A stretch of DNA of 64,000 nt from Pseudomonadota bacterium (GTDB lineage: Bacteria > Pseudomonadota > Alphaproteobacteria > Acetobacterales > Acetobacteraceae): NCBI GenBank assembly GCA_018240405.1, contig JAFEFW010000622.1, forward strand, positions 43,326-107,325, read 5' to 3'. A program made the position numbers and the translations under genes. The notes under the pieces are model-generated. The model was given only the letters and a program-made list of their open reading frames with translations. It was not told where the DNA came from and searched no databases. Below are positions 1 to 64,000 of this stretch, in pieces (position 1 is the stretch's first letter; each line of letters begins with the position of its first letter).

Positions 1-1856
1 CGGCGGAACCAGCTACGGGACGTCACATCGAGGTCACGCACCTGCTCCGCAAGCCGCGTCAGTTCACGTTCGTCACGCAGGCGATCCGGGCTCAGCAGCT
101 CGAAGTTCAGCTGGTAGAAAGCATCCAGCGCGGTGACCAGAGCGCTGGGGTCACCAAGTGCCCGGGCCTGCTCGACGGCCCGCGCGACCGTGGCAACGGC
201 CGCTTCGCGCTCATCGGCGTAGAGCAATGCGCGCCCGATCGCGGCGGTGAGACGGATACGGGCATCCCGCATGCTGTCCGGAATGACTTCCAGGGCGCCG
301 CGCAGAAAGGCCAGAGTCTCACTGCCCGTCCTGTTCTCCCAGCGCCAGATCGCAGCGGCATAGCTGAGTGCCGCGGCGGCGAGGATGTTGTGGAAGCCCT
401 CGGCCCGAGCGATTTCAGCGGCGGCGTGCAGCCGTGCGATGGACGCGGGATAATCGTTGATATTGCGCAGCGACTCGCCAAGATTCAGCAGCACGTCGGC
501 CTGTAGGCGCCGGTCCGGCTCCGCCGCCTCATCGATCATATCAAGTGCAGCTTCAAACAATTTAGCTGCGTCCTCGAACGCGAACAGCGCGTTGGCACGC
601 TTGCCGGCCGCGGCGGCATAGCCGATGGCACGTTGCAGGTCCGCTTCAGCGCCGGCAGCCTGGAAATGGCGGGCGAGGTCGGCGAGCACGGGCCCCGCAT
701 CGTGCTGCGCCAGAGCGGCGAGCGCCGTTCCGACCGACCGGTGCAGGCGCCGGCGCTGACCGGGCGGGATTTCATCGTACAGCGTCTCGCGGATCAGCGC
801 GTGGGTAAACTGGTAGCGGTCGGCGTCCGTTTCCTCGATGACCCGCGCCGCCGACGCCTCGTCGAGCAGCGACAGTACCGTGTCGGCCGGCCGGCCGCTG
901 GCCTGGGCGAGCACGTCGGCGGCGAAGTCCCGGCCCGCGATAGCAGCAAGCGTCAGGATTTCGTTGCAGTCGCGCGACAGGCGGTTCAGGCGGCGGCCGA
1001 TGACGTCGCGAATGCCTTCGGGAATGCGGATCGTGGCCGGGGCGGCACCGTGACCCGCGGCGAAGTGGCCCTGTTCCGACAGCAGGCGCACCACCTCGCG
1101 GACGAACAGCGGATTGCCCTCGGTCTGCTGGTGAATGGAACGGGTTAGCGATGGCGGCGGCACCACACCGGCGGCGTGGGCCACGAAATGGCGCACTTCC
1201 TCCCCATCCAGGCCAGCAAGGCGCAGGCGGGCGACATGCGAGTCCCGGATCAGGCCACCCAGCGTGTCGGAAAGCGGGTGATGCCGGGACAGTTCGGTAT
1301 CGCGGTAGGTGCCAATCATCAGAATGGGACTGCTTGCGATCTCCGGCGTCAGGAACTCCAGCAGGCGCAACGAGGGAACATCCGCCCAGTGCAGGTCGTC
1401 GAGCACGATCAGCAACGGTGAGCGGCGGGCGGTGGCAAGCAGAAAGCGGGTCAGCGAGTCGAACAGGCGGAAGCGCGCCTCGGCCGGGTCGCGCGACGGC
1501 GGCGGCGGCTCCAGCCCTGGCACGCGTTCCCGCAGGTCGGGCACAATATCCGCAACGTCAGCCGCACCGGGGCCAAAATCCTCACGCAGGACGGCGAGGT
1601 CCGCCTGGGCAAGCGGACCACGCAGCACCTGGGTCCACGGCCAGTAAGGCGGTGCGCCCGCGCTTTCATGGCTGCGGCCCCACAGCGCGCGCATCCCGGT
1701 GCGGGCGCCGATTTCGGCTGCGGTGCGGGTCTTGCCGATGCCGGGTTCGCCGGAAAGCAGCACCAACTGCCCGCGGCCGGCACGTGCCGAGACAGCCGCC
1801 TCCAGCAGCCGGTCCAGCTCCGCCTGACGCCCGACGAAGATGTCGGCCGCCATCAT
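1..1856 (-). CDS. LuxR-family (LAL-type) AAA ATPase transcriptional regulator, C-terminus cut by window edge
   Basis: The frame is open from an ATG at 1856 (a second ATG follows directly) to base 1 with no stop, so about 618 N-terminal residues are present. The C-terminal part, where a LuxR helix-turn-helix would sit, lies outside the window. The start region reads DIFVGRQAELDRLL, followed by a Walker A motif GEPGIGKT (about residues 28-35) and a Walker B region LLIVLDDLHWAD. A helical TPR-like part follows. It begins 15 nt after the stop of the gene at 1872-4883 and is clearly its paralogue: for example the DNA at about 781-813 matches 3721-3753 almost base for base. The family couples ATP hydrolysis and ligand sensing to transcription control. 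The signal and targets are unknown. Confidence 0.88.
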   Translation of the reverse strand, partial: MMAADIFVGRQAELDRLLEAAVSARAGRGQLVLLSGEPGIGKTRTAAEIGARTGMRALWGRSHESAGAPPYWPWTQVLRGPLAQADLAVLREDFGPGAADVADIVPDLRERVPGLEPPPPSRDPAEARFRLFDSLTRFLLATARRSPLLIVLDDLHWADVPSLRLLEFLTPEIASSPILMIGTYRDTELSRHHPLSDTLGGLIRDSHVARLRLAGLDGEEVRHFVAHAAGVVPPPSLTRSIHQQTEGNPLFVREVVRLLSEQGHFAAGHGAAPATIRIPEGIRDVIGRRLNRLSRDCNEILTLAAIAGRDFAADVLAQASGRPADTVLSLLDEASAARVIEETDADRYQFTHALIRETLYDEIPPGQRRRLHRSVGTALAALAQHDAGPVLADLARHFQAAGAEADLQRAIGYAAAAGKRANALFAFEDAAKLFEAALDMIDEAAEPDRRLQADVLLNLGESLRNINDYPASIARLHAAAEIARAEGFHNILAAAALSYAAAIWRWENRTGSETLAFLRGALEVIPDSMRDARIRLTAAIGRALLYADEREAAVATVARAVEQARALGDPSALVTALDAFYQLNFELLSPDRLRDERELTRLAEQVRDLDVTSRSWFR

Positions 1857-1871
1857 GCGCGCGGCCGCCTG

Positions 1872-4800
1872 TCAGGAGACGGCATGCAGTCCATGCCGCA
1901 TGGCATAGGACGCCGCTTCCGTGCGGTTGGCGCAGCCGGTCTTGGCCAGGATGCTGCGGACATGCGTCGCCACTGTGTTGAGGCTGATCGACAGGACCAG
2001 TGCAATATCGGCGTTGCTGCGCCCGATAGCCAGCAGGCGCAGGACGTCGAGTTCCCGGCTGGTCAGTTCATCCGGCACGGTCGGAGCGGCCGGGGCCGGC
2101 TGTGTGCGCAGCCGATTGATTCGCGGAAGGAGACCCGCCACGCCCAGTGCTGCAGCACTCTCGGCGGCGGCGTCCAGGAGGTCCATGGCCCGCGCCCGAT
2201 CCGACGGCAAGGCGCGTATCAGCAGCATCGAGGCGTAGTCATGCTGTGTATAGGCCAACGGCAGACGGCCGCCGATGCGCCGATTCATGGCGATTGCTGC
2301 ATCGAAATGTGCTTCGGCATCTGTCCAGCGCTGCATTGTGGCCGAGAGCAGGCCGAGAAAACGGTCGGCCGATCCGCCGATGCACGCGCCGCCGCCGAGC
2401 ACCATGCACACGCCCGCCCAGGGTTGCAGATGCCGGTAGAGCGCAGAAGCCCGAACGGCGTCCTGCAGACCGGCGCAGACCTCAACCAGATAGGCCATGC
2501 TGGTCGTCCAGCGGCCATCCCGCGGGACCGCAGAAAAATCGTCCCTTGCAGCCGTCTCAAAGGAAGCGCGTGCCGCTTCGCGGTCGCCGCATTCCAGATG
2601 CATCAGCGCCAGGCCCGGCTGCCATGCCTCCGATCCAGCGCTCTGCGCGAACGCCTGGATCATCGGTCGCAATTCAACGATGCGTCCCTGTGCCCGCCGC
2701 AGCTCGAAAATTGGCACTGCAACCACATCAGAGACATGGGTGCCGGCGGGACTGCGCATGCGGAGCGCGCGCAGGATCATGACTTCGGCTTCCGCTAGAT
2801 CGCCTGAAAACAGCGCGTAGACGCTGCGTAGACCCAATGCCATCAACGAGAACAGCGGCTGGCGCAGCCGATCACTCATCCGGCAGAATTCGTCGATCGC
2901 CTGCCGGCTCTCCGCTGCCTCGGCCTGCATCATGTGGTAGATCGCACATTGGAACCAGGCGCGCGCGGCCAGTTCCAGATTGCCAAGCTGATCCGCAGCA
3001 CGCAGGACAAGATGCGCATCGTTCAGCCGTGGCCGCGCGGAAAACTCGAACTCAAACCGCGAGTCGAAGCTGGCGGCGATGGCGGCCGGGTCGCCCAACA
3101 CCAGGGCCTGGTCGGCCGCGTTGTTGACCAGAGCCGTGGCGGCTTCGTATTCGCCGGCATACAGACGCGCCCTGGCGAGTGCGGCCATCACCCTGATTCG
3201 GGTGGCAGCCATGGTTTCCGGCAAAGCCGCCAGCACGTCCGCGAGGAATGTGACAGTCTCCGGATTGGGTGGCTGCCCCCAACGCCAGACCGCCGTCTCG
3301 AAACTCAGCGCCGCGTCAGCGAGAATGTCGAGGAAGCCCCCGTCTCGCGCCACCCGTGCGGCATCTCGCAATCGCGATAAGGCGGCTGGATAGTCATTGG
3401 CTCGGCGTTCCGTCTCGCCAAGATTGTACAGCAGTTCAGCATGCAACCGCCGGTCCGGTTCGGCGATCTGCTCGATCATGTCGAGGCCTACCTGGAACAA
3501 TGCCGCAGCGTCCTCGAAGCCGAACATGGCGTTGGCGCGCTTGCCCGCCTGCAGCGCGTAAACGATAGCACGCTGCAACTCGTGCTCCGCACCGGCGGCC
3601 TGGAAGTGCCGCACGAGGTCCGCCAGAACGGGACCTGGATCCCGCCTGGTGGCTGCCTCGACCGCTTCACCGACAGCCCGGTGCAAGCGCCGACGCTGGC
3701 CAGGGCGGACCTCATCGTACAGCGTTTCGCGGATCAGCGCGTGGGTGAACTGGAAGTGGTTGGGTGCTGTTTCCTCAATGATGCGCGCCTCTACCGCTTC
3801 ATCGAGGACGTGCAGGACAGCATCCTCGGGCTTGCCGCTGGCCTCGGCGAGAACCTCTGCCGGAAAGCCGCGGCCGGCGACCGCCGCCAGGGTCAGAACG
3901 GCGTTGCAGTCCGGCGAGAGTCGGTTCAGGCGCCGGCCGATAACGTCGCGGATGCCTTCCGGGATACGCAACGCCGTGGGAGTGGCGCCTGGATTGACCG
4001 AGAAATAGCCCTGATCCGCCAACAGGCTCACGACCTCGCGGACAAACAGCGGATTACCTTCGGTCTGCTGGTGAATCGAATGGGTTAGCGCGGCGGGGGG
4101 AATCACGCCGGCAGCATGGGCGACGAAATGCCGCACTTCCTCGCCGTCCAGACCTGTCAGTCGCAGGCGCGCGACATGCGCCTCACGCGTCAAGCCGCCG
4201 AGTGCATCTGACAGCGGATGCAGGCGCGATAGTTCGGTATCCCGATAGGCTCCCACCAGGAGGATACGGCCCGTGGCGAGTTCCGGAGTGAGGAATTCCA
4301 GCAGCCGCAGAGACGGCACATCGGCCCAGTGCAGGTCGTCGAGCACGACCAGCAAAGGTTGGCGTCGTGCGACGGCAAGCAGGAAGCGAGCCAGCGACTC
4401 GAACAGCCGGAACCGCGCTTCGGCCGGATCGCGCGCTGGCGGCAACGCCTCGAGCCCCGACAAGCGGCCGCGAAGTTCTGGCACGATGTCGGCGATATCA
4501 GCTGCACCCGGACCCAGATCGGCTCGAAGTGCGTCGGTATCGGGATCGTGCAGCGGGTCACGCAGCACCTGGGTCCAAGGCCAATAGGACGGCGCGCCCG
4601 CGGCTTCATGGCAGCGGCCCCACAAGACACGGAAGCCGATCAGACTTGCGACTTCGGTGGCAAAACGGGTCTTGCCGATGCCGGGCTCGCCGGACACCAG
4701 GACAAGCCGCCCGCGTCCGGTTCGCGCAGAGGCGGCGGCCTCCAGCAGCTTGTCCAGCTCCACCTGGCGCCCGACGAAGATGTCCGACACAGAATGACCC

Positions 4801-4883
4801 GTCATGGCATGGCCCGCCACCCTTCGCCGTACCGCTCCCCGTTCGTCCAGCCGGCACCGAGGCTGACCGAATAAGGTGACCAT
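1872..4883 (-). CDS. LuxR-family (LAL-type) AAA ATPase transcriptional regulator
   Basis: About 1003 aa, the usual size of large ATP-binding LuxR regulators. Domains in order: an AAA_16-type ATPase with Walker A GEPGIGKT near residues 65-72 and Walker B LLVVLDDLHWAD, a long helical TPR-like middle, and a C-terminal LuxR/GerE helix-turn-helix (about the last 60 residues, starting LTSRELDVLRLLAIGRSNAD). The start is uncertain: ATG 4883 is given here, a TTG lies at 4889, and ATG 4805 would put the start right before the conserved DIFVGRQ, as in the downstream paralogue. The Arg-rich first 26 residues look unconserved, so 4805 is a serious alternative. It is followed 15 nt later by its paralogue and is divergent from the DUF4242 gene. 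Confidence 0.93.
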   Translation of the reverse strand: MVTLFGQPRCRLDERGAVRRRVAGHAMTGHSVSDIFVGRQVELDKLLEAAASARTGRGRLVLVSGEPGIGKTRFATEVASLIGFRVLWGRCHEAAGAPSYWPWTQVLRDPLHDPDTDALRADLGPGAADIADIVPELRGRLSGLEALPPARDPAEARFRLFESLARFLLAVARRQPLLVVLDDLHWADVPSLRLLEFLTPELATGRILLVGAYRDTELSRLHPLSDALGGLTREAHVARLRLTGLDGEEVRHFVAHAAGVIPPAALTHSIHQQTEGNPLFVREVVSLLADQGYFSVNPGATPTALRIPEGIRDVIGRRLNRLSPDCNAVLTLAAVAGRGFPAEVLAEASGKPEDAVLHVLDEAVEARIIEETAPNHFQFTHALIRETLYDEVRPGQRRRLHRAVGEAVEAATRRDPGPVLADLVRHFQAAGAEHELQRAIVYALQAGKRANAMFGFEDAAALFQVGLDMIEQIAEPDRRLHAELLYNLGETERRANDYPAALSRLRDAARVARDGGFLDILADAALSFETAVWRWGQPPNPETVTFLADVLAALPETMAATRIRVMAALARARLYAGEYEAATALVNNAADQALVLGDPAAIAASFDSRFEFEFSARPRLNDAHLVLRAADQLGNLELAARAWFQCAIYHMMQAEAAESRQAIDEFCRMSDRLRQPLFSLMALGLRSVYALFSGDLAEAEVMILRALRMRSPAGTHVSDVVAVPIFELRRAQGRIVELRPMIQAFAQSAGSEAWQPGLALMHLECGDREAARASFETAARDDFSAVPRDGRWTTSMAYLVEVCAGLQDAVRASALYRHLQPWAGVCMVLGGGACIGGSADRFLGLLSATMQRWTDAEAHFDAAIAMNRRIGGRLPLAYTQHDYASMLLIRALPSDRARAMDLLDAAAESAAALGVAGLLPRINRLRTQPAPAAPTVPDELTSRELDVLRLLAIGRSNADIALVLSISLNTVATHVRSILAKTGCANRTEAASYAMRHGLHAVS

Positions 4884-4994
4884 TAGCAAGGGTTGTATTA
4901 TTATTTATTGACAAGGTGGCTTGTGCACCATTTGGATTGTTTGAACTGTACCGGTTTGATCCGCGTCCAGGCTACGGAACATGGAGAACACGCC

Positions 4995-5279
4995 ATGCCG
5001 CTATTTTTGATTGAACGGAATTTTGCTGAAGAAGTCGAACTGAGCGCGGAAGATGCGGCGCATATCCGCCAGGTGAACGACGAGATCGGCGTGCAGTGGC
5101 TTTATTCTTTCCTCAGCGCCGACAAGAGAAAAAGCTACTGCCTGTACGAAGCACCGAATGCTGAGGCAATCCTCGCCTCGGCCAAACGACTGAACGTCCC
5201 GGCGGACGTTATTATTCCGGTTGGTGAGCTAAGACCGGAGCAATTCATGGCCGCGACGACCGCTCCAGCCCGACATTGA
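4995..5279 (+). CDS. DUF4242 (SCO4226-like) small protein
   Basis: 94 aa, starting MPLFLIERNF. The start is chosen because ATG 4995 has a GGAG at 4983-4986 with 8-nt spacing; an in-frame upstream start at 4893 would add a poor N-terminus. The pattern of an N-terminal strand LFLIERNF, a middle VQWLYSFLSADKRKSYCLYEA, and a C-terminal helix plus strand fits the DUF4242 family. One member, SCO4226, is described as nickel-binding. The role here is unknown. It is divergent from the two LuxR-type ATPase regulators, and such small proteins are often found near regulators of this class. An AT-rich stretch (4890-4915) with a TTGACA at 4908-4913 may hold its promoter. Confidence 0.82.
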   Translation: MPLFLIERNFAEEVELSAEDAAHIRQVNDEIGVQWLYSFLSADKRKSYCLYEAPNAEAILASAKRLNVPADVIIPVGELRPEQFMAATTAPARH

Positions 5280-5346
5280 TGGCGATTACGGCTTTTTCGC
5301 GTGCTCTCCGCCATTGAAGCCGGACGTCAGGAAGTCTCACCCGGGG

Positions 5347-5808
5347 TCAGGCTGCCCAGTCCCGATCTGCCCGTACGAGGCGCACCAGCAGCCGCAGAAG
5401 GTCCCCGCCGGTCATCGCCCGGTCATCGCCGCGCGTCGTATCAGCCAGAATGCCGGCCAGCGGATCCAACGCACCGGCGCGAAAATCCCCACAGAAGGCC
5501 AGTGGCGCGTCCGGGAACAGCCGGCGCGGCGCAGGCGCAAATGTCAGCACGGACACGTCGGCATGACGCGGGTCGGCACTGATCCGCTGGAACGCCTGAT
5601 CGATGGCTTCGCGCGGCCCTTCAAGCACCTGCGCAAAGCCTGATGCCGACGCCAGCAGTGCGCCGGTGAGTCCCGCGCCTTCATTGCGCCGCCGCGCCGG
5701 CTCCAGGATCGCCTCAACCTCGCGCGCCAGGTTCTCTGATGATGTTCCGCCGTTCCGGCTGCAATACACGAGGCGGTAAAGCGGGCCCGCCATTCCGTCC
5801 CGCTTCAT
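5347..5808 (-). CDS. BLUF-domain blue-light photoreceptor
   Basis: 153 aa, essentially a lone BLUF domain (sensor of blue light using FAD). The residues expected to contact the flavin are visible: Tyr15 (in LYRLVYCS), Asn42 (in RRRNEGAGLTG) and Gln60 (in FAQVLEG). The Asn-Gln spacing of 18 equals that of AppA (Asn45/Gln63). The C-terminal 50 residues form a short helical tail. The start ATG at 5808 overlaps the stop of the upstream GGDEF/EAL-like gene by 4 nt (ATGA), so translation is probably coupled. By analogy with short BLUF proteins that act on a partner, it probably gates the neighbouring c-di-GMP protein; that link is inference. Confidence 0.9.
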   Translation of the reverse strand: MKRDGMAGPLYRLVYCSRNGGTSSENLAREVEAILEPARRRNEGAGLTGALLASASGFAQVLEGPREAIDQAFQRISADPRHADVSVLTFAPAPRRLFPDAPLAFCGDFRAGALDPLAGILADTTRGDDRAMTGGDLLRLLVRLVRADRDWAA

Positions 5809-7577
5809 GCGGCCGCCGAACGGCGCAGCAGGCTCATAACGCCGGGTGCATCCATTTCGTCCCCTACCAGCGCGCCCTCAAGCAGTTTGCAGCCATGCTC
5901 TGCCAGGACGGCCACCTGGTCCGCAGCATCGACGCCGTCGGCCAGCGAGATCATTCCAAGATCCGCGGCCAGCGCGGTGACGGCCCGCACTAGCGCCGCC
6001 GTCTCCGAATCGGTCCGCAACGCGGCGACCAGCAGACGGTCGATGCGAACGTGATCGAACGGGAACGTCCGCAGGTGCCGCAACGCCCCCCAGCCGGCCG
6101 CAAATCCGCTTATGCCGAGTGTCACGCCCAGTTTGTGCAGTTCGCCCATCAGCGCGATAACCGGCCCCTCCCGCGCCGCCAGCGCGTTGCCAGGGAATTC
6201 GAGTTCCAGTCGCGCCGGCGCCAGCCCCGAGGCTGCCAGTGCCGCCCGCACCGTCTTCAACACACGGTCTGGCTCGTTGAGTTGCACCGCCGACAGGCCC
6301 ACGCAGATCGATAGCGACACTTGCCATCGGGCAGCGTCGGAGCAGGCCCGCTTCAGCAGCCATTCGCGCAAGTCGGTGATACAGCCGATCTCCTCCGCTA
6401 GGGGCACGAAGACCTCGGGCGGGACGGAGCCGCGAGCCGGGTTGGTCCAGCGCGGCCCGACCGAGAATCCGGAGAGGCGTCGTGTCACCGCGTCACACTG
6501 CGGATGGTAGGCCACTGAAAATTCACCGAGCGGCAGGGCGTTTCGCAAGTCCGTCTCCAGACCACGGCGCGACGACGTCCGGCGTACCAACTCCGGCTGG
6601 AACATCCGCCAGTTCTGACGACCAGCTGTCTTCGACGCAAACAGCGCCACCTCGGCATGCTTCAGGAGTGCCTCGGCGGAACCGCCATGCTCCGGGAACA
6701 GAGCAATGCCGATACAGGCGCCAATGTTCACCACGTGGCCTTCCAGCATGAAGGGCCGCGCCAGCATTTCCAGAATCCGACGCGCGAGTGCTTCGGCGCG
6801 TTCGCCGTTCGGCTGCAGAATGGCGAATTCGTCACCGCCGAGACGGGCGACCACGTCATCGTCCCGCGTCTCACGCTGCAGCCGCTGCGCGACCAGCACC
6901 AGCAGGGAATCGCCAATGGCGCGTCCGAGCGTCTCATTCACCATTTGAAACCGGTCCAGGTCGATCAGCAGAACCGCGTGGCGGTTCCCTGCATCGGCAC
7001 TCGACAGCACGTCATGGAGCGTCTCGGAAAAGTGCCGCCGATTGCACAGGCCCGTAAGCGGGTCGATCATCGCGTCAGCACCGCTGGCCAGCGCCGCACC
7101 GATCGGATGCGGTTCTTCAAAACCGATGATCCACTGGTCTCCGCCAAGTGGGTACAACTTGAGAATGACGCGTTGCTGCCGGCCGAGAGAGATGCGGAGC
7201 CAAGTCGCCGGCACACTGGCCGCTTCCTCGATAGTTGCTTCGCAATACGAAACGATTCGCCCGACCTGGCGCTGCGACATGCGTCCACCGGCACGCAGCG
7301 CATCAACCAGGGACGGTGCGTCGTCCCGCATCGGCGGCGGTAGGTTCAGCAGGTTCGCGGCGTGCAGGTTCCAGTAGCGGAGCATGAGCTTCCGATCGAT
7401 GACTGCGACGGCGATCGGCAATGCCTCCAGCGTCCGACTGGCGAGACGCATGCGGGCGCTCTGACCCGCGCGTGAGGCCTGGCGGTGTCCTGGCTCATCG
7501 GACGCCATGACAGCACCACTCATTCCTTCCGGCTGGCGCAGAACAGGGATTTGGCGCACGCGATCCTCCTCGATCAT
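5805..7577 (-). CDS. PAS-like/GGDEF protein with degenerate EAL domain
   Basis: About 590 aa from ATG 7577. The frame is open to 7748 but that would run into argB; ATG 7523 and ATG 7508 are other options. The N-terminus holds a PAS-like stretch ([18 protein letters not shown]). The GGDEF domain is intact, with GGDEF near residue 246 and an RDDD inhibitory-site motif five residues before it. The C-terminal 240 residues align with EAL domains but have lost the catalytic signatures: SVGPRW stands where the EAxxRW-type motif should be, LELEFPG replaces [17 protein letters not shown] replaces the DDFGTGYSSL-type loop, and [10 protein letters not shown] replaces AEGVE. I infer a cyclase with a regulatory, non-hydrolysing EAL fold. 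It is coupled by ATGA overlap to the BLUF gene. Confidence 0.88.
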
Positions 7578-7682
7578 CCGCTTGGTCGGCGGAGCATCGG
7601 CCGAAAGCCTTACGAAACGGTTAACGCCGACCAGAACAGTCCCGACTTGACCGCCGTTGCGCCCCCGCCATACACGCGGCGC

Positions 7683-8609
7683 ATGAGCGAGAAACTCCAA
7701 GCCACTCCTTCGGCGCAGCCCGGCGACATCGAGGCGGCAACGCAGCAAGCCCGTGTGTTGGCGCAGGCGCTACCGTTCCTTCGACGCTATGCCGGCGCCA
7801 CCGTCGTGGTGAAGTACGGTGGCCACGCCATGGGCGAAGAGGCGCTGGCAGAGCAGTTCGGCCGCGACATCGCGCTGCTGAAGCAGGTCGGGATCAACCC
7901 GGTCGTGGTACATGGCGGCGGGCCGCAGATCAATGCGATGCTGAAGCGGCTTGATGTGAAGTCGAGCTTCATCGACGGGCTTCGCGTGACGGACCAGGCC
8001 ACGATGGATGTGGTGGAGATGGTGCTGGCCGGCACAGTCAACAAATACGTCGCCAACCTGATCACCAAGGCCGGCGCCTTGGCGGTTGGTATCTGCGGCA
8101 AGGACGGGTCCATGATCCGTGCCAGCAAGGCGCAGCGCACCCGGATTGACCCGGAGACGAAGCAGGAAGTGCCCCTCGACCTTGGCTTCGTCGGTGAGCC
8201 GACGTCAGTCGACGCGCGGGTGATCCATGCCCTGACCGGCGGAGGGCTGGTGCCTGTGATCGCGCCGGTCGGCGTCGGCGCGGATGGCCAGAGCTATAAC
8301 ATCAACGCCGATACCGTCGCCGCCGCTGTCGCCGGCGCACTGAACGCCACGCGGCTGCTGATGCTGACCGACGTGCCGGGCGTGCTGGACAAGGAGAAGC
8401 GGCTCATTCCAAGCCTGACGCTGCAGGAGGTCGAGGAGCGTGTTGCCGATGGCACGATCACCGGGGGCATGATCCCGAAGGTGGAGTGCTGTGTCGAGGC
8501 GGTTCGCCAAGGCGTCAAGGGGGCGGTCATCCTGGACGGTCGGGTGCCGCATGCCTGCCTGCTGGAGTTGTTCACCGAGGCTGGGCCAGGGACCCTGATC
8601 AAGCGCTAA
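7683..8609 (+). CDS. argB: N-acetylglutamate kinase
   Basis: 308 aa. It phosphorylates N-acetyl-L-glutamate, the second step of arginine synthesis, in the cytoplasm. An N-terminal helical extension of about 30 residues precedes the kinase fold, as in arginine-inhibited hexameric forms, so feedback inhibition by arginine is likely (inference). Family motifs include [10 protein letters not shown] (Lys44) and [12 protein letters not shown] (Gly78-80), plus the C-terminal substrate/nucleotide region with [10 protein letters not shown]. The start ATG 7683 was chosen over an upstream in-frame start at 7485 because it gives the family length and clears the divergent GGDEF gene. It is a lone core gene between two signalling operons, with no other arg genes in view. 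Confidence 0.97.
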
Positions 8610-8653
8610 TCAGCTTGGACCGGCCATCCACTGGTCCCGCACCATCCTGTATG

Positions 8654-8730
8654 TTGCGTTGACCCTGAACCACCGCGGGTGACGCAATGCCACCAGTGTC
8701 CGCACGGCGCCGGCCCGCAGGGCCGGGTGC
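8654..8730. terminator. Two stem-loops between convergent argB and DUF2336 genes
   Basis: The 214-nt gap between convergent genes holds two hairpins. The first is TTGCGT(T)GACCC at 8654-8665 against GGGTGACGCAA at 8677-8687, with one bulge. The second is GCCGGCCC / GGGCCGG around a GCA loop at about 8709-8728. Neither has a T-tract. They are probably a bidirectional termination or 3'-end region. No gene is seen here. Confidence 0.35.
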
Positions 8731-8823
8731 CAGTGACTGCAAGCGTCGCCATTGCACCATGAGCTGGTCCGCGCCGGCATAGTAACGATCAGCGCCAGGG
8801 GCGTTCGCGTAGGTGTCGGCAGT

Positions 8824-10026
8824 CTAACGCCCGGTCCGGAACATGAACTCCAGTTGCCAGCGCATCTCCTGTTGCGACATCGGAAAGACAGCGCCAGGAC
8901 GCGCAGCTATGATCTGATCTGGCGGCAGCCGCCCAAGCACAATCTGCAGCGCCTGGGCGGACCGCATGGACAAGCCGGCGCGCCAGGCCAGGGCAATCAG
9001 TCCCTTTGGGCTGCGCAGTGCCACCGCCCGCTCCACGACTTCAGCGGCCACACTCGCCTTCAAGGCCAGCATGGCGCCGAGCAGTCCAGCGTCGCCGCGA
9101 CGCGCCACGTCGATAAAGGTCTGCTCAGTCAGTTGTCCCGTATCACGCAGGCGGCACGCCCGCTTCCAGGCCGCTTCAATCTCGGACTCCGGCTTGGCCG
9201 GCCTCTCGGCGTTCTCAACGGCCGGCCGCTCGCGCCGCAGGCGATCCCGCACCTGCGCCTCCAAAGCCGCGGGCAGATCGCTACGAGCGCTGAGCACCTC
9301 GAGAAGATGCACGGCAACGGTTTCGGCCAGCAGGCGTGCTGCGGCGAGCGGCAGCGCCGGGCGCCGGACCAGCGGTTCCTGCCACGCCACCTCTCTGGCA
9401 GCGCGTGCCACCAGGGCGTCGAGCGTTGCCTCTATGATCTGTGCTGCGGGATTCTCCAGCAAGGCCGCGATAGCGTCCGAGTGTGCCGCTTGTACAATAG
9501 CCTCGGAGACCCGGGCATCGAGCGCGGGACGGCGCGCAACGGCCGTAATGGTGTCCGGCGTTGGCGCAGCGACGATCAGCGCAATCAGATCCTCTGATGT
9601 CAGCACTGGCGAAAAGCGGATCACCGGCTCGCAGACCATGATTTTCGGATCATGGGCCAGCGCCAGGATCAGGTTGCGCGGCGCCTCCGGCATCGACTTC
9701 AGCACGTCCGCGATGGTAGCCCGTACCCGCTCTGCTTCGTCGGCGACCAATTGCTTCAGGATGGTGAGCGTGTGCTGCCTGAGGACGGCCTGTGCTTCGT
9801 CGTTCAAGGTCGGCACCAGCGCCGCGAGCTTACGGCCCAAGAGCGCACGCACCCGTTCATCCCGATCGCAGGCTAGCGCCGCATCGACCTCTGGCGGCGC
9901 GACTGGATTAAGGGCCAGCGTCGCCCGCACCGTGACCGCGGGGTCCGCGACCAGGATTGCCAGGACATCCCGGTCAGCGGCTTTGCTGGCGCTCTTCCTG
10001 ACGCGGGTGGCTTCGTCGACAGGCAT
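8824..10026 (-). CDS. DUF2336 domain protein (HEAT-like)
   Basis: 400 aa, rich in Ala, Leu and Arg helices with repeated HEAT-like units such as DRDVLAILVADPAVTVRATLALNP. It matches the DUF2336 family, which is widespread in Alphaproteobacteria and has no fixed biochemical role. A variable linker near residues 270-285 separates two helical parts. Its ATG at 10026 overlaps the TGA of the upstream diguanylate cyclase by one base (TGATG), so the two are probably coupled. A scaffold or partner role for the cyclase is a guess from context only. Confidence 0.85.
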   Translation of the reverse strand: MPVDEATRVRKSASKAADRDVLAILVADPAVTVRATLALNPVAPPEVDAALACDRDERVRALLGRKLAALVPTLNDEAQAVLRQHTLTILKQLVADEAERVRATIADVLKSMPEAPRNLILALAHDPKIMVCEPVIRFSPVLTSEDLIALIVAAPTPDTITAVARRPALDARVSEAIVQAAHSDAIAALLENPAAQIIEATLDALVARAAREVAWQEPLVRRPALPLAAARLLAETVAVHLLEVLSARSDLPAALEAQVRDRLRRERPAVENAERPAKPESEIEAAWKRACRLRDTGQLTEQTFIDVARRGDAGLLGAMLALKASVAAEVVERAVALRSPKGLIALAWRAGLSMRSAQALQIVLGRLPPDQIIAARPGAVFPMSQQEMRWQLEFMFRTGR

Positions 10027-11426
10027 CAGTCACCGCGCAGGAGAGAGACGCGCCAGTGGCCGCGGCCGCCGCGCTTGACCTCGTACATAGCCTCATCCGC
10101 GCGCCGGATAAGGCTGTCGATCGGTTCGTGGCTCCCGGGACGGCGGGTGGCGATACCGATCGACAGCCCAAGACCGGAAACCGGCTCCGGCACCTGCGCC
10201 GCCAATTCCACCGGCGCCTCGCAGCGCAAACGCTCTGCCCGCTCTGCGGCTGTCAGATGATCAGCTCCGCTCATCCAGACCGCGAATTCATCGCCGCCAA
10301 AGCGCCCGACGAGGTCGGTGGGGCGGACCAGATCGCGTAGCAGGGCGGCGGCCGTCATCAGGACCTGATCGCCAACCTCGTGCCCGAACCGGTCATTGAC
10401 CGACTTGAAACAATCCATATCCACGAACATCAGCGTGCCCGGAAGGCCTTCCTGGTCCAGGCGGTCGGTGTGGCGATGCATCTCCTCCATGAAGGCTCGG
10501 CGATTGAGAAGCCCCGTCAGCGGGTCGGTGCGCGCCTGCTTGCCCATCTCATATTGAATGGCCTCGTGCTCCAGGATCATGCGGATGATCCCGCCGGCGG
10601 ACCGCGCGAGCAGGATATCGTCCTTGTCCCAGGGACGCGGATCGGTGCTGCGCCACACAGCGAGCGCCGCCCGAGCATCAAAGCGCGTCTTGCAGCCGAC
10701 CGCCAGCAGGGCGCGCCCGTCCAGCGTTACGGTCTGGGTCGGCTCAATTCCGTGTTGCACAGCAAGATCGATAGCCGTCGACCACAATGTTTCACACCCG
10801 GCCCCGGCGAGGTGCATCAACTCCGAACGGCCATCCAAGTGGGCAGCGACCACCGCAGCGCCATCCGCTGCCAGCGCATTCACCAGGGCGGCGAGAGCCG
10901 CATCCATCATGCGCGGCGCCATCACCTCCTGCGCGACACCCCACAGGATAAAATCCAGTACCTCGCCGCGCCGAAGACTGCCGGCGATCCGTGAGGCGTG
11001 CAGGTGGTATTGGGTGACATCGAAACCGATGCCGCGTGTGCCGGCGGGGCGCCCGTTTGCACCTATCAGCGGCGCGGTGGAGAACGACAGGCACGCCGTG
11101 CTGCCGTCGTAACGGCGGACCCAGGTCTTACCGGCCCGCGCCGCTTGGTTCGCGCGGAACGGATTGAAGCTGATGGAACGAGCCGCGGGGTCCAGGACGA
11201 GTGCTGACGGCTGTCCAACCAAGGTGCCGGACGGCCAGCCAAGTGCGTTGCCAGGTGCAACGAAGGTGAACCGGCCCTTGTTATTCGTTTCGAAGGCGAG
11301 ATCGGCGCCCAGCAGCACCAGGTCCTGCCACCGCTCCCGGCTGCTCAGCAGCGGACGGTTGACCAGGGTTGCGGCCTCACGCGTGGACGGACCGGCGGAG
11401 GACGGTTGCAGCTGGGTCTCAGTCAT
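10026..11426 (-). CDS. PAS/GAF-GGDEF diguanylate cyclase
   Basis: 466 aa from ATG 11426; the frame extends to 11561 but residues before MTETQLQ look unconserved. It would make cyclic di-GMP from GTP. The order is a PAS-like sensor (about residues 30-150), a GAF-like region (about 160-290), then GGDEF with the intact motif GRFGGDEFAVW near residue 375. An RPTD inhibitory site lies five residues before GGDEF. There is no membrane segment, so it is predicted to be cytoplasmic. It is translationally coupled to the downstream DUF2336 gene. The ligand of the sensor half cannot be read from sequence. Confidence 0.92.
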   Translation of the reverse strand: MTETQLQPSSAGPSTREAATLVNRPLLSSRERWQDLVLLGADLAFETNNKGRFTFVAPGNALGWPSGTLVGQPSALVLDPAARSISFNPFRANQAARAGKTWVRRYDGSTACLSFSTAPLIGANGRPAGTRGIGFDVTQYHLHASRIAGSLRRGEVLDFILWGVAQEVMAPRMMDAALAALVNALAADGAAVVAAHLDGRSELMHLAGAGCETLWSTAIDLAVQHGIEPTQTVTLDGRALLAVGCKTRFDARAALAVWRSTDPRPWDKDDILLARSAGGIIRMILEHEAIQYEMGKQARTDPLTGLLNRRAFMEEMHRHTDRLDQEGLPGTLMFVDMDCFKSVNDRFGHEVGDQVLMTAAALLRDLVRPTDLVGRFGGDEFAVWMSGADHLTAAERAERLRCEAPVELAAQVPEPVSGLGLSIGIATRRPGSHEPIDSLIRRADEAMYEVKRGGRGHWRVSLLRGD

Positions 11427-11588
11427 ACGTGGCGCGCTTCCGCATCCCATCGATGGGTACGGAGTCACGCACAGATTTCTTAACGAAACGTTGCTGCCTA
11501 GGGAGAATTGCCGCATCGGCTGGTACGGCGGCCTAAGCACCCTGGCTGCCGCGGACGGCAACCAGGATCACGTGCTCGGATGCTGCGG

Positions 11589-12902
<1,314 letters not shown>

Positions 12903-12932
12903 CTATCACCTTGGCCGCACGGCTGCCAGAGC

Positions 12933-12954
12933 GGCTTGCGCCGCGGCGCAAGCC
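12933..12954. terminator. Perfect 22-nt palindrome, likely terminator stem of the EamA gene
   Basis: A perfect inverted repeat: GGCTTGCGC, loop CGCG, GCGCAAGCC. It lies 18 nt past the stop of the leftward transporter gene at 12973 and upstream of eno. There is no T-tract, so it may be an mRNA 3'-end structure rather than a classic Rho-independent terminator. Confidence 0.45.
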
Positions 12955-12972
12955 CGGGACGCAATTGTCCGG

Positions 12973-13863
12973 TCACCGCGTGCGGACGAGCTGGAACGCA
13001 ATAAGCGAGGCAATCATCAGCGCGGCGCCGGCGCCCTGGGTCAGCGTCAGTGTCTCACCCAGCAGCAGCATACTGAACAGCGTGGTCAGCAACGGCTCCA
13101 GGTTCATAATCAGAGCGGTACGGAACGGGCCGATGCGGGCGGTAGAGATGTAGATCAGCAGCGTCGACAGAGTCGTGGTGATCGTGACGCCGAGGAACGC
13201 CCCCCATCCGGCCAGCGACTGCGGCATGCTGAATTGGCCAATGATCGCAATCGCAACGAGGTAGACGGCGGTCGACGGCACCATCGAGTACCAGGTGGTC
13301 AGGCGGGCATCGGCCTGGTTCAGATAGGCGCGTGTCATCAGCAGCGTCACGACACGGGCGATGGCGGCTATGAAGGCGCAGGCGAGGCCAAGCGGCGCCA
13401 GATACTCCAGGTGGAACCCGAGCATCAGACCAAGGCCGATGAACGCGGCAAACGCGGCCAGCAGGGCGCGCCAGCCGACGCGATCAACGCCGGTCGCCGC
13501 GCCGGCAAGACCGGTCAGCAGCGGATAAACAAAATATGCCAGGATCGCGATCGACACCGGCAGCAGCGCAATCGACTCCAGCAGGCCGAACATGGTGACG
13601 GAGAACAGCAGGCCGATGCCCAGCGCGATCAGACGCTCACGGGGCGTATGCCGGCGCGGCGGCCGACCAACGCGCAGCCAGACCATAAAGAACAGCACCA
13701 CCACGACGCCGCGCAGGCCGGCCAGCGACAGCGCATCCATGCCGGAGAGGAACACCACCTTCAGCAGGATGTCGGCGATGCTGAAGGAGACGGCGGCGGT
13801 GACTCCGTACAGCAGGTCCGAGGTACGACGCGGCAGCACAGCCGGGGCAGCAGTGGTGCTCAT
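12973..13863 (-). CDS. EamA/DMT-family transporter
   Basis: 296 aa from ATG 13863 (MSTTAAPAVL); an upstream in-frame start at 13962 would add 33 unconserved residues. About ten hydrophobic segments form the two EamA repeats of the drug/metabolite transporter superfamily. A typical second-repeat end is visible (NLEPLLTTLFSMLLLGETLT). It is an inner-membrane exporter or importer of unknown metabolites. A possible 3'-end palindrome is at 12933-12954. Confidence 0.9.
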   Translation of the reverse strand: MSTTAAPAVLPRRTSDLLYGVTAAVSFSIADILLKVVFLSGMDALSLAGLRGVVVVLFFMVWLRVGRPPRRHTPRERLIALGIGLLFSVTMFGLLESIALLPVSIAILAYFVYPLLTGLAGAATGVDRVGWRALLAAFAAFIGLGLMLGFHLEYLAPLGLACAFIAAIARVVTLLMTRAYLNQADARLTTWYSMVPSTAVYLVAIAIIGQFSMPQSLAGWGAFLGVTITTTLSTLLIYISTARIGPFRTALIMNLEPLLTTLFSMLLLGETLTLTQGAGAALMIASLIAFQLVRTR

Positions 13864-13953
13864 GCCGCGGGCTTTAGCAAACGGCGCAGTCGGGTCGCCG
13901 ATGGTTGGGCCGGCATGCGGCGCCAATCGGGCTGAGGCATCGAATTGGGCTTT

Positions 13954-14028
13954 CCTGGACACGGGCGGGTTCGTCCCGCCGGTTGATTCGAGGGACGAGT
14001 GTGGCGGGCTTCCGCCGGAGGGTCCAGG
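13954..14028. repeat. Cloverleaf-like intergenic inverted repeat (REP-like)
   Basis: Outer arms CCTGGAC (13954-13960) and GTCCAGG (14022-14028) enclose two hairpins: GGCGGG/CCCGCC (13964-13969 with 13975-13980) and GGCGG/CCGCC (14003-14007 with 14012-14016). The paired G+C-rich hairpins in head-to-head arrangement look like a REP doublet. It lies between the EamA gene and the membrane-protein gene. Confidence 0.5.
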
Positions 14029-14080
14029 GTTGCGGCACCGGGTGGCTGGGTTCGCCTGTATTAGCCCCCGTGTGTTGATG

Positions 14081-14097
14081 TGGCGCCGGCGGCGCCA
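14081..14097 (-). terminator. Hairpin just past the membrane-protein stop
   Basis: TGGCGCC / GGCGCCA with a 3-nt GGC loop, 10 nt beyond the stop of the leftward gene ending at 14107. There is no T-run, so terminator function is tentative. Confidence 0.4.
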
Positions 14098-14106
14098 GCC
14101 TCGGGG

Positions 14107-14661
14107 TCAGGCGAAGCGGTATGGTGTCTGCGGATTGGTCCGGCCAAGAGCCCGTGCAATCGCATGCAGAATCAGCAGTGCGGCGAAGGCGATGAGGTTG
14201 ACGACGAAGGCCTGCCGCAGCGCCGCCAGCGAAAAAGCGGCAGGGTCTGCATTCAGCCATGTGCCAGCCTCATACAGCACAAGCTGATAGCCGGCGAAGG
14301 CCGCAACGAAGGGCAGGCTGAAACCAAGCCGCACCGGCCGCGGCGAGGCAAAAGCCGCCGCGGCGCCCAGTGCGGCGAGGGCAGCGAGGCCGGTCACAGT
14401 ACCCCAGACCAAGCCATCAAGTGTCCAGGGATAATAGGACAGCCCGAAGCCAATTGCCTGATTGGCCAGCCAGACCAGCAGCACGGCCGCTATGCCATCG
14501 ATCCAGTGCATGGTCAGTGCTGCGATGCTGGCGACAGCAACGAAGGGCATCGAGCAGGCGAGCAGGAAGCTACCGCCCACACCGGCGAAAACAACAACAC
14601 TCAACCACGACGCACGCAACGCACTCCAAGCCGGCGCTGCAGCAGGGACAGGCTGGGACAT
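14107..14661 (-). CDS. Integral membrane protein of unknown function
   Basis: 184 aa with about five predicted membrane segments, for example WLSVVVFAGVGGSFLLAC near the start and LRQAFVVNLIAFAALLIL near the end. A conserved-looking WLANQAIGFGLSYYP lies in the middle. I do not recognise the family with certainty. The composition fits a small inner-membrane protein. It is alone between the EamA transporter and the crotonase operon, with hairpins on both sides, so context gives no function. Confidence 0.75.
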   Translation of the reverse strand: MSQPVPAAAPAWSALRASWLSVVVFAGVGGSFLLACSMPFVAVASIAALTMHWIDGIAAVLLVWLANQAIGFGLSYYPWTLDGLVWGTVTGLAALAALGAAAAFASPRPVRLGFSLPFVAAFAGYQLVLYEAGTWLNADPAAFSLAALRQAFVVNLIAFAALLILHAIARALGRTNPQTPYRFA

Positions 14662-14688
14662 GGTAGACCGTCGCTCCCTTCAGCGGCC

Positions 14689-14712
14689 GGGCCAGTCCGG
14701 CAGGGCTGGCCC
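14689..14712 (-). terminator. Hairpin downstream of crotonase operon
   Basis: GGGCCAG (14689-14695) pairs with CTGGCCC (14706-14712), about 40 nt past the stop of the leftward crotonase gene. There is no T-tract. Possible 3'-end structure. Confidence 0.35.
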
Positions 14713-14752
14713 GCCCCATACCGGCCAGCCTACGCCGCCGCGGGCTTGCGGG

Positions 14753-15529
14753 CTAGCGGTTCTTCCAGTCCGGCTTGCGCTTCTCGGCAAAGGCCTTGGG
14801 ACCCTCGATGTAGTCCTGGCTGTCGATGTTCTCCTGCTGCGCCGGGTAGATCGTGCGCATCGCCGTTTCCAGCTTCTGCTCGTCCAGGCCCAGATAGGAC
14901 GCCTGCTTCGACGCGCGCACCGCTTTCGGCGAGCATTCCAGGATCTGGGCAGCCCAGCGCTTAGCCCCTTCCAGCGCCTGGCCTTCCGGCACCACCTCGG
15001 TGACGAAGCCGAGTTCGAACCCTTCCCTGGCCTGGACGCGGCGGCCGGTCAGGATCATCCCCATCGCTTTCTTCATGGGGATCATCCGCGGCAGACGGTG
15101 CACGCCGCCACCGCCGGCAATCAGGCCGACGCGCGGTTCCGGCAGGGCGAAGGTGGCATTCTCGGCAGCGATGATGATGTCGCAGGCCAGTGCCGTCTCG
15201 AACCCGCCGCCCATGGCAAAGCCGTTGACCGCGGCGATCATCGGCTTGAACAGGTCGAAGCGGTGGCAGATGCCGGCGAAGCCGCGCGGGCCGTTCGGCC
15301 GCCGCTTGCCCGCCGCCTGCACCTTCAGATCATTGCCAGCCGAGAAGGCTCTGTCCCCGGCCCCGGTGATGATGCCGACCCACAGGTCGTCGCGGGCGGC
15401 GAACTCGTCCCACACCTCGGCGAGTTCGTCGTTCGCGTCGGCGTGGAGCGCGTTGTAGACCTCGGGCCGGTTGAGCGTAACGATGCGCAGCGGGCCCTGG
15501 TCCTCGACGATGCAGTACTGCCGCGCCAT
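14753..15529 (-). CDS. Enoyl-CoA hydratase/isomerase family (crotonase)
   Basis: 258 aa from ATG 15529, which overlaps the CoA-transferase stop by one base (TGATG). It has a crotonase fold acting on an acyl-CoA. Both glutamates of the hydratase subgroup are present: Glu111 (in AMGGGFETALACD) and Glu131 (in FALPEPRVG), 20 residues apart as in rat crotonase (Glu144/Glu164). The oxyanion-hole segment AFSAGNDLKV is also seen. Coupling to a CaiB-type CoA-transferase suggests a short route in which an acid is activated by CoA transfer and then hydrated or dehydrated, as in carnitine-type pathways. The substrate is unknown. Confidence 0.93.
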   Translation of the reverse strand: MARQYCIVEDQGPLRIVTLNRPEVYNALHADANDELAEVWDEFAARDDLWVGIITGAGDRAFSAGNDLKVQAAGKRRPNGPRGFAGICHRFDLFKPMIAAVNGFAMGGGFETALACDIIIAAENATFALPEPRVGLIAGGGGVHRLPRMIPMKKAMGMILTGRRVQAREGFELGFVTEVVPEGQALEGAKRWAAQILECSPKAVRASKQASYLGLDEQKLETAMRTIYPAQQENIDSQDYIEGPKAFAEKRKPDWKNR

Positions 15530-16746
15530 CAGCCGATCACCGAGGCGGACTTCAGCTCCTCGATGGCGCTGCCTTCCATCTTCAGCCAATCGCCGAGGAC
15601 GTTGGCGCCGTGCTCACCCAGCAACGGCGCCGGGCCGACCGGCGGGGTGGCGCCGCCGAAGCGGACGGGCCACCCGCTCATGACATAGTCGCCGACCTTG
15701 GGGTGCTTCATGGTCTGGCGGATGCCACGTTCCTGGAAATTTTTGTCGGCCATGAGTTCGCAGGTGTCGAGCACGGCGCCGGCCGGGATGGTGGCGCTGC
15801 CGACCAGGCGCATCGCCTCATGCTTGTCATGCTGCCGCGTCCAGGAAGAGACAATGGCGTCGACTTCCTCGCGGCGTTCCGTGCGGGCTTCGGGCGTGGA
15901 GTAGTTCGGGTCGCCAATCAGGTCCTCGCGGCCCATCACCTTCAGCAGGCGGTCCCAATGCTGCGGGTTGGCGGCGCTGGTGTAGATGTAGACGTAGTCG
16001 TTCGGGCCGCCGCCCTTGCACGGGTAGACGCCGATTGGTGGGTTGCCGCCGCCCACCGTCTTCGACCCGGCGCGCGGCGCCACCTTGCCGGTGCGCTCTG
16101 TATAGGTGAAGGCGTTGCGGATGTAGTGCAGGATGGAGTCCTGCATGGCGAGTTGCAGATGCTCGCCCTGGCCGGTGCGCTGCTTGCGCACATACGCGGC
16201 GAGGATGGAGATCGCCATCAGCATGCCGGTGCCGGTATCGCCGATCGTTGCGCCGGGCTTGCAGGGCGGACCGTCCTCTTCGCCGGTGATGGACATCAGG
16301 CCGCCGACCGCCTGGGCGATCATGTCGAAGGCGAGGTTGTTCTCATGCGGGCTGCCGGTGCCGAAGCCCTTCACCTGGCAATAGATGATGCCGGGGTTGA
16401 TCGCCTTGATGATGTCGTAGCCGAGGCCGAGGCGCTCGATCGCGCCGGGGGCGAAATTCTCGATCATCACGTCGGCGTTCTTCGCCAGGTCCTTGACGAT
16501 CTGCAGGCCGCGCGGGTCTTTCAGGTTGACGGCGATGGAGCGCTTGTTGGCGTTGTACTGCAGGAAATAGAACGCGTCGTGCGCCACCTTGCCGGCGACC
16601 GAGCGACCGGGATCACCGACGCCGGGGTTCTCGACCTTCACCACGTCGGCGCCCATCCAGGCCAGCGCCTCGGTGCAGGACGGTCCGGCTTCGAACTGGG
16701 TCAGGTCCAGGATTTTCAGTCCGGTGAGGCAGTTCTCTCCGCTCAT
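15529..16746 (-). CDS. CaiB/BaiF (class III) CoA-transferase
   Basis: 405 aa. It transfers CoA from an acyl-CoA to a free acid through an aspartyl-CoA intermediate. Asp170, in TIGDTGTGM, is the predicted catalytic residue. The N-terminal GADVVKVENPG and the ENFAPGAIERLGLGYD region are family hallmarks, and the pattern is closest to formyl-CoA transferase-like members. It is the first gene of a two-gene operon with the crotonase. It is one of three CoA-transferases of this class in the window, pointing to varied acid catabolism. Confidence 0.95.
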   Translation of the reverse strand: MSGENCLTGLKILDLTQFEAGPSCTEALAWMGADVVKVENPGVGDPGRSVAGKVAHDAFYFLQYNANKRSIAVNLKDPRGLQIVKDLAKNADVMIENFAPGAIERLGLGYDIIKAINPGIIYCQVKGFGTGSPHENNLAFDMIAQAVGGLMSITGEEDGPPCKPGATIGDTGTGMLMAISILAAYVRKQRTGQGEHLQLAMQDSILHYIRNAFTYTERTGKVAPRAGSKTVGGGNPPIGVYPCKGGGPNDYVYIYTSAANPQHWDRLLKVMGREDLIGDPNYSTPEARTERREEVDAIVSSWTRQHDKHEAMRLVGSATIPAGAVLDTCELMADKNFQERGIRQTMKHPKVGDYVMSGWPVRFGGATPPVGPAPLLGEHGANVLGDWLKMEGSAIEELKSASVIG

Positions 16747-16865
16747 GGCTTGGCATTCCCCTGTTTGGCGTTTGCGGGGAGGCTAGCGTGCGGGGGTGGG
16801 GGTGTCGAGAGATGCGGCTCTGGGGCGATGGCGTCAGGGCGCGCCGCCGGTCGAGCCCAGCCGCA

Positions 16866-17180
16866 CTAGACCCACCTGGGCGCTTCCACCAGCGATGGAA
16901 GGCGCAATTGCACCCTATCCCAGACGACGCCAATGTCGATACGATTGTAGGCGTGGCGGAGGCGATTCCCCATGGCTCGATTTCATGCAATGGCTGACCA
17001 GGAAGAATTGATTCGCCCTCCGCTCCCAGGCAATACGCAGCGTCACAATTCGCTCGAGACAGCGTTCTACGGCATCACGGACCAAGCCATTCCGTTCGAA
17101 ATCATCCTGTCCAGATCACCAATATACGTCTGAACGAGCTCAGCATAATACAAGATGTCTCAAGCCATTCATCCGCTGGA
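16866..17180 (-). pseudogene. Broken HEPN (DUF86) toxin partner of the MNT antitoxin
   Basis: Just after the MNT gene, pieces of one HEPN/DUF86 protein can be read in sequence but in three frames. ILYYAELVQTYIGDLDRM lies in one frame (about 17156-17103), then GLVRDAVERCLERIV (17088-17044) in a second, then AAYCLGAEGESILPGQPLHE (about 17041-16982) in a third. The first frame returns with MGNRLRHAYNRIDIGVVWDR (16973-16914), ending at TAG 16866-16868. At least three frameshifts are needed, and a TGA lies just before the first piece. The last piece carries the conserved RLRHAY stretch of the HEPN family. I infer a decayed toxin. Confidence 0.75.
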
Positions 17181-17183
17181 TAC

Positions 17184-17681
17184 TTAAAAGGCATTCAGCC
17201 GGTCCCGCTCAATCCGCGCCCGGACCCGAGGCTTTTCAATCGGCGCTGTGATAAGGTCCACTCGCCTGCCCAGGAGCAATGCGAGATGCTCCTCCAGTTC
17301 AACGAGCCTGAAGAGGTCGACACGCCTGGTCTTGTCCAGCACGGCGAGTAAGTCGATATCGCTTTCCGTACCTGCTTCGCCCCGCGCGACCGATCCGAAC
17401 AATGCGAGGTGCAGAATACCCGCGTCGCGCAGGCTCCCTTCATGGGATCGCAACGTCGCAAGGACGTCGCCGGCAATCGGCGGTGCCGGGATGTCGCTCG
17501 TGATCAGCCTCCGCGCACGCTGTACTACAGGGCAAGCCCGGCAACATTGTAACCAGCCTCCCGGCGACCGATAGCGGCGGAGACGTGCCAGATCGGGCCG
17601 CGTGGCTTTCGCCAGGCGCACCGGGTGGGTGTCAAAGACCCCTTGATCTCCGCCGCCGGACACGCCAGCCTTCAGTCCCAT
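17184..17681 (-). CDS. MNT-type nucleotidyltransferase (MntA-like antitoxin), start uncertain
   Basis: The last ~100 residues form a minimal nucleotidyltransferase with the motif FGSVARGEAGTESDIDLL, that is GSxARGE plus SDIDL with the two catalytic aspartates. It ends RIERDRLNAF, like MntA antitoxins that inactivate HEPN toxins by adding AMP. The longest frame (165 aa, ATG 17681) carries about 60 unrelated N-terminal residues, and no ATG, GTG or TTG lies between these and the domain at about residue 70. The real start may be a rare codon or may have been lost. Its HEPN partner, directly downstream, is frameshifted, so the locus looks like a decaying toxin-antitoxin pair. Confidence 0.65.
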   Translation of the reverse strand: MGLKAGVSGGGDQGVFDTHPVRLAKATRPDLARLRRYRSPGGWLQCCRACPVVQRARRLITSDIPAPPIAGDVLATLRSHEGSLRDAGILHLALFGSVARGEAGTESDIDLLAVLDKTRRVDLFRLVELEEHLALLLGRRVDLITAPIEKPRVRARIERDRLNAF

Positions 17682-17964
17682 GGTTGAGCCCGTGAGTCTG
17701 AACCACTATCGCGATGACCAGCTTTGGGCGGTCATCGCCTCGATCGGCCGCACAACGCGGATCGCCGCCGTATTTTCGTCCCGTCTCGCCGCCTTGTCCG
17801 ACCGAGAGTGGCGCGAACAGCAGGTCAAGGACTACGCCAACTTCCTGCGGAGTTCCCGCCAGCCCGCCCCCTACTACTCGGTCAAGCCGATCAAGCGGGC
17901 AGAGCTCCCGCGATCGTGGCGTCCGTTGCCGGCCCTGGGGTTCCTCCAGGGCCAGTTTAGTTAG
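17680..17964 (+). CDS. Hypothetical protein
   Basis: 94 aa of ordinary-looking protein composition (HYRDDQLWAVIASIGRTTRI and EWREQQVKDYANFLRS). The family is not recognised. There is no clear ribosome site before ATG 17680; GTG 17692 is another start. The two starts of this gene and of the longest leftward MNT frame share one CCATGG, which makes at least one of them doubtful. It ends about 30 nt before the convergent MBL-RNase stop. Confidence 0.4.
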   Translation: MVEPVSLNHYRDDQLWAVIASIGRTTRIAAVFSSRLAALSDREWREQQVKDYANFLRSSRQPAPYYSVKPIKRAELPRSWRPLPALGFLQGQFS

Positions 17965-17992
17965 AGCGAGGCGCGGAGGTCCTTGAGCTACC

Positions 17993-19384
17993 CTACACGC
18001 TGAACGTTTGGTGCAGCCCCGGCATTTCCACCCGTCCCTCCGGCACTAGAGCCGCGAACTTTGCCATAGCGTCCGCCTCGCCGTGCACCAGGAACGTCGT
18101 TCCTGCCCCCGAAACCGACTGCCGCCACGCAAGCAGTTCCGCCTGATCAGCGTGGGCTGAGAAGCCGTTGATGGTGTGAATCCGCGCTCGGACGGGGATC
18201 TCCTCGCCGAACAGGTCGACCGACCGAGCGCCATCGATGATGCGGCGGGCCAGCGTGCCCTGCGAGGCGAAGCCGACGAACACGATCCCCGCATCCGGCC
18301 GATAGAGGTTGTGCTTCAGGTGGTGGCGCACCCGCCCGCCGGTGCACATACCGGAGCCGGCCATGATGATCGCCCCGCCAACGATGCGGTTGATCGCCAT
18401 GGACTCGGACGTGTCCCGCACGACGTGCAGCCCCGGCACGGCGAACGGGTCGCGGCCATGGCCGAATTGCTCCGCCAGCTCCGGTCCCCAGCACTCCGAA
18501 TGGCGGCGGAAAATCTCGGTCGCCGAAATCGCCATCGGCGAGTCCAGGAACACCTGCACCGATCGCTGGAGTTTGCCGTCGGCAATGCCCTGCCGGATCG
18601 CAAACAGGATTTCCTGCGCCCGCTCCAGCGCGAAGGTGGGAATGATGACGTTGCCACCACGGGAAAAGGTGTCCTGGATCGCTTCGTAGAACTCAGCGAT
18701 CGAATCGGCATACGGCCGGTGACAACGGTCGCCGTAAGTCGTCTCCATCACCACCGCATCCGCCCGCGGCGGCGGCGCCGCGTCACCCAGCAGCGGATGG
18801 CCAGGACCGCCGATGTCGCCCGAGAACAGCACGGACCGGCCGCCGCGTCGCTCATCCGCCTCCAGCAGGATGCTCGCGGAGCCCAGGATATGGCCGGCGT
18901 CGTGGAACGTGGCGCGCAGCCCATCGGCAAGCGTCACCGCCCGCCCGTAAACGGCGCTGCCGTCGAAGCTGTCGAGCGCGTCCAGCGCGTCGATCAACGA
19001 ATACAGCGGTTCCGCTTCGCCGCGCCCCTTGGCCGATCGGCGGGCCTGGCGGTTGTGGCGCCGCGTCTCCTCCTCCTGCAGATTTGCCGAATCCAGCAGG
19101 ACGATCCGGGCGAGGTCTCGGGTGGCGGCGGTGGTGACGATGCGGCCACGAAATCCACGCTTCACCAGCAGCGGCAGCCGTCCGCAATGGTCCAGATGCG
19201 CATGCGTCAGCAGCACCGTGTCTATCGAGGCGGCGTCAAAACCGAACGGTTCGGCATTCTCCTCCTCCACCGCCCGGCTGCCCTGCAGCAATCCGCAATC
19301 GATTAGAACACGGCGGCCGGCGGCCTCCACCAGATGACACGAGCCAGTGACGGTCCGCGCCGCCCCATGAAATGTCAGCCTCAC
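17993..19384 (-). CDS. MBL-fold/beta-CASP RNA-processing hydrolase
   Basis: 463 aa. The metallo-beta-lactamase signature HAHLDH (residues 61-66), the later metal ligand in HDAGHILGSA, FSGDIG, and the beta-CASP end GFSAHADQ are visible. This is the bacterial relative of CPSF73/Ysh1 nucleases, expected to cut RNA in the cytoplasm with two zinc ions. Its ATG at 19384 overlaps the stop of the upstream LOG-family gene by 4 nt, so the two are co-translated. The RNA substrate is unknown. Confidence 0.93.
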   Translation of the reverse strand: MRLTFHGAARTVTGSCHLVEAAGRRVLIDCGLLQGSRAVEEENAEPFGFDAASIDTVLLTHAHLDHCGRLPLLVKRGFRGRIVTTAATRDLARIVLLDSANLQEEETRRHNRQARRSAKGRGEAEPLYSLIDALDALDSFDGSAVYGRAVTLADGLRATFHDAGHILGSASILLEADERRGGRSVLFSGDIGGPGHPLLGDAAPPPRADAVVMETTYGDRCHRPYADSIAEFYEAIQDTFSRGGNVIIPTFALERAQEILFAIRQGIADGKLQRSVQVFLDSPMAISATEIFRRHSECWGPELAEQFGHGRDPFAVPGLHVVRDTSESMAINRIVGGAIIMAGSGMCTGGRVRHHLKHNLYRPDAGIVFVGFASQGTLARRIIDGARSVDLFGEEIPVRARIHTINGFSAHADQAELLAWRQSVSGAGTTFLVHGEADAMAKFAALVPEGRVEMPGLHQTFSV

Positions 19385-20277
19385 CGAGGCGCCTCCTCCG
19401 GCGCCAGTAAGGGCGCCCCAGCCCGCTCATACCATGCCAGGATATCCGCCCAGATGCCTTCCGCCGTTTCGGCAAAGGAGAACAGCGTCCGGTCAACCGG
19501 CTCGATCATGCCTTCCTCGACCAGCACGTCAGGATTGAACAAGCGGCGCCAATAGTCCTCGCCGACCAGGATGATGGGCAACGGCACCAGCTTGCCCGAT
19601 TGCACCAGGGTCAAGATCTCGAACAACTCGTCCAGCGTGCCGTAGCCGCCTGGAAACACCACCAGGGCCCGCGCGCGCAGCACGAAATGCAGCTTGCGGA
19701 TGGCGAAGTAATGGAAGCTGAAACACAGCTCCGGCGCAACATAGGGATTCGGGAACTGCTCATGCGGCAGTGTGATGTTCAGCCCGATCGACTGGCAGCC
19801 CTGGTCGCGTGCGCCGCGGTTGGCCGCCTCCATGATCCCCGGACCGCCGCCGGTCATCACCAGGATGCGCCCGTCCCGACCGCAGCCTGATACTTCGCTG
19901 ACCAGAGCGGCAAAACGGCGGGCGATGTCGTAGTAGCGGCTGTTGGCACAAACCCGTCGAGCAACGGCAACGCGCGTCTGCAGCGCCTCATTTCCGGGAT
20001 CAGCGGCCAGCGCCGTCTCATACGCCGCAAGCTGGCGCCGTGCCGCCGCCGCCTCGATCACACGCGTGCCGCCGAACACGACAATGGTATGCGCGACACC
20101 ATACTCGCGCATCAGCAGTTCGGCCTTCAGGTAATCGAGCTGCAGCCGGACACCGCGCGTCTCCGGCCTGTCGAGAAAATCCACATCCCGGTCGGCTTCC
20201 CGATAGCTCGGGTGCCGCACGATCGCCTGCACGATTTCCTCCGCGGCGCGCAGCTCCTTGTCCGGGAGATCCGACAC
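19381..20277 (-). CDS. TIGR00730/LOG-family Rossmann protein
   Basis: 298 aa, longer than the usual ~190 because of a helical N-terminal extension. The family signatures are VMTGGGPGIMEAANRGA (about residue 142) and VVFPGGYGTLDE (about residue 211; the classic PGGxGTxxE). Members cleave nucleoside 5'-monophosphates (LOG phosphoribohydrolases) and were once misnamed lysine decarboxylases. It is coupled to the MBL/beta-CASP RNase. It starts 15 nt after the parB stop, so it could be read through from parAB. Confidence 0.9.
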   Translation of the reverse strand: MSDLPDKELRAAEEIVQAIVRHPSYREADRDVDFLDRPETRGVRLQLDYLKAELLMREYGVAHTIVVFGGTRVIEAAAARRQLAAYETALAADPGNEALQTRVAVARRVCANSRYYDIARRFAALVSEVSGCGRDGRILVMTGGGPGIMEAANRGARDQGCQSIGLNITLPHEQFPNPYVAPELCFSFHYFAIRKLHFVLRARALVVFPGGYGTLDELFEILTLVQSGKLVPLPIILVGEDYWRRLFNPDVLVEEGMIEPVDRTLFSFAETAEGIWADILAWYERAGAPLLAPEEAPR

Positions 20278-20292
20278 CGGCGCGGCCGTCCG

Positions 20293-21171
20293 CTAGGACT
20301 GCAATGCTGGTTCGCGGACCAACCGATCCACGATATCCTCGAGCTGGTACAGGTCGGAGAAAGCAATGCGCACCTCACCGCTGCCGCCGCGACCGGTGGT
20401 AATTGTCACACGATAGCCGGTGGCGTCGGCGATGCGGCGCTCCATGTCGACCAGATCGACGTGCTTCGCCTTGGACTTTGGCCCGTTCGTCCGCTCCGAA
20501 ACCTTCCGGGCAACAAGCTGTTCGGTCTGGCGCACCGACAGGCCACGCTTCAGCACCTGATCCACCAGCGCCTCGGGCTGCGGATAGGCGATCAGCGCCC
20601 GCGCATGGCCAAAGGACAGCGCGCCGGCGCGCACCTTCTGCTTCACCGGGTCTGGCAGCTTCAGCAGGCGCACCACGTTGCCAATATGCGCCCGGGACTT
20701 GCTGACGGCGTAGCCGAGGGATTCGTGCGTCAGGCCGAAATCGTGCAGCAGCCGCTGATAGCCTTCCGCCTCTTCCATCGGGTTCAGGTCCTGCCGCTGC
20801 AGGTTTTCCACCAGCGCCAGAACGGCTGCGTCGTTGTCGTTCGTCTCGCGCAGGATCGAGGGAATTTCCGTCACGCCGGCCAGAACCGAGGCGCGGAACC
20901 GCCGCTCCCCGGCGACGATCTGGTAGCGTCCGATCGCGGACGGGTGCGGACGGATCAGGATTGGCTGCAGCAGCCCCTGGGTACGGATCGAGTCGGCGAG
21001 GCTCTGTAACTCCGCCTGGTCGAACTCACTGCGCGGCTGGAACGGGTTCGCGTCGATCTGGTCCACCGGCGTCTTCACCACCATGACGCCCGGCTCGACG
21101 TTCGGCCGCAGGGATGCGTCACCCAGCAGGGCCGACAGGCCACGGCCGAGCCGCGGGGGTGCTTTGCTCAT
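20293..21171 (-). CDS. parB: Chromosome partitioning protein ParB
   Basis: 292 aa. It binds parS and spreads as a CTP-dependent clamp. The N-terminal ParB/Srx fold holds the CTP-binding motif GERRFRA (residues 88-94) and ENLQRQDLNPMEEA. A helix-turn-helix follows (GLTHESLGYAVSKSRAHIGN), with a dimerisation tail at the C-terminus. The ATG overlaps the parA stop by 4 nt. I did not find a parS-like palindrome in the window. Confidence 0.97.
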   Translation of the reverse strand: MSKAPPRLGRGLSALLGDASLRPNVEPGVMVVKTPVDQIDANPFQPRSEFDQAELQSLADSIRTQGLLQPILIRPHPSAIGRYQIVAGERRFRASVLAGVTEIPSILRETNDNDAAVLALVENLQRQDLNPMEEAEGYQRLLHDFGLTHESLGYAVSKSRAHIGNVVRLLKLPDPVKQKVRAGALSFGHARALIAYPQPEALVDQVLKRGLSVRQTEQLVARKVSERTNGPKSKAKHVDLVDMERRIADATGYRVTITTGRGGSGEVRIAFSDLYQLEDIVDRLVREPALQS

Positions 21172-22010
21172 GCGCCGTTCGCCTGGTGCGGGATCATGAT
21201 GGCCTCCTTCCTGAGGACCTCGGTGGCCAGCGCGGCATAGGCCTCGGCGCCGGCCGACTTGGCATCATAGGTCAGCACCGGCTTGCCATGGCTTGGAGCC
21301 TCCGAAACGCGGACGTTACGCGGGATCATGACGTCGAATACCCAATCCCCAAAATGCTCGCGTGCGTCCTTCTCTACCAGGCCGGACAGGCTGTTGCGGC
21401 GGTCGAACATCGTGAGCAGGATTCCAGCCAGCCGCAACCCTGGATTGAATCGACGCCGCACAGCCTCAATCGTATGCATCAGGCTGCTGATTCCCTCCAA
21501 GGCGAAAAATTCCGCCTGCAGCGGGACGACCACGCCGTTGGCGGCGACCAGCGCGTTCAGAGTCAGCAGTCCCAGTCCGGGCGGACAGTCCAGCAGGATG
21601 ACGCGAAAGCCGGCGAACACCGCGGAGCCGGCAAGTGCCTGCTTCAGATGGAACTCCCGCTTGTCCCGATTGACCAGTTCGACCTCCGACCCGGCGAGGT
21701 CGATATCGGACGCGATCAGCGACAGGTTGGGCACGGCGGTCGTCCGTATGGTGTTCTCATCCGGCTTGCCGGTCATCAGCAAGGTGTATGTGCCGTTGTA
21801 GCGCTCACTGCGCTCTACGCCGAGGCCGGTGGAGGCGTTGCCCTGCGGGTCCATGTCGATCAGCAGTGTTGGCACGCCGGCCAGCCCGAGGGCGGCGGCG
21901 AGATTGACGGCGGTGGTGGTCTTGCCGACGCCGCCCTTCTGGTTCGCGACGGCAAGAACGAGCGATCTGGAAATGATGTCCCCCGAATTTTCAGCCGGCC
22001 GGTGTGCCAC
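21168..22010 (-). CDS. parA: Chromosome partitioning ATPase ParA (Soj)
   Basis: 280 aa, with a deviant Walker A KGGVGKT at residues 25-31 (in VANQKGGVGKTTTAVN), followed by LLIDMDPQGN and LLDCPPGLG. It is a DNA-binding ATPase that moves ParB-parS complexes. It is the first gene of parAB. Unlike the usual alphaproteobacterial order, no rsmG or mnmG lies upstream; instead a REPIN-like palindrome and a CoA-transferase gene do. Confidence 0.97.
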   Translation of the reverse strand: MAHRPAENSGDIISRSLVLAVANQKGGVGKTTTAVNLAAALGLAGVPTLLIDMDPQGNASTGLGVERSERYNGTYTLLMTGKPDENTIRTTAVPNLSLIASDIDLAGSEVELVNRDKREFHLKQALAGSAVFAGFRVILLDCPPGLGLLTLNALVAANGVVVPLQAEFFALEGISSLMHTIEAVRRRFNPGLRLAGILLTMFDRRNSLSGLVEKDAREHFGDWVFDVMIPRNVRVSEAPSHGKPVLTYDAKSAGAEAYAALATEVLRKEAIMIPHQANGA

Positions 22011-22047
22011 CGACCCTTATCATGCCGGGCGGCCCGCCGCCCCGTGA

Positions 22048-22153
22048 TCATGGCGGGCGAAGGCTCGCCATCCACGCCTTTGTTTACACTGGCACTGTCA
22101 CCGCGTGATCAAACTCCTTGAAGGCGTGGATGGCAGGCCTTCGCCCGCCATGA
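22048..22153. repeat. REPIN-like long inverted repeat between parA and a CoA-transferase gene
   Basis: Two 33-nt arms (22048-22080 and 22121-22153) are reverse complements with only two mismatches, separated by 40 nt. Each arm also folds on itself (TGGCG...CGCCA type). Two REP-like hairpins in inverted order match the REPIN layout of mobile intergenic palindromes. The arm sequence recalls the ATGGC...GCCATCCACG palindromes common in intergenic DNA of some Alphaproteobacteria (from memory). Confidence 0.7.
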
Positions 22154-22161
22154 CGAGTACA

Positions 22162-23373
22162 TCAATCCCGCGCCGTGATCACCACCCCACTCGCTGCCAG
22201 GGTGGCGACCTGCTCTGCCGTATACCCCGCCTCGGTCAACACCGCGGCGGTATGCTGGCCCATCAGCGGCGACTGCATCCTGACCCCGGGCCTTGCGCGC
22301 TCCAGTCCGAACTCCACCGGCAGCGCCGGCAGTTTGGCCGGTGTGCCACCAGTGCCGCCGAGGCGCGAAATCATTACGTCCAGCAGTCCGCCGGTCGCCA
22401 ACAGATGCGGGTCACTAAAGAGATCTCCCGGCTGCCCGACAGGTGCCCACGACACATTCGCCCGCTCGCAGCGCGCCTGCACGTCATCCTGCGTATAGCG
22501 GGCGATGATTTCCTGCAGCGCCGGGATCAGCCAGGACCGCTCCGCCAGGCGCATCACGTTCGTCGCCAGGCGCGGGTCGGCGGCGAGGTCCTGCAGGCCG
22601 AACTCCTCGACGAATCGCGCCCATTGCTGGTCGGAGGTAACGCCGATGAACAACTGGCCGTCGCCGGCGCACTTGAAGACTTCGTAGATCGCCCAGGCGC
22701 CGCGACGAGCGGGCATCGGCCTGGCTTCGAGTCCGGTGGCGACCATGCCGGCCATGTGCGTGCTCATGAGGAAGGCAGCGCTTTCGAACAACGCGCTGCT
22801 GACGCGCTGTCCCTTGCCGGTCAGGTCGCGCTCCCGCAGGGCCGCCTGCACGGCGATAACGCCGAACACCGCGCCCATTATGTCGATCACCGAAGCGCCG
22901 GCGCGCAGCGGCTGGCCGATCGGGCCGGTCATGAAGGCGAGGCCGGTCTGGAACTGCACCACCTCGTCCAACGCCGGGCGGTGTTCATAAGGGCCGGCGA
23001 GATAGCCCTTCAACGCCAGGTAGATCAGCCGATCGTTCAATGGCGCAAGGTCGCCATAGCCGCAGCCCAGCCGTTCCATCGTTCCCGGACCGTAATTCTC
23101 CAGTACAATGTCGATGGTCGGAATCAGGGCGCGAATCACGGCCTGCCCTTCCGGCTTCTTCAGGTCCACCGCGAGGCTGCGCTTGTTGCGGCTGAACGCA
23201 GCGAAGAACCCGGCGGCGAACCCACCCAGGCTGCGGGTGTGGTCGCCCTTCGGCACCGGCTCGACCTTGATCACGTCGGCACCGAGTTCGGCCAGGATCA
23301 AGCCTGCGGTCGGGCCCATGACGGTGTGGCTAAACTCCAGCACCCGCAGGCCGCGGAGTGGTGTCGCTGACAT
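22162..23373 (-). CDS. CaiB/BaiF (class III) CoA-transferase
   Basis: 403 aa from ATG 23373 (MSATPLRGLRVLE), chosen for the AAGAGGGC ribosome site before it; an upstream in-frame start at 23406 is less likely. The predicted catalytic aspartate is Asp164 in AGASVIDIMGAV. GADVIKVEPV, NKRSLAVDLK and ENYGPGTMERLG are family features. The replacement of GDxxxG by IDIMG suggests a different subfamily from the other two CoA-transferases here. It is monocistronic, with a palindrome right after the stop. Confidence 0.93.
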   Translation of the reverse strand: MSATPLRGLRVLEFSHTVMGPTAGLILAELGADVIKVEPVPKGDHTRSLGGFAAGFFAAFSRNKRSLAVDLKKPEGQAVIRALIPTIDIVLENYGPGTMERLGCGYGDLAPLNDRLIYLALKGYLAGPYEHRPALDEVVQFQTGLAFMTGPIGQPLRAGASVIDIMGAVFGVIAVQAALRERDLTGKGQRVSSALFESAAFLMSTHMAGMVATGLEARPMPARRGAWAIYEVFKCAGDGQLFIGVTSDQQWARFVEEFGLQDLAADPRLATNVMRLAERSWLIPALQEIIARYTQDDVQARCERANVSWAPVGQPGDLFSDPHLLATGGLLDVMISRLGGTGGTPAKLPALPVEFGLERARPGVRMQSPLMGQHTAAVLTEAGYTAEQVATLAASGVVITARD

Positions 23374-23748
23374 AATCTGCCCTCTTATTTCACAAGACCC
23401 GGACAACGATCGTCGCCGCTATCGTTCGGCTCGAGCCACCGGCTTTACTCATCCCAGCAGAGCCGATCCGCATGCCGCTTGAGAACGGCAAGGAACACCC
23501 CTTCGCAGACGCGAGCGCCGCGGCCCGACATAGCTCGAAGGCAACCGACGGGCACGGATCGGGAGATGCCGGGCGCCTCCAATAGGCCGCGCATCGGCGT
23601 TTATCGGCGTTCATCGGCGGTTCTATTTCTTGTGTCCCAGACCATCGGAGCGCTGGCGGTGCGGCCCCGGTGGCTTAACCGCCGATGAACATCGATGAAC
23701 GAAGATGGCCACGGCGGCCGGTGAGCCTCAACGCGCACCGGGTGTGCC
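23374..23748. other. 375-nt intergenic region
   Basis: It holds the upstream region of the CoA-transferase, the inverted repeat described separately (23593-23706), and no convincing gene on either strand. Confidence 0.6.
23593..23706. repeat. Tandem ATCGGCGTT units facing an inverted copy
   Basis: The left side has three imperfect ~10-nt units ending GTTCATCGGCGGTT (23609-23622). The right side begins with its perfect complement AACCGCCGATGAAC (23677-23690) and carries on with a second GATGAAC. The arms are 54 nt apart. Such ATCNGCGTTTATCNGCGTTCATC strings recur in intergenic DNA of several Proteobacteria, so this looks like a dispersed repeat rather than a one-off hairpin. Confidence 0.55.
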
Positions 23749-25077
23749 TCAGCCCGGGAAGAACTGGTTCTTGGGCCGCGGCAGGCCGAGATGGTCGCGT
23801 AGGGTGGTGCCTTCGTATTCCTTTCGGAACAGCCCCCGCCGCTGCAGTTCCGGCACGACCAGGTCAACAAAATCGTCCAAACCGCCGGGGACATACGGGA
23901 ACATGATGTTGAACCCGTCACAGGCGTCGGTGAACAGAAACTCCTCCATCTCATCGGCAATTTGCGCCGGTGTGCCGACCATCGACAACCCGCCATAGGC
24001 GCCGGCGATCTGCGCCAGTTGCCGCACCGTGAGGTTGTCGCGCCGCGCGCGGTCGATCACCCGCTGGCGGCCGGACTTGCTCTGGTTCGTTTCGGGAATG
24101 TCCGGCAGCGGACCATCCAGGTCGAACTGCGATGCATCGCAGCCCAGCGCGATCGACAGCGAGGCAATGCCGCTGTCCGGATGCACCAGGCTGTCGAGCA
24201 GATCCTTCTTCTTCTGCGCCTCTGCCCTGGTTTCACCCACCACCACCAGCACGCCGGGGAGAATCTTCAGATGGTCCGGATCGCGGCCGACCTTCACCAT
24301 GCGGCCCTTCACGTCGGCGTAGAAGTCGCGCGCCGCGGCAATCGGACCGCCGGCGGCAAACACCATTTCCGCGGTTTCGGCGGCAATCTGCTTGCCCGCG
24401 TCCGATGCGCCGGCCTGCACGATCACCGGCCAGCCCTGCACCGGCCGCGCATGGTTCAGCGGGCCACGAACCTTGAAGTGCGGGCCCTTGTGGTTCAGCA
24501 CGTGCAGCTTGTCCGGATCGAAGAAAATGCCGCTCTCCTGGTCGCGCACCCAGGCATCGTCCGCCCAGCTGTCCCACAACCCGGTGACGACATCGTAGAA
24601 TTCACGGCCGCGGTCGTATCGCTCGCCATGCTCGACATGCTCATCAAGGCCAAAGTTCAGGGCGGCGTCGGGGTTCGACGTCGTCACCAGGTTCCAGCCG
24701 GCGCGGCCGTTGCTGATGTGATCCAGCGAGGCGAACTTGCGGGCGATATGGTACGGGTCGTTGAACGTGGTGGACGCCGTGGCAATCAGGCCGATCCGTT
24801 CGGTAACCACGGCCAGCGCCGGCAGCAGGGTCAGCGGATCAAACGAGGTGTTCGTCGCGCTGCGCTTCAATGCGTTCATCGGCATGTTCAGCACGGCCAG
24901 GTGATCGGCCATGAAGAATGCGTCGAACTTGCCGCGCTCCAGCGTCTGGATGAACCGGACGAGGTGTTTGAAGTTGAAGTTCGCATCGGGATACGCGCCG
25001 GGATAGCGCCACCAGGCGGTGTGGATTCCCACCGGGCGCATGAATGCGCCGAGCCGCAGCATCTTCCGCTCCGCCAT
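23749..25077 (-). CDS. NtaA/SnaA/DszA-family flavin-dependent monooxygenase
   Basis: 442 aa, full length for the class C FMNH2-dependent (luciferase-like) monooxygenases that attack nitrilotriacetate, dibenzothiophene sulfone and similar compounds. Family stretches visible are WWRYPGAYPDANFNF, FDAFFMADHLAV, the NGRAGWNLVTT segment and WPVIVQAGASDAGK. It needs a partner flavin reductase, and none is nearby. The substrate cannot be read. It is divergent from the sirtuin gene. Confidence 0.93.
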   Translation of the reverse strand: MAERKMLRLGAFMRPVGIHTAWWRYPGAYPDANFNFKHLVRFIQTLERGKFDAFFMADHLAVLNMPMNALKRSATNTSFDPLTLLPALAVVTERIGLIATASTTFNDPYHIARKFASLDHISNGRAGWNLVTTSNPDAALNFGLDEHVEHGERYDRGREFYDVVTGLWDSWADDAWVRDQESGIFFDPDKLHVLNHKGPHFKVRGPLNHARPVQGWPVIVQAGASDAGKQIAAETAEMVFAAGGPIAAARDFYADVKGRMVKVGRDPDHLKILPGVLVVVGETRAEAQKKKDLLDSLVHPDSGIASLSIALGCDASQFDLDGPLPDIPETNQSKSGRQRVIDRARRDNLTVRQLAQIAGAYGGLSMVGTPAQIADEMEEFLFTDACDGFNIMFPYVPGGLDDFVDLVVPELQRRGLFRKEYEGTTLRDHLGLPRPKNQFFPG

Positions 25078-25162
25078 AGCCCCTACCCCTGACTCCGGAC
25101 CTGAAAGTCGGATAGTATCAGCGCAGGTCCCTTACGCCAAAGCCGTCAGAAGGACGCCGCCG

Positions 25163-25909
25163 ATGGACGCAGAACTGAGCGAACTCGCCCACATGATCGA
25201 GGACGCGGACCGGGTCGTGCTGTTCACCGGCGCTGGGATCAGCACGGAGTCAGGCATCCCGGACTTCCGCAGCCCTGGCGGGGTGTGGACCAAACAGCGA
25301 CCGATCGACTTCTCGGACTTCATGCGCTCCGATGAGGCTCGGCGCGAAACCTGGCGCCGGCGATTTGAGATGGAGCCGACCCTGCGCGCGGCAACGCCAA
25401 ATCGCGGCCATCGCGCGGTGGCGGAGCTGATCCGACGCGGCAAGGCGTCCTGCGTGATCACGCAGAATATCGACGGGCTACACCAGGATTCCGGCATTCC
25501 GGACGCCAAGGTGATCGAACTGCACGGCAACACGACCTACGCCCACTGCCTGGACTGCGGCACGCGCTATGAGATCGATTCGCTGCGCGTGGATTTCGAG
25601 AAGGACCGGATCGTGCCGCACTGCGCCTGCGGCGGCTGGGTGAAGTCGGCGACGATCTCCTTCGGTCAGGCCATGCCGGCCGACGAGATGCGCAAGGCGG
25701 AGCGCGAGACGCTGATGGCCGACCTGTTCATCTCCATCGGTTCGTCGTTGGTGGTCTACCCGGCGGCGGGGTTCCCGGAGCTGGCCAAGCGGAACGGCGC
25801 GCGGCTGGTGATCGTCAACCTGCAGCCGACCGGGCTGGATGAGATTGCCGACCTGGTCCTGAACCGGCCGATCGGCGATACGCTGGGGACCGTGGCGGGC
25901 GTTGATTGA
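25163..25909 (+). CDS. Sir2-family NAD-dependent protein deacylase (sirtuin)
   Basis: 248 aa. It removes acyl groups from lysines using NAD. Visible are GAGISTESGIPDFRSP (about residues 23-38), TQNIDGLH (about 100-107), the catalytic His121 (in ELHGNTT), and zinc ligands Cys129, Cys132, Cys154 and Cys156. The start ATG 25163 is preceded by AGAAGGA with about 8-nt spacing. An in-frame start at 25019 would overlap the divergent monooxygenase gene and is rejected. Confidence 0.96.
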   Translation: MDAELSELAHMIEDADRVVLFTGAGISTESGIPDFRSPGGVWTKQRPIDFSDFMRSDEARRETWRRRFEMEPTLRAATPNRGHRAVAELIRRGKASCVITQNIDGLHQDSGIPDAKVIELHGNTTYAHCLDCGTRYEIDSLRVDFEKDRIVPHCACGGWVKSATISFGQAMPADEMRKAERETLMADLFISIGSSLVVYPAAGFPELAKRNGARLVIVNLQPTGLDEIADLVLNRPIGDTLGTVAGVD

Positions 25910-26057
25910 CGTTTATCAGGCAAGGCTCACCACCAACCAAGCTTATAAGACACATCGGGCGCCGGCGTCTTCCCGTTGTCTCGGACGAGGTCGCTGTACG
26001 CAACTTGGCCCACATCGCAGCGCCAAAGCCTGCCGGCTGCGATCCTGTTTCTTCTCC

Positions 26058-27467
26058 TCATCCAAATGGACGTCTTAGAACGGCCACGTCCTGGTAGCCG
26101 AACATGCATTCCAGGACGTCAAGCACCTCAAAGAACTCACCGCATCGTTGTGCCACAGCAGCGGCACTGAGTTTGACGTTCTTGTAATAGGATGGATCCG
26201 ATATAAGACCCTCTAAGTCATTCGACGGAAGATCAGCTCCACTCCCGTGCCGGCGATAATTCGCGATCCAGACCGGATCAAGGTAACGTGACGCGAACGC
26301 AACCGACGTGTCTCCCGCAAAGGTCAGCAAGGCCAAGCCGCCGGGGGCAAGAATGCGGCGAATTTCCCTCAGCCACGCAATTTGAACATCCGCTGTCAGG
26401 TGCGTCATGACGGAAATGCCATAGACGAGATCAAACGCACCCTCGGCAAAGGCCGTGGGCGGCATGAGCGGCCCAACAGAAAAGGCGACTTCTGGCAGAT
26501 TTTCCTGCGCCCACCTAATGTTGTCGGCGTCGATATCAATTCCGGTTGGCACTGCACGCTCCTCGACGGAGCAAAAGTGCCGAATAACCCGGCCGTGGCC
26601 ACAGCCCCAATCAAGAACGCGCACGCCGTCGCTACTCAACCCGTAATGACGAGCCAGCGACGCAATACGCATGCAGTCACTGTAGCCCCGAACGGCCACG
26701 CTGTGTGCATTCTCAAAACGTTGCACGCGCTGCAACCGGTCGTTTCCCGGGAAGGTGTCATAGGCCGCCATCGACTTCGGCACGTAGAAGCAATTCTTCA
26801 GGTGCCGCAAAGGTGAGTCCTCAGCATCGAAGCTAAACTCGATCCTATAATGAGGCGACGCGAAGCGCCGTTGCCTGGCGCGCAGATCGATTGATATCTT
26901 GAATGTCGCGTAGTCCGCATTAGGCCAATACCAATAGGTTGCTTGCGCATCCCTGCTTGGCAGCGGATACAGAAAATCAAAGCCTGTTTCGAGGCCGTCG
27001 ACTTTGACGGAAACGCGGGATGCGTCGCCACAGGGGGCCAGCGCCAGCCCCGTCATCTCCAGAAGCCCAGCATGCATCGCAATACCATTGGGGGCGACCA
27101 ACGGGAACTTGTGCAGCGCAAGTACGTCCCGTGCCGAAATGCCGCTGGCATGCACGATTGGAGCTATGAGCAACTGCTTCTCGTCCAGGCATTGTCCGTA
27201 CCTGACGAGTCTGACACGTGCTTCCCGGGGTTCACTCACCTCTGGCACCGGCACGCGGAAGACGCCCCGATGACCAAGGATCCTGCCGGAGGGGTCACAG
27301 GCAGGGAAAGCGGGCGCCAGCGGAGTCTGACAACATCCGTCAACCTGCAGCGATAGTCCGCCACAGTCGTTCGGATGTACAGTGCCAATAATGACATCTC
27401 CAATCGCTTCATTGATCGCTGTGCGCACTTCGCTCATCGACTTCTCCATGTAGTTCTGTGTCGACAT
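26058..27467 (-). CDS. SAM-dependent methyltransferase with large N-terminal domain
   Basis: 469 aa. The C-terminal ~200 residues are a class I methyltransferase, with motif I VLDWGCGHGRVIRHF near residue 285 and later VYGISVMTHLTADVQ and ILAPGGLALLTF. The first ~260 residues look like beta-rich domains of a type fused to glycan-linked methyltransferases; the exact family is not recognised. It is the last gene of a leftward block with two glycosyltransferases and a sulfotransferase, so the substrate is probably a surface glycan. Start ATG 27467; ATG 27449 and ATG 27437 are alternatives. The DNA is less GC-rich than in flanking genes. Confidence 0.85.
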   Translation of the reverse strand: MSTQNYMEKSMSEVRTAINEAIGDVIIGTVHPNDCGGLSLQVDGCCQTPLAPAFPACDPSGRILGHRGVFRVPVPEVSEPREARVRLVRYGQCLDEKQLLIAPIVHASGISARDVLALHKFPLVAPNGIAMHAGLLEMTGLALAPCGDASRVSVKVDGLETGFDFLYPLPSRDAQATYWYWPNADYATFKISIDLRARQRRFASPHYRIEFSFDAEDSPLRHLKNCFYVPKSMAAYDTFPGNDRLQRVQRFENAHSVAVRGYSDCMRIASLARHYGLSSDGVRVLDWGCGHGRVIRHFCSVEERAVPTGIDIDADNIRWAQENLPEVAFSVGPLMPPTAFAEGAFDLVYGISVMTHLTADVQIAWLREIRRILAPGGLALLTFAGDTSVAFASRYLDPVWIANYRRHGSGADLPSNDLEGLISDPSYYKNVKLSAAAVAQRCGEFFEVLDVLECMFGYQDVAVLRRPFG

Positions 27468-27586
27468 CTGCCTGCCGGTCGCACTGCCGTAAATCCTTTA
27501 CGTCGATCGACCGGTCCCGCCGAAATAATGCGTAGCGCCTGCGGTGCCGATCGCCCGGCCGGCGCATTTGGGCTACATCCGTCGCG

Positions 27587-29614
27587 CTATACGACGGCGT
27601 GAGCCACCTGCGGATCCGGCCCCGCTCGCGTGGCATTGATAGGAAAAACTTGCTCCAGCGACGCCAGGAAACCGGCATCAAACACAGCATCCCAATCGGT
27701 CGGCCACTTGCCAGCCGCGCCTCGCATCCGGGCTTTTACATTGGCGGAACGTGTGACGGCGATACCAAGCGCCTCGGCGATGCCTGCGATTGTAGCCGTC
27801 GCGCCAACGATATTGAAGCCAAACCGCCGAAGTCGCTGTCGTGTTCGCACGGCATACTCGTTGGTAACCGTAACGATACCGGCGCGCGCAAATTCGAACG
27901 GCAGCACGCTCGGGTGGGGCGCCCACATCAGGGACAGGCCAACGTCAAATGATCGCAACAGAGCTTCGTAGTCGTGCTGCGGCAGCTTCGGGATGATCTC
28001 CATTGTTCTGCCACCTCCAAGCTCAATCTGATAGTCATGGCCGAGCGCGCCCACGCCGTGGAACGTCCAGTCCGCATCGAAGACACCGTTCGCAATGGCC
28101 TTACGAAGCGCGAGAACGGCGATCTCGAACAGATTGCGCCCGGCATGTTTTTCAGGCCGTGCATAGCAGATCAGTCGTCGTGGCCGGCCCGGCCTGGTCA
28201 GTTCCGACAAGTCAGCAGGCGGCGCCGAGATGGCATGCTGGAAGGTAAGCCATTTGCCACCCTTCTGCGAAAAGACACCGATCTTGTGGCGCTGGAAGTA
28301 ATCCTTCAGGAGCTCTGAATTGAAGACCGCCACGTGCGGCAGCCGATAGGCTGCAGCGGTCGCGAATTGCAGAGCATCATTTGCGTTAAATGCAGGCTCG
28401 TATTCCTGAATGAAGAAGAGCACTTGCTTTGTGCGGAGTTGCGCCGCCACCTGGGATGCATCGTGCATGGTCCAGGTGGAGTAGGCTATGCAAAGATCTC
28501 CATCATTGCACTCGATCTCAATATTCTTTTGCGTGCAATTCACAAACTCCATCTGCACCGCGGCCTGGAACCAGTGCGGTCGCGATACCTTACAACGGTG
28601 AAAGAACCATTCAAGGCTACTGTAGAAATCCTCGAGAACCAGTAGCCGTACCCGGTGGCCCGCCGCGATCAGGCAGCACAAAAAGCTGATAAAGGCTATG
28701 TAGCCGCCAAACATCAGGTCTGGGTCAAGGGTCGGAATGAAGACATTCAGCACAACCGGGCGCGAATCGGTGATCCTGATCTTCAAAGGCTTCAGGCGCT
28801 CTTCAATTACATGTACCTGGGAAAGACCGACAGGTTGAGCGACATCGCCGAGTTTGGTTGCCAGCAAGCGGCCGGCGTCATAGGTCGGCGCACGCCCCTC
28901 ACTGCGCCCGGACATCATGTAATGGTAGTAGCCCGAGGGCAGGCTGCCGCGCTTCCTGGCTGCGTTCACGTCCGCGTAGTAGGCCAGATAGAACTCTTCG
29001 TCAAAGACATCAGCCCGAACGGGAACATAGCCTTTCCGAAACCCAACTTGGACGAAGTGGTTGAAGCAATCTTCCGGACTGATACGGGCTGCCGGCCTGA
29101 TATATTTATCCCGGTAGTAGTCGGCGTCGAATGCGGTCTGTAGCTGCGTACGGAGCTCCATTTCGGTCTCAGGATGCTGGACGGCCGGTATTGGCTCCCG
29201 ACCCGGCTCCCGACACACACGCCCTTCGGCACGACCGTACATGAGCCAGTGCAAGAAGCCGCACGTATAATCGCCGGCCTTTACTGCCGCTCGCACGTCG
29301 CTGTTCCGCTCCAGGTACACCCTCTCCGAGAACTCCGCGCTGGGGTCCAAGAGGAGGTCTCTCACGTTCCTCAGGTACGTAGCAACGATCTGAGCTGGCT
29401 CCGGCGCATTTCCCAGGTCCAACCTGCGTCCGTATTGTGCCAGGATAAACGAGGTGTCGATGCCGTCCAGTAGCTGCTTCAGTAGGGCAGGCGACGCGGG
29501 ACGTCCGCCTGCAACGACTTCACACAGGCCGTTTTGTGGATCGCTTGTGCCGCGCTGCTGGGTCCGATCTCCCGGCGCTTCACCAACTAAGGCGGCAGCA
29601 TTTAAAGCAAGCAT
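27587..29614 (-). CDS. WsaF-like family glycosyltransferase with N-terminal repeats
   Basis: 675 aa. The C-terminal ~380 residues form a GT-B glycosyltransferase resembling the rhamnosyltransferase WsaF (VLNVFIPTLDPDLMFGGY, LFFIQEYEPAF, ICYARPEKHAGRN). The N-terminal part has three related ~45-residue units, seen in NSDVRAAVKAGDY...YGRAEGR, YYRDKYI...VGFRKGYVP and YYADVNAARKRGS...SGRSEGRAP. Such units are common in surface-polysaccharide glycosyltransferases. The start overlaps the upstream sulfotransferase end by 13 nt. It probably builds an S-layer, capsule or LPS glycan in the cytoplasm. The donor sugar is not certain. Confidence 0.87.
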   Translation of the reverse strand: MLALNAAALVGEAPGDRTQQRGTSDPQNGLCEVVAGGRPASPALLKQLLDGIDTSFILAQYGRRLDLGNAPEPAQIVATYLRNVRDLLLDPSAEFSERVYLERNSDVRAAVKAGDYTCGFLHWLMYGRAEGRVCREPGREPIPAVQHPETEMELRTQLQTAFDADYYRDKYIRPAARISPEDCFNHFVQVGFRKGYVPVRADVFDEEFYLAYYADVNAARKRGSLPSGYYHYMMSGRSEGRAPTYDAGRLLATKLGDVAQPVGLSQVHVIEERLKPLKIRITDSRPVVLNVFIPTLDPDLMFGGYIAFISFLCCLIAAGHRVRLLVLEDFYSSLEWFFHRCKVSRPHWFQAAVQMEFVNCTQKNIEIECNDGDLCIAYSTWTMHDASQVAAQLRTKQVLFFIQEYEPAFNANDALQFATAAAYRLPHVAVFNSELLKDYFQRHKIGVFSQKGGKWLTFQHAISAPPADLSELTRPGRPRRLICYARPEKHAGRNLFEIAVLALRKAIANGVFDADWTFHGVGALGHDYQIELGGGRTMEIIPKLPQHDYEALLRSFDVGLSLMWAPHPSVLPFEFARAGIVTVTNEYAVRTRQRLRRFGFNIVGATATIAGIAEALGIAVTRSANVKARMRGAAGKWPTDWDAVFDAGFLASLEQVFPINATRAGPDPQVAHAVV

Positions 29615-30288
29615 TGGCTCTGCCTTTCAAACAGCCGCAGAGCTTCCGCGTAGATCTCGTTGTCCAACGTGGTCCTGGCATAGATCGCCCGCTTGACGTC
29701 TTCAGTTACATCGATCCTGGTCTTTCGCTCATCAGCCCGATTAAGCAACGGCAGCTTTGGTGGATTGCCAAAATGCTCGCCCAGGCGAATGTGACCGACA
29801 ACGCGCGCGAGCAGCCGACACGACTCTATCATCCGCTCTGATATCAGCAAAACGGCATAATCCCGCAATTCCACGCCCGCCAAATGGCGGGTCATGGCGT
29901 TGCCAATGCCGTCCTGTTCAGCGAACTGGACAACGTCCATGCGGCCGGAGACGATGTACTCATGATACCACGACTTCGAGCCGGAGTCGTTCATCTCATG
30001 CTGAAATTGGGAGATGACACGGTAAACCGGATGGCGAAGCGTGGCGATGAAGGCAGCTCCGGGGAATACGTCAACATACTTCTCAGCAAAAAAATGCCCG
30101 TGCAGGACGCGGAAATAACTCTGAATGAACGATGCATGCTGCCTGAATTCGTCCGACACCACCTGTGGAGTGTCGTAGCCTGCGTAGTCGTAAATGACGC
30201 GGCGATCGAAACAACGGTCAAGGATTGCCGCGAGGCTCGTTCCCGCAGTCTTGGGTATGTGTACAGAAACGATAAAGGGATTTGTCAT
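29602..30288 (-). CDS. Sulfotransferase family protein (PAPS-dependent)
   Basis: 228 aa. The 5'-phosphosulfate loop HIPKTAGTS (residues 10-18) and the 3'-phosphate region TLRHPVYRVISQF are visible, as in carbohydrate 2-O-type sulfotransferases (sulfotransfer_2 family). It would transfer sulfate from PAPS to a sugar hydroxyl. It sits between two glycosyltransferase genes and overlaps the next gene by 13 nt, so the product is probably a sulfated surface glycan. The ATG at 30288 follows a close AGGAA. Confidence 0.87.
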   Translation of the reverse strand: MTNPFIVSVHIPKTAGTSLAAILDRCFDRRVIYDYAGYDTPQVVSDEFRQHASFIQSYFRVLHGHFFAEKYVDVFPGAAFIATLRHPVYRVISQFQHEMNDSGSKSWYHEYIVSGRMDVVQFAEQDGIGNAMTRHLAGVELRDYAVLLISERMIESCRLLARVVGHIRLGEHFGNPPKLPLLNRADERKTRIDVTEDVKRAIYARTTLDNEIYAEALRLFERQSQCLL

Positions 30289-30375
30289 TTCCTGTTGCCT
30301 TGATCGGAAGTGGCCTCAAAGGCGTCCGCGTTGCGGTGTCATTACGTTCATGCGTCTAGCAGCGGAGTGATGAGC

Positions 30376-33300
30376 TTACGCCTCCCCCAACACTCTGAGT
30401 ATTTGGTCGAGTGGCGTATGTAGCGGCAACAAAGTGCCTCCGCCGAGACGACGTATCCGCTCAGCAGGTGCGCCAATATCAAATGTCACGACGTGAAGCC
30501 CCGCTCGCCACAAGTGTGTCAGCACATAGGACCATGTTTCTGGCGACCTGCCTGGCATGAACGCCAAGCTCGGATGCTGCTCACGAATCAACTCAACGAC
30601 CTCATCGTCCTGATACGGTCCGGTTATGCGCACACCGGCCTCGCGCAGCAGCGCGTCATCCGACGAATAGCCGACAAGTACAAACTCCAACGAGAAGCGC
30701 TTTTCCACTGCGCGTCGCGCACAGCGAAGCAACGTATGGAATCCCTTTTCAGGACCAATCGCACCTGCCACGCAAATGCGCCGTAGTGCGCCGGCCGCGC
30801 GAGCTATCCGCGGTGCTGGCACGGGTTCCTCCTCCCAGGCGCGAACGTGCACGTCGGCACCGAAACGACGTGTGATGCGCCGGGCTGTATCGAGCGTCGG
30901 TGCCGTAACCGACCGGGCACGTGCCAGCCACCGACGGGACCGCGCGCTCAGCTGTTCAGGAGAGATTGCTTCGCCGACTGTGCCACCGTACTCGGCAAAA
31001 CGGTCGGTGCAGCCGCGTACATCTGGTTCGCCGCAATATTGATCATTGCCGGAAGTCAGCGTGGTTCGCGGGCAATACCAGGAATAGTCGTGGATCACGA
31101 TGTCATATGGCAGACCGAGCGTGCACAGGCGGTTCAGCAGGACTTCGCTGTGGCCGGCGGCGTGATGGATTTCCACGCAGCCAGCCTCAGAGGTCGCAAG
31201 CAGGTCGACAAGCCGTTCAAGGTCATCCGGAACCGCGAACGTCAGATTTGGGAATACGTCAGCGGAGGCAACCGTTACCCGGCAGGACAAAGCCGGTCCA
31301 GGACGGAGGATAATGGCAAAGCTGCCTTCCTGTTCCAGGTCCTCGGCGCGGCGCGACACAAACCGCTCCACTCCGCCTCCAAGACCATGGGTCACCAATA
31401 CAACGCAACGGCGTCCCGCCTGGAGGTCGCGCAGGCGCTGAACATCCAGCCTGTAACGGTAGTCAGCAAGTGGGTCGCGCTTCAACCACTGTGCGACGAG
31501 CCGATCATAACCGGGATGCAGTCGATTTAGGGTTTCCAGATTGCGACGTTGCAGGTCCAGTCGCGCGACGCCGAAGGACTGGCTGCCGAGATGCCCTACA
31601 AAGACCCCGGGGGCCGCAACATTGCGCCACCGTAGTGCTGCAGCGCGCCGGCAGAAATCGTTTTCCTCGCCGTAGCCTTGCGCGAAGGTGTCCTCGCGAA
31701 ATATCCCGGTTTCGCGCAGGCAGTCACCACGAATAAACAGGCAGAAGCCGTGGCCGGTGGGAACGTCGACCGCGCTGGTGCCCGCCGTCGCATAGGCAAG
31801 CTGTGCCAGCCGATCAATCGTCGGCGCAGATGGTAGCGCGCCTGGCGCGTTCGTCGTCGGATAGGAGAAGATAGTTGCATCGTTAGACAGCGGCGTGACC
31901 GTGCCAATTCGCGGATGGCTGTGTGCGACCGCCGACAGACGCGACAGCCAGCCGGTGCAAACCCGCGTATCGCTGTTGAGCAGTACCACGTCGCGCCCCC
32001 GGGCGCGGCGCAACCCGTCATTCGCGGCAGCCGGGAAGCCTCGGCTCTGCTCGGCGACATGCAGGCTGATCAGGCTTTCGTTCGAAAGCTCGCGCAACCA
32101 TGCCAGAAGAGCGACCTCCGGACAGCCGTCCGCGATCACCAGAATTTCCGGTTGACCGTTCGGCCCCTCCTCTTGAGCCGCCAGCACGGAATCAATGCAA
32201 GCGCGCGTCACCTCGAAGTTCCGGTGAACCGGGATCACGACCAGGATGCCGGGTCGTGCCGGTGCTCGTGATGATGGCCAGGCCCGCCGTGCCGCAAGCG
32301 CTCCCCGGCGTGCCTGGTCCGAGGCATGCCGATGATCGAGCGGACTGCCGTAAAGTGGCCGCCCATAGGGACCAGTAACGCTCAGAGGACCGTCGGGCAG
32401 GGTGGATGCGGCAGCAGTGAAGCGGCGCTGCATGGTGTAGTTGGGATAGGCGCCCGCAACCTGAATGGCATCATCGGGCATAACGGTAATGCCGCGTCGC
32501 GATGAGTTGAGCGACCGGATGGTGATCTCTGGGACGTGCTCGCTGTTGCCCGGAAGCCAGCACCAACCACGCAGACCATCCTCGGTGGCCTCGACGAAGC
32601 CCTGGACCGCGGTTACGCGCTCGATAGAGACTGGACTGCCAATCAGGTCGTGACCGCTCGCGGTTGCGGTCAGCACAGACCCGGCAGTCCAATCGGCCGG
32701 CAGGCGTACCCGTCGCGGTTCCGTGACGGCGCCTTGCACCGCTTTTGTCTCTACGTCGCGACCGTTGATCTTAACCGTGAGCTGCGGCCAGATCGTGCTG
32801 ACAATTAGTCCTCCCTCACCGTCCAGGCCACACCAACCCCAGGCACCGCTCTCGGTCGACAGCTGGTCGGCAAAGTGCTGGCTCTCGCTATCCCTGGGCA
32901 CCGCAAAGCGAGCCAGCGCAGCAGCAAGGTGCTTCGCCGCGCGGCTGAGATCACGGAAATGCCGGGCGACCCGCGCCAGAAGGAACCACAGTTCCCCCCA
33001 ATCCAGCGTACGGGCCACGGCTTCAATGTCGATAACGGCCCGAGCATCGCCAACCATCAGCCGCGCGATGCCAAGGGCGCATCGGATGTCCAAATCATCC
33101 GGGTAAAGTCGATGAAGGTAGTCCAGGACCGGAGTCGCATTCTGCCCGGACTGAAGCGTAACGACCGCCTCAGATAGCAGGCGGGAGTCCTTTGGTAGCC
33201 GGCCGCCCGAATCCAGCAGTAGTACGGCACCCAACGCGCGCGCCATTCCGGCATTGAGAGGCTTGGGCAATGACGTGCGACACTTGTCTGTTGGTCGACG

Positions 33301-33525
33301 TGCCGACAGCCCTGTTTTAGAAGACGAAGTTAGCGACTTAGACGTTTCTGATGTGCGACCTGCTCCTTCAGTCGGTCTGATGATGAGCGGTAGGTCGCGT
33401 GCATCGGGCAGGTCGATAGGATGGTTGGGTGCGCTAGAGCACTGGGTAGCCGCTTCGACTTCCAACGCGCCGAATGCGGTGACGCCTCCTTCTTGACAAC
33501 TAAAGGTTGTTTTTGCGCCACGCAT
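30376..33525 (-). CDS. Bifunctional GT2-GT4 glycosyltransferase with beta-sandwich repeats
   Basis: About 1049 aa from ATG 33525 (GTG 33540 and ATG 33249 are alternatives; the first ~90 residues are Ser/Thr-rich and may be disordered). The order is a helical TPR-like part (about 95-210), two tandem beta modules marked by WGWCGLDGEGG and RGWCWLPGNSEH (about 215-400), a GT-A domain (about 425-700) with GILVVIPVHRNFEVTRACI and a DxD-type site VVLLNSDTRV, and a GT-B/GT4 domain (about 710-1045) with THGLGGGVERFV and GPEKGFHTLLR. It could add two sugars in turn. It heads the glycan block and stands 87 nt upstream of the sulfotransferase. Confidence 0.88.
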   Translation of the reverse strand: MRGAKTTFSCQEGGVTAFGALEVEAATQCSSAPNHPIDLPDARDLPLIIRPTEGAGRTSETSKSLTSSSKTGLSARRPTDKCRTSLPKPLNAGMARALGAVLLLDSGGRLPKDSRLLSEAVVTLQSGQNATPVLDYLHRLYPDDLDIRCALGIARLMVGDARAVIDIEAVARTLDWGELWFLLARVARHFRDLSRAAKHLAAALARFAVPRDSESQHFADQLSTESGAWGWCGLDGEGGLIVSTIWPQLTVKINGRDVETKAVQGAVTEPRRVRLPADWTAGSVLTATASGHDLIGSPVSIERVTAVQGFVEATEDGLRGWCWLPGNSEHVPEITIRSLNSSRRGITVMPDDAIQVAGAYPNYTMQRRFTAAASTLPDGPLSVTGPYGRPLYGSPLDHRHASDQARRGALAARRAWPSSRAPARPGILVVIPVHRNFEVTRACIDSVLAAQEEGPNGQPEILVIADGCPEVALLAWLRELSNESLISLHVAEQSRGFPAAANDGLRRARGRDVVLLNSDTRVCTGWLSRLSAVAHSHPRIGTVTPLSNDATIFSYPTTNAPGALPSAPTIDRLAQLAYATAGTSAVDVPTGHGFCLFIRGDCLRETGIFREDTFAQGYGEENDFCRRAAALRWRNVAAPGVFVGHLGSQSFGVARLDLQRRNLETLNRLHPGYDRLVAQWLKRDPLADYRYRLDVQRLRDLQAGRRCVVLVTHGLGGGVERFVSRRAEDLEQEGSFAIILRPGPALSCRVTVASADVFPNLTFAVPDDLERLVDLLATSEAGCVEIHHAAGHSEVLLNRLCTLGLPYDIVIHDYSWYCPRTTLTSGNDQYCGEPDVRGCTDRFAEYGGTVGEAISPEQLSARSRRWLARARSVTAPTLDTARRITRRFGADVHVRAWEEEPVPAPRIARAAGALRRICVAGAIGPEKGFHTLLRCARRAVEKRFSLEFVLVGYSSDDALLREAGVRITGPYQDDEVVELIREQHPSLAFMPGRSPETWSYVLTHLWRAGLHVVTFDIGAPAERIRRLGGGTLLPLHTPLDQILRVLGEA

Positions 33526-33751
33526 GCGTAGGTGATACACGCTATGATTGTGAATTTCAACTGCTAATGCGTGTGCCGCCGGTATCGCAGATCGTACTCC
33601 TGTTCAGCAGATTGGCCGGGTCCGGCAGCACGCCGATCCGCCTGTGGACACGGACAAACACCGTCGCAAAGATGAATTGGGACCGCGACGGCGCCCCGGC
33701 CGGGCGTCCTACGGGACGCGGCAGGTGCGCTACTGAAACAGGTGTCGAGCC

Positions 33752-34516
33752 CTAGTCCGCCGTCCACCCCCCATCGACCAACAGCGCCGTCCCGGTCACC
33801 AGGGCAGCCGCATCGCCAGCCAGATAGACGATGGCCCCCATCAAATCCTCCACCGTTCCCAACCGTCCGAGCTTGATCTTGCGCAGGACGTCGTCGCGGA
33901 AGGCGGCGTTTTCGAAGAACGGCCGGGTCAGCGGTGTATCGATGAAGGTCGGGCCGATCGAGTTCACGCGAATCCCAAGCGGCGCAAGGTCAATGGCCAT
34001 GGCTTTGGTCAGGCCCTCGATGCCGTGCTTGGTCATGCAATAGACGGTGCGGTTGGTGCCGCCGACATGCCCCATCTGCGAGGAGATATGGATGATCGAG
34101 CCGCGGGTCCCCGTTGCCGCCATCCGCTGCGCGACGAATTGCGCGGCGAAATAGGCGGCCTTCAGGTTCAGGCCGGTGATCGCGTCGTAATCGTCCTCGG
34201 TCACCTCCAGGAAGGTGCGCGGCCGGTTGGTGCCCGCGTTGTTGACGAGAACGTCGAACGGTTCGGTGCCGGCGACGAACGACCGCATCGCCGGCGTATC
34301 CAATACGTCCAGTACAGCGGTGTCCGCCGCGCCGCCCTCGGCGCGGATCTGCGCGGCCACCTCCTCAATCTCATTCGCGGTCCGGGAGATCAGCGTCACA
34401 TGCGCACCCGCCGAGGCGAGCGCCGCGGCGGCGGCAAGCCCGATGCCGCGGCCGGCGCCGGTGACCAGGGCTCTGCGGCCGTCGAGGCGCATCGACGGCA
34501 TTTTCGGAAGGATCAT
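33752..34516 (-). CDS. Short-chain dehydrogenase/reductase
   Basis: 254 aa with classic SDR signatures: the cofactor loop TGAGRGIG, NNAG, and the catalytic Ser...Tyr-x3-Lys (IHISSQ and TVYCMTK). It is an NAD(P)-dependent oxidoreductase of alcohols or ketones; the substrate is unknown. It begins 4 nt after the stop of the iron-type alcohol dehydrogenase, so the two form an operon. ATG 34501 and ATG 34492 are shorter starts. Confidence 0.92.
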   Translation of the reverse strand: MILPKMPSMRLDGRRALVTGAGRGIGLAAAAALASAGAHVTLISRTANEIEEVAAQIRAEGGAADTAVLDVLDTPAMRSFVAGTEPFDVLVNNAGTNRPRTFLEVTEDDYDAITGLNLKAAYFAAQFVAQRMAATGTRGSIIHISSQMGHVGGTNRTVYCMTKHGIEGLTKAMAIDLAPLGIRVNSIGPTFIDTPLTRPFFENAAFRDDVLRKIKLGRLGTVEDLMGAIVYLAGDAAALVTGTALLVDGGWTAD

Positions 34517-34520
34517 GGCG

Positions 34521-35708
34521 TCACGCGTTCGCCGCGGCGCCAGTCCACACCTCGCGGTAGAGGCTGACGATCTCCTGCTTGGTCGGCACGCGGGGATTGT
34601 TGTTCGGGCTGCCGGAGGCCAAGGCCTGCTCCGCCATCAGCTCCATTTTGCCATTCCAGTCGGTTTCGGTAATCCCGAACTCGGCTGGCGTCGGCACCGA
34701 CAATTCCTTGTTCAGCGCCTCCAGGCCGGTCACCAGCCTGGCGGCGGCGACTGTGTCGCTGTCGCTCGTGGCGGCAAAGCCAATCCGGCGCGCCGCCTCG
34801 GCATAGCGGGCTTCGGCGCCCTGCACGCTGTAGCGGGTAATCGCCGGCAGCAGCATGGCATTGGACAGGCCATGCGGCACGTGGAAATGCGCGCCGATCG
34901 GCCGGGACATGCCGTGCACCAGCGCAACGGAGCTGTTGGAGAACGCCAGCCCCGCTTCGGTGGCACCCAGCATCATGCCTTCTCGGGCAACGGCGTTGCG
35001 CGGATCGGTGTAGGCGGTGCGGATATGGGTGGCGATCAAGGTCATCGCCGAAAGCGCCAGAGCGTCCGACACCGGGTTGGCGCGCTTCGAGATATAGGCC
35101 TCCAGCGCATGCGTCAGGCTGTCGACGCCGGTATCGGCGGTGGTGCGGGCTGGAACTGTGAAGGTCAGCTCGTAGTCGACGATCGCCGCCAGGGGTAAGG
35201 CGCCGAGGCCGGCGATCAGCATCTTTTCGTCGCGTTCTGCGTCGGTGATGACGGTAAAGCGGGTGCACTCGCTGCCGGTGCCTGCGGTTGTGGGTATCGC
35301 GATAACCGGCAGCTTACCCTTGTCGGCGGCGTAGGGCGCCTTGTAGTCGCGCATCTTGCCACCGCCTGCGGCCAGAATCGTCATCGCTTTGGCGGTATCG
35401 ATTGGCGAGCCGCCGCCGAAGCCAATCAGGCAGTCGTAATCCCCTTTGTTCAACACCGCGACGCCGGCCTCCACCACGCGGTCGTTCGGCTCAGGAACCG
35501 TGTCACTGAACACAGGGGCGGGAATACCTGCCGACGCCAGCGCATCCAGGCAATGCCGGACAAGGCCCGATGACACCATGAAGGGGTCAGTGACGACCAG
35601 CGGACGCGACAGGCCGAATTTTCCCAGCACCTCGGCGATCTGCTTCACGGCGCCGCCGGCGACCAGCAACAGGCGCGGCGAGGCGAAGTTCATCGAGATG
35701 GCGGTCAT
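34521..35708 (-). CDS. Iron-containing alcohol dehydrogenase
   Basis: 395 aa. It is a group III metal-dependent, NAD(P)-linked alcohol dehydrogenase. Visible are the nucleotide site GFGGGSPIDTAKA (about residue 98), TTAGTGSE, and the metal-ligand region with Asp and His residues (DTGVDSLTHALEAY, ALVHGMSRPIGAHFHVPHG). It is first in an operon with the SDR gene; two dehydrogenases together suggest oxidation of a diol or hydroxy acid (inference). Confidence 0.94.
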   Translation of the reverse strand: MTAISMNFASPRLLLVAGGAVKQIAEVLGKFGLSRPLVVTDPFMVSSGLVRHCLDALASAGIPAPVFSDTVPEPNDRVVEAGVAVLNKGDYDCLIGFGGGSPIDTAKAMTILAAGGGKMRDYKAPYAADKGKLPVIAIPTTAGTGSECTRFTVITDAERDEKMLIAGLGALPLAAIVDYELTFTVPARTTADTGVDSLTHALEAYISKRANPVSDALALSAMTLIATHIRTAYTDPRNAVAREGMMLGATEAGLAFSNSSVALVHGMSRPIGAHFHVPHGLSNAMLLPAITRYSVQGAEARYAEAARRIGFAATSDSDTVAAARLVTGLEALNKELSVPTPAEFGITETDWNGKMELMAEQALASGSPNNNPRVPTKQEIVSLYREVWTGAAANA

Positions 35709-35935
35709 CGTCCGTATCCTCCGGAGTTATTCCGGCGGTTTAGCGCGAAGGACGCACGGCGTCACGCCACCGGCGCCGGCGGCCGCCCCCCGCACAGGCC
35801 GAGCAGATTTCTGTGACAGTTGCATCCTCATACCGATAGGATCAGAAAGTGCCGCGCGGCGCGGGCAGCACGTCCTGCACCGGCAGTGCGGATCGCAGGC
35901 AACCTCAGCGGGCAGGAGCGGTGGGGCACCACGGC

Positions 35936-36865
35936 ATGGGAATTCGGCTGAAGATCATCATCGGGGCATTGGTGGCAGGCCTGTGCGTAATCGCGGTCGC
36001 GCCGGGCGTGGCGCAGTTGGCGCCTGAAATTGCAGCGCGACGGACCGAAACGTTGCGGCAGGAAATGGTGTTCCGCGACGCCGATCGGTACACCTACGGC
36101 GCCCCGTCGCGGGTCGACCTTGGCACCCAGGCCGTCGTGCGCCTGGCGGATCCGCTCTACCTGCTCGTCGACATGACCAGCGCGCTGAAGGTGCTGGAGA
36201 TTCTCCGGCTTCCCGTGCCGGACCGACTACTCGGCGTCCTGCGCGGCCCGGTAGCGGTGGATACCAATGCCTGGGGAACGGTTGAGTTCGTTCCGGCTGG
36301 CTCGATCGACACCGACGACATGCAGTCCTGGTCGCCTGCCGACATGCTAGCCAGTCTCGAAGAAACGGTCGCACGTAAGAACCAGCAACAACCCGACAAG
36401 CAAATGGACGTCCGCGGCTGGGTGCAGGCGCCGGCCTACAACCCGCAAACGCGCCAGGTAACCTGGGCGGCGCTTATCTTGCCGAAGGATGCCCCGCGCG
36501 ATTCGGCCGGTGCGGTGACTTATCACGGCGCCATATTTGGCCGGGAGGGCTATATCCGGGTCTCGATCTATTCGACGACAGAGCGCGCCAAGGCTGCCCA
36601 GTCGCTGGTGCAGAAGTTCCTGAACGGCATCACCTTCAACCCTGGCAAGGGCTATGATGTGCTGGCGCCGAAAGTAAAGGAGTCCAGCACGGCGCTGGCC
36701 CAGGTGATGAACATGGACGGCTTGCGCCGAGCGCCGACGAAGATGCCATCGGTATTCGCCGACCAGCTTGTGCCCATTGTCGGGGGCGTGATCGCCCTGC
36801 TCTCGGCCCTGGCATTAACATTTTACGTATGGCGCCACCGACGGCGTGAGGCGCGGCGCTGGTAG
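35936..36865 (+). CDS. DUF2167 family membrane protein
   Basis: 309 aa from ATG 35936. An N-terminal signal segment (IIIGALVAGLCVIAVA) ends near residue 27, and a single C-terminal membrane helix (LVPIVGGVIALLSALALTFY) is followed by an Arg-rich cytoplasmic tail. The periplasmic middle resembles DUF2167 proteins (GTVEFVPAGSIDTDDMQSW, DVRGWVQAPAYNPQTRQVTW). The function is unknown. An earlier in-frame ATG at 35849 would place the signal segment internally and is not preferred. The gene is isolated, between leftward operons. Confidence 0.8.
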   Translation: MGIRLKIIIGALVAGLCVIAVAPGVAQLAPEIAARRTETLRQEMVFRDADRYTYGAPSRVDLGTQAVVRLADPLYLLVDMTSALKVLEILRLPVPDRLLGVLRGPVAVDTNAWGTVEFVPAGSIDTDDMQSWSPADMLASLEETVARKNQQQPDKQMDVRGWVQAPAYNPQTRQVTWAALILPKDAPRDSAGAVTYHGAIFGREGYIRVSIYSTTERAKAAQSLVQKFLNGITFNPGKGYDVLAPKVKESSTALAQVMNMDGLRRAPTKMPSVFADQLVPIVGGVIALLSALALTFYVWRHRRREARRW

Positions 36866-36902
36866 GGCCGCCTCAGGGCAGCCCTTATCCCCGACCCAGC
36901 GC

Positions 36903-38099
36903 CTAGACCACGCCCTGCTTTTTCAACCGAGCCACCTCATCGGCGCTGACGCCACACAATGATGCAAGCACCTCCGCGGTGTGCTCACCCAGCAAAGGCG
37001 GGCGGACCACCTCGGCCGGGGAGTCCGACAACTTGATTGGACAGCCGACGGTCTGGTAGGTGCCGCGCGTCGGATACTCGATGTCGACGATCATCTCCCG
37101 CGCCCGCAGATGCGGATCTGCCAGCACCTCACCGGTATCCTGGCACGCCCCGCTCGGCACGCCAGCGGCACCCAGGATGTCCATCACCTCGTGCTTGGTG
37201 CGCTGGCGCGTCCAGTCCGACATGATCGCGTTGAAGGCATCACGGTTCTCCCACCGCGCCTCCGGTGTCGCAAACCGCGGATCAGTTGCGAGATCCTCCC
37301 GGCCCATGGCGCCGAGCAGCGGCTTCCACATCTGCGGCTGGGCGAAGATGTAGACGTAGTCATTGGGTCCGCCTGGCGCGCACGGATACGTGGTGCCAGG
37401 TACTGTGCGGCCGAGCTGGTTGCCGGAGCGCGGCGGTGGATGGCCCATGCGCTGATGGTCGCGCAGGCTGACACGGATCAGGTTCACCACAGAATCCTGC
37501 ATCGATACTTCAACGTGCTGGCCCTTCCCTGTCGCATGGCGCTGCTGCAGGGCTGCCAGGATGCCAATCGCCATATGCATACCGGTGCCGGAATCGCCGA
37601 TTGCCGGCCAGTTGTAGGTCGGCGGGCTGTCCGGGAAGCCGGTCACCGCCATGGCGCCGCCCATGGCCTGGGCGATCGGCTCGAAGCTCTTGTAGTCGCT
37701 GTAGGGCCCGTAGGTGCCGAAGCCCTTGATCGTGGCGTAGATCAGCCGCGGGTTCAGCTTCGACAGAGCATCGTACCCGAGACCAAGCCGGTCGAGTGCG
37801 CCGGGACCAAAATTCTCCAGCAGCACGTCGGACTCGGCGATGACCTTGCGGAACAGGTCTTTGCCCTCGTCCGTCTTCAAATTCAGCGTCAGGCTGCGCT
37901 TGTTGGCGTTCAGGATCAGGAAGAACAGGCTGTCGCTGTCTGGCTTGTCGCGCATGTTGGTACGCGCCACGTCGCCGCCTTTGGGTTCCTCCAGCTTGAT
38001 CACGTCGGCGCCGAGGAACGCCAGTATTTGCGCACAGGCCGGCCCGGCCTGGTTGTGCGTCATGTCGATGACGCGGATACCCTTCAATGCCTGGCTCAT
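36903..38099 (-). CDS. CaiB/BaiF CoA-transferase, formyl-CoA-transferase-like
   Basis: 398 aa. Asp169 in PAIGDSGTGMHMAIG is the predicted acyl-carrying residue, the same number as in Oxalobacter Frc. Long stretches resemble Frc (THNQAGPACAQILAFLGADV, LRDHQRMG, a C-terminal KKQGVV). A true formyl-CoA:oxalate transferase would usually have oxalyl-CoA decarboxylase nearby, and none is seen, so the acid substrate is open. It lies 12 nt downstream of the TauD-type dioxygenase gene and is co-transcribed with it. Confidence 0.94.
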   Translation of the reverse strand: MSQALKGIRVIDMTHNQAGPACAQILAFLGADVIKLEEPKGGDVARTNMRDKPDSDSLFFLILNANKRSLTLNLKTDEGKDLFRKVIAESDVLLENFGPGALDRLGLGYDALSKLNPRLIYATIKGFGTYGPYSDYKSFEPIAQAMGGAMAVTGFPDSPPTYNWPAIGDSGTGMHMAIGILAALQQRHATGKGQHVEVSMQDSVVNLIRVSLRDHQRMGHPPPRSGNQLGRTVPGTTYPCAPGGPNDYVYIFAQPQMWKPLLGAMGREDLATDPRFATPEARWENRDAFNAIMSDWTRQRTKHEVMDILGAAGVPSGACQDTGEVLADPHLRAREMIVDIEYPTRGTYQTVGCPIKLSDSPAEVVRPPLLGEHTAEVLASLCGVSADEVARLKKQGVV

Positions 38100-38111
38100 G
38101 CCTGTCGCTCC

Positions 38112-39002
38112 TTACGCCGCCTGTTCCAAAGTCGATGCCGTATCCAGCGTCGTCGCCCGTCGCAAATCGCGCGGCTGCTGCTCGTCATGCGGACGGCCGC
38201 GGTGCAGCGTGCAGCGGTTATCCCAGATCACCACGTCGCCGACGCGCCAGGTATGGCTGTAGACGAAGCGCTGCTGCGTGGCGTGCGCCGTCAGGTCCCA
38301 CAGCAGCAAGCGTCCGTCGGCCTTCGGCCAGCCGATCACGTGCGAGGCATGCGCGGACAGGTAGAGCGTCTTGCGCCCGGTCGCCGGCATACGCCGCACC
38401 AGCCGCTGCGGAGAGGGTGGGAACTGCTCCCGCTCGCCCGGCGGGAATTCGGTGAAGCCGATCTGCGCGCGGGACCAAAATACGTCGTGCTCTATGACAA
38501 GGTCCTCGAGGGCCGCCTTTGTAACGTCTGGGAGCGCGTCGTAAGCCGCGCGCATATCGGCGAACTCGGTTTCGCCGTTGCCGAACGGGCTGGGCGGCGG
38601 CAGCGTCACCGCGTGCAGCAGGCCAAGCACAACGGGGATCGGCATGTAAGAGGCATCAGTGTGCCATAGCCGATTGCCGAGGCTGTCGAGCCGCCTACGG
38701 TCGTCCAGCGCCCGCACCCGATTGTCCTCGTCAAGGTTCGAGATGTCGCCAATCTGCGGGATTGCCAGACGGCGCCGGCCAGGACGCAGCGCGGACCGTC
38801 CAATCTCCAGCGGGCCAAAGCGCCCGGCAAAGTCACGCAACTGCATGTCGGTCAGACGCTGGTTGCGGAATACCAGCACCGGATACTGATCGAGCGCCGC
38901 CGAGATCGCGGCGATCGCATCGTCCGGCATCGGCGCGGACAGGTCCATCCATGCGGCTTCGGCCGCCAGACCCGGATGCAGTTCGCTTGTTCGCAGGCCC
39001 AT
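38112..39002 (-). CDS. TauD/TfdA-family Fe(II)/2-oxoglutarate dioxygenase
   Basis: 296 aa from ATG 39002, chosen for the AGGGGGA site before it and the family-like start MGLRTSELHPG; an in-frame start at 39080 is possible. The iron triad is His114 and Asp116 (in LWHTDASYM) and His267 (in CTLHRGRP). It hydroxylates an acid next to a heteroatom with 2-oxoglutarate and O2; substrates in the family include taurine and phenoxyacetates. It is in an operon with a CoA-transferase, consistent with use of an organic acid as carbon source. Confidence 0.92.
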   Translation of the reverse strand: MGLRTSELHPGLAAEAAWMDLSAPMPDDAIAAISAALDQYPVLVFRNQRLTDMQLRDFAGRFGPLEIGRSALRPGRRRLAIPQIGDISNLDEDNRVRALDDRRRLDSLGNRLWHTDASYMPIPVVLGLLHAVTLPPPSPFGNGETEFADMRAAYDALPDVTKAALEDLVIEHDVFWSRAQIGFTEFPPGEREQFPPSPQRLVRRMPATGRKTLYLSAHASHVIGWPKADGRLLLWDLTAHATQQRFVYSHTWRVGDVVIWDNRCTLHRGRPHDEQQPRDLRRATTLDTASTLEQAA

Positions 39003-39379
39003 CGCTCGTCCCCCTGCGTCATCCTGCGAAGGTTGCCTGGGGAGCGCAAGTTCGCCGGTCTGCATCGTCGTCCGGGCCATGCCTCACCCAATACCGCAGC
39101 GACAGGGACCGGACGGATCCGCGGGCCGTTGACCATCGCTTGTGGAATGAGCCAACGTTGGAACGAAGGGTTGTGGTGCCTGAAAAAGTTGCATCCAAGT
39201 CCACCGCAACCCGCCACTGGCCACGTATCGTTAGCACGCCGCAAAGGCAACAGGTCCCCTTGCAAAGGGACCGACCGGGAGACGAGCATATGATCGCGAG
39301 AATAATTCAGCGGCAGGCGCAAGCGAGGCGGCCGTGCTGTCGCGCAGCGCCGTTGCACCGGCGAGACAGCCGCGGCGCG
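39003..39379. other. 377-nt intergenic region
   Basis: Upstream regions of two divergent genes. I see no convincing gene, hairpin or repeat here. Confidence 0.5.
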
Positions 39380-39790
39380 ATGACCCGGATCGGACGGCTC
39401 AGCCTGATCGGCGGCCTGTGTGGCATCGTGGCCGTCGCGACGGCATCCCCCACCGCGGCGCAAAAGAAGAAGCCGTCGCCCAAGGAGGTCTCGGAGGTGA
39501 CGGGCCTCGTGGTGATGACACCGAACGGACCGGCCACCTGCGCCACCTGGATCGAGTGGCGCGCCCCCACCGCCGATCCAATAGACACCGCGGCCATTGA
39601 ATTCTGGGCCGAAGGCTACTTGTCGGGGCTCGCCGCGGGCAGCCGTCACGACGTCATCGGCAACTTCCGGCGCGAGCAACTGGCGGATTGGCTGACGAAA
39701 TACTGCATGGCGAACCCATCGACCCCGCTGCCAGAGGCGATTGTAGCACTTGGCATGGCAATGGTCGCGCACCCGGACGGCAAACTGTGA
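39380..39790 (+). CDS. Small secreted (periplasmic) protein of unknown function
   Basis: 136 aa with a signal peptide (RIGRLSLIGGLCGIVAVATA, cleavage near TAAQ, residue 28). The mature part has two cysteines, Cys57 (PATCATWIEW) and Cys112 (TKYCMANPS), that could form a disulfide, and a conserved-looking FWAEGYLSGLAAG. It looks like the broad class of small periplasmic Rap1a/HdeA-like proteins, but I cannot assign it. The stop overlaps the next gene start by one base. Confidence 0.7.
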   Translation: MTRIGRLSLIGGLCGIVAVATASPTAAQKKKPSPKEVSEVTGLVVMTPNGPATCATWIEWRAPTADPIDTAAIEFWAEGYLSGLAAGSRHDVIGNFRREQLADWLTKYCMANPSTPLPEAIVALGMAMVAHPDGKL

Positions 39791-39984
39791 TGACCGGAAT
39801 GACAAAGCCACTCTTTCGCGGATGCGTGCTCCTCGGCTCGATGTTCGCACTCGTGCTGTTGATCGCCGGCTGCGCTGGGAAAGCAACGCCAGTGCCGCGC
39901 ACGCCACAGTCCAGCCACGGCACCGCAAAGGTTAAGACGTTTCGTCCAATGGCCGGATCGCCAATGGCAGGCGGTGGCGGCTAA
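39790..39984 (+). CDS. Small putative lipoprotein
   Basis: 64 aa. A hydrophobic signal followed by the lipobox LIAGC predicts lipid attachment at Cys28. The mature tail is short, Pro/Gly-rich and probably unstructured. The ATG shares a base with the TGA of the preceding secreted-protein gene (TGATG), which supports it being real. The function is unknown. Confidence 0.6.
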   Translation: MTGMTKPLFRGCVLLGSMFALVLLIAGCAGKATPVPRTPQSSHGTAKVKTFRPMAGSPMAGGGG

Positions 39985-40059
39985 CCACGGCGGTTCCGAC
40001 ACGGACGCGGCCGTTCTCTGCAGCAGCGGAGGACCGGCGCGCCCGCCAAGACGCCGGGT

Positions 40060-40848
40060 TCAGTCGTCGAAGATCGCCACCGCCCTGGTCCAGCCGGCCG
40101 ACGCCTTGTGCACCTTCACCGGGAAGCAGGCGATGATGAAGCCGCTGCTCGGCAGGTCCGGCAGGTTGTTCAGCTTCTCCATTTGGAAATAACCGATGTC
40201 GCGGCCGACTCTGTGGCCCTCCCAGATCAGGCTGACATCGCCGGTTTCCTTCACGCGTTGCCGGGTGAAGGAGAACGGCGCGTCCCAGGACCATGCATCC
40301 GTGCCAACCACCCGCACGCCACGTTCCAGCAGATACAGCGTCGCCTCACGGCCCAGGCCGCAGCCGCGGTCGATGTAGTCATCGTGCCCGTAGCGTGCGC
40401 CGGCCGCCGTATTGACCACGACGATGTCAAGCGGGCGCAGCGCGTGGCCGATACGGTTAAGCTCCGTTTCGACATCGGCGGCGGTGGCGACGTAGCCGTC
40501 CGGCAGGTGGCGGAAATCCAGCTTGACGCCGGGCTTGAAGCACCATTCCAGCGGCACCTGATCGATCGTCCAGGATGGCTCGCCGCCGGGCACGAGCTTC
40601 TCGTTCATGCGGCTGAAGAAATGGTACGGCGCGTCCATATGCGTGCCGCTGTGGGTGGTGATCTCCACATCCTCCCGCGCCGCGTATTCGCCATTAGGCA
40701 ATTGGTCGACACTGATCCCCATGTACTCCGCCATTTGCGGGGCGGTGTCGTGATGGTTCGCGTAACGGATCTTCGGCAGCATGTGGGGCGGGTCGCTGCG
40801 GATTCCGCCCATCAGCGGTGTCGAGATATCGACGAAGCGCTGCGGCAT
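40060..40848 (-). CDS. Cyclase-family (kynurenine formamidase-like) metal hydrolase
   Basis: 262 aa. The metal-binding signature HSGTHMDAPYHF (His66, His70, Asp72, His76) defines the cyclase/KynB family, which hydrolyses amide or lactone-like bonds or cyclises chains. The ATG overlaps the stop of the intradiol dioxygenase gene by one base (TGATG), so it may act on the ring-cleavage product in the same aromatic pathway (inference). Confidence 0.92.
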   Translation of the reverse strand: MPQRFVDISTPLMGGIRSDPPHMLPKIRYANHHDTAPQMAEYMGISVDQLPNGEYAAREDVEITTHSGTHMDAPYHFFSRMNEKLVPGGEPSWTIDQVPLEWCFKPGVKLDFRHLPDGYVATAADVETELNRIGHALRPLDIVVVNTAAGARYGHDDYIDRGCGLGREATLYLLERGVRVVGTDAWSWDAPFSFTRQRVKETGDVSLIWEGHRVGRDIGYFQMEKLNNLPDLPSSGFIIACFPVKVHKASAGWTRAVAIFDD

Positions 40849-41744
40849 TACTGCGCCGCCATCTTCGTCGGATCGGCGCCGACGCGGCCGCTTTCACCCG
40901 GCGCCTGCCTGGCGAGCCGGAAGTCGTAATGGACAGCGCGCAGTCCCGGGATCGGGCTGGCCGGATCGTCCTTGATCTCCACCACCAGCGACTGCGATAC
41001 ACCGAATACGGTGTCGCTGCCGATATACGGGTCGTCGCCAAAGTAGAGCGCGGTAACCAACTCGCGATGCCCCTCGGCGCCGATCAGGCAGTGCATATGG
41101 GATGGCCGCATGCCGTGCCGCTTCTGCTTGCGCACCAGATCGCCGGTCGGGCCGTCCATCGGGATCGAGTAGCCAAGCGGGCGGACGGTACGGAAGTAAT
41201 AGGTGCCATCGGCGGCGGCGCGGAAATTGCCGCGCATGTCCATCTCATCCGGCCCGCGCTCCTGCAGGTCGTAGCCGCCCCGCTCGCTGGTCTGCCACAC
41301 CTGGATCAGCGCACCCGGCAGCGGCGTGCCGGCATTATCGGTGATGCGGCCATAGATGACGATCTCCTCCGCTGTCGGCTTATCGACGATCTGCGACCCA
41401 AGCGGGAGTTCGGGCGCCCCCTCCCGGAAGAATGGACCGAGCAGCGAGGATTGGGTGCCGAGTTCTTTTGCCTTCTTGTCGTGCAGCGCGTTGACCACGG
41501 CGGACAGGCCGAGGACGTCGGACAGCAGGATGAACTCCTGCCTTATCGGCGTGCACGCCTGGCCGACGGCGGTGAGGAAGGAGATGCCCTGCAGCCACTC
41601 CTCGGGCGTCAGGTCCACCTCACGGGCGAAGGCATGCAGGTGGCGGACCGCGGCGTCGGCGATCTGCTTCAGGCGCGGGTTTTCGGTGCCGGCCATCTGC
41701 GCCAGCGCCTCGTCGGTGACGGTGAATTCGTCCAGGTCGCGCAC
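40848..41744 (-). CDS. Intradiol ring-cleavage dioxygenase (catechol/hydroxyquinol type)
   Basis: 298 aa. An N-terminal helical dimerisation domain, typical of catechol and hydroxyquinol 1,2-dioxygenases, precedes the beta-sandwich. The Fe(III) ligands appear as Tyr158 (GGYDLQ), Tyr192 (LGYSIP), His216 and His218 (RPSHMH), with spacing as in catechol 1,2-dioxygenase. It opens a catechol or hydroxyquinol ring to a muconate. No muconate cycloisomerase or maleylacetate reductase is nearby; the Fe-ADH 5 kb away is a weak candidate partner. Confidence 0.93.
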   Translation of the reverse strand: MRDLDEFTVTDEALAQMAGTENPRLKQIADAAVRHLHAFAREVDLTPEEWLQGISFLTAVGQACTPIRQEFILLSDVLGLSAVVNALHDKKAKELGTQSSLLGPFFREGAPELPLGSQIVDKPTAEEIVIYGRITDNAGTPLPGALIQVWQTSERGGYDLQERGPDEMDMRGNFRAAADGTYYFRTVRPLGYSIPMDGPTGDLVRKQKRHGMRPSHMHCLIGAEGHRELVTALYFGDDPYIGSDTVFGVSQSLVVEIKDDPASPIPGLRAVHYDFRLARQAPGESGRVGADPTKMAAQ

Positions 41745-41834
41745 GGCGGGTGCCTCCCAAATATGGTGGTGATCCCGCTACCATAAGTCAAAGACGGGGC
41801 GGCGCGCCACTCGGCAGGCCACCCCGCCCGAGGG

Positions 41835-43043
41835 TTACGCCCCTACCGGCTCCCCAAACGGCACCCAGGTCCGACCGTCGAACCGCACCAGGCGCAGCTT
41901 CTTGATCCCGGAAATATCCCCTGGCTTAACGCTGAAGTCGACGCCCGGCTGGAACATCGGCGGGTGGAAGTCCAGGCTCCACGCCTTCGCCATGATGTTC
42001 TCCCGCGACAAATCATTGCCGGCGGCGCGCAGCACCTGCTCCAGGCACTGGACCTGGCAGTAGCCGTAGACGGTGTTGACGTCCTTGATGTCGCCGTCCG
42101 GGTACCACTTCGCCAGGAAGGCTCGCCAGTCCAGGTAGCCCTTATCGTTCTCCCACTGCGGGTCGTTCGGGTCCTTCATGTAAGCGCTGGTGACCAGCCC
42201 GACCGCCTTCTCCACCCCCGCCGGGATCAGCGCGGTCGCCACCGACGAGGCCGGGTTGCCCAGGATGAAATGCGGCTTCCAGCCAGAATCGTAGACTTTA
42301 CGGATGGTCATCGCCGAGAATTTCGGGATACCCCAGAAGAAGAACGTGTCCGCGCCGGTGCCCTGCGCCGACAGCACCTGCGAGTCCGTCGTCGCGTCCG
42401 TCGTCTCATAGGTGGTGGTGGAGATGATCATCTTGTCAGCCTTGTCGCCAAGGCCATCGCGCATGCCCTTGATGGCATCGCGTCCGGAGTCATCGTTCTG
42501 CGCCAGGATGGCGATCTTGGCGTCCGGCTTCGTCGCCAGCAGGTATTTCGCGTACACCCGCCCCTCGATCTGATAGCTCGGCTGCCAGCCGATCACCCAG
42601 GGAAAGTCCTTGTGGTCGAAGAACGGCGTCGCGCCGGAGGCGACGTAGATGTCCGGCACCTTCTTGCTGTTGAGGTATTTCCGCGTGGACATGCCGGTCG
42701 GCGTGCCAAGCTGGGCGAAGATGAAGGCGACATTGTCCTGCTCGACCAGGCGTCGGGTCTGCTCCACCGTCTTCGGCGGCGAGTAGGCGTCGTCCAACTG
42801 GATCAGCTTCAGCTTGCGGCCGTTGATGCCGCCGCCCTCGTTCAGCATGCGGACATATGCCTCATGCGTCCGGGCAATCGTGCTGTAGGACGAGGCGGGT
42901 CCACTAAACGGCTGTGTGGAGCCGATCAGGATCTCGGTGTCGGTGACGCCAGGCGCATTGGCCGCCCAGGCGCCGCGCGCGCCGCCGGCAACAGCGGCGG
43001 ATACTCCAAGCGCCAGCGTACGGCGCCGTGTCAGCTGGACCAT
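41835..43043 (-). CDS. LivK-type ABC substrate-binding protein with Tat signal
   Basis: 402 aa. The N-terminal TRRRTLALGVSAAVAGG, ending ARGAWA, is a twin-arginine-type signal, so it may be exported folded. The mature part (ILIGSTQPFSGPASSYSTIA, INGRKLKLIQLDDAYSP) is a periplasmic leucine-binding-like fold. These proteins often bind aromatic or other organic acids rather than amino acids. No permease or ATPase gene lies nearby. It is divergent from a second protein of the same type, with a 149-nt shared promoter region. Confidence 0.93.
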   Translation of the reverse strand: MVQLTRRRTLALGVSAAVAGGARGAWAANAPGVTDTEILIGSTQPFSGPASSYSTIARTHEAYVRMLNEGGGINGRKLKLIQLDDAYSPPKTVEQTRRLVEQDNVAFIFAQLGTPTGMSTRKYLNSKKVPDIYVASGATPFFDHKDFPWVIGWQPSYQIEGRVYAKYLLATKPDAKIAILAQNDDSGRDAIKGMRDGLGDKADKMIISTTTYETTDATTDSQVLSAQGTGADTFFFWGIPKFSAMTIRKVYDSGWKPHFILGNPASSVATALIPAGVEKAVGLVTSAYMKDPNDPQWENDKGYLDWRAFLAKWYPDGDIKDVNTVYGYCQVQCLEQVLRAAGNDLSRENIMAKAWSLDFHPPMFQPGVDFSVKPGDISGIKKLRLVRFDGRTWVPFGEPVGA

Positions 43044-43192
43044 AATTCCTCCCGGTCTCTGTGCGATGGCGGACTGTATAGGCGGGGCGAGAAGAGGCGT
43101 CCAATCCGCCGCGCCGGAAGGGACTGTTCACGCCCCTCCCCGGCTGCGTAGGATGCGGCGCAGAAACCAACAAGCCGAGGGACGCCCGCACC

Positions 43193-44455
43193 ATGCTGAA
43201 AACTGCGCGCCGCGCGCTGCTGACCGCTGCCGTTTCCGTCGCCGCCATGGCGGCGCTGGCGCCGCCCGCCCAGGCGGTTGACCCGATCAAAATCGGCTTC
43301 GGCATGGCACTGACCGGCGGATTGGCACCAAACGGCAAGGCGGCGCTGCTGGCCATGCAGATCTGGGAAGAGCAGATCAACGCCAAGGGCGGCCTGCTCG
43401 GCCGGCCGGTCAAACTGATCTACTATGACGACCAGTCGAACCCGTCGACGGTGCCGGGCATCTACACCAAGCTGCTGGACATCGATAAGGCCGACATCAT
43501 CGTCAGCGGCTATGCCACCAACATGGTGGCGCCGGCGATCCCAATCGCCATGCAGCGCAATATGACGTTCCTCGCGCTGCTCGGCCTGGCGGCGAACAGC
43601 GAGTTCCACTACCCGAACTACTTTGCCATCGCCCCGACCGGCGGCCCGAAGCCGAAGCAGGCCTTCTCGCGGGGGTTTTTCGAGGTCGCCAAGCAGCAGA
43701 ACCCGAAGCCCCAGACGTTGGCGATCATCGGCGCCGACGCGGAATTTGCCCGTAATGCGGTCGAAGGCGCGCGGGAATTGGCGAAGGAGGCCGGATTCAA
43801 GATTGTCTACGACAAATCCTATCCGCCGAGCACGGCGGACTTCACGCCAATCGTGCGGGCGATTCAGGCGACTAATCCGGACATGGTGTTCGTCGCCTCC
43901 TATCCGCCGGACTCGGTGGGCATGATCCGCGCGGCGAATGAGGTCGGGCTGAAGACCAAACTGTTCGGCGGCGGCATGGTTGGCCTGCAGTCAACCGCCA
44001 TCAAGCAGCAGCTTGGGCCACTGTTGAACGGCATCGTGGTCTACGATTTCTGGCTGCCGATCGGCCCCTATGCGACGCCGGAGGCGCTGGAGTTCCTGAA
44101 GACGTATCAGGCCAAGGCGCCGGCCGCAGGGGTAGATCTGCTGGGCTTCTACCTGCCGCCATTCGGCTACGCCTACATGCAGGTGCTGCAGCAGGCGATA
44201 GAGGGAACAAAGAGCCTGGACCAGCAGAAGCTGGCTGATTACTTGCGGTCCAACACGTTCAAGACGCTGGTCGGTCCGATCAAATTCGGTCCTGACGGGG
44301 AATGGACGGAGGAACGCGTGATGGAGGTACAGTTCCAGAACGTAAAGCCGAATGACGTGGAACAGTTTAAGGACCCGAAGGTGGAGGTGGTGCTGTATCC
44401 GCCGTCACTGAAGAACGGGGACATCATGTACCCGTATTCGGAGGTGAAGAAATAG
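43193..44455 (+). CDS. LivK-type ABC substrate-binding protein (Sec signal)
   Basis: 420 aa. It has a Sec-type signal peptide ending PPAQA (about residue 27), then IKIGFGMALTGGLAPNGKAA, the usual start of branched-chain-type binding proteins. It is divergent from the Tat-type homologue at 41835-43043 and only distantly similar to it, so this is not a recent duplication. No transporter core genes are seen, and the ligand is unknown. Confidence 0.94.
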   Translation: MLKTARRALLTAAVSVAAMAALAPPAQAVDPIKIGFGMALTGGLAPNGKAALLAMQIWEEQINAKGGLLGRPVKLIYYDDQSNPSTVPGIYTKLLDIDKADIIVSGYATNMVAPAIPIAMQRNMTFLALLGLAANSEFHYPNYFAIAPTGGPKPKQAFSRGFFEVAKQQNPKPQTLAIIGADAEFARNAVEGARELAKEAGFKIVYDKSYPPSTADFTPIVRAIQATNPDMVFVASYPPDSVGMIRAANEVGLKTKLFGGGMVGLQSTAIKQQLGPLLNGIVVYDFWLPIGPYATPEALEFLKTYQAKAPAAGVDLLGFYLPPFGYAYMQVLQQAIEGTKSLDQQKLADYLRSNTFKTLVGPIKFGPDGEWTEERVMEVQFQNVKPNDVEQFKDPKVEVVLYPPSLKNGDIMYPYSEVKK

Positions 44456-44685
44456 ACGGACGGTCCGGGCAGCAGTCAGGCTAGGGCACCAGCGTCACCG
44501 TCCAGGCCATTGCTGCCGCGGCGAACAGCCTGCGTCGCCGGCTCTCAACCACGTGGCTCGCGGTCCGCCTCGAAATCTGGCGCGTGGTTACCGCGCAGGG
44601 CCAGGCCCCGGCGGCTCATGGGCCGCGCAAGCCTTACCACGCCGGCCACGCATTGCTCAGCGATCCAACGCTTGTGTCCGGCGGC

Positions 44686-45555
44686 TCAGCTTGTCAGCAC
44701 CGCTACCCGGAAGCCGCCGTAGTCATCCCGTGCGTCATCCGGATCGACCGAAAAGCCAAAGCCGAAGGGGTCGCCTTCGAGATGTTGCCGGATGTTCCAG
44801 TCGGTGTAGGTCTTGGATCCTGCCCAACCCGACGACATTGACAGCCAGGTGTGGGTCACCAGGCCCAGCGAGGACAACCTGCCGCACACCAGCCCGGACC
44901 CGTACACACCTATGGCATAGGCTGGCGCACCATGGCCGATCGTGGTCAGTCCTGCGGCGACACCCTGAAAATACGGAATGATGCCGCCATTCAGTTCGGC
45001 GACGGATGCATCGAAATCGACGGCGAAATAAATTGGCGTGCCTGGAGGCTGCCCGATGCCCATGGCCTGGTTGTGTGCCGATGTGGCGTCATCGACGCCC
45101 TGTGCACGCGTGAAAAACGAAGCGTGATTACCCGCGGACTCCCAGACGGCAACAATTTCAATCCCGGCGCCAGACAGGAGTTTCGCCTCCCCCGGCGAAA
45201 TGTTCTTGGCGTGGTTATGCGAGTAGTAGCGGGCTACAAACTCGACATTCGCAGCGGAGATCTTGTTGATCAGGCCGGAGCAGTCCCGATTGCTATCAAA
45301 GCCGCGCTTCAGGTTCGCGCCGAGCGTGAGCGCCGGAGAGATTGCGTGCGCAAACGATGCGCCCGCCGTTGGCGCCGCCGGGGATGCTGCCGTGTCGACG
45401 CACGGCGGGAAAACCGCCGTCACGGTAAACGTGCCGTCGTCGTCCTCCCGCTTCGACACGCTGGTCGGATTGCTGAATATGTACTGTTGCATCACGCGGT
45501 CGACTTGCGCCGGCGGAATGCCGGATAACTGATGCGTTCCACAAGGCTGTGCCAT
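44686..45555 (-). CDS. DUF1906 (Rv2525c-like) glycoside-hydrolase-like protein
   Basis: 289 aa. The C-terminal ~200 residues match the DUF1906 TIM-barrel-like family: GFDSNRDCSGLIN (from residue 85), FVARYYS, IYFAVDFDAS and a late IRQHLEG. Relatives are linked to cell-wall processes. No signal peptide is visible. The first ~75 residues are a separate, unassigned segment. It lies just after three small lipoprotein genes on the same strand, suggesting a joint envelope role. Confidence 0.8.
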   Translation of the reverse strand: MAQPCGTHQLSGIPPAQVDRVMQQYIFSNPTSVSKREDDDGTFTVTAVFPPCVDTAASPAAPTAGASFAHAISPALTLGANLKRGFDSNRDCSGLINKISAANVEFVARYYSHNHAKNISPGEAKLLSGAGIEIVAVWESAGNHASFFTRAQGVDDATSAHNQAMGIGQPPGTPIYFAVDFDASVAELNGGIIPYFQGVAAGLTTIGHGAPAYAIGVYGSGLVCGRLSSLGLVTHTWLSMSSGWAGSKTYTDWNIRQHLEGDPFGFGFSVDPDDARDDYGGFRVAVLTS

Positions 45556-45567
45556 GGCGTCTCCCTC

Positions 45568-46170
45568 CTACGACGGCTTATCAAGCTTCAGGCAGTTGAT
45601 AATCAGCTGGCGGTCCTCCTCCGTTGTGAGATCGGACTGGATGTCGGGGATGGCGAAGCCGCTCAGTCTCGGTATCTTGCCGCTGCAGGCGAGTAGAGCC
45701 CTTGCCCGCTCCGCGATCATTGGATCGCCAAGGAAGCCTTCCAGCCGATCCTTTGTTGGCGAGTTCGCGATGAAGCGCCCGGCAGTAACCAGTTGCACAA
45801 CTCTTGCTGCGGTCTGCGGGTTGGCGGTGGCGGTAACGGCAGCCTGACCGGACAGGAACTGGGTCTTGACCGTCAGCCTACCCGCCATCACCGCCGCGGT
45901 GCTCTGGTCGTACCGCAGATCGAAACGCGAGATGGCAGACACCGATTCTCCGGCAGGACTGGTGCGATCACCGTCCTTGATCTGGCCACCTAGAGGCGGT
46001 GCCAGGCTGACCACCGTGCGCTGCAGACCGGCGTTCACGTTGACGGGGGTCGCAGGGTCATCATTGACGCGAATGGCAAGGTTGAATGCCGTCCGCTCTC
46101 CGTAGATCAGGGCATCACTGCAGCCGGTCAGGAGCAGCATCAACCCGACGCTGATCAGTCTCGTCCTCAT
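45568..46170 (-). CDS. Putative lipoprotein
   Basis: 200 aa from ATG 46170, whose ATGA overlaps the stop of the upstream lipoprotein gene. The signal with lipobox LLTGC puts lipid attachment at Cys17. The rest (AFNLAIRVNDDPATPVNVN, FDLRYDQSTAAVMAGRLTVK) is beta-rich, and the tail carries Cys residues. The family is not recognised. It is the third of three successive lipoprotein genes, 12 nt upstream of the DUF1906 gene. Confidence 0.75.
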   Translation of the reverse strand: MRTRLISVGLMLLLTGCSDALIYGERTAFNLAIRVNDDPATPVNVNAGLQRTVVSLAPPLGGQIKDGDRTSPAGESVSAISRFDLRYDQSTAAVMAGRLTVKTQFLSGQAAVTATANPQTAARVVQLVTAGRFIANSPTKDRLEGFLGDPMIAERARALLACSGKIPRLSGFAIPDIQSDLTTEEDRQLIINCLKLDKPS

Positions 46171-46607
46171 GGCGTGGTGCTCGCTGGGCATGTGATGAAA
46201 TCGATCGCCTTCTGCGCCTGGGCGGTGTTCGTGCTTTGCAGGGCGGTGGCATAGTTCTTGGCCGCGCGACCGGTTGCCAGGTTCTCGATGAATCGCGACA
46301 GGAATATTCCATCGACCTGAAGGTTGGAGCAGCCGGCAAGGGACATGACCTCCTTGCCCGAACTGCCCAGCGGCAGGCCATTGCCCGGCACGGTCGGGTC
46401 GTCTGTGACGGAGCGCGGAATGACCGTCGCGAACTGGCGGTCGTAGCCGATCTGCAGAGACCCCGACGTCTGCGCCGTATTGACCGCGGCGTGAACGCCG
46501 ACGACGGTGTTGCTGGCCACGTAGAGCTGGTTTGCCTGGCAGCCGCCAACAAGGACACCACAAAGGCCGAGCGAGATCTGCCACCTCGGGATCAGCATGG
46601 GGCGCAT
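46167..46607 (-). CDS. Putative lipoprotein
   Basis: 146 aa (ATG 46607, or ATG 46598). The signal and lipobox LVGGC give an acylated Cys near residue 23. NTAQTSGSLQIGYDRQFATV resembles the FDLRYDQST region of its downstream neighbour, so the two may share a fold. The start lies inside the end of the preceding gene and the stop overlaps the next start (ATGA). The function is unknown. Confidence 0.72.
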   Translation of the reverse strand: MRPMLIPRWQISLGLCGVLVGGCQANQLYVASNTVVGVHAAVNTAQTSGSLQIGYDRQFATVIPRSVTDDPTVPGNGLPLGSSGKEVMSLAGCSNLQVDGIFLSRFIENLATGRAAKNYATALQSTNTAQAQKAIDFITCPASTTP

Positions 46608-47131
46608 CCTTCAGATTGGTGGACCCTCGTGAGGTCCGGACGGTTGATATCGAAGACGACCGACTGCGTCACAGTCGCATCGGCCGGCACCTGAGCCAGC
46701 AGCACATGCTGTGCGACACCCAAGGTGAGGCCGAATTCCGGCGGTCTCGTCATGACGTCGACGCCAACGGACAGGCCTGCCACGGAGATACTTTGAGCGC
46801 CTTGCGGCAGCGGCGCCGAAAACCAGTGACGGCCGGAGGGAATGTCAGATTGTCTTGAAAAAACGTAGGAATAGTCCGAATAACCCACGGTTGCTCCGGC
46901 GGAATCGGCCCGTGTCCTGAGTTGGGCTCCGAACGCCTGCACCCGGACGACTGTTGCGGTGGATGTGTTGGTGACGTCGGCAACGACAAGACCGTTGCCG
47001 TTGACAGAACAGGCCGTGCAGGGAGCACAGGCCAGGACTGCCACAAGCACCTTTGCTGTGGCCTGCGCTCGCCGGCGCCGGCATCGGCCGGGGTCCGAAC
47101 GGTCTTTCACACTACCACCTGAATGTTCCAT
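46592..47131 (-). CDS. Putative lipoprotein, first gene of the lipoprotein/DUF1906 operon
   Basis: 179 aa. A basic N-terminus is followed by AKVLVAVLACAPCTAC, with a likely lipobox Cys at residue 41. The mature part is beta-rich (VVADVTNTSTATVVRVQAFG, HVLLAQVPADATVTQSVVFD). An upstream start gives an unusually long charged region before the signal; a later start is possible. The family is not recognised. About 500 nt of gene-poor DNA lies upstream and probably carries its promoter. Confidence 0.68.
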   Translation of the reverse strand: MEHSGGSVKDRSDPGRCRRRRAQATAKVLVAVLACAPCTACSVNGNGLVVADVTNTSTATVVRVQAFGAQLRTRADSAGATVGYSDYSYVFSRQSDIPSGRHWFSAPLPQGAQSISVAGLSVGVDVMTRPPEFGLTLGVAQHVLLAQVPADATVTQSVVFDINRPDLTRVHQSEGCAPC

Positions 47132-47637
47132 CCGGACCTTCTTTGTTTACCTCCCGGCTACATCAGAATGCGACAATACCTGATGCGGTCCTAACGTTTC
47201 GAAATCCATACATAACACAATATCAATAATCTTTAATAAACGCTATTAGTTCGCTAGAGTATTTCGAATGGACTAAGCCGGCCTAATCCCGGGAGTACAC
47301 GAATGTCCATGCATGAAAGCAAAGGCGACACCGGTCTAAGGTACACCGACTGCTACAGCAAATAGCCAAGCTTCACATCGGCCGACCGCGATGAGACACC
47401 ACGTCGCACTTGCGGCGACACAACCTACCGCTATTGCAGTCGATATTTATACATAGCAAGAATGGAATGTCAACAAGATGATTCAGCACCGGACAGCGGT
47501 TGCTGGGACAGCAACCGCTGCCGCAAGGCGCACCGGAATCAGGAACGGCGGCAGCGCGCGACCTGTTGTCGGAGCCGCATCATCTTCTGGAAGATACGGC
47601 ACGTCTGCAACATTACAATACAACCGATGAAAAGAGG
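47132..47637. other. About 500-nt AT-richer gap with one possible small ORF
   Basis: The stretch around 47200-47280 is clearly AT-rich and suits promoters for the leftward lipoprotein operon. The only coding candidate is a 20-codon frame (47303-47365). Otherwise nothing is recognised. Confidence 0.5.
47303..47365 (+). CDS. Possible 20-aa small protein
   Basis: ATG 47303 is preceded by GGGAG (47291-47295) at 7-nt spacing and the frame ends with TAG at 47363-47365. The peptide is hydrophilic, with one Cys and no membrane segment. The ribosome site is the main support; chance is a real alternative. Confidence 0.2.
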   Translation: MSMHESKGDTGLRYTDCYSK

Positions 47638-49101
47638 CTACAGAACCGGCCCCATCATCGCCACCGCGTTGTTCCACAGCCGACGCCGCACAGGCCACCC
47701 GGCAACATCCCGCGCCGTAACCTCCGTCGACCGCTCCATGTACATCGCCTGCCGCTGGCGCATCGCCTCCGTCAGCATGGTGTCATGGAACAAAATGTTG
47801 TTCTCGAAATTCAGGTCAAAACTGCGGCGATCCATGTTGGCCGATCCGATCAGCGTAACGCAGCCGTCCAACGTCAGCGACTTGGTGTGCAGCAGGCCGC
47901 CATGGTATTCGTACACACGGACCCCAGCCTCCAGCAGATCGGCGTAGTAACTACGGCTTGCCGCCGCAACGATCCAGGAGTCATTCCGAGCCGGGAAGAT
48001 GATCGTCGTCGCCACGCCCCGCCGTGCGGTCGTGCACAGCGCGTTCTGCAGCGACTCCGTCGGTACATAGTAGGGCGTCGAAATCACCACGTCGCGTCGC
48101 GCTGCGAACAGGAGCGACTCAAACAACTCAGGCATTGCCGAGTAAGGCTGGGTCGGGCCGGTACCGATCACCTGTGCCGGCAAGCCATCGCCCGTTGGCA
48201 TGACATCCTGGCGCAGCAGTGCCGACAGGTCCTCATCCACGCTCGTCATCCAGTCAACGGCGAACAGCACCTGGTTCTGCCGGGCGATCGGCCCCTCGAA
48301 CCGCATGACCGCATCAACCCAAGGAGCGAATTTCGGCTTCACCCGGAATTCAGGGTCGGCGCAGTTCTGACTGCCGCAGTAGGTGATCCGGTTGTCGATC
48401 ACCATGATCTTACGGTGGTTCCGGACATCGATTCGTCCCATGAAGGGCCGCAGCAGCGGATTGCCGATTGGAAGTCCGGCGGCAACGTGCACGCCGGCTT
48501 CGGCCATTGCCCGCCAGTGCGTTGACCGAATCAGCGCCCGCGACCCCAGGTCGTCAGCCATCGCCCGGCACGTCACGCCTCGGCGGGCGGCACGCTTCAG
48601 CGCGTCCGCCACCTTCAGCCCGTTCGTGTCGGTCAGCCAGATATAGAACAGCAGATGGACATGCTCCTGCGCCGCATCGATATCGGCGACCAGCGCCTCC
48701 ACCATGGCATTGGAGTCGGGCAGCAGCCGCGCCGCATTGCCGGACACCGGCGCAAAGCCGCTGATCGCATGGCCGAGGTGGAACAGATGGCGATACGCCT
48801 CGGGCACCGCCGCGGCGAACGCCGCCGCCTCGGCTGGCCCAGGATCAGCTGCCCGATCCGGCGCCGCCGCTTCACGCTGGCGGCCGATCGAGCGGCTGCG
48901 GCCGACGCGCACCTCACCGACCAGCAGATAGGCGACGACGCCGAACACATGTGCGGTGCCTACAACAACCAGCCAGGCAATGCGCGCCGCCGGATCGCGG
49001 TGCGGCCGCAGCAGGATGCGCGCCATGGTCAGCAGGTCGGTCGCCACCGTCAGCACCAGCACGACCGTGGCGAGGAAGGAATGTTCGGACAGCACACTCA
49101 T
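47638..49101 (-). CDS. cls: Cardiolipin synthase (phospholipase D family)
   Basis: 487 aa. Two N-terminal membrane segments are followed by two PLD domains with HKD motifs: NHRKIMVIDN (about residue 229) and LHTKSLTLDG (about residue 404). This is the ClsA-type layout that condenses two phosphatidylglycerols into cardiolipin at the inner membrane. It is divergent from the PPDK regulatory gene. Confidence 0.94.
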   Translation of the reverse strand: MSVLSEHSFLATVVLVLTVATDLLTMARILLRPHRDPAARIAWLVVVGTAHVFGVVAYLLVGEVRVGRSRSIGRQREAAAPDRAADPGPAEAAAFAAAVPEAYRHLFHLGHAISGFAPVSGNAARLLPDSNAMVEALVADIDAAQEHVHLLFYIWLTDTNGLKVADALKRAARRGVTCRAMADDLGSRALIRSTHWRAMAEAGVHVAAGLPIGNPLLRPFMGRIDVRNHRKIMVIDNRITYCGSQNCADPEFRVKPKFAPWVDAVMRFEGPIARQNQVLFAVDWMTSVDEDLSALLRQDVMPTGDGLPAQVIGTGPTQPYSAMPELFESLLFAARRDVVISTPYYVPTESLQNALCTTARRGVATTIIFPARNDSWIVAAASRSYYADLLEAGVRVYEYHGGLLHTKSLTLDGCVTLIGSANMDRRSFDLNFENNILFHDTMLTEAMRQRQAMYMERSTEVTARDVAGWPVRRRLWNNAVAMMGPVL

Positions 49102-49224
49102 GGCATCGGCCGGTAACGCGGATCATGCCATCGGGTCCAGCACAACCTCGGGCTCGGTATGCAGCGACTGGGATTTGCGTCATCCGGCCTTCGGCGGCCG
49201 GCCATCCTGGTCTATGGTGACCGG

Positions 49225-50109
49225 ATGGACAGCAACCGCATTGACTTGCACTTGGTTTCCGACGCCACCGGTGAGACCTTAAATGCTATCGTACGGGCGA
49301 CGACGGCACAGTTCGACCAGGCCGACATCACCTATCACCGCTGGAGCCTGATCCGCACCCGCTTCCAGCTTCACCGCGTGATCGAGGGCATCGAGTCTGA
49401 ACCCGGGCCAGTGCTGTCGACACTGGTCGACCGCGCGCTGCGGACGGAACTGGAAACGGCGTGCCAGCGGCTGAATGTGCGGGTGGTGAACGTCCTCGAC
49501 CCGGTCATGCATGTGCTGCAGGAGAGCATCGGCACCCAGGCTGCTCACCGGCCTGGGCGGCAATACGTGATGAACGCCGACTACTTCTCCCGCATCGATG
49601 CTATGCACTACGTGCTGGCGCATGACGACGGGCAGGCGCAGCCGGGCCTGATGGAGGCGGACGTGGTGCTGGTGGGCGTGTCCCGCAGTTCTAAGACCCC
49701 GACGTGCTTCTACCTGGCTAACCGCGGCATCAAGGCGGCCAACGTGCCGCTGGTGCCGAACACGCCGGTGCCCACTGGCCTGCTGGAGGTGAAATGCCCG
49801 GTGATCGGCCTGACGCTGGCACCCGAGGCGCTGATCGACATCCGCCGCCACCGCCTGCGCCTGATCGGCCGCGGCGGCACCGGCATCATGCGCCAGGACA
49901 GCACCGACTATGTCGATGAGGACGCGGTAAAGGCCGAACTGCTCTGGGCCCGCCGCTTCTGCACCGCCCAGGGATGGCCGACCATCGACGTCACGCGGCG
50001 CTCGATCGAGGAGACAGCGGCCACCGTCCTGCAACTGATGGACGCCTGGCACGAGCGGCAGGACAAGCCTGCAAACGGCGCAACGGAGCAATCTGCCGGT
50101 CCGGCGTGA
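49225..50109 (+). CDS. ppsR: Pyruvate,phosphate dikinase / PEP synthase regulatory protein
   Basis: 294 aa from ATG 49225 ([18 protein letters not shown], the conserved start); an upstream in-frame start at 49159 is not needed. The P-loop [10 protein letters not shown] (about residues 151-160) and [16 protein letters not shown] mark the DUF299 family, a bifunctional ADP-dependent kinase and phosphorylase that switches PPDK or PEP synthase off and on. The target enzyme is not in the window. Confidence 0.95.
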
Positions 50110-50158
50110 AAGTGGCTTGCCGAGGCCACGGGCGGCGGCTATATGCGCGCCTCCGGTT

Positions 50159-50235
50159 CGGAGTGTAGCTCAGCCTGGTAGAGCACTGTGTTCGGGACGC
50201 AGGGGCCGGAGGTTCGAATCCTCTCACTCCGACCA
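50159..50235 (+). tRNA. tRNA-Pro (anticodon CGG)
   Basis: A 77-nt cloverleaf with encoded CCA. The acceptor stem CGGAGTG/CACTCCG is perfect. The D-arm is GCTCAGCCTGGTAGAGC, the anticodon arm is CTGTG-TTCGGGA-CGCAG with CGG at the anticodon, and the T-arm contains GGTTCGAATCC. It lies 49 nt after the ppsR-type gene. Confidence 0.97.
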
Positions 50236-50412
50236 ATTCCCGCTTCTGTCTGTGCCGGTGACGGGCGCCGCGGTATGTGAGCGGCGGCCTTTGAGCACGC
50301 TTCTGCGCGGGCCGTCGCGCAAGCGCTGTGGGATCATGAGGTTGGGGTGTCGCGCAGGAAGCCCCTTGGATTCTGTATTCAGCGCCGTCCGCCGCCCTGG
50401 CCCGAAAAGAAA

Positions 50413-50440
50413 AGCGGCCGGAGCAAAGGCTCCGGCCGCT
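50413..50440 (-). terminator. Rho-independent terminator of the MFS transporter gene
   Basis: An 11-bp perfect stem AGCGGCCGGAG / CTCCGGCCGCT with a 6-nt loop. On the minus strand it is followed by TTTTCTTTTC. It lies 22 nt past the stop of the leftward transporter gene. Confidence 0.88.
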
Positions 50441-50462
50441 GCTTTCGGCACAAGCTGGAACG

Positions 50463-51773
50463 TTACGGATACTCTTCCTTTTCAAAAATCTCCAGCTGCG
50501 AGGTCATCTCCATGCCCTTGGTCTCGGGACCCAGGTAGACGGCGATGACGTACACGATCAGCGATCCGACCGTCGCGTACAGCATTGGCATGGCGAAGCC
50601 CATCTGCTGATTGACCGCGAAATACGTCAGTAGCGGTGCGACAAACGCGCCCCACACTGCACCCTGGTGGTAGACGAAGCCGGCCGCCGTGGCTCTGACC
50701 TCGGTCGGGAAGCGCTCCGACAGCCAGCCCGGGTTGAGCGCGTCCTTGCCGCCGACGAAGCAGATCATCAGCATGAACAGGATCAGGAACATCGTCGGGT
50801 CCGTCGTCATCAGGTAAAACGGCGCGATGAAGATGGAGATGAAGGTCGGGATCATCAGCGCCCAGCGGCGCCCGACCTTCTCCGACATGGCGCCCCAGAA
50901 CGAGCTGGCAAGGAAGGTGATGATGTTGCCCCAGAACACCGGTACCGACACCTGGGCCGGCGTCCAGTGCAGCTCCTTCTGCAGATAAGTGCCGAGCATG
51001 GCCCAGATCGAGTAGTAGACGCAGAAATTGGCGGCCATCCACAGGCAGCCGGTCAGCGTGTTGAACAGGTACTTCCGCTTGAAGATGGCGAACAGCGGCA
51101 GCGAAACCTGCTGCTGAGTGGCATTCTGGGCCGCCTTGTTCTCGGCCCAGACCTCCGGCTCTTTCACGTACATCCGGATCCACACGCAGGCCAGCGCCGG
51201 CAGCACGCCCAGGATCAGCATGCCGCGCCAACCCCAGCCCGGATGCCAGGCTTCCAGCGGCGAGTACAGCAGGCCATAGGCCAGCGCCGATAAGGCAAAG
51301 CCAAGGCCCCACGACCCCTGCAACACCCCGGACATGAACCCACGCGACCGCGCCGGCCAGGACTCCATGGCCAGCGCCGCGCCAGCCGGCCATTCCGCGC
51401 CCATTCCGATACCCAGCAGGGCCCGGACCACGAACAGGAACATGAAGCTGGGTGCAAGACCGGCGAGCAGGTTGCAGACGGAGTACCACAGGATCGAAAT
51501 CATCAGCGGCGCCCGGCGGCCCATCCGGTCAGCCAGCCACCCGGACGCGGTTGCGCCAAACAGCCGCATGATCAGTGTGATCGTGAAGACCGCGGTCACG
51601 TCGATCAGCGGAACACCGAATTCCTGCGCGATCGGCGCCATGATCAGCAGGAAAACGGTGAAGTCGAACGCATCCAGCGTCCAGCCCAGCCATGCGGCTA
51701 TATAGGCATACCATTGATCCTTGGTGGGTTCCTTCCACCAGGGTACAGATTTCCCTCCAGTCGTCGCTGACAT
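50463..51773 (-). CDS. MFS transporter (sugar-acid/organic-acid:H+ symporter type)
   Basis: 436 aa from ATG 51773, chosen because GGGGGG precedes it and MSATTGGKSVPWWKEP is a typical start; an in-frame start at 51896 is poor. Twelve hydrophobic segments are present with the MFS loop motif ASGWLADRMGRRAPL after TM2. The pattern LGWTLDAFDFTVFLLIMAPI recalls the SHS/NanT-like lactate-sialate group. It is an inner-membrane proton symporter; the substrate is not certain. A strong terminator follows. Confidence 0.92.
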   Translation of the reverse strand: MSATTGGKSVPWWKEPTKDQWYAYIAAWLGWTLDAFDFTVFLLIMAPIAQEFGVPLIDVTAVFTITLIMRLFGATASGWLADRMGRRAPLMISILWYSVCNLLAGLAPSFMFLFVVRALLGIGMGAEWPAGAALAMESWPARSRGFMSGVLQGSWGLGFALSALAYGLLYSPLEAWHPGWGWRGMLILGVLPALACVWIRMYVKEPEVWAENKAAQNATQQQVSLPLFAIFKRKYLFNTLTGCLWMAANFCVYYSIWAMLGTYLQKELHWTPAQVSVPVFWGNIITFLASSFWGAMSEKVGRRWALMIPTFISIFIAPFYLMTTDPTMFLILFMLMICFVGGKDALNPGWLSERFPTEVRATAAGFVYHQGAVWGAFVAPLLTYFAVNQQMGFAMPMLYATVGSLIVYVIAVYLGPETKGMEMTSQLEIFEKEEYP

Positions 51774-52107
51774 GTATTTTGCCCCCCTACTTTCGCTATC
51801 CTGCGTCGTGGTCAGAAGACCCGACCGACACGGCCACGGCTCTCCCCGCGTTAGGGGAGCCGCATCCCGATAAGGAACAATGCAACAGCATTGCAATCAC
51901 GTCTATACCCCCATCTGACGGCGGTGGCAGTCGTTGCGGGGAGCGCGACAGACTGGCTCCCGCCTGTATGCCGGACCGCACGCCGGCCCAGCCCCTGGCA
52001 TCGCCGCATGCCGCAAACGTTGCTGCGCCGTCGTCCAATCCTGCGGCGCGCAGGCCAGCCACACATATTTCCGCCGTGGCGCATGAACCGGCAGCCGCCG
52101 GCAACCG
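51774..52107. other. 334-nt gap between transporter and eCIS ATPase
   Basis: Promoter and leader region of the leftward transporter and the 3' side of the ATPase gene. Reading frames here have no family features, and no clear terminator hairpin with a T-tract is seen. Confidence 0.5.
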
Positions 52108-54504
52108 CTACGGCGGTCCGTCGACCTCCACATCAACCACGATCGATGGTTTCATCGGATGCTCATGACTGCTCCAGAACCGGTGCAGCAGGTCGAAGTC
52201 GTGGCTCTCCTGGATCCGGAACTGCGCCGTCATTCCAGGTGTAGAAACGACACCCAGGCGCGATAACGTCTCATGCGCGACGCCGAGAAGTTCAAGTTCC
52301 TCCTCGGCTCGGTGCGACCACGCCGAGACAATGAACCCGGCGCGAAATCCGGGGCCGCTGCGCCGTCCGGCAACGCGGAACAACGCCACCGACATGGCCG
52401 GCCGCCGCCCCGCCAGGTTCCGGTCGGTCGGCGAACCCTGCACCAGGTGAATTTCCTTGCGGAACAGTGCCCGCAGCGTCGGTTCCAGCGCGCTCTCCAG
52501 CAAATCGCCAACCGCGCGCAGCCTGTGGCCACGGTCGGGTCCAACTTCCCCGTCCGGATCGTGCACCCCCGGTCCGGCTGAACCGGGCGGACGACGGGAC
52601 AGCCGTCCAAGTTCCAGCAGTTCAACGGCAATCGCTTCCTCGACATGGTGCGCCGCCAGTTTCGCGCGTTCGGCCTCGGCCAGGAAGATCGCCCGCAGCG
52701 CCACATTGCGGATTTCACCACCGGACAGGCGGTGCTGTCGGGCAATCTTGGCCAGGTCCAACGCCTCATCCCGCATGATCGATGGCGGCAGGAACAACTC
52801 CCAGATGCGCCGCCGCTCATCGCGTTCCGGCAACGGGAATTCGATGCGGAATTGGAACCGGCGCAGGAACGCTTCATCGATCGCATGGCGCAGATTGGTG
52901 GCGAGGATGACCACGCCATCGTGCCGCTCCATCCGCTGCAGCAGATAGCCTACCACCATGTTGGCGAATTGCTCCGCGCCGGACGATGCCTTTTCCTGAC
53001 GGCTGGAGAACAGCACGTCCGCTTCATCGAAAAACAGCACAGCTGGCGCCCGCTCCGCCTCAGTCAATGCGTTATCGATATGCTTCTCCGTATCGCCGAT
53101 ATACTTGCTGATCAACTGTGACAGATCGACCGAATGCAGCCTCAGGCCCAGAGCGGTGGCCACCGCCTCGGCCGCCACCGTCTTTCCGGTTCCGGACCGG
53201 CCAGCGAACAGCACCAGCGGGCCGGTGTCGAGCCGGTAACGCCGAGCCAACTTTCTTTCGAGAGCAACACGGTCACGGTGGCGGGCAAAGTAGATCAACT
53301 GTTCCAGGGCGGACCGCGTTGTATCGCGCAATACCAGATCGTCCAGCGTGCTCTCGGTTTTGACCGCGTTGCTGTGCCGTACCGTGGCCGGCGCCAGCCT
53401 CCGTGCCATGGCATCCAGCGCCTGCGCATCCGTCACCCTGCAACCCGCAACCATCTCCGTCATCACGCTCGGTTGAAGACGATGGCGTGTGGCCAGCCCG
53501 TGCACCTCGTCCTCAGACAGACGCAACCCGGCCGCCGCTGCGGCGCAACGCCACGCCTCGGCCCGCTGCGCCCATGATGGCGCGGTACATTCTATATGCG
53601 GCACGGTCAGCGGAAGCGGCGCTGCGCTGGCGATCCAGGCGCGGCCGCCAAGCGTTGCCACCCAGCTCTGAATGGCGTCGCCCAGCGGCCGCCGTTCAGT
53701 CTCCTCGATATCGCTGCAGTCCAGCAGCGGCAGGCACCCGGCAGCCAGGCCCAACCGCCATGCCGCCTGGCATACCGAAACCGCCGATGAGGAACCGGGC
53801 ACCTTCACCAGCAGTAGGCGCTGACCTGGGGCGACAAGCCTGCAGCCTGCGCTTATCAAATCGCCGCGCCCATGCAGCACGAGACAGGCGGCGGCTTGCT
53901 CTGTCCCCGGTTCCGCCGCACCAGGGAGAAGTGTCTGGCGCAATGCGCCGGCGATCTGCGGTACAGCCACGCCAGTCAGCACCGCCGCGGTGTCATCGGA
54001 CATGGCAAACGACCGGCCGAGCGGCGCGGCACTGCCGCTGTCCGCGATCAATATGCCGCTTCGGCACAATAGGCCGCCCGGCGCCAGGCTGGCCTTCAGA
54101 CGCTGTCGCCGCTCCACCGTCCCGCCCGCCACACCCAGCAACAGGCGTTCGGTCGGGCGCCCCTGCCGCAGATCGTCCTGCAGCACCGCATAGAGCGACT
54201 GGTAGCGCGGCTCCAGGTGCGGCGCGATCATCACGACCAGTGCCTCGGCTTCACAAGCATCCAGCTTCAGTTCGGCACCGATCCGGTGCAGCGCATGCGG
54301 CTCGTCCGGTAGCAGCCGTTCCTCAAAGCTGCTGCCGGTGTTCAGCAGGTCATCCACCGTTGGCCGTATCATATTACGTACGCCGTCCCATCCGGCCCGG
54401 CCGTCGCCGGTCAGCTTCGCAGCCCGCCGCTCCTCGGCATCGCATACCGCAAGCAGACGCGCATCCAGCCGCCGCAATGCTTCCGTTAGAAACGGATCGA
54501 GCAT
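52108..54504 (-). CDS. eCIS AAA+ ATPase (Afp15/Pvc15-like) fused to a Pvc16/DUF4255-like domain
   Basis: 798 aa from ATG 54504, chosen for the GAGGGGAAGG site before it; a GTG at 54528 is in frame. The first ~370 residues are helical with a degenerate ATPase-like half. The active AAA+ module has Walker A AGRSGTGKT (about residue 436), Walker B VLFFDEADVLF (about 490), and a sensor/arginine region AIDEAFLRRFQFRIEFPLP. Residues ~660-798 resemble the DUF4255 family of tail-terminator proteins: LESALEPTLRALF, then FIVSAWSHRAEEELELLG, then HRFWSSHEHPMKPSIVVDV. In Afp/PVC these are separate genes (afp15, afp16). It is divergent from the structural operon and probably aids particle assembly. Confidence 0.88.
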   Translation of the reverse strand: MLDPFLTEALRRLDARLLAVCDAEERRAAKLTGDGRAGWDGVRNMIRPTVDDLLNTGSSFEERLLPDEPHALHRIGAELKLDACEAEALVVMIAPHLEPRYQSLYAVLQDDLRQGRPTERLLLGVAGGTVERRQRLKASLAPGGLLCRSGILIADSGSAAPLGRSFAMSDDTAAVLTGVAVPQIAGALRQTLLPGAAEPGTEQAAACLVLHGRGDLISAGCRLVAPGQRLLLVKVPGSSSAVSVCQAAWRLGLAAGCLPLLDCSDIEETERRPLGDAIQSWVATLGGRAWIASAAPLPLTVPHIECTAPSWAQRAEAWRCAAAAAGLRLSEDEVHGLATRHRLQPSVMTEMVAGCRVTDAQALDAMARRLAPATVRHSNAVKTESTLDDLVLRDTTRSALEQLIYFARHRDRVALERKLARRYRLDTGPLVLFAGRSGTGKTVAAEAVATALGLRLHSVDLSQLISKYIGDTEKHIDNALTEAERAPAVLFFDEADVLFSSRQEKASSGAEQFANMVVGYLLQRMERHDGVVILATNLRHAIDEAFLRRFQFRIEFPLPERDERRRIWELFLPPSIMRDEALDLAKIARQHRLSGGEIRNVALRAIFLAEAERAKLAAHHVEEAIAVELLELGRLSRRPPGSAGPGVHDPDGEVGPDRGHRLRAVGDLLESALEPTLRALFRKEIHLVQGSPTDRNLAGRRPAMSVALFRVAGRRSGPGFRAGFIVSAWSHRAEEELELLGVAHETLSRLGVVSTPGMTAQFRIQESHDFDLLHRFWSSHEHPMKPSIVVDVEVDGPP

Positions 54505-54797
54505 CCTTCCCCTCTGTCTTGCCACCACGGATCATATTTCCGGGTGAAATACAATCGATCTTGACTCAAGCGCGCGTCCTGAACGACGCTCCTGTTTAAG
54601 AGACCATAAAGGATGAATATTTGGTCACTCGCAACAACGATTAGTTAATCACAATTGTTGGCCGGTCGGAGGGAGTCGTTTTACGACGCTACCGTCGCAG
54701 CAGCGCGTCATGTACGCAACAATAAGTAATGGCACCTGCCTGACTGGGTTGTGCTGACCCGGCTCGGGCGTGATGCATGGGGAGGAATAAGCGGGCA
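54505..54797. promoter_or_regulatory. Divergent promoter region of the eCIS locus
   Basis: About 290 nt between the leftward ATPase and the rightward structural operon. The part at 54595-54660 is much richer in A+T than the surrounding genes, as expected for divergent promoters. No specific operator was recognised. Confidence 0.45.
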
Positions 54798-56819
54798 ATG
54801 GGTGGCAGTGTCTTACACGCGCTGATCTGGCGAGCGCGGTCAGGCATGCGTATCGATCGGCTTGGCATGATGGCCGGCCATGGATCTTCCGATCCGAACT
54901 ATCGCCCGCCCCGCCTGCCCTATATCTCCGTTGTCGGTCCCCTGAATCTCGAGCTCGAGCCTGACCGCGATCCGCCGCGCGCGATCTTCATCGTCATCCA
55001 GTCGCCAGGCTATCTCGCCGGCCGCGATGGCATGAACGCGCAGGTCGTTCCGGCACCAGGTACACTGCATTTGCGGCTCGACGGCGATACGCGCGCGGAC
55101 GTTGCGATTGATTTCGGGCCGCTCGCCGGCAGCCCGCTGACCGACGCCAATGCTCGCACCGCCGCGGCGCTCATCGAAACCGCCATTCGCGCCGCCGTCG
55201 GCAGTGGCGGCTTCAGCGTCGCCGGTACAGCCGTCACAGATCCGGCCCGTCTCGCAGAACTGCAACAAACCGCCGTGCGCTGGGACAGCGGACGCAAGCG
55301 CTTCGTTATTACTTCGGGACGCCGCGGCACCCGCGCCGATCCCTCTACCCTGCCCGACGCGACGCCCTTGCCAGTGTCACGTGTGGAGACTGAACCCGGC
55401 GCCAGCGACCTCGCCCCGGCGCTGGGCCTGCGCGACGGCGTGTTCGCTGCCGACGGCCGTCTCGCCCGGCAGAAGCTGGCCACGCCCACCGCCATTGCGG
55501 TCGATATCCGCCTCGACCTTTGGGCCGGTTCGCAGCAGGACCTCGCCGCGCTGTTGGAAGCCTGGGCACACACCACGCCGACGCGGACCGAGGTCGCCAC
55601 CTTGCCTGCCCTGCTGGCCGCCGACGTCGCCGCAAACGCCACGCAGATCACGCTACAGCGTGAGGGCGATCCGTTGACCCGCTGGAGCCTGCTGCAGCTT
55701 GAGCCGGACGGCGACTTCGCCGACCGGCTGTCGGCGGAGGCGCCCGTACTGGCCAATGGCGCTGCGCTGGACGCGCGGACACTGCGCCTGACTGGCCCTG
55801 CGACCGCGTCGCTGGGGTTCTTTCATGCCCCGCCGATCGCCCTGCCCGGTCTGCCGGAACATCCCGGCCCGACCGGCTACGCGCTCACTGTCGGCGTGCG
55901 CGCGGACGGCCCGCTTGCCGCCGGGCAGACCGCCCGGTTGGCACGCCTGACCGCAGGCGCTCGGACGGTGCTGCAGGTGACCATCACCATCAGCAACGGC
56001 GGCCCTAATCTGTTCGCCGATGTGACAGTCGCCGCGGATCAAGCCGATGGTACCGCCTTCACACCCGTAACGGTGCGCCTGCCGGCCGCGCAAGTGACCG
56101 CGGGGACTGATCTGCACGTGGTGCTGGATTCGACCCGCTTTGGTCTCGGTGTCTACGCCGACGGCGCGCCGCTGGTGCCGCTTGTCGCAGTACCGGAACT
56201 ACCCGCCGCCGTGTTGCCCGCCGGCGGCTATGACCTGCAGCTTGAACTCGGCAATCCGGCCGGCATCACCCTGCCGGTCCGCATCACCCATCTCCACCTG
56301 ATCGGTCGCCCGCTCGGCCCGCCTGATCCGCGCCTGCGCCGCAGCCTGGCGGCCGCGGTCAGCTGGCGCATCGGCGATCCGATCAACCTGGTGCGGACCG
56401 AGAACGGGTTCACCGCCGCCGGCGAACCATCGGGCGCGGTGGTCGTCGGCGTCGACGGCGATCGTCTGACGCTCGACCGACCTTTGGCCACCGCATGGCG
56501 GCGCGCCAGCACGCTGATCTACAGCCGCAGCCTGTTCTATCACCAGCGCCAGTGGCGGCGCGCCGACGACATCATGAACAACCTGTTCCGGCTGTCGGCG
56601 GAATATCGCGTGTCGACGTTCCTCGACGATCCGCTGCCGGCCGTCAGCGCGCCGCTGGTCGAGCGGCCGGAGGTCGAGGTGCTCGACCTGACACGGCTGC
56701 GGGCCGAGCGCGATGTCGCCGGCACGACGCGGCGCCCCGACTACCCGATGCCGCCAGCGGCGGCCAGCCCGAGTGTGCGGGCACGTATTCGCAGCACAGG
56801 CAGTTCCCGAGACTCATAG
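54798..56819 (+). CDS. Uncharacterised eCIS-operon protein with lectin-like segment
   Basis: 673 aa from ATG 54798, 11 nt after GGAGGA; ATG 54777 and ATG 54846 are options. It is the first gene of the injection-system operon, 9 nt before the sheath start. I do not recognise the family. Residues ~85-215 (GTLHLRLDGDTRADVAIDFG, then RFVITSGRRGT, then LAPALGLRDGVF) resemble a small alpha/beta unit also found in the sheath insertion. Residues ~325-460 look like a LamG/concanavalin-type beta-sandwich (LHVVLDSTRFGLGVYADGAP). The last ~150 residues include a helical, Tyr/Arg-rich part and a Pro-rich tail. A decorating, capping or target-binding role is possible but unproven. Confidence 0.8.
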   Translation: MGGSVLHALIWRARSGMRIDRLGMMAGHGSSDPNYRPPRLPYISVVGPLNLELEPDRDPPRAIFIVIQSPGYLAGRDGMNAQVVPAPGTLHLRLDGDTRADVAIDFGPLAGSPLTDANARTAAALIETAIRAAVGSGGFSVAGTAVTDPARLAELQQTAVRWDSGRKRFVITSGRRGTRADPSTLPDATPLPVSRVETEPGASDLAPALGLRDGVFAADGRLARQKLATPTAIAVDIRLDLWAGSQQDLAALLEAWAHTTPTRTEVATLPALLAADVAANATQITLQREGDPLTRWSLLQLEPDGDFADRLSAEAPVLANGAALDARTLRLTGPATASLGFFHAPPIALPGLPEHPGPTGYALTVGVRADGPLAAGQTARLARLTAGARTVLQVTITISNGGPNLFADVTVAADQADGTAFTPVTVRLPAAQVTAGTDLHVVLDSTRFGLGVYADGAPLVPLVAVPELPAAVLPAGGYDLQLELGNPAGITLPVRITHLHLIGRPLGPPDPRLRRSLAAAVSWRIGDPINLVRTENGFTAAGEPSGAVVVGVDGDRLTLDRPLATAWRRASTLIYSRSLFYHQRQWRRADDIMNNLFRLSAEYRVSTFLDDPLPAVSAPLVERPEVEVLDLTRLRAERDVAGTTRRPDYPMPPAAASPSVRARIRSTGSSRDS

Positions 56820-56828
56820 GAGGCGGTG

Positions 56829-59819
56829 GTGGCCGAGCGTCTGACTCCCGGCGTGTATGTGGAAGAAAAGAGCGGCGGCGTGCGGCCCATCCAGGGCGTC
56901 AGCACCTCCACGGTCGGCTTTATCGGGGTGGCGCCGCGCGGCATCCCGAACGTCGCGACCTTCATCAATGGCTTTGGTGCCTATCAGCGCCTGTTCGGCC
57001 CGCACCAGCGCGGCGAGGCCGGGTTCCTGGCGCAGGCCGTGGACTCCTTCTTCGAAGCGGGCGGACGGCGTGCCTTCGTCGTGCGCGTGGTGCCGCAGAA
57101 CGCGCTGCAAGGCGCGTCACTGCCGCTACGGGCGCGGGCCGCTGACGCGTGGGGCCAGCAGCGCGACGTGCTGCAGTTCAACGCAATCGGCGTAGGCGCC
57201 TGGGCCAACAGCATCCGCATTCATGTCGAAAGTTCGACGTCCTTCCAGGACGCCGCCTTCGCGGTGCGGGTGGAATCGGTCGAGAACGGCAAGTCGCAGA
57301 CGCTGGAGCGCTTCGACAACGTTCGCATGGATCCGGAAAGCGAGGATTACGTTGGGACGGTCATCAACGACACCTCGCGCTACATCACGGTGACGGACCT
57401 GCTGCAGGTGGCGTTCGACGCCGACCCGCAGACCGTCCCACCCTTGCCGGAACGGGCGGCGGAACTGCTGACGCGCCCGGCCTCCGGCCCGTACACCGTC
57501 CCCGAGGGCGCACGCATCGAATTCCGCTGGCGGGACAACGCGGCTGCCGGCAGCGACGATCATCTCGTGCCCGTCACCTTCGACAACGCCGCCGTGACCG
57601 CGGCCGGAGGCAGCTTCAGCAACGGACGCGCCACGCTGACCGCGCAGCAGCTTGGGCAGATCCTGACGGCCGCTCTCGGTTCCGGCTACCGCGTCACCGT
57701 GCCGCAGGCGCCGGCACAGGTCGCCTCCAACAACGGCCCGTTCAACACCACCGGCGGCACGCAGTCAGTGGTGCAGATCGACGGCGCGGCGACGAACCTC
57801 GTCTACACCGCAGCCAGCGCGGCAACGATGGATCTGGGCGCCGGACCGTTCGGCGGCTTGGCCGCCGGGCAGACGCTCACGCTGACGGTCGATGGTGGGA
57901 CGCCGCAATCGTATAATCTGCAGGCAGGCGACATTGGCGGCGGCGGCACGCCGGCCGAACTCGCCGTCGTGCTGAACCGCGAGTTCACTGGCATACAGGC
58001 CTTTGTTGCCGGCGCTAACCTGACCGTGCGCACCGACCGACGGGGTGCCAGTTCGACCCTTGCCATCACCGGATCGGCCGCCGCAGGACTGGGATCGCCG
58101 GGCGCACAGGCCGGCGCCGGCAACGTCGCCGACCCCGCCGCAGTGACGCCGCAGGAACTCGCCGCCGTCTTCAACACCACACTCGGCGCCGGCGCTGCCT
58201 TCGAGGCTCGGGTGCAGGACAGCCACGTTGTCTTCACCCAGATCAACACCGCGGCGAGCCACACCATCCAGTGGGTCTCTGATCCTGGTCCGGCGACGAT
58301 CGTTGCCGATACGACGTTGCACACCGGTCCGGCCATCCCGGCGGCCGGCGCTCAGGTGTCGATCCAGCCGGCGGTTGCCACGCGAGCCTATCGCGTGATC
58401 CGAACCCCGGCGCCGGGCGGAAGTTTCGCTGCCGGCGGGACTGCGCGCACGGTTGCTGTTGCGGTCACCAGCGGTGGCAATACCGAAACATTCCAGGTCG
58501 CGATCCCACAGAACGAGACGCGCACGCCGACGGCACTGGCGGAAGCCTTCACTGCCGTAATCGACGGTGCCCCGGCCAATACCTTCCACCTGGAAGCCGT
58601 CGCCGCGGGCGACACGGTTGTATTCTCGACCGGCCGCGTGGCCGGCGGCGTCACCATTGCCGCCACCGTCAACGGCGCGGCCATCTGGGCCGGGGAGCAG
58701 GGCAGAGCCGGCGCCGCCGGCACCGTCGTCGATTCGCAGTCCGCGGTTGAGATCAGCGCCAGCGAACCGTTCCGTCCCGGCGTCGCCCGCGTCCTGAACA
58801 CGCTGTTGGCGACGCCACGCGCCACCGGTCTCGACCAGGACAGCGCGCTCGATCCGAATTTGCGTCCCAACCTGACCGAGGACACGCCGCTGCGCCTGCT
58901 GGGCGGCACCGACGGCAGCGGCGAGGTTGGCGTGCCGGAATATACCGGGGATGTGACGCCGACCGGCCAACGCACCGGCATGCGCGCCTTCGATACCGCC
59001 GACATCAACATCCTGGTCATGCCCGGCCGCAATGACCCGGGCTTCGTCTCGGCCGCCTCGGCTTATTGTGACCTCAACGACGTATTTCTGATTCTCGACG
59101 GCGTCGGCAGCATCGACCGCGAATTCTCTGCCGGCACCGACGATGTGCGGCAATTTGTCGAGTCCCTGCCCGCGCGGTCCAACAACGCGGCCATGTATTA
59201 CCCTTGGGTGCGCGTGCCCGACCCGGTTGGCGTGGGCCGGAATCCGACGCGATTTGTTCCGCCGTCCGGGCACATGGCCGGCATCTTTGCCCGCACCGAC
59301 AACACCCGCGGCGTATGGAAGGCGCCGGCAGGGATCGAATCGACCGTCAGCGGCGCCATTGCCCTGCAGCACGACCTGCTGGACGCCGACCAGGATTTGC
59401 TGAACCCGATTGGACTGAACTGCATCCGCCAGTTCCCCGGAACGGGCATCATCTCCTGGGGCAGTCGCACCCTCGCCGCCGATCCGCAGTGGCGCTACGT
59501 GCCGGTGCGCCGCACGGCGCTGTTCCTCAAACAGTCGGTCAAACGCGGGTTGAAATGGGCGGTATTTGAGCCGAACGATGCAACCCTGTGGGAGCAGATC
59601 CGCACGAATATCGACGCCTTCATGCGCGGGCTGTTCCGCCAGGGCGCGTTCCAGGGCGCGACGCCGGATGAGGCTTTTGCCGTGCAGTGCGACCGCGAGA
59701 CCAATCCGCAGGAACTGGTTGACCAGGGCATCGTTACGGCCCGCCTGGCGTTCGCGCCACTGAAGCCGGCAGAATTCGTCGTTATTGAAATCAGCCAGAA
59801 GACGCTGCTGACGGCGTAA
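56829..59819 (+). CDS. Contractile injection system sheath protein, oversized
   Basis: 996 aa. The start is GTG 56829, five nt after a perfect AGGAGG (56818-56823); GTG 56826 is just before it. The N-terminal VAERLTPGVYVEEKSGGVRP and a C-terminal block (about residues 790-996, with WGSRTLAADPQWRYVPVRR and FMRGLFRQGAFQG) are classic phage-tail-sheath regions. A large insertion lies between about residues 220 and 660. It contains repeated small units (LTLTVDGGTPQSYNL then LTVRTDRRGASSTLAITGSA; VAVAVTSGGNTETFQVAIP), probably displayed on the outside of the sheath. Afp sheaths are about 350-450 aa, so this one is more than double. Confidence 0.93.
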   Translation: MAERLTPGVYVEEKSGGVRPIQGVSTSTVGFIGVAPRGIPNVATFINGFGAYQRLFGPHQRGEAGFLAQAVDSFFEAGGRRAFVVRVVPQNALQGASLPLRARAADAWGQQRDVLQFNAIGVGAWANSIRIHVESSTSFQDAAFAVRVESVENGKSQTLERFDNVRMDPESEDYVGTVINDTSRYITVTDLLQVAFDADPQTVPPLPERAAELLTRPASGPYTVPEGARIEFRWRDNAAAGSDDHLVPVTFDNAAVTAAGGSFSNGRATLTAQQLGQILTAALGSGYRVTVPQAPAQVASNNGPFNTTGGTQSVVQIDGAATNLVYTAASAATMDLGAGPFGGLAAGQTLTLTVDGGTPQSYNLQAGDIGGGGTPAELAVVLNREFTGIQAFVAGANLTVRTDRRGASSTLAITGSAAAGLGSPGAQAGAGNVADPAAVTPQELAAVFNTTLGAGAAFEARVQDSHVVFTQINTAASHTIQWVSDPGPATIVADTTLHTGPAIPAAGAQVSIQPAVATRAYRVIRTPAPGGSFAAGGTARTVAVAVTSGGNTETFQVAIPQNETRTPTALAEAFTAVIDGAPANTFHLEAVAAGDTVVFSTGRVAGGVTIAATVNGAAIWAGEQGRAGAAGTVVDSQSAVEISASEPFRPGVARVLNTLLATPRATGLDQDSALDPNLRPNLTEDTPLRLLGGTDGSGEVGVPEYTGDVTPTGQRTGMRAFDTADINILVMPGRNDPGFVSAASAYCDLNDVFLILDGVGSIDREFSAGTDDVRQFVESLPARSNNAAMYYPWVRVPDPVGVGRNPTRFVPPSGHMAGIFARTDNTRGVWKAPAGIESTVSGAIALQHDLLDADQDLLNPIGLNCIRQFPGTGIISWGSRTLAADPQWRYVPVRRTALFLKQSVKRGLKWAVFEPNDATLWEQIRTNIDAFMRGLFRQGAFQGATPDEAFAVQCDRETNPQELVDQGIVTARLAFAPLKPAEFVVIEISQKTLLTA

Positions 59820-59825
59820 CGTGCC

Positions 59826-60482
59826 ATGGTGGACCAAGCCCGTCCCCGCGACCCGCTGCGGACCTACCAGTTCCGGCTGCAACTAGAATCACCGGGTCCG
59901 TTGCTGGGCGAACCGTCGCGCTCCGCCACGACCGATCAGGTGGTGGGCGCCGCTGCGGCGCCGGCGGTCTATGTCGCCGGCGTATCGAAGATATCCGGTC
60001 TCGGTGTGACAATTCAACCGAACGAGACCTGGGAGGGCGGCAACAACCTGCACCGCTACGCCAACCCGGATCGGGCGGCGTGGGATTCGCTGACACTGGA
60101 ACAGGGCCTGGCGCTGGACGACACGCTGGAACGCTGGGCCCGCGCCGCGCTGGACTTCGTGATGACCGGCAAGGCACCCACTGAGGCGGTGAAGCGGCGG
60201 CTGTATATCGATGTCTGGGACCCCACCCTGCACGGCCCGCCACAGCCCGGTGCCGGAGTGGGCGGGTCCAGCAGCACGCAGCAGGTCCGGCTGCGCCGCT
60301 ATGTCGTGCAGAACGCCTGGGTGAGCAAGTTCCAGGCGATGCCGCGATTAGATTCGATGTCGAACGAAGTTGGTCTGCTCAGCATCGAGGTCACTCACGA
60401 GGGCTGGTTCATCGACACCACCGCCGCGCCGACGCCGGACGCCGGGGCGACAGCGGGATCGGCATCGGCCCTGATCGCATAG
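59826..60482 (+). CDS. eCIS tube-type protein (T4 gp19-like)
   Basis: 218 aa with the gp19/Afp1-Afp5-type pattern: an N-terminal YQFRLQLE, a middle VSKISGLGVTIQPNETWEGG, RYANPDRAAWDSLTLEQGL, and a C-terminal LSIEVTHEGWF. It is longer than the following tube protein, with extra loops near residues 25-50 and 140-155, so it probably forms the tube start or baseplate end rather than the main tube. It is 6 nt after the sheath stop. The C-terminus is Ala/Thr-rich. Confidence 0.9.
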   Translation: MVDQARPRDPLRTYQFRLQLESPGPLLGEPSRSATTDQVVGAAAAPAVYVAGVSKISGLGVTIQPNETWEGGNNLHRYANPDRAAWDSLTLEQGLALDDTLERWARAALDFVMTGKAPTEAVKRRLYIDVWDPTLHGPPQPGAGVGGSSSTQQVRLRRYVVQNAWVSKFQAMPRLDSMSNEVGLLSIEVTHEGWFIDTTAAPTPDAGATAGSASALIA

Positions 60483-60496
60483 AGGGAAGTGAAGCA

Positions 60497-60988
60497 ATGG
60501 CGAAGGCAGCACGATTCACCGAAACGACACGGCGGGATCCGTTCCGAAACTTTAACTTCATCATCGAGTTTGATGGCGTTGAAGTGGCTGCATGCCGCAA
60601 GATGTCGGCCATCGACGCTACGGTTAATGTGGTTAAATTCCGTCCAGGCAACAATTTGCATAGCAATGATGAGCACTCCCCGGGACGCGTCGAATACCCG
60701 GCGGTCACATTCGAAGGCGGCAAGACCAACGACAAGTCGTTCCAGGACTGGGCGAACAAGCTGATCACCCACGAATTCCGCACCGATCGCACGGCGGAAC
60801 CGGATTTCCGCAAGACCATCGACATCAAGGTGCTGGACATCAACGGCGCCGAAGCGCTGCACTACAAGCTGTTCCGGGCCTTCGTGTCAAAATACACAGC
60901 GATGTCCGATCTCGCCGGCGAGGGCAACGACGTCATCATCGAGACGCTGGAAGTCACGCACGAAGGCTTCGAGCGCATTGAGGCATAA
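60497..60988 (+). CDS. eCIS inner tube protein (T4 gp19/Afp1-like)
   Basis: 163 aa, the normal size of a tube protomer. The pattern FRNFNFIIEFDGVEVAACRK, HSPGRVEYPAVTFEGGKTND and IETLEVTHEGFERIEA is typical. It stacks as hexameric rings inside the sheath to form the injection channel. ATG 60497 follows GAGGGAAG at 60482-60489. It is closely spaced with both neighbours in the operon. Confidence 0.93.
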   Translation: MAKAARFTETTRRDPFRNFNFIIEFDGVEVAACRKMSAIDATVNVVKFRPGNNLHSNDEHSPGRVEYPAVTFEGGKTNDKSFQDWANKLITHEFRTDRTAEPDFRKTIDIKVLDINGAEALHYKLFRAFVSKYTAMSDLAGEGNDVIIETLEVTHEGFERIEA

Positions 60989-61006
60989 GGCGTCCGGAGC
61001 GGCCCG

Positions 61007-61885
61007 ATGATCGAACCCGCCCGCGAAGTCGCGCTTGCCCGTGGCCTGATCGACGAGACCGGCGCCCGCCATCGCCGCGTGTTGCTGCGGCCGTTGAATG
61101 GCTGGCAGGAATGGTCGCTCGCCGCCGCGCCGGACCGGATCGGCGCCGCCGAGGTACATGCGCTGCTGGCCTCATGCATCGAGCGCCTGGGTGGCTATTC
61201 CGAAATCGATACATCTCATACCGCCGCACTGTCGCGGGGCGACCGGGCGCGGCTGGCGCTGGAGCTGCGCAGCCTGCTGTTCGAGGACCGGCTGCCACTG
61301 ACGCAACGCTGCCCGAACCCCGACTGCCGGGAACTCGCGGACCTCGACCTGTTCGTTTCGCAATTGCTGGGCGAGCCGGGGGCACCGGAGCCGGAGTGGT
61401 TTGACGTTGCCACCGAAGACGGACCCGCCCGCGTTCGCCCGCCGACCGGGCTGGATGAGGAAATCAGCATGGCGCTCCCGGCGCCGCCGGAGCAGCAGGC
61501 CGCCCTGCTGTGGAGCCGCATCACCGGGGCCGTCGGCGACCAGCGCGGACTGACCGCCGAAGACTGGCTGGCATTGCGTCCGGCAACGCGCCAGGCAATC
61601 GCGATGGCTCTGGCCGACGGCGAAGCCGCACCGGACCTGACCTTCCTGTCGCGCTGCCCCGCCTGCGCCGGCTGGCTGGAACTGGAAATCAATCCGTTTG
61701 ACCTGCTGACCCGCGAATTGCGCCGCGGCGCCGACCGCCTGCTCGCCGAGGTGCACTGCATCGCCTTCCATTATAGCTGGTCGGAAGACACCATCCTGGC
61801 GCTGCCACGCAGCCGTCGCTGGCGCTACCTCGAACTCCTGCGCGACCAGATCGAAGGCCGCCCGCTCAATGAGGGGTGGGGCTGA
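61007..61885 (+). CDS. T4-type baseplate protein with C-terminal DUF6760-like extension
   Basis: 292 aa. The middle resembles the T4 baseplate family seen in eCIS loci, with two Cys pairs (Cys102/Cys107 in RCPNPDC and Cys217/Cys220 in RCPACAG) that could bind a metal. The end, AEVHCIAFHYSWSEDTILAL followed by an RSRRWRYLELL-type helix (about 247-285), looks like the small DUF6760-type proteins that are usually encoded separately next to this gene. I infer a fusion. It lies in the baseplate/assembly part of the operon, 2 nt before the next start. Confidence 0.78.
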   Translation: MIEPAREVALARGLIDETGARHRRVLLRPLNGWQEWSLAAAPDRIGAAEVHALLASCIERLGGYSEIDTSHTAALSRGDRARLALELRSLLFEDRLPLTQRCPNPDCRELADLDLFVSQLLGEPGAPEPEWFDVATEDGPARVRPPTGLDEEISMALPAPPEQQAALLWSRITGAVGDQRGLTAEDWLALRPATRQAIAMALADGEAAPDLTFLSRCPACAGWLELEINPFDLLTRELRRGADRLLAEVHCIAFHYSWSEDTILALPRSRRWRYLELLRDQIEGRPLNEGWG

Positions 61886-61887
61886 TC

Positions 61888-62094
61888 ATGGCGCACGATA
61901 CGCATTTCGGCCTGAGCCGCCGCGAGCTGGAGGAGCAGTTGCGCTGGTTGCTGGTCAAGCCGCTGCCGAAGGAGCCTGAAAAGCTGGTGGAGGCGATCGG
62001 CCACATCGTCACCACGCTGATCAGCAAGAACAATGAAGCGATCGCACGTTGCATTGCCGACCGCGAGCGCACCGATATGCCGGGACATTCCTGA
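61888..62094 (+). CDS. Small eCIS-operon protein
   Basis: 68 aa from ATG 61888 (an in-frame GTG at 61876 would overlap the previous gene). It is helical and charged: SRRELEEQLRWLLVKPLPKE, then VEAIGHIVTTLISKNNEAI. No known motif. Its place between the baseplate-type gene and the Afp7-type gene, with 2-nt and 1-nt gaps, makes it very likely translated. It could be a baseplate assembly factor. Confidence 0.7.
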   Translation: MAHDTHFGLSRRELEEQLRWLLVKPLPKEPEKLVEAIGHIVTTLISKNNEAIARCIADRERTDMPGHS

Positions 62095-62095
62095 T

Positions 62096-62887
62096 ATGGT
62101 CGTTTCACTTGAGCCCGCGCAGATCGCCTTCAACCTGAAGCTGGAGCGTGGCAAGCTGGTGCGGTTCGCTTCGCCGCAATCCGGCAAGCCGGCGCCGGGG
62201 ACCACACCGAACGAGACCTTCGAGACACTGACATTTCAATACAATCCGTCAACTATCACCCGGACCCGCACGGGGCGTTGGGAACCACGAAAGCAGCGCA
62301 AAGGCTCCGTCGGATCACCGGCCGACATTCGAGGCCGCTCCACCGGCGGGACTGCGTCACTGCTGGCAGAGTCGGAGACGATCGGCTTCAAGCTGATTTT
62401 CGACGCCACCGAGGCCATCCTTGCCAACCGCTCCGGTGACGGACGTACCGTTTCCGAAACCGGTATCCTGCCGGAACTTGCCTTCCTCGACCTGATTTCC
62501 CTCGGCCGGGAAGAGCAGGACGCGCGTAACAGCAAGAGCGCCAGCAAGACGAAGAAGGCAGAGACCGTCCAGCCGATCAAGGCGGACACGCTGCTGCTGG
62601 TCCTGGGCATCCAGCGGATCATTCCGGTCGTGCTGACGTCGCTGACGATTACAGAGCAGAAGTTCAACCCGTCGCTGATGCCGATCCGGGCTGAGGCCGA
62701 TGTCCGGTTCAATGTGCTGGAGCCGGTCGAAAGCGCCTACAACACCTGGATCAAGGCCGCCTTTGACCAGTTGTTCAAGCAGCGGCAGACGATGTCGCGC
62801 CAGGCCAGTGCGACATCGCCGGACGACACCGCGAACACTGCAATCGCCAACGCCTTGCAGCCGCCCAGCGGCGCCACCTGGATCTGA
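62096..62887 (+). CDS. eCIS tube/baseplate adaptor protein (CIS_tube, Afp7 N-terminal type)
   Basis: 263 aa from ATG 62096, one base after the previous stop. The pattern FETLTFQYNPSTITRTRTGR followed by a beta-rich body (IGFKLIFDATEAI, LPELAFLDLISLGRE, LLLVLGIQRIIPVVLTSLTI) fits the contractile injection system tube family that initiates the tube on the baseplate. In Afp7/Pvc7 a LysM domain is at the C-terminus of the same chain; here it is a separate downstream gene. The C-terminal 30 residues are Ser/Thr/Gln-rich. Confidence 0.87.
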   Translation: MVVSLEPAQIAFNLKLERGKLVRFASPQSGKPAPGTTPNETFETLTFQYNPSTITRTRTGRWEPRKQRKGSVGSPADIRGRSTGGTASLLAESETIGFKLIFDATEAILANRSGDGRTVSETGILPELAFLDLISLGREEQDARNSKSASKTKKAETVQPIKADTLLLVLGIQRIIPVVLTSLTITEQKFNPSLMPIRAEADVRFNVLEPVESAYNTWIKAAFDQLFKQRQTMSRQASATSPDDTANTAIANALQPPSGATWI

Positions 62888-62897
62888 CGGAGGTCGC

Positions 62898-63179
62898 ATG
62901 GCGGACCGCTCGTCCCGTTTCTACAATGCACCGGCCTACTCGGTCCCGGCTGCCGACCGGCCCGGCAGTGCCGTCGTGCTGTACCAGCCGCGCCTGGACC
63001 CGCCGCCGCCCGTCGCCGGCACTTATCGCGTGCAGCCCGGCGACCGGCCCGACCTGATCGCGCATAATCTTTTCGGCGATCCGTTCGTCTATTGGCGCAT
63101 TGCCGACGCGAATCCCGACCTGACGCTGGACGAGCTTGCCACGCCTGGCCGCAGCATTGCGGTGCCGGAGAAACGCTGA
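62898..63179 (+). CDS. LysM-domain baseplate protein (Afp7 C-terminal/gp53-like)
   Basis: 93 aa. One LysM-like domain at about residues 41-90 (TYRVQPGDRPDLIAHNLFGD, VYWRIADANPDL). A Pro-rich 40-residue head precedes it. ATG 62898 has GGAGG five nt upstream. LysM proteins of this size sit at the baseplate wedge/hub interface in contractile systems. Its stop overlaps the hub gene start by one base (TGATG). Confidence 0.88.
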   Translation: MADRSSRFYNAPAYSVPAADRPGSAVVLYQPRLDPPPPVAGTYRVQPGDRPDLIAHNLFGDPFVYWRIADANPDLTLDELATPGRSIAVPEKR

Positions 63180-64000
63180 TGGCCGACCAGCGCCAGCCCG
63201 GGTTGCGCCTGTGGATCGACGGCAAACCCGTCGACCGCATCGGCGACTTCGTGCTGAGCGTCGAGGTGGAAGAGCGCTCCGATGAAGCCTCCAGCTTCCA
63301 GCTTACGGTGGCCCTGAACCCGGTAGGCACGGAAGATGGCGGCGACTGGGACGTACTGGAACACGGCGCCTTCGCCCAGGCCAACGCTGTGCCCGACCTC
63401 CGCCTGCTGTTGCGAATCACGATCGAGTTCAGCCTGCTGTCCGATGACGGCTCCGAACAACGTGCCGTGGTCATGGACGGCTACATCACCGGCATGGAGC
63501 CGGTGTTCACCGAAGAACGCCTGCCCGGTTCGCGGCTCATCGTTTCGGGGCTCGACGCCTCCTGCCTGATGCATTTCGAGACGGTGGCGCGCGAGTGGTA
63601 CGGTATGTCGGACGCCGATATCGCCCGCAGCATCTTCCAGAAATACGGCTTCGACGTCTCCGGCACCTCGATCGACGCCACGCCGACGACACGCGACCTC
63701 GACCGCTCGACGCTGGTGCAGCGGCACACCGACGCCGAGTTCCTGCGCTTCCTGGCAAAGCGCAACGGTTACGAAACTTTCCTCGACCCCGTGCAGCAGG
63801 AGGTGAAGCCTGGGCCGCATCCGGGCACCGCACTCGTCGGGCATTTTCGCTCACCACGGCCGGACCAGGACGTGCAGCCGGCGCTCGACCTGTTCCCACG
63901 CATCGCGCCGTCGTTGCTGGAATTTCGCGCGAAGTGGGAGAGCAACCTGCCGCCGCGCGTTCGGGGATGGCACATCAACGAAACCACGCGACGCATTGAA
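63179..64000 (+). CDS. VgrG/phage late-control D-like hub protein (Afp8-type), cut by window end
   Basis: 274 residues are present and the frame is still open at 64000. LRLWIDGKPVDRIGDFVLSV at the start, the segment VVMDGYITGMEPVFTE, and SFIFQKYGF-like SIFQKYGFDVSG with QRHTDAEFLRFLAKRNGYET are typical of gpD/gp27/VgrG hub domains that hold the spike at the centre of the baseplate. ATG 63179 shares a base with the LysM gene stop. The spike (gp5-like) part and any tip-associated toxin lie outside the window. Confidence 0.9.
   Translation, partial: MADQRQPGLRLWIDGKPVDRIGDFVLSVEVEERSDEASSFQLTVALNPVGTEDGGDWDVLEHGAFAQANAVPDLRLLLRITIEFSLLSDDGSEQRAVVMDGYITGMEPVFTEERLPGSRLIVSGLDASCLMHFETVAREWYGMSDADIARSIFQKYGFDVSGTSIDATPTTRDLDRSTLVQRHTDAEFLRFLAKRNGYETFLDPVQQEVKPGPHPGTALVGHFRSPRPDQDVQPALDLFPRIAPSLLEFRAKWESNLPPRVRGWHINETTRRIE

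What the first reader, a model, noticed from the sequence alone, without database searches (positions are those of the whole stretch)
52108..64000. One end of an extracellular contractile injection system (eCIS)
Seen: AAA+ ATPase, sheath, two gp19-type tube proteins, T4-type baseplate protein, CIS_tube protein, LysM protein and VgrG/gpD hub, in tight operon order. No capsid, terminase, integrase or T6SS membrane-complex gene (TssJ/L/M) is seen. Known: this set matches Afp/PVC-type particles released to inject toxins. Inferred: the rest (spike tip, gp25, gpJ, tape measure, fibre, effector) follows to the right.
Basis: partly seen in the sequence, partly recalled or inferred. Interest (0 to 1): 0.82.

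Follow-up and report, generated by a model that had tools for sequence, protein, structure and literature searches.

The report
Toxin-injector cluster with motor-cap fusion
The right end of this window is part of a gene cluster for a phage-tail-like protein injector, of a rare kind otherwise seen in myxobacteria, in which the ATP-driven motor thought to load the cargo is made as one protein with the lid of the needle, a hint at where the cargo goes in.

Summary
Window 52108-64000 carries an AAA+ ATPase, sheath, two gp19-type tube proteins, a CIS_tube protein and, less securely by profile, LysM-type and hub genes. The contig ends at base 64000. Contig C228 overlaps it and adds gp25 and baseplate J; synteny points to C607 for gpI, fibre and a separate gp5/gpV-type spike. 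No phage head, integrase or T6SS membrane family appeared among the proteins scanned. [quoted passage not shown]

(1) The ATPase ends in a Pvc16/DUF4255 cap domain (profile-profile P 96.7, E 4e-10; controls at most 1.1), the only Pvc16 match in this genome; 37 other ATPase ORFs compared stop at most 26 residues after the AAA lid. (2) An orphan 680-residue gene precedes the sheath; the searches run found it only beside such sheaths. (3) The sheath falls in a nine-member clade (100/100) whose placed members are Myxococcota, while 33 same-genus genomes lack the orphan gene.

Best reading: a new eCIS variant whose loading motor is part of the cap, so that cargo would be threaded in through the capped end. 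The fusion is shown; its function is inferred.

The parts
52108..54528 (-). AAA+ ATPase of the Pvc15/Afp15 kind (806 aa): winged-helix domain, clear AAA module at residues 439-566, C-terminal cap domain; divergent from the operon
   Evidence: PF00004 1.2e-27, PF22977 4.4e-12; full-length orthologs at 45-49% identity
52111..52527 (-). C-terminal 139 residues of the ATPase: Pvc16_N/DUF4255 (tube cap) domain fused in frame
   Evidence: PF14065 4.8e-4, below Pfam's cut-off; hhalign P 96.7, E 4.2e-10 over 128 columns, controls P at most 1.1; only PDB profile hit is a Pvc16 N-terminal domain protein, E 0.11
54777..56819 (+). Orphan 680-aa protein (U680), first gene of the operon; marker of the clade
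   Evidence: No Pfam, NCBIfam, PHROG or PDB hit for this protein; homologs seen only directly upstream of clade sheaths
56826..59819 (+). Contractile sheath, 997 aa, with a long insertion between the conserved N- and C-terminal parts
   Evidence: PF04984, PF17482; PDB sheaths down to 6.9e-87; the only PF04984 match in this genome
59826..60482 (+). gp19-type tube protein A (218 aa)
   Evidence: PF06841 6.4e-17; CIS5_fam 2.2e-6, below cut-off
60497..60988 (+). gp19-type tube protein B (163 aa)
   Evidence: PF06841 2.6e-30; TIGR02241 2.4e-29
61007..61885 (+). Putative baseplate protein with two Cys pairs (292 aa)
   Evidence: DUF6760 8.8e-5, below cut-off; Cys pairs; homologs at the same place
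61888..62094 (+). Small conserved ORF (68 aa)
   Evidence: 41-50% identity at the same place in the six clade loci whose contig covers it
62096..62887 (+). CIS_tube family protein (263 aa)
   Evidence: PF19266 4e-7 (with the frame read from 62033)
62898..63179 (+). Small gp53/LysM-type baseplate protein (93 aa)
   Evidence: Phage_gp53 0.016; homologs at the same place
63179..64000 (+). gpD-type hub, N-terminal 274 aa; cut by the contig end, continues on contig C228
   Evidence: NF033848 8.6e-4, below cut-off; phrog_52 0.0015; 86-base overlap at 98% with C228
50159..50235 (+). tRNA-Pro; beyond its 3' end none of 9 same-genus loci compared matches the window: possible insertion site of the cluster

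Best explanation
The block is the left end of an eCIS of a rare type whose other placed members are Myxococcota, probably acquired horizontally and lying beside a tRNA-Pro. It should build a contractile sheathed tube with baseplate, gp5-like spike and a fibre. What sets it apart is one protein that joins the AAA+ ATPase (Pvc15 role: loads cargo) to the domain that caps the tube (Pvc16/Afp16/Alg16A role). Most likely a hexameric ATPase ring sits on the hexameric cap, so that the motor is in line with the tube lumen and threads unfolded cargo in through the cap. Shown here: gene content, fusion, its conservation, the clade. Inferred: ring-on-ring docking, loading route, release from the cell, targets.
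For: eCIS gene set. Fusion: the C-terminal domain aligned from five clade ATPases matches a 46-sequence Pvc16 alignment at P 96.7, E 4.2e-10; six other slices of the same protein give P at most 0.2, ten column shuffles at most 1.1, our sequence alone 90.2; a profile of six clade domains has one hit up to E 10 among 177,635 PDB sequences, a 'Pvc16 N-terminal domain-containing protein', E 0.11. It is the only Pvc16_N match (E up to 0.01) in this genome. ATPase extension after the lid: 140-156 residues in 16 ORF views of seven clade genes, at most 26 in 37 other ORFs; G190 makes eight of nine clade members. The domain is as well kept (47-56% identity to ours) as the whole protein (47-48%). Clade support 100/100. 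Published, passages read: Pvc15 is needed for loading, PVCs assemble without it, it unfolds tagged cargo, and its predicted hexamer has a 13.7 A pore (PMC11495950; also PMC10097599); the AlgoCIS cap is a hexameric single-domain dome with an ~11 A channel (PMC8894135); ATPase and DUF4255 genes are often head-to-tail (PMC4122934).
Against: Pfam scores the fused domain below its cut-off in ours (21.8 against 27 bits) and in the three Corallococcus genes, and does not report it in the other clade genomes; the case rests on the profile-profile match. One clade member, G104, has no full-length ATPase match. Fusion does not prove loading; it may serve assembly or length control. No structure could be predicted. 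No cargo was assigned to this cluster. C228 to C607 is linked by synteny only. In Minicystis and G190 the ATPase lies at the far end of the cluster, in Corallococcus on another contig, so it is not tied to the operon.
Confidence: 0.5

Rival explanations
1. Ordinary eCIS in which the ATPase-cap fusion is a neutral joining of two neighbouring genes; cargo loads as in any other eCIS, whatever that route is.
For: ATPase and DUF4255 genes are often head-to-tail in such clusters (PMC4122934 passages), so a fusion is easy to make; the other structural parts are standard.
Against: Kept in eight of nine clade members whose sheaths differ widely; no stand-alone Pvc16_N match in our genome; the domain is as conserved as the rest of the protein.
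Confidence: 0.25
2. The fused protein works in assembly or turnover: the AAA+ ring uses the cap domain to reach the tube end and to remove the cap or recycle spent particles, as the T6SS ATPase does for its sheath.
For: A T6SS AAA+ ATPase recycles the apparatus after use (stated in PMC4122934); the fusion would put the motor at a fitting spot.
Against: The known eCIS ATPase is required for payload, not for particle formation (PMC11495950, PMC10097599 passages).
Confidence: 0.15
3. Prophage tail, tailocin or T6SS remnant instead of an eCIS.
For: Sheath, tube, gp25 and J also occur in phage tails; 1,659 of 50,697 phage records match the sheath. A protein 6.5 kb to the left (44686-45555) matches a phage endolysin family.
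Against: The ten phage rows listed are 26-34% identical over at most 40% of the sheath, against 52-62% in the best segment of the seven clade loci. AAA+ ATPase, Pvc16 domain and CIS_tube point to eCIS. Profile scans of 22 of the 42 genes called left of 52108 gave no capsid, portal, terminase, integrase or Tss membrane family (20 were not scanned).
Confidence: 0.04

Closest known systems
Myxobacterial loci: Corallococcus sp. CA053C, C. llansteffanensis, C. sicarius, Minicystis rosea (L016-L018, L022, L087-L090)
   Same: Same operon order with U680 before the sheath; ATPase-cap fusion; where the contigs reach: long J protein, fibre-type protein and separate spike
   Different: Sheath is longer here (997 aa; clade relatives with a complete frame 652-782); the ATPase is next to U680 here, but at the far end of the cluster in Minicystis and on another contig in Corallococcus
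Afp / PVC (eCIS lineage I)
   Same: Sheath, tube, AAA+ ATPase, cap domain, gp25, J, spike, fibre
   Different: Afp/PVC have three sheath proteins and separate pvc15 and pvc16; here one sheath gene and a fused ATPase-cap; no PAAR found
AlgoCIS (Algoriphagus, subtype Ib)
   Same: Cap is a single domain like the Pvc16 N-terminal domain (PMC8894135 passages)
   Different: Its cap Alg16A is a separate protein and has a cap adaptor, Alg16B
Large mixed-phylum eCIS group (Novosphingobium pSA1, Paraburkholderia, Hormoscilla and others; 41 sheath rows)
   Same: Closest sheath neighbours outside the clade
   Different: Where both were seen, Pvc16 is a separate ORF and the ATPase ends after the AAA lid; no U680 match

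Membership tests
eCIS (Geller et al. 2021, PMC8213781, passages) | At least ten eCIS core genes close together | tested here: inconclusive
   By my count eight core-type parts in the window and thirteen with C228 and C607, but on three contigs, one junction by overlap and one by synteny. In Minicystis the same set lies on one chromosome
eCIS (Geller et al. [quoted passage not shown]
   Afp16/Pvc16 domain, fused. The fibre-type protein is homologous to a Minicystis protein with DUF6519, a fibre domain in PMC12923769; ours itself gave only Beta_helix
eCIS / PLTS (Sarris et al. 2014, PMC4122934, passages) | Chaperone-type AAA+ ATPase with sheath and gp19 tube genes | tested here: met
eCIS / PLTS | Baseplate order LysM, VgrG, PAAR, gp25, J, P2-I | tested here: inconclusive
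   Order LysM-type, hub, gp25, J, second J, gpI in relatives and in our pieces apart from the second J, which falls in a gap; PAAR not found; Tail_P2_I is seen in the Minicystis gpI (1.4e-4) but our fragment lacks that part
eCIS | PAAR spike tip | tested here: not met
   No PAAR family among the cluster proteins scanned; PMC4122934 reports it missing from Proteobacteria, so not obligatory; the rest of the genome was not searched for it
eCIS | No phage head, terminase or integrase and no TssJLM beside it | tested here: met
   No such family in the proteins scanned: 22 of 42 called genes on the left and the cluster pieces on the right; parts of the right side were not seen
eCIS | Extracellular particle that injects cargo | not testable with these tools
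   Needs microscopy and loading assays
Afp/PVC (lineage Ia) | Three sheath genes; separate pvc15 and pvc16 | tested here: not met
   One PF04984 match in the whole genome; cap domain fused to the ATPase
T6SS (features recalled) | Two-part TssB/TssC sheath and TssJLM membrane complex | tested here: not met
   One-piece gpFI-type sheath; no TssJLM family in the proteins scanned

The most novel reading that the evidence does not exclude
A natural motor-on-cap injector: the loading ATPase is an integral cap subunit, so every particle carries its own in-line loading motor at the far end, and U680 is a new sheath-associated part (for example a cap adaptor in the Alg16B role, or a sheath collar) that goes with a single-domain cap. 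If so, eCIS cargo enters through the capped end, and other eCIS ATPases dock on the cap in the same way.
Probability: 0.35. Interest if true: 0.75.

Novelty: new variant of a known kind. Interest (0 to 1): 0.52.

Why it matters
[quoted passage not shown] A lasting fusion of two proteins is good evidence that they work together; this one names the cap as partner of the loading ATPase and so suggests the entry point for cargo. It gives a direct test in soil bacteria and a marker gene (U680) for a rare eCIS type that seems to have passed between myxobacteria and another lineage.

Tried and rejected
Prophage, tailocin or T6SS: rejected. U680 as a known family: no hit for our protein in Pfam, NCBIfam, PHROGs or by profile in the PDB; of seven homologs scanned at E up to 1, one hit DrmE_N (0.026) and one DUF3383 (0.18), taken as chance. 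None in viral contigs by pattern search or in plasmids. All-against-all profile comparison of 21 clade sets plus Pvc16 gave only tubeA/tubeB and cap/Pvc16 above P 20; it missed gpJ/gpJ2, which BLAST relates, so its negatives are weak. Repeat of the tRNA-Pro (words of 14 or more) in the window and five own-genome pieces: none. Host identity: no 16S match. The eight plasmid matches listed for the neighbouring PPSR protein are all Alphaproteobacteria by recalled taxonomy (44.6-46.5% identity), but they are 8 of 65 records, and the whole tally is led by Pseudoalteromonas, so the class is a guess. Promoter scan between ATPase and U680: none; one terminator-like match. No contig overlapping the right end of C228. 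A blank plasmid search with the cap domain. In one search the C. llansteffanensis ATPase was read from the wrong strand and that row was dropped; read it on the right strand. My gene caller merged or missed some genes (in G190: tubeA, gp25, gpI, ATPase); searches checked these by tblastn.
Full report
Observation. The window is bases 43326-107325 of contig C580 of a 681-contig genome, and the contig ends at window base 64000. Pfam gives AAA (1.2e-27), the two sheath domains (8.8e-13, 1.4e-12), two gp19 tube proteins (6.4e-17, 2.6e-30) and CIS_tube (4e-7); the sheath matches solved sheaths down to E 6.9e-87. The LysM, hub and 'T4-type baseplate' labels rest on weak profile hits and on homologs at the same places in other eCIS loci. 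The ATPase is transcribed away from the operon.

What follows to the right. Contig C228 (4,509 bases) overlaps the window end by 86 bases at 98% identity, with exact words of 71. It holds the rest of the hub, gp25 (PF04965 2.6e-17) and a J-type baseplate protein of at least 1,208 residues; the J match is weak here (phrog_219 1.4e-4) and firmer in the Minicystis homolog (PF04865 6.1e-9). The long N-terminal part is repetitive and looks like a beta-helix by eye; no profile says so. No contig overlapped the other end of C228. Homologs of the next Minicystis genes lie on contig C607 of the same genome: a gpI-type fragment, a 2,585-residue fibre-type protein (Beta_helix 9.4e-13), small proteins, a gp5/gpV-type spike (Phage_base_V 5.9e-23, Gp5_C 7.1e-6) and the start of a homolog of a 531-residue Corallococcus protein that might be a short tape measure. 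The Minicystis fibre homolog carries DUF6519 (6.1e-10), which PMC12923769 (passages) calls fibre-anchoring domain eBAP5; our own protein did not give that hit. So hub and spike are separate genes. No PAAR family was found among the cluster proteins scanned. One stretch of the own genome came back as N and was left alone, so the far right end is not described for this genome.

Relatives. A pattern scan of the species-genome collection with the sheath gave 56 loci. Seven of them (three Corallococcus, Minicystis rosea, two 'uncultured proteobacterium' MAGs, one unplaced MAG) share the order U680-sheath-tubeA-tubeB-Cys-pair protein-small ORF-CIS_tube-LysM type-hub-gp25-J as far as their stretches reach; three are cut inside it (L016 before J; L019 and L021 earlier), and in L021 the contig starts inside the sheath, so U680 could not be seen. 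U680 had no match in the other 49 loci, many of which are too short to cover the upstream side, none in plasmids, none confirmed in viral contigs, and none in 98 relatives of our genome, 33 of them of the same genus. In the phylum of Minicystis it was found in 4 of 377 genomes: Minicystis, the two MAGs and a new one, G190, whose contig shows the same cluster. In a 62-row sheath tree the nine clade rows form one side of one branch, support 100/100, in 100% of 200 bootstrap trees. The relatives that can be placed are Myxococcota, and congeners lack U680, so horizontal transfer is likely; its direction is not shown, and the class of our own genome is a guess. In same-genus genomes the PPSR gene and tRNA-Pro stay together, but in the nine loci compared (of 33 other genomes of the genus, chosen because both lay in one match) the 3 kb beyond the tRNA had no match to the window; two pairs of these loci share short stretches with each other. 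No other site was tested as a control. PMC8213781 (passages) reports an eCIS exchange between identical tRNA genes, so the site is a plausible entry point; no repeat was found.

The fusion. The ATPase's last 139 residues gave a Pvc16_N hit below Pfam's cut-off (4.8e-4). The domain aligned from five clade ATPases matches a 46-sequence Pvc16 alignment built from the fetched loci at P 96.7, E 4.2e-10 over 128 columns. Controls: six other 150-residue slices of the same protein give P at most 0.2 and ten column shuffles at most 1.1; our sequence alone gives 90.2, Minicystis alone 89.3. A profile of six clade domains against 177,635 PDB sequences has one hit up to E 10: 9gts_0A, 'Pvc16 N-terminal domain-containing protein', E 0.11, weak but the only one. 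Pvc16_N finds nothing else in our genome at E up to 0.01, while the seven clade genomes searched have further, separate Pvc16 genes, presumably of other eCIS clusters; Pfam reports the fused domain in ours and in the three Corallococcus only, below cut-off each time. Among ORFs matching the AAA core, 37 outside this family end at most 26 residues after the lid (one is broken and one cut by its stretch; a fragment of our own gene was left out), whereas 16 ORF views of seven clade genes have 140-156 more; G190 makes eight. The ninth, G104, has no full-length match. Outside the clade, Pvc16 is a separate ORF in the loci where both were seen.

Mechanism. Published work puts Pvc15 at cargo loading: PVCs assemble without it but lack payload, it unfolds signal-tagged protein, and its predicted hexamer has a 13.7 A pore (PMC11495950, passages; PMC10097599, passages). 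The AlgoCIS cap is a hexameric single-domain dome on the tube with an ~11 A channel (PMC8894135, passages). A protein that is both would place the motor over the lumen, with pores of like width. I therefore think that cargo is threaded, unfolded, through the capped end by a motor that is part of the cap. Shown: gene content, fusion, conservation. Inferred: ring on ring, route, release, target. The rivals are a neutral fusion, a role in assembly or recycling, and (very unlikely) a phage tail. U680 may be a sheath end, collar or cap adaptor; nothing here decides it.

Known or new. It meets most eCIS tests that could be run and fails the Afp/PVC ones (one sheath gene, fused cap). Nine searches of the paper library, which holds open-licence PMC papers only, gave no paper that I recognised as describing an ATPase-cap fusion; I read passages, not whole texts, of seven papers. 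PMC4122934 notes that ATPase and DUF4255 genes are often head to tail and lists a cluster in Corallococcus coralloides, and PMC11495950 names Minicystis among genera with an eCIS operon, so such loci may stand in published tables. I file it as a new variant of a known kind.

Noticed in passing
window 50159-50235: tRNA-Pro with the PPSR gene kept upstream in 9 same-genus loci, while the 3 kb downstream match the window in none of them: possible variable site of this genus.
   Followed up: partly
window 50463-51896: MFS transporter between tRNA-Pro and eCIS; 84-85% identical homologs lie on other contigs than the tRNA in two congeners.
   Followed up: partly
window 44686-45555: Rv2525c-like glycoside-hydrolase-like protein that also matches a phage endolysin family (phrog_13480, 1.3e-23), 6.5 kb left of the eCIS.
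   Followed up: no
window 26000-33600: Stretch of lower GC (57-63%) with methyltransferase, WsaF-type, sulfotransferase-like and double glycosyltransferase genes: probable surface-glycan island.
   Followed up: no
window 3-4889: Two neighbouring frames with much alike starts; the first is an AAA_16 regulator, the second was not scanned: probable tandem duplication.
   Followed up: no
L166 (G000 C573, 63830-67405): 1,191-residue frame with an eCIS_core domain (PF13699 8.5e-24) on another contig of the same genome: possible cargo or accessory protein of this eCIS.
   Followed up: partly
G099 (Minicystis rosea): 16 eCIS_core and 6 separate Pvc16_N matches in one genome, which suggests several eCIS clusters.
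   Followed up: no
window 56826-59819, residues about 285-640: Sheath insertion that makes this sheath 997 residues against 652-782 in clade relatives with a complete frame; perhaps an outer decoration of the sheath.
   Followed up: partly
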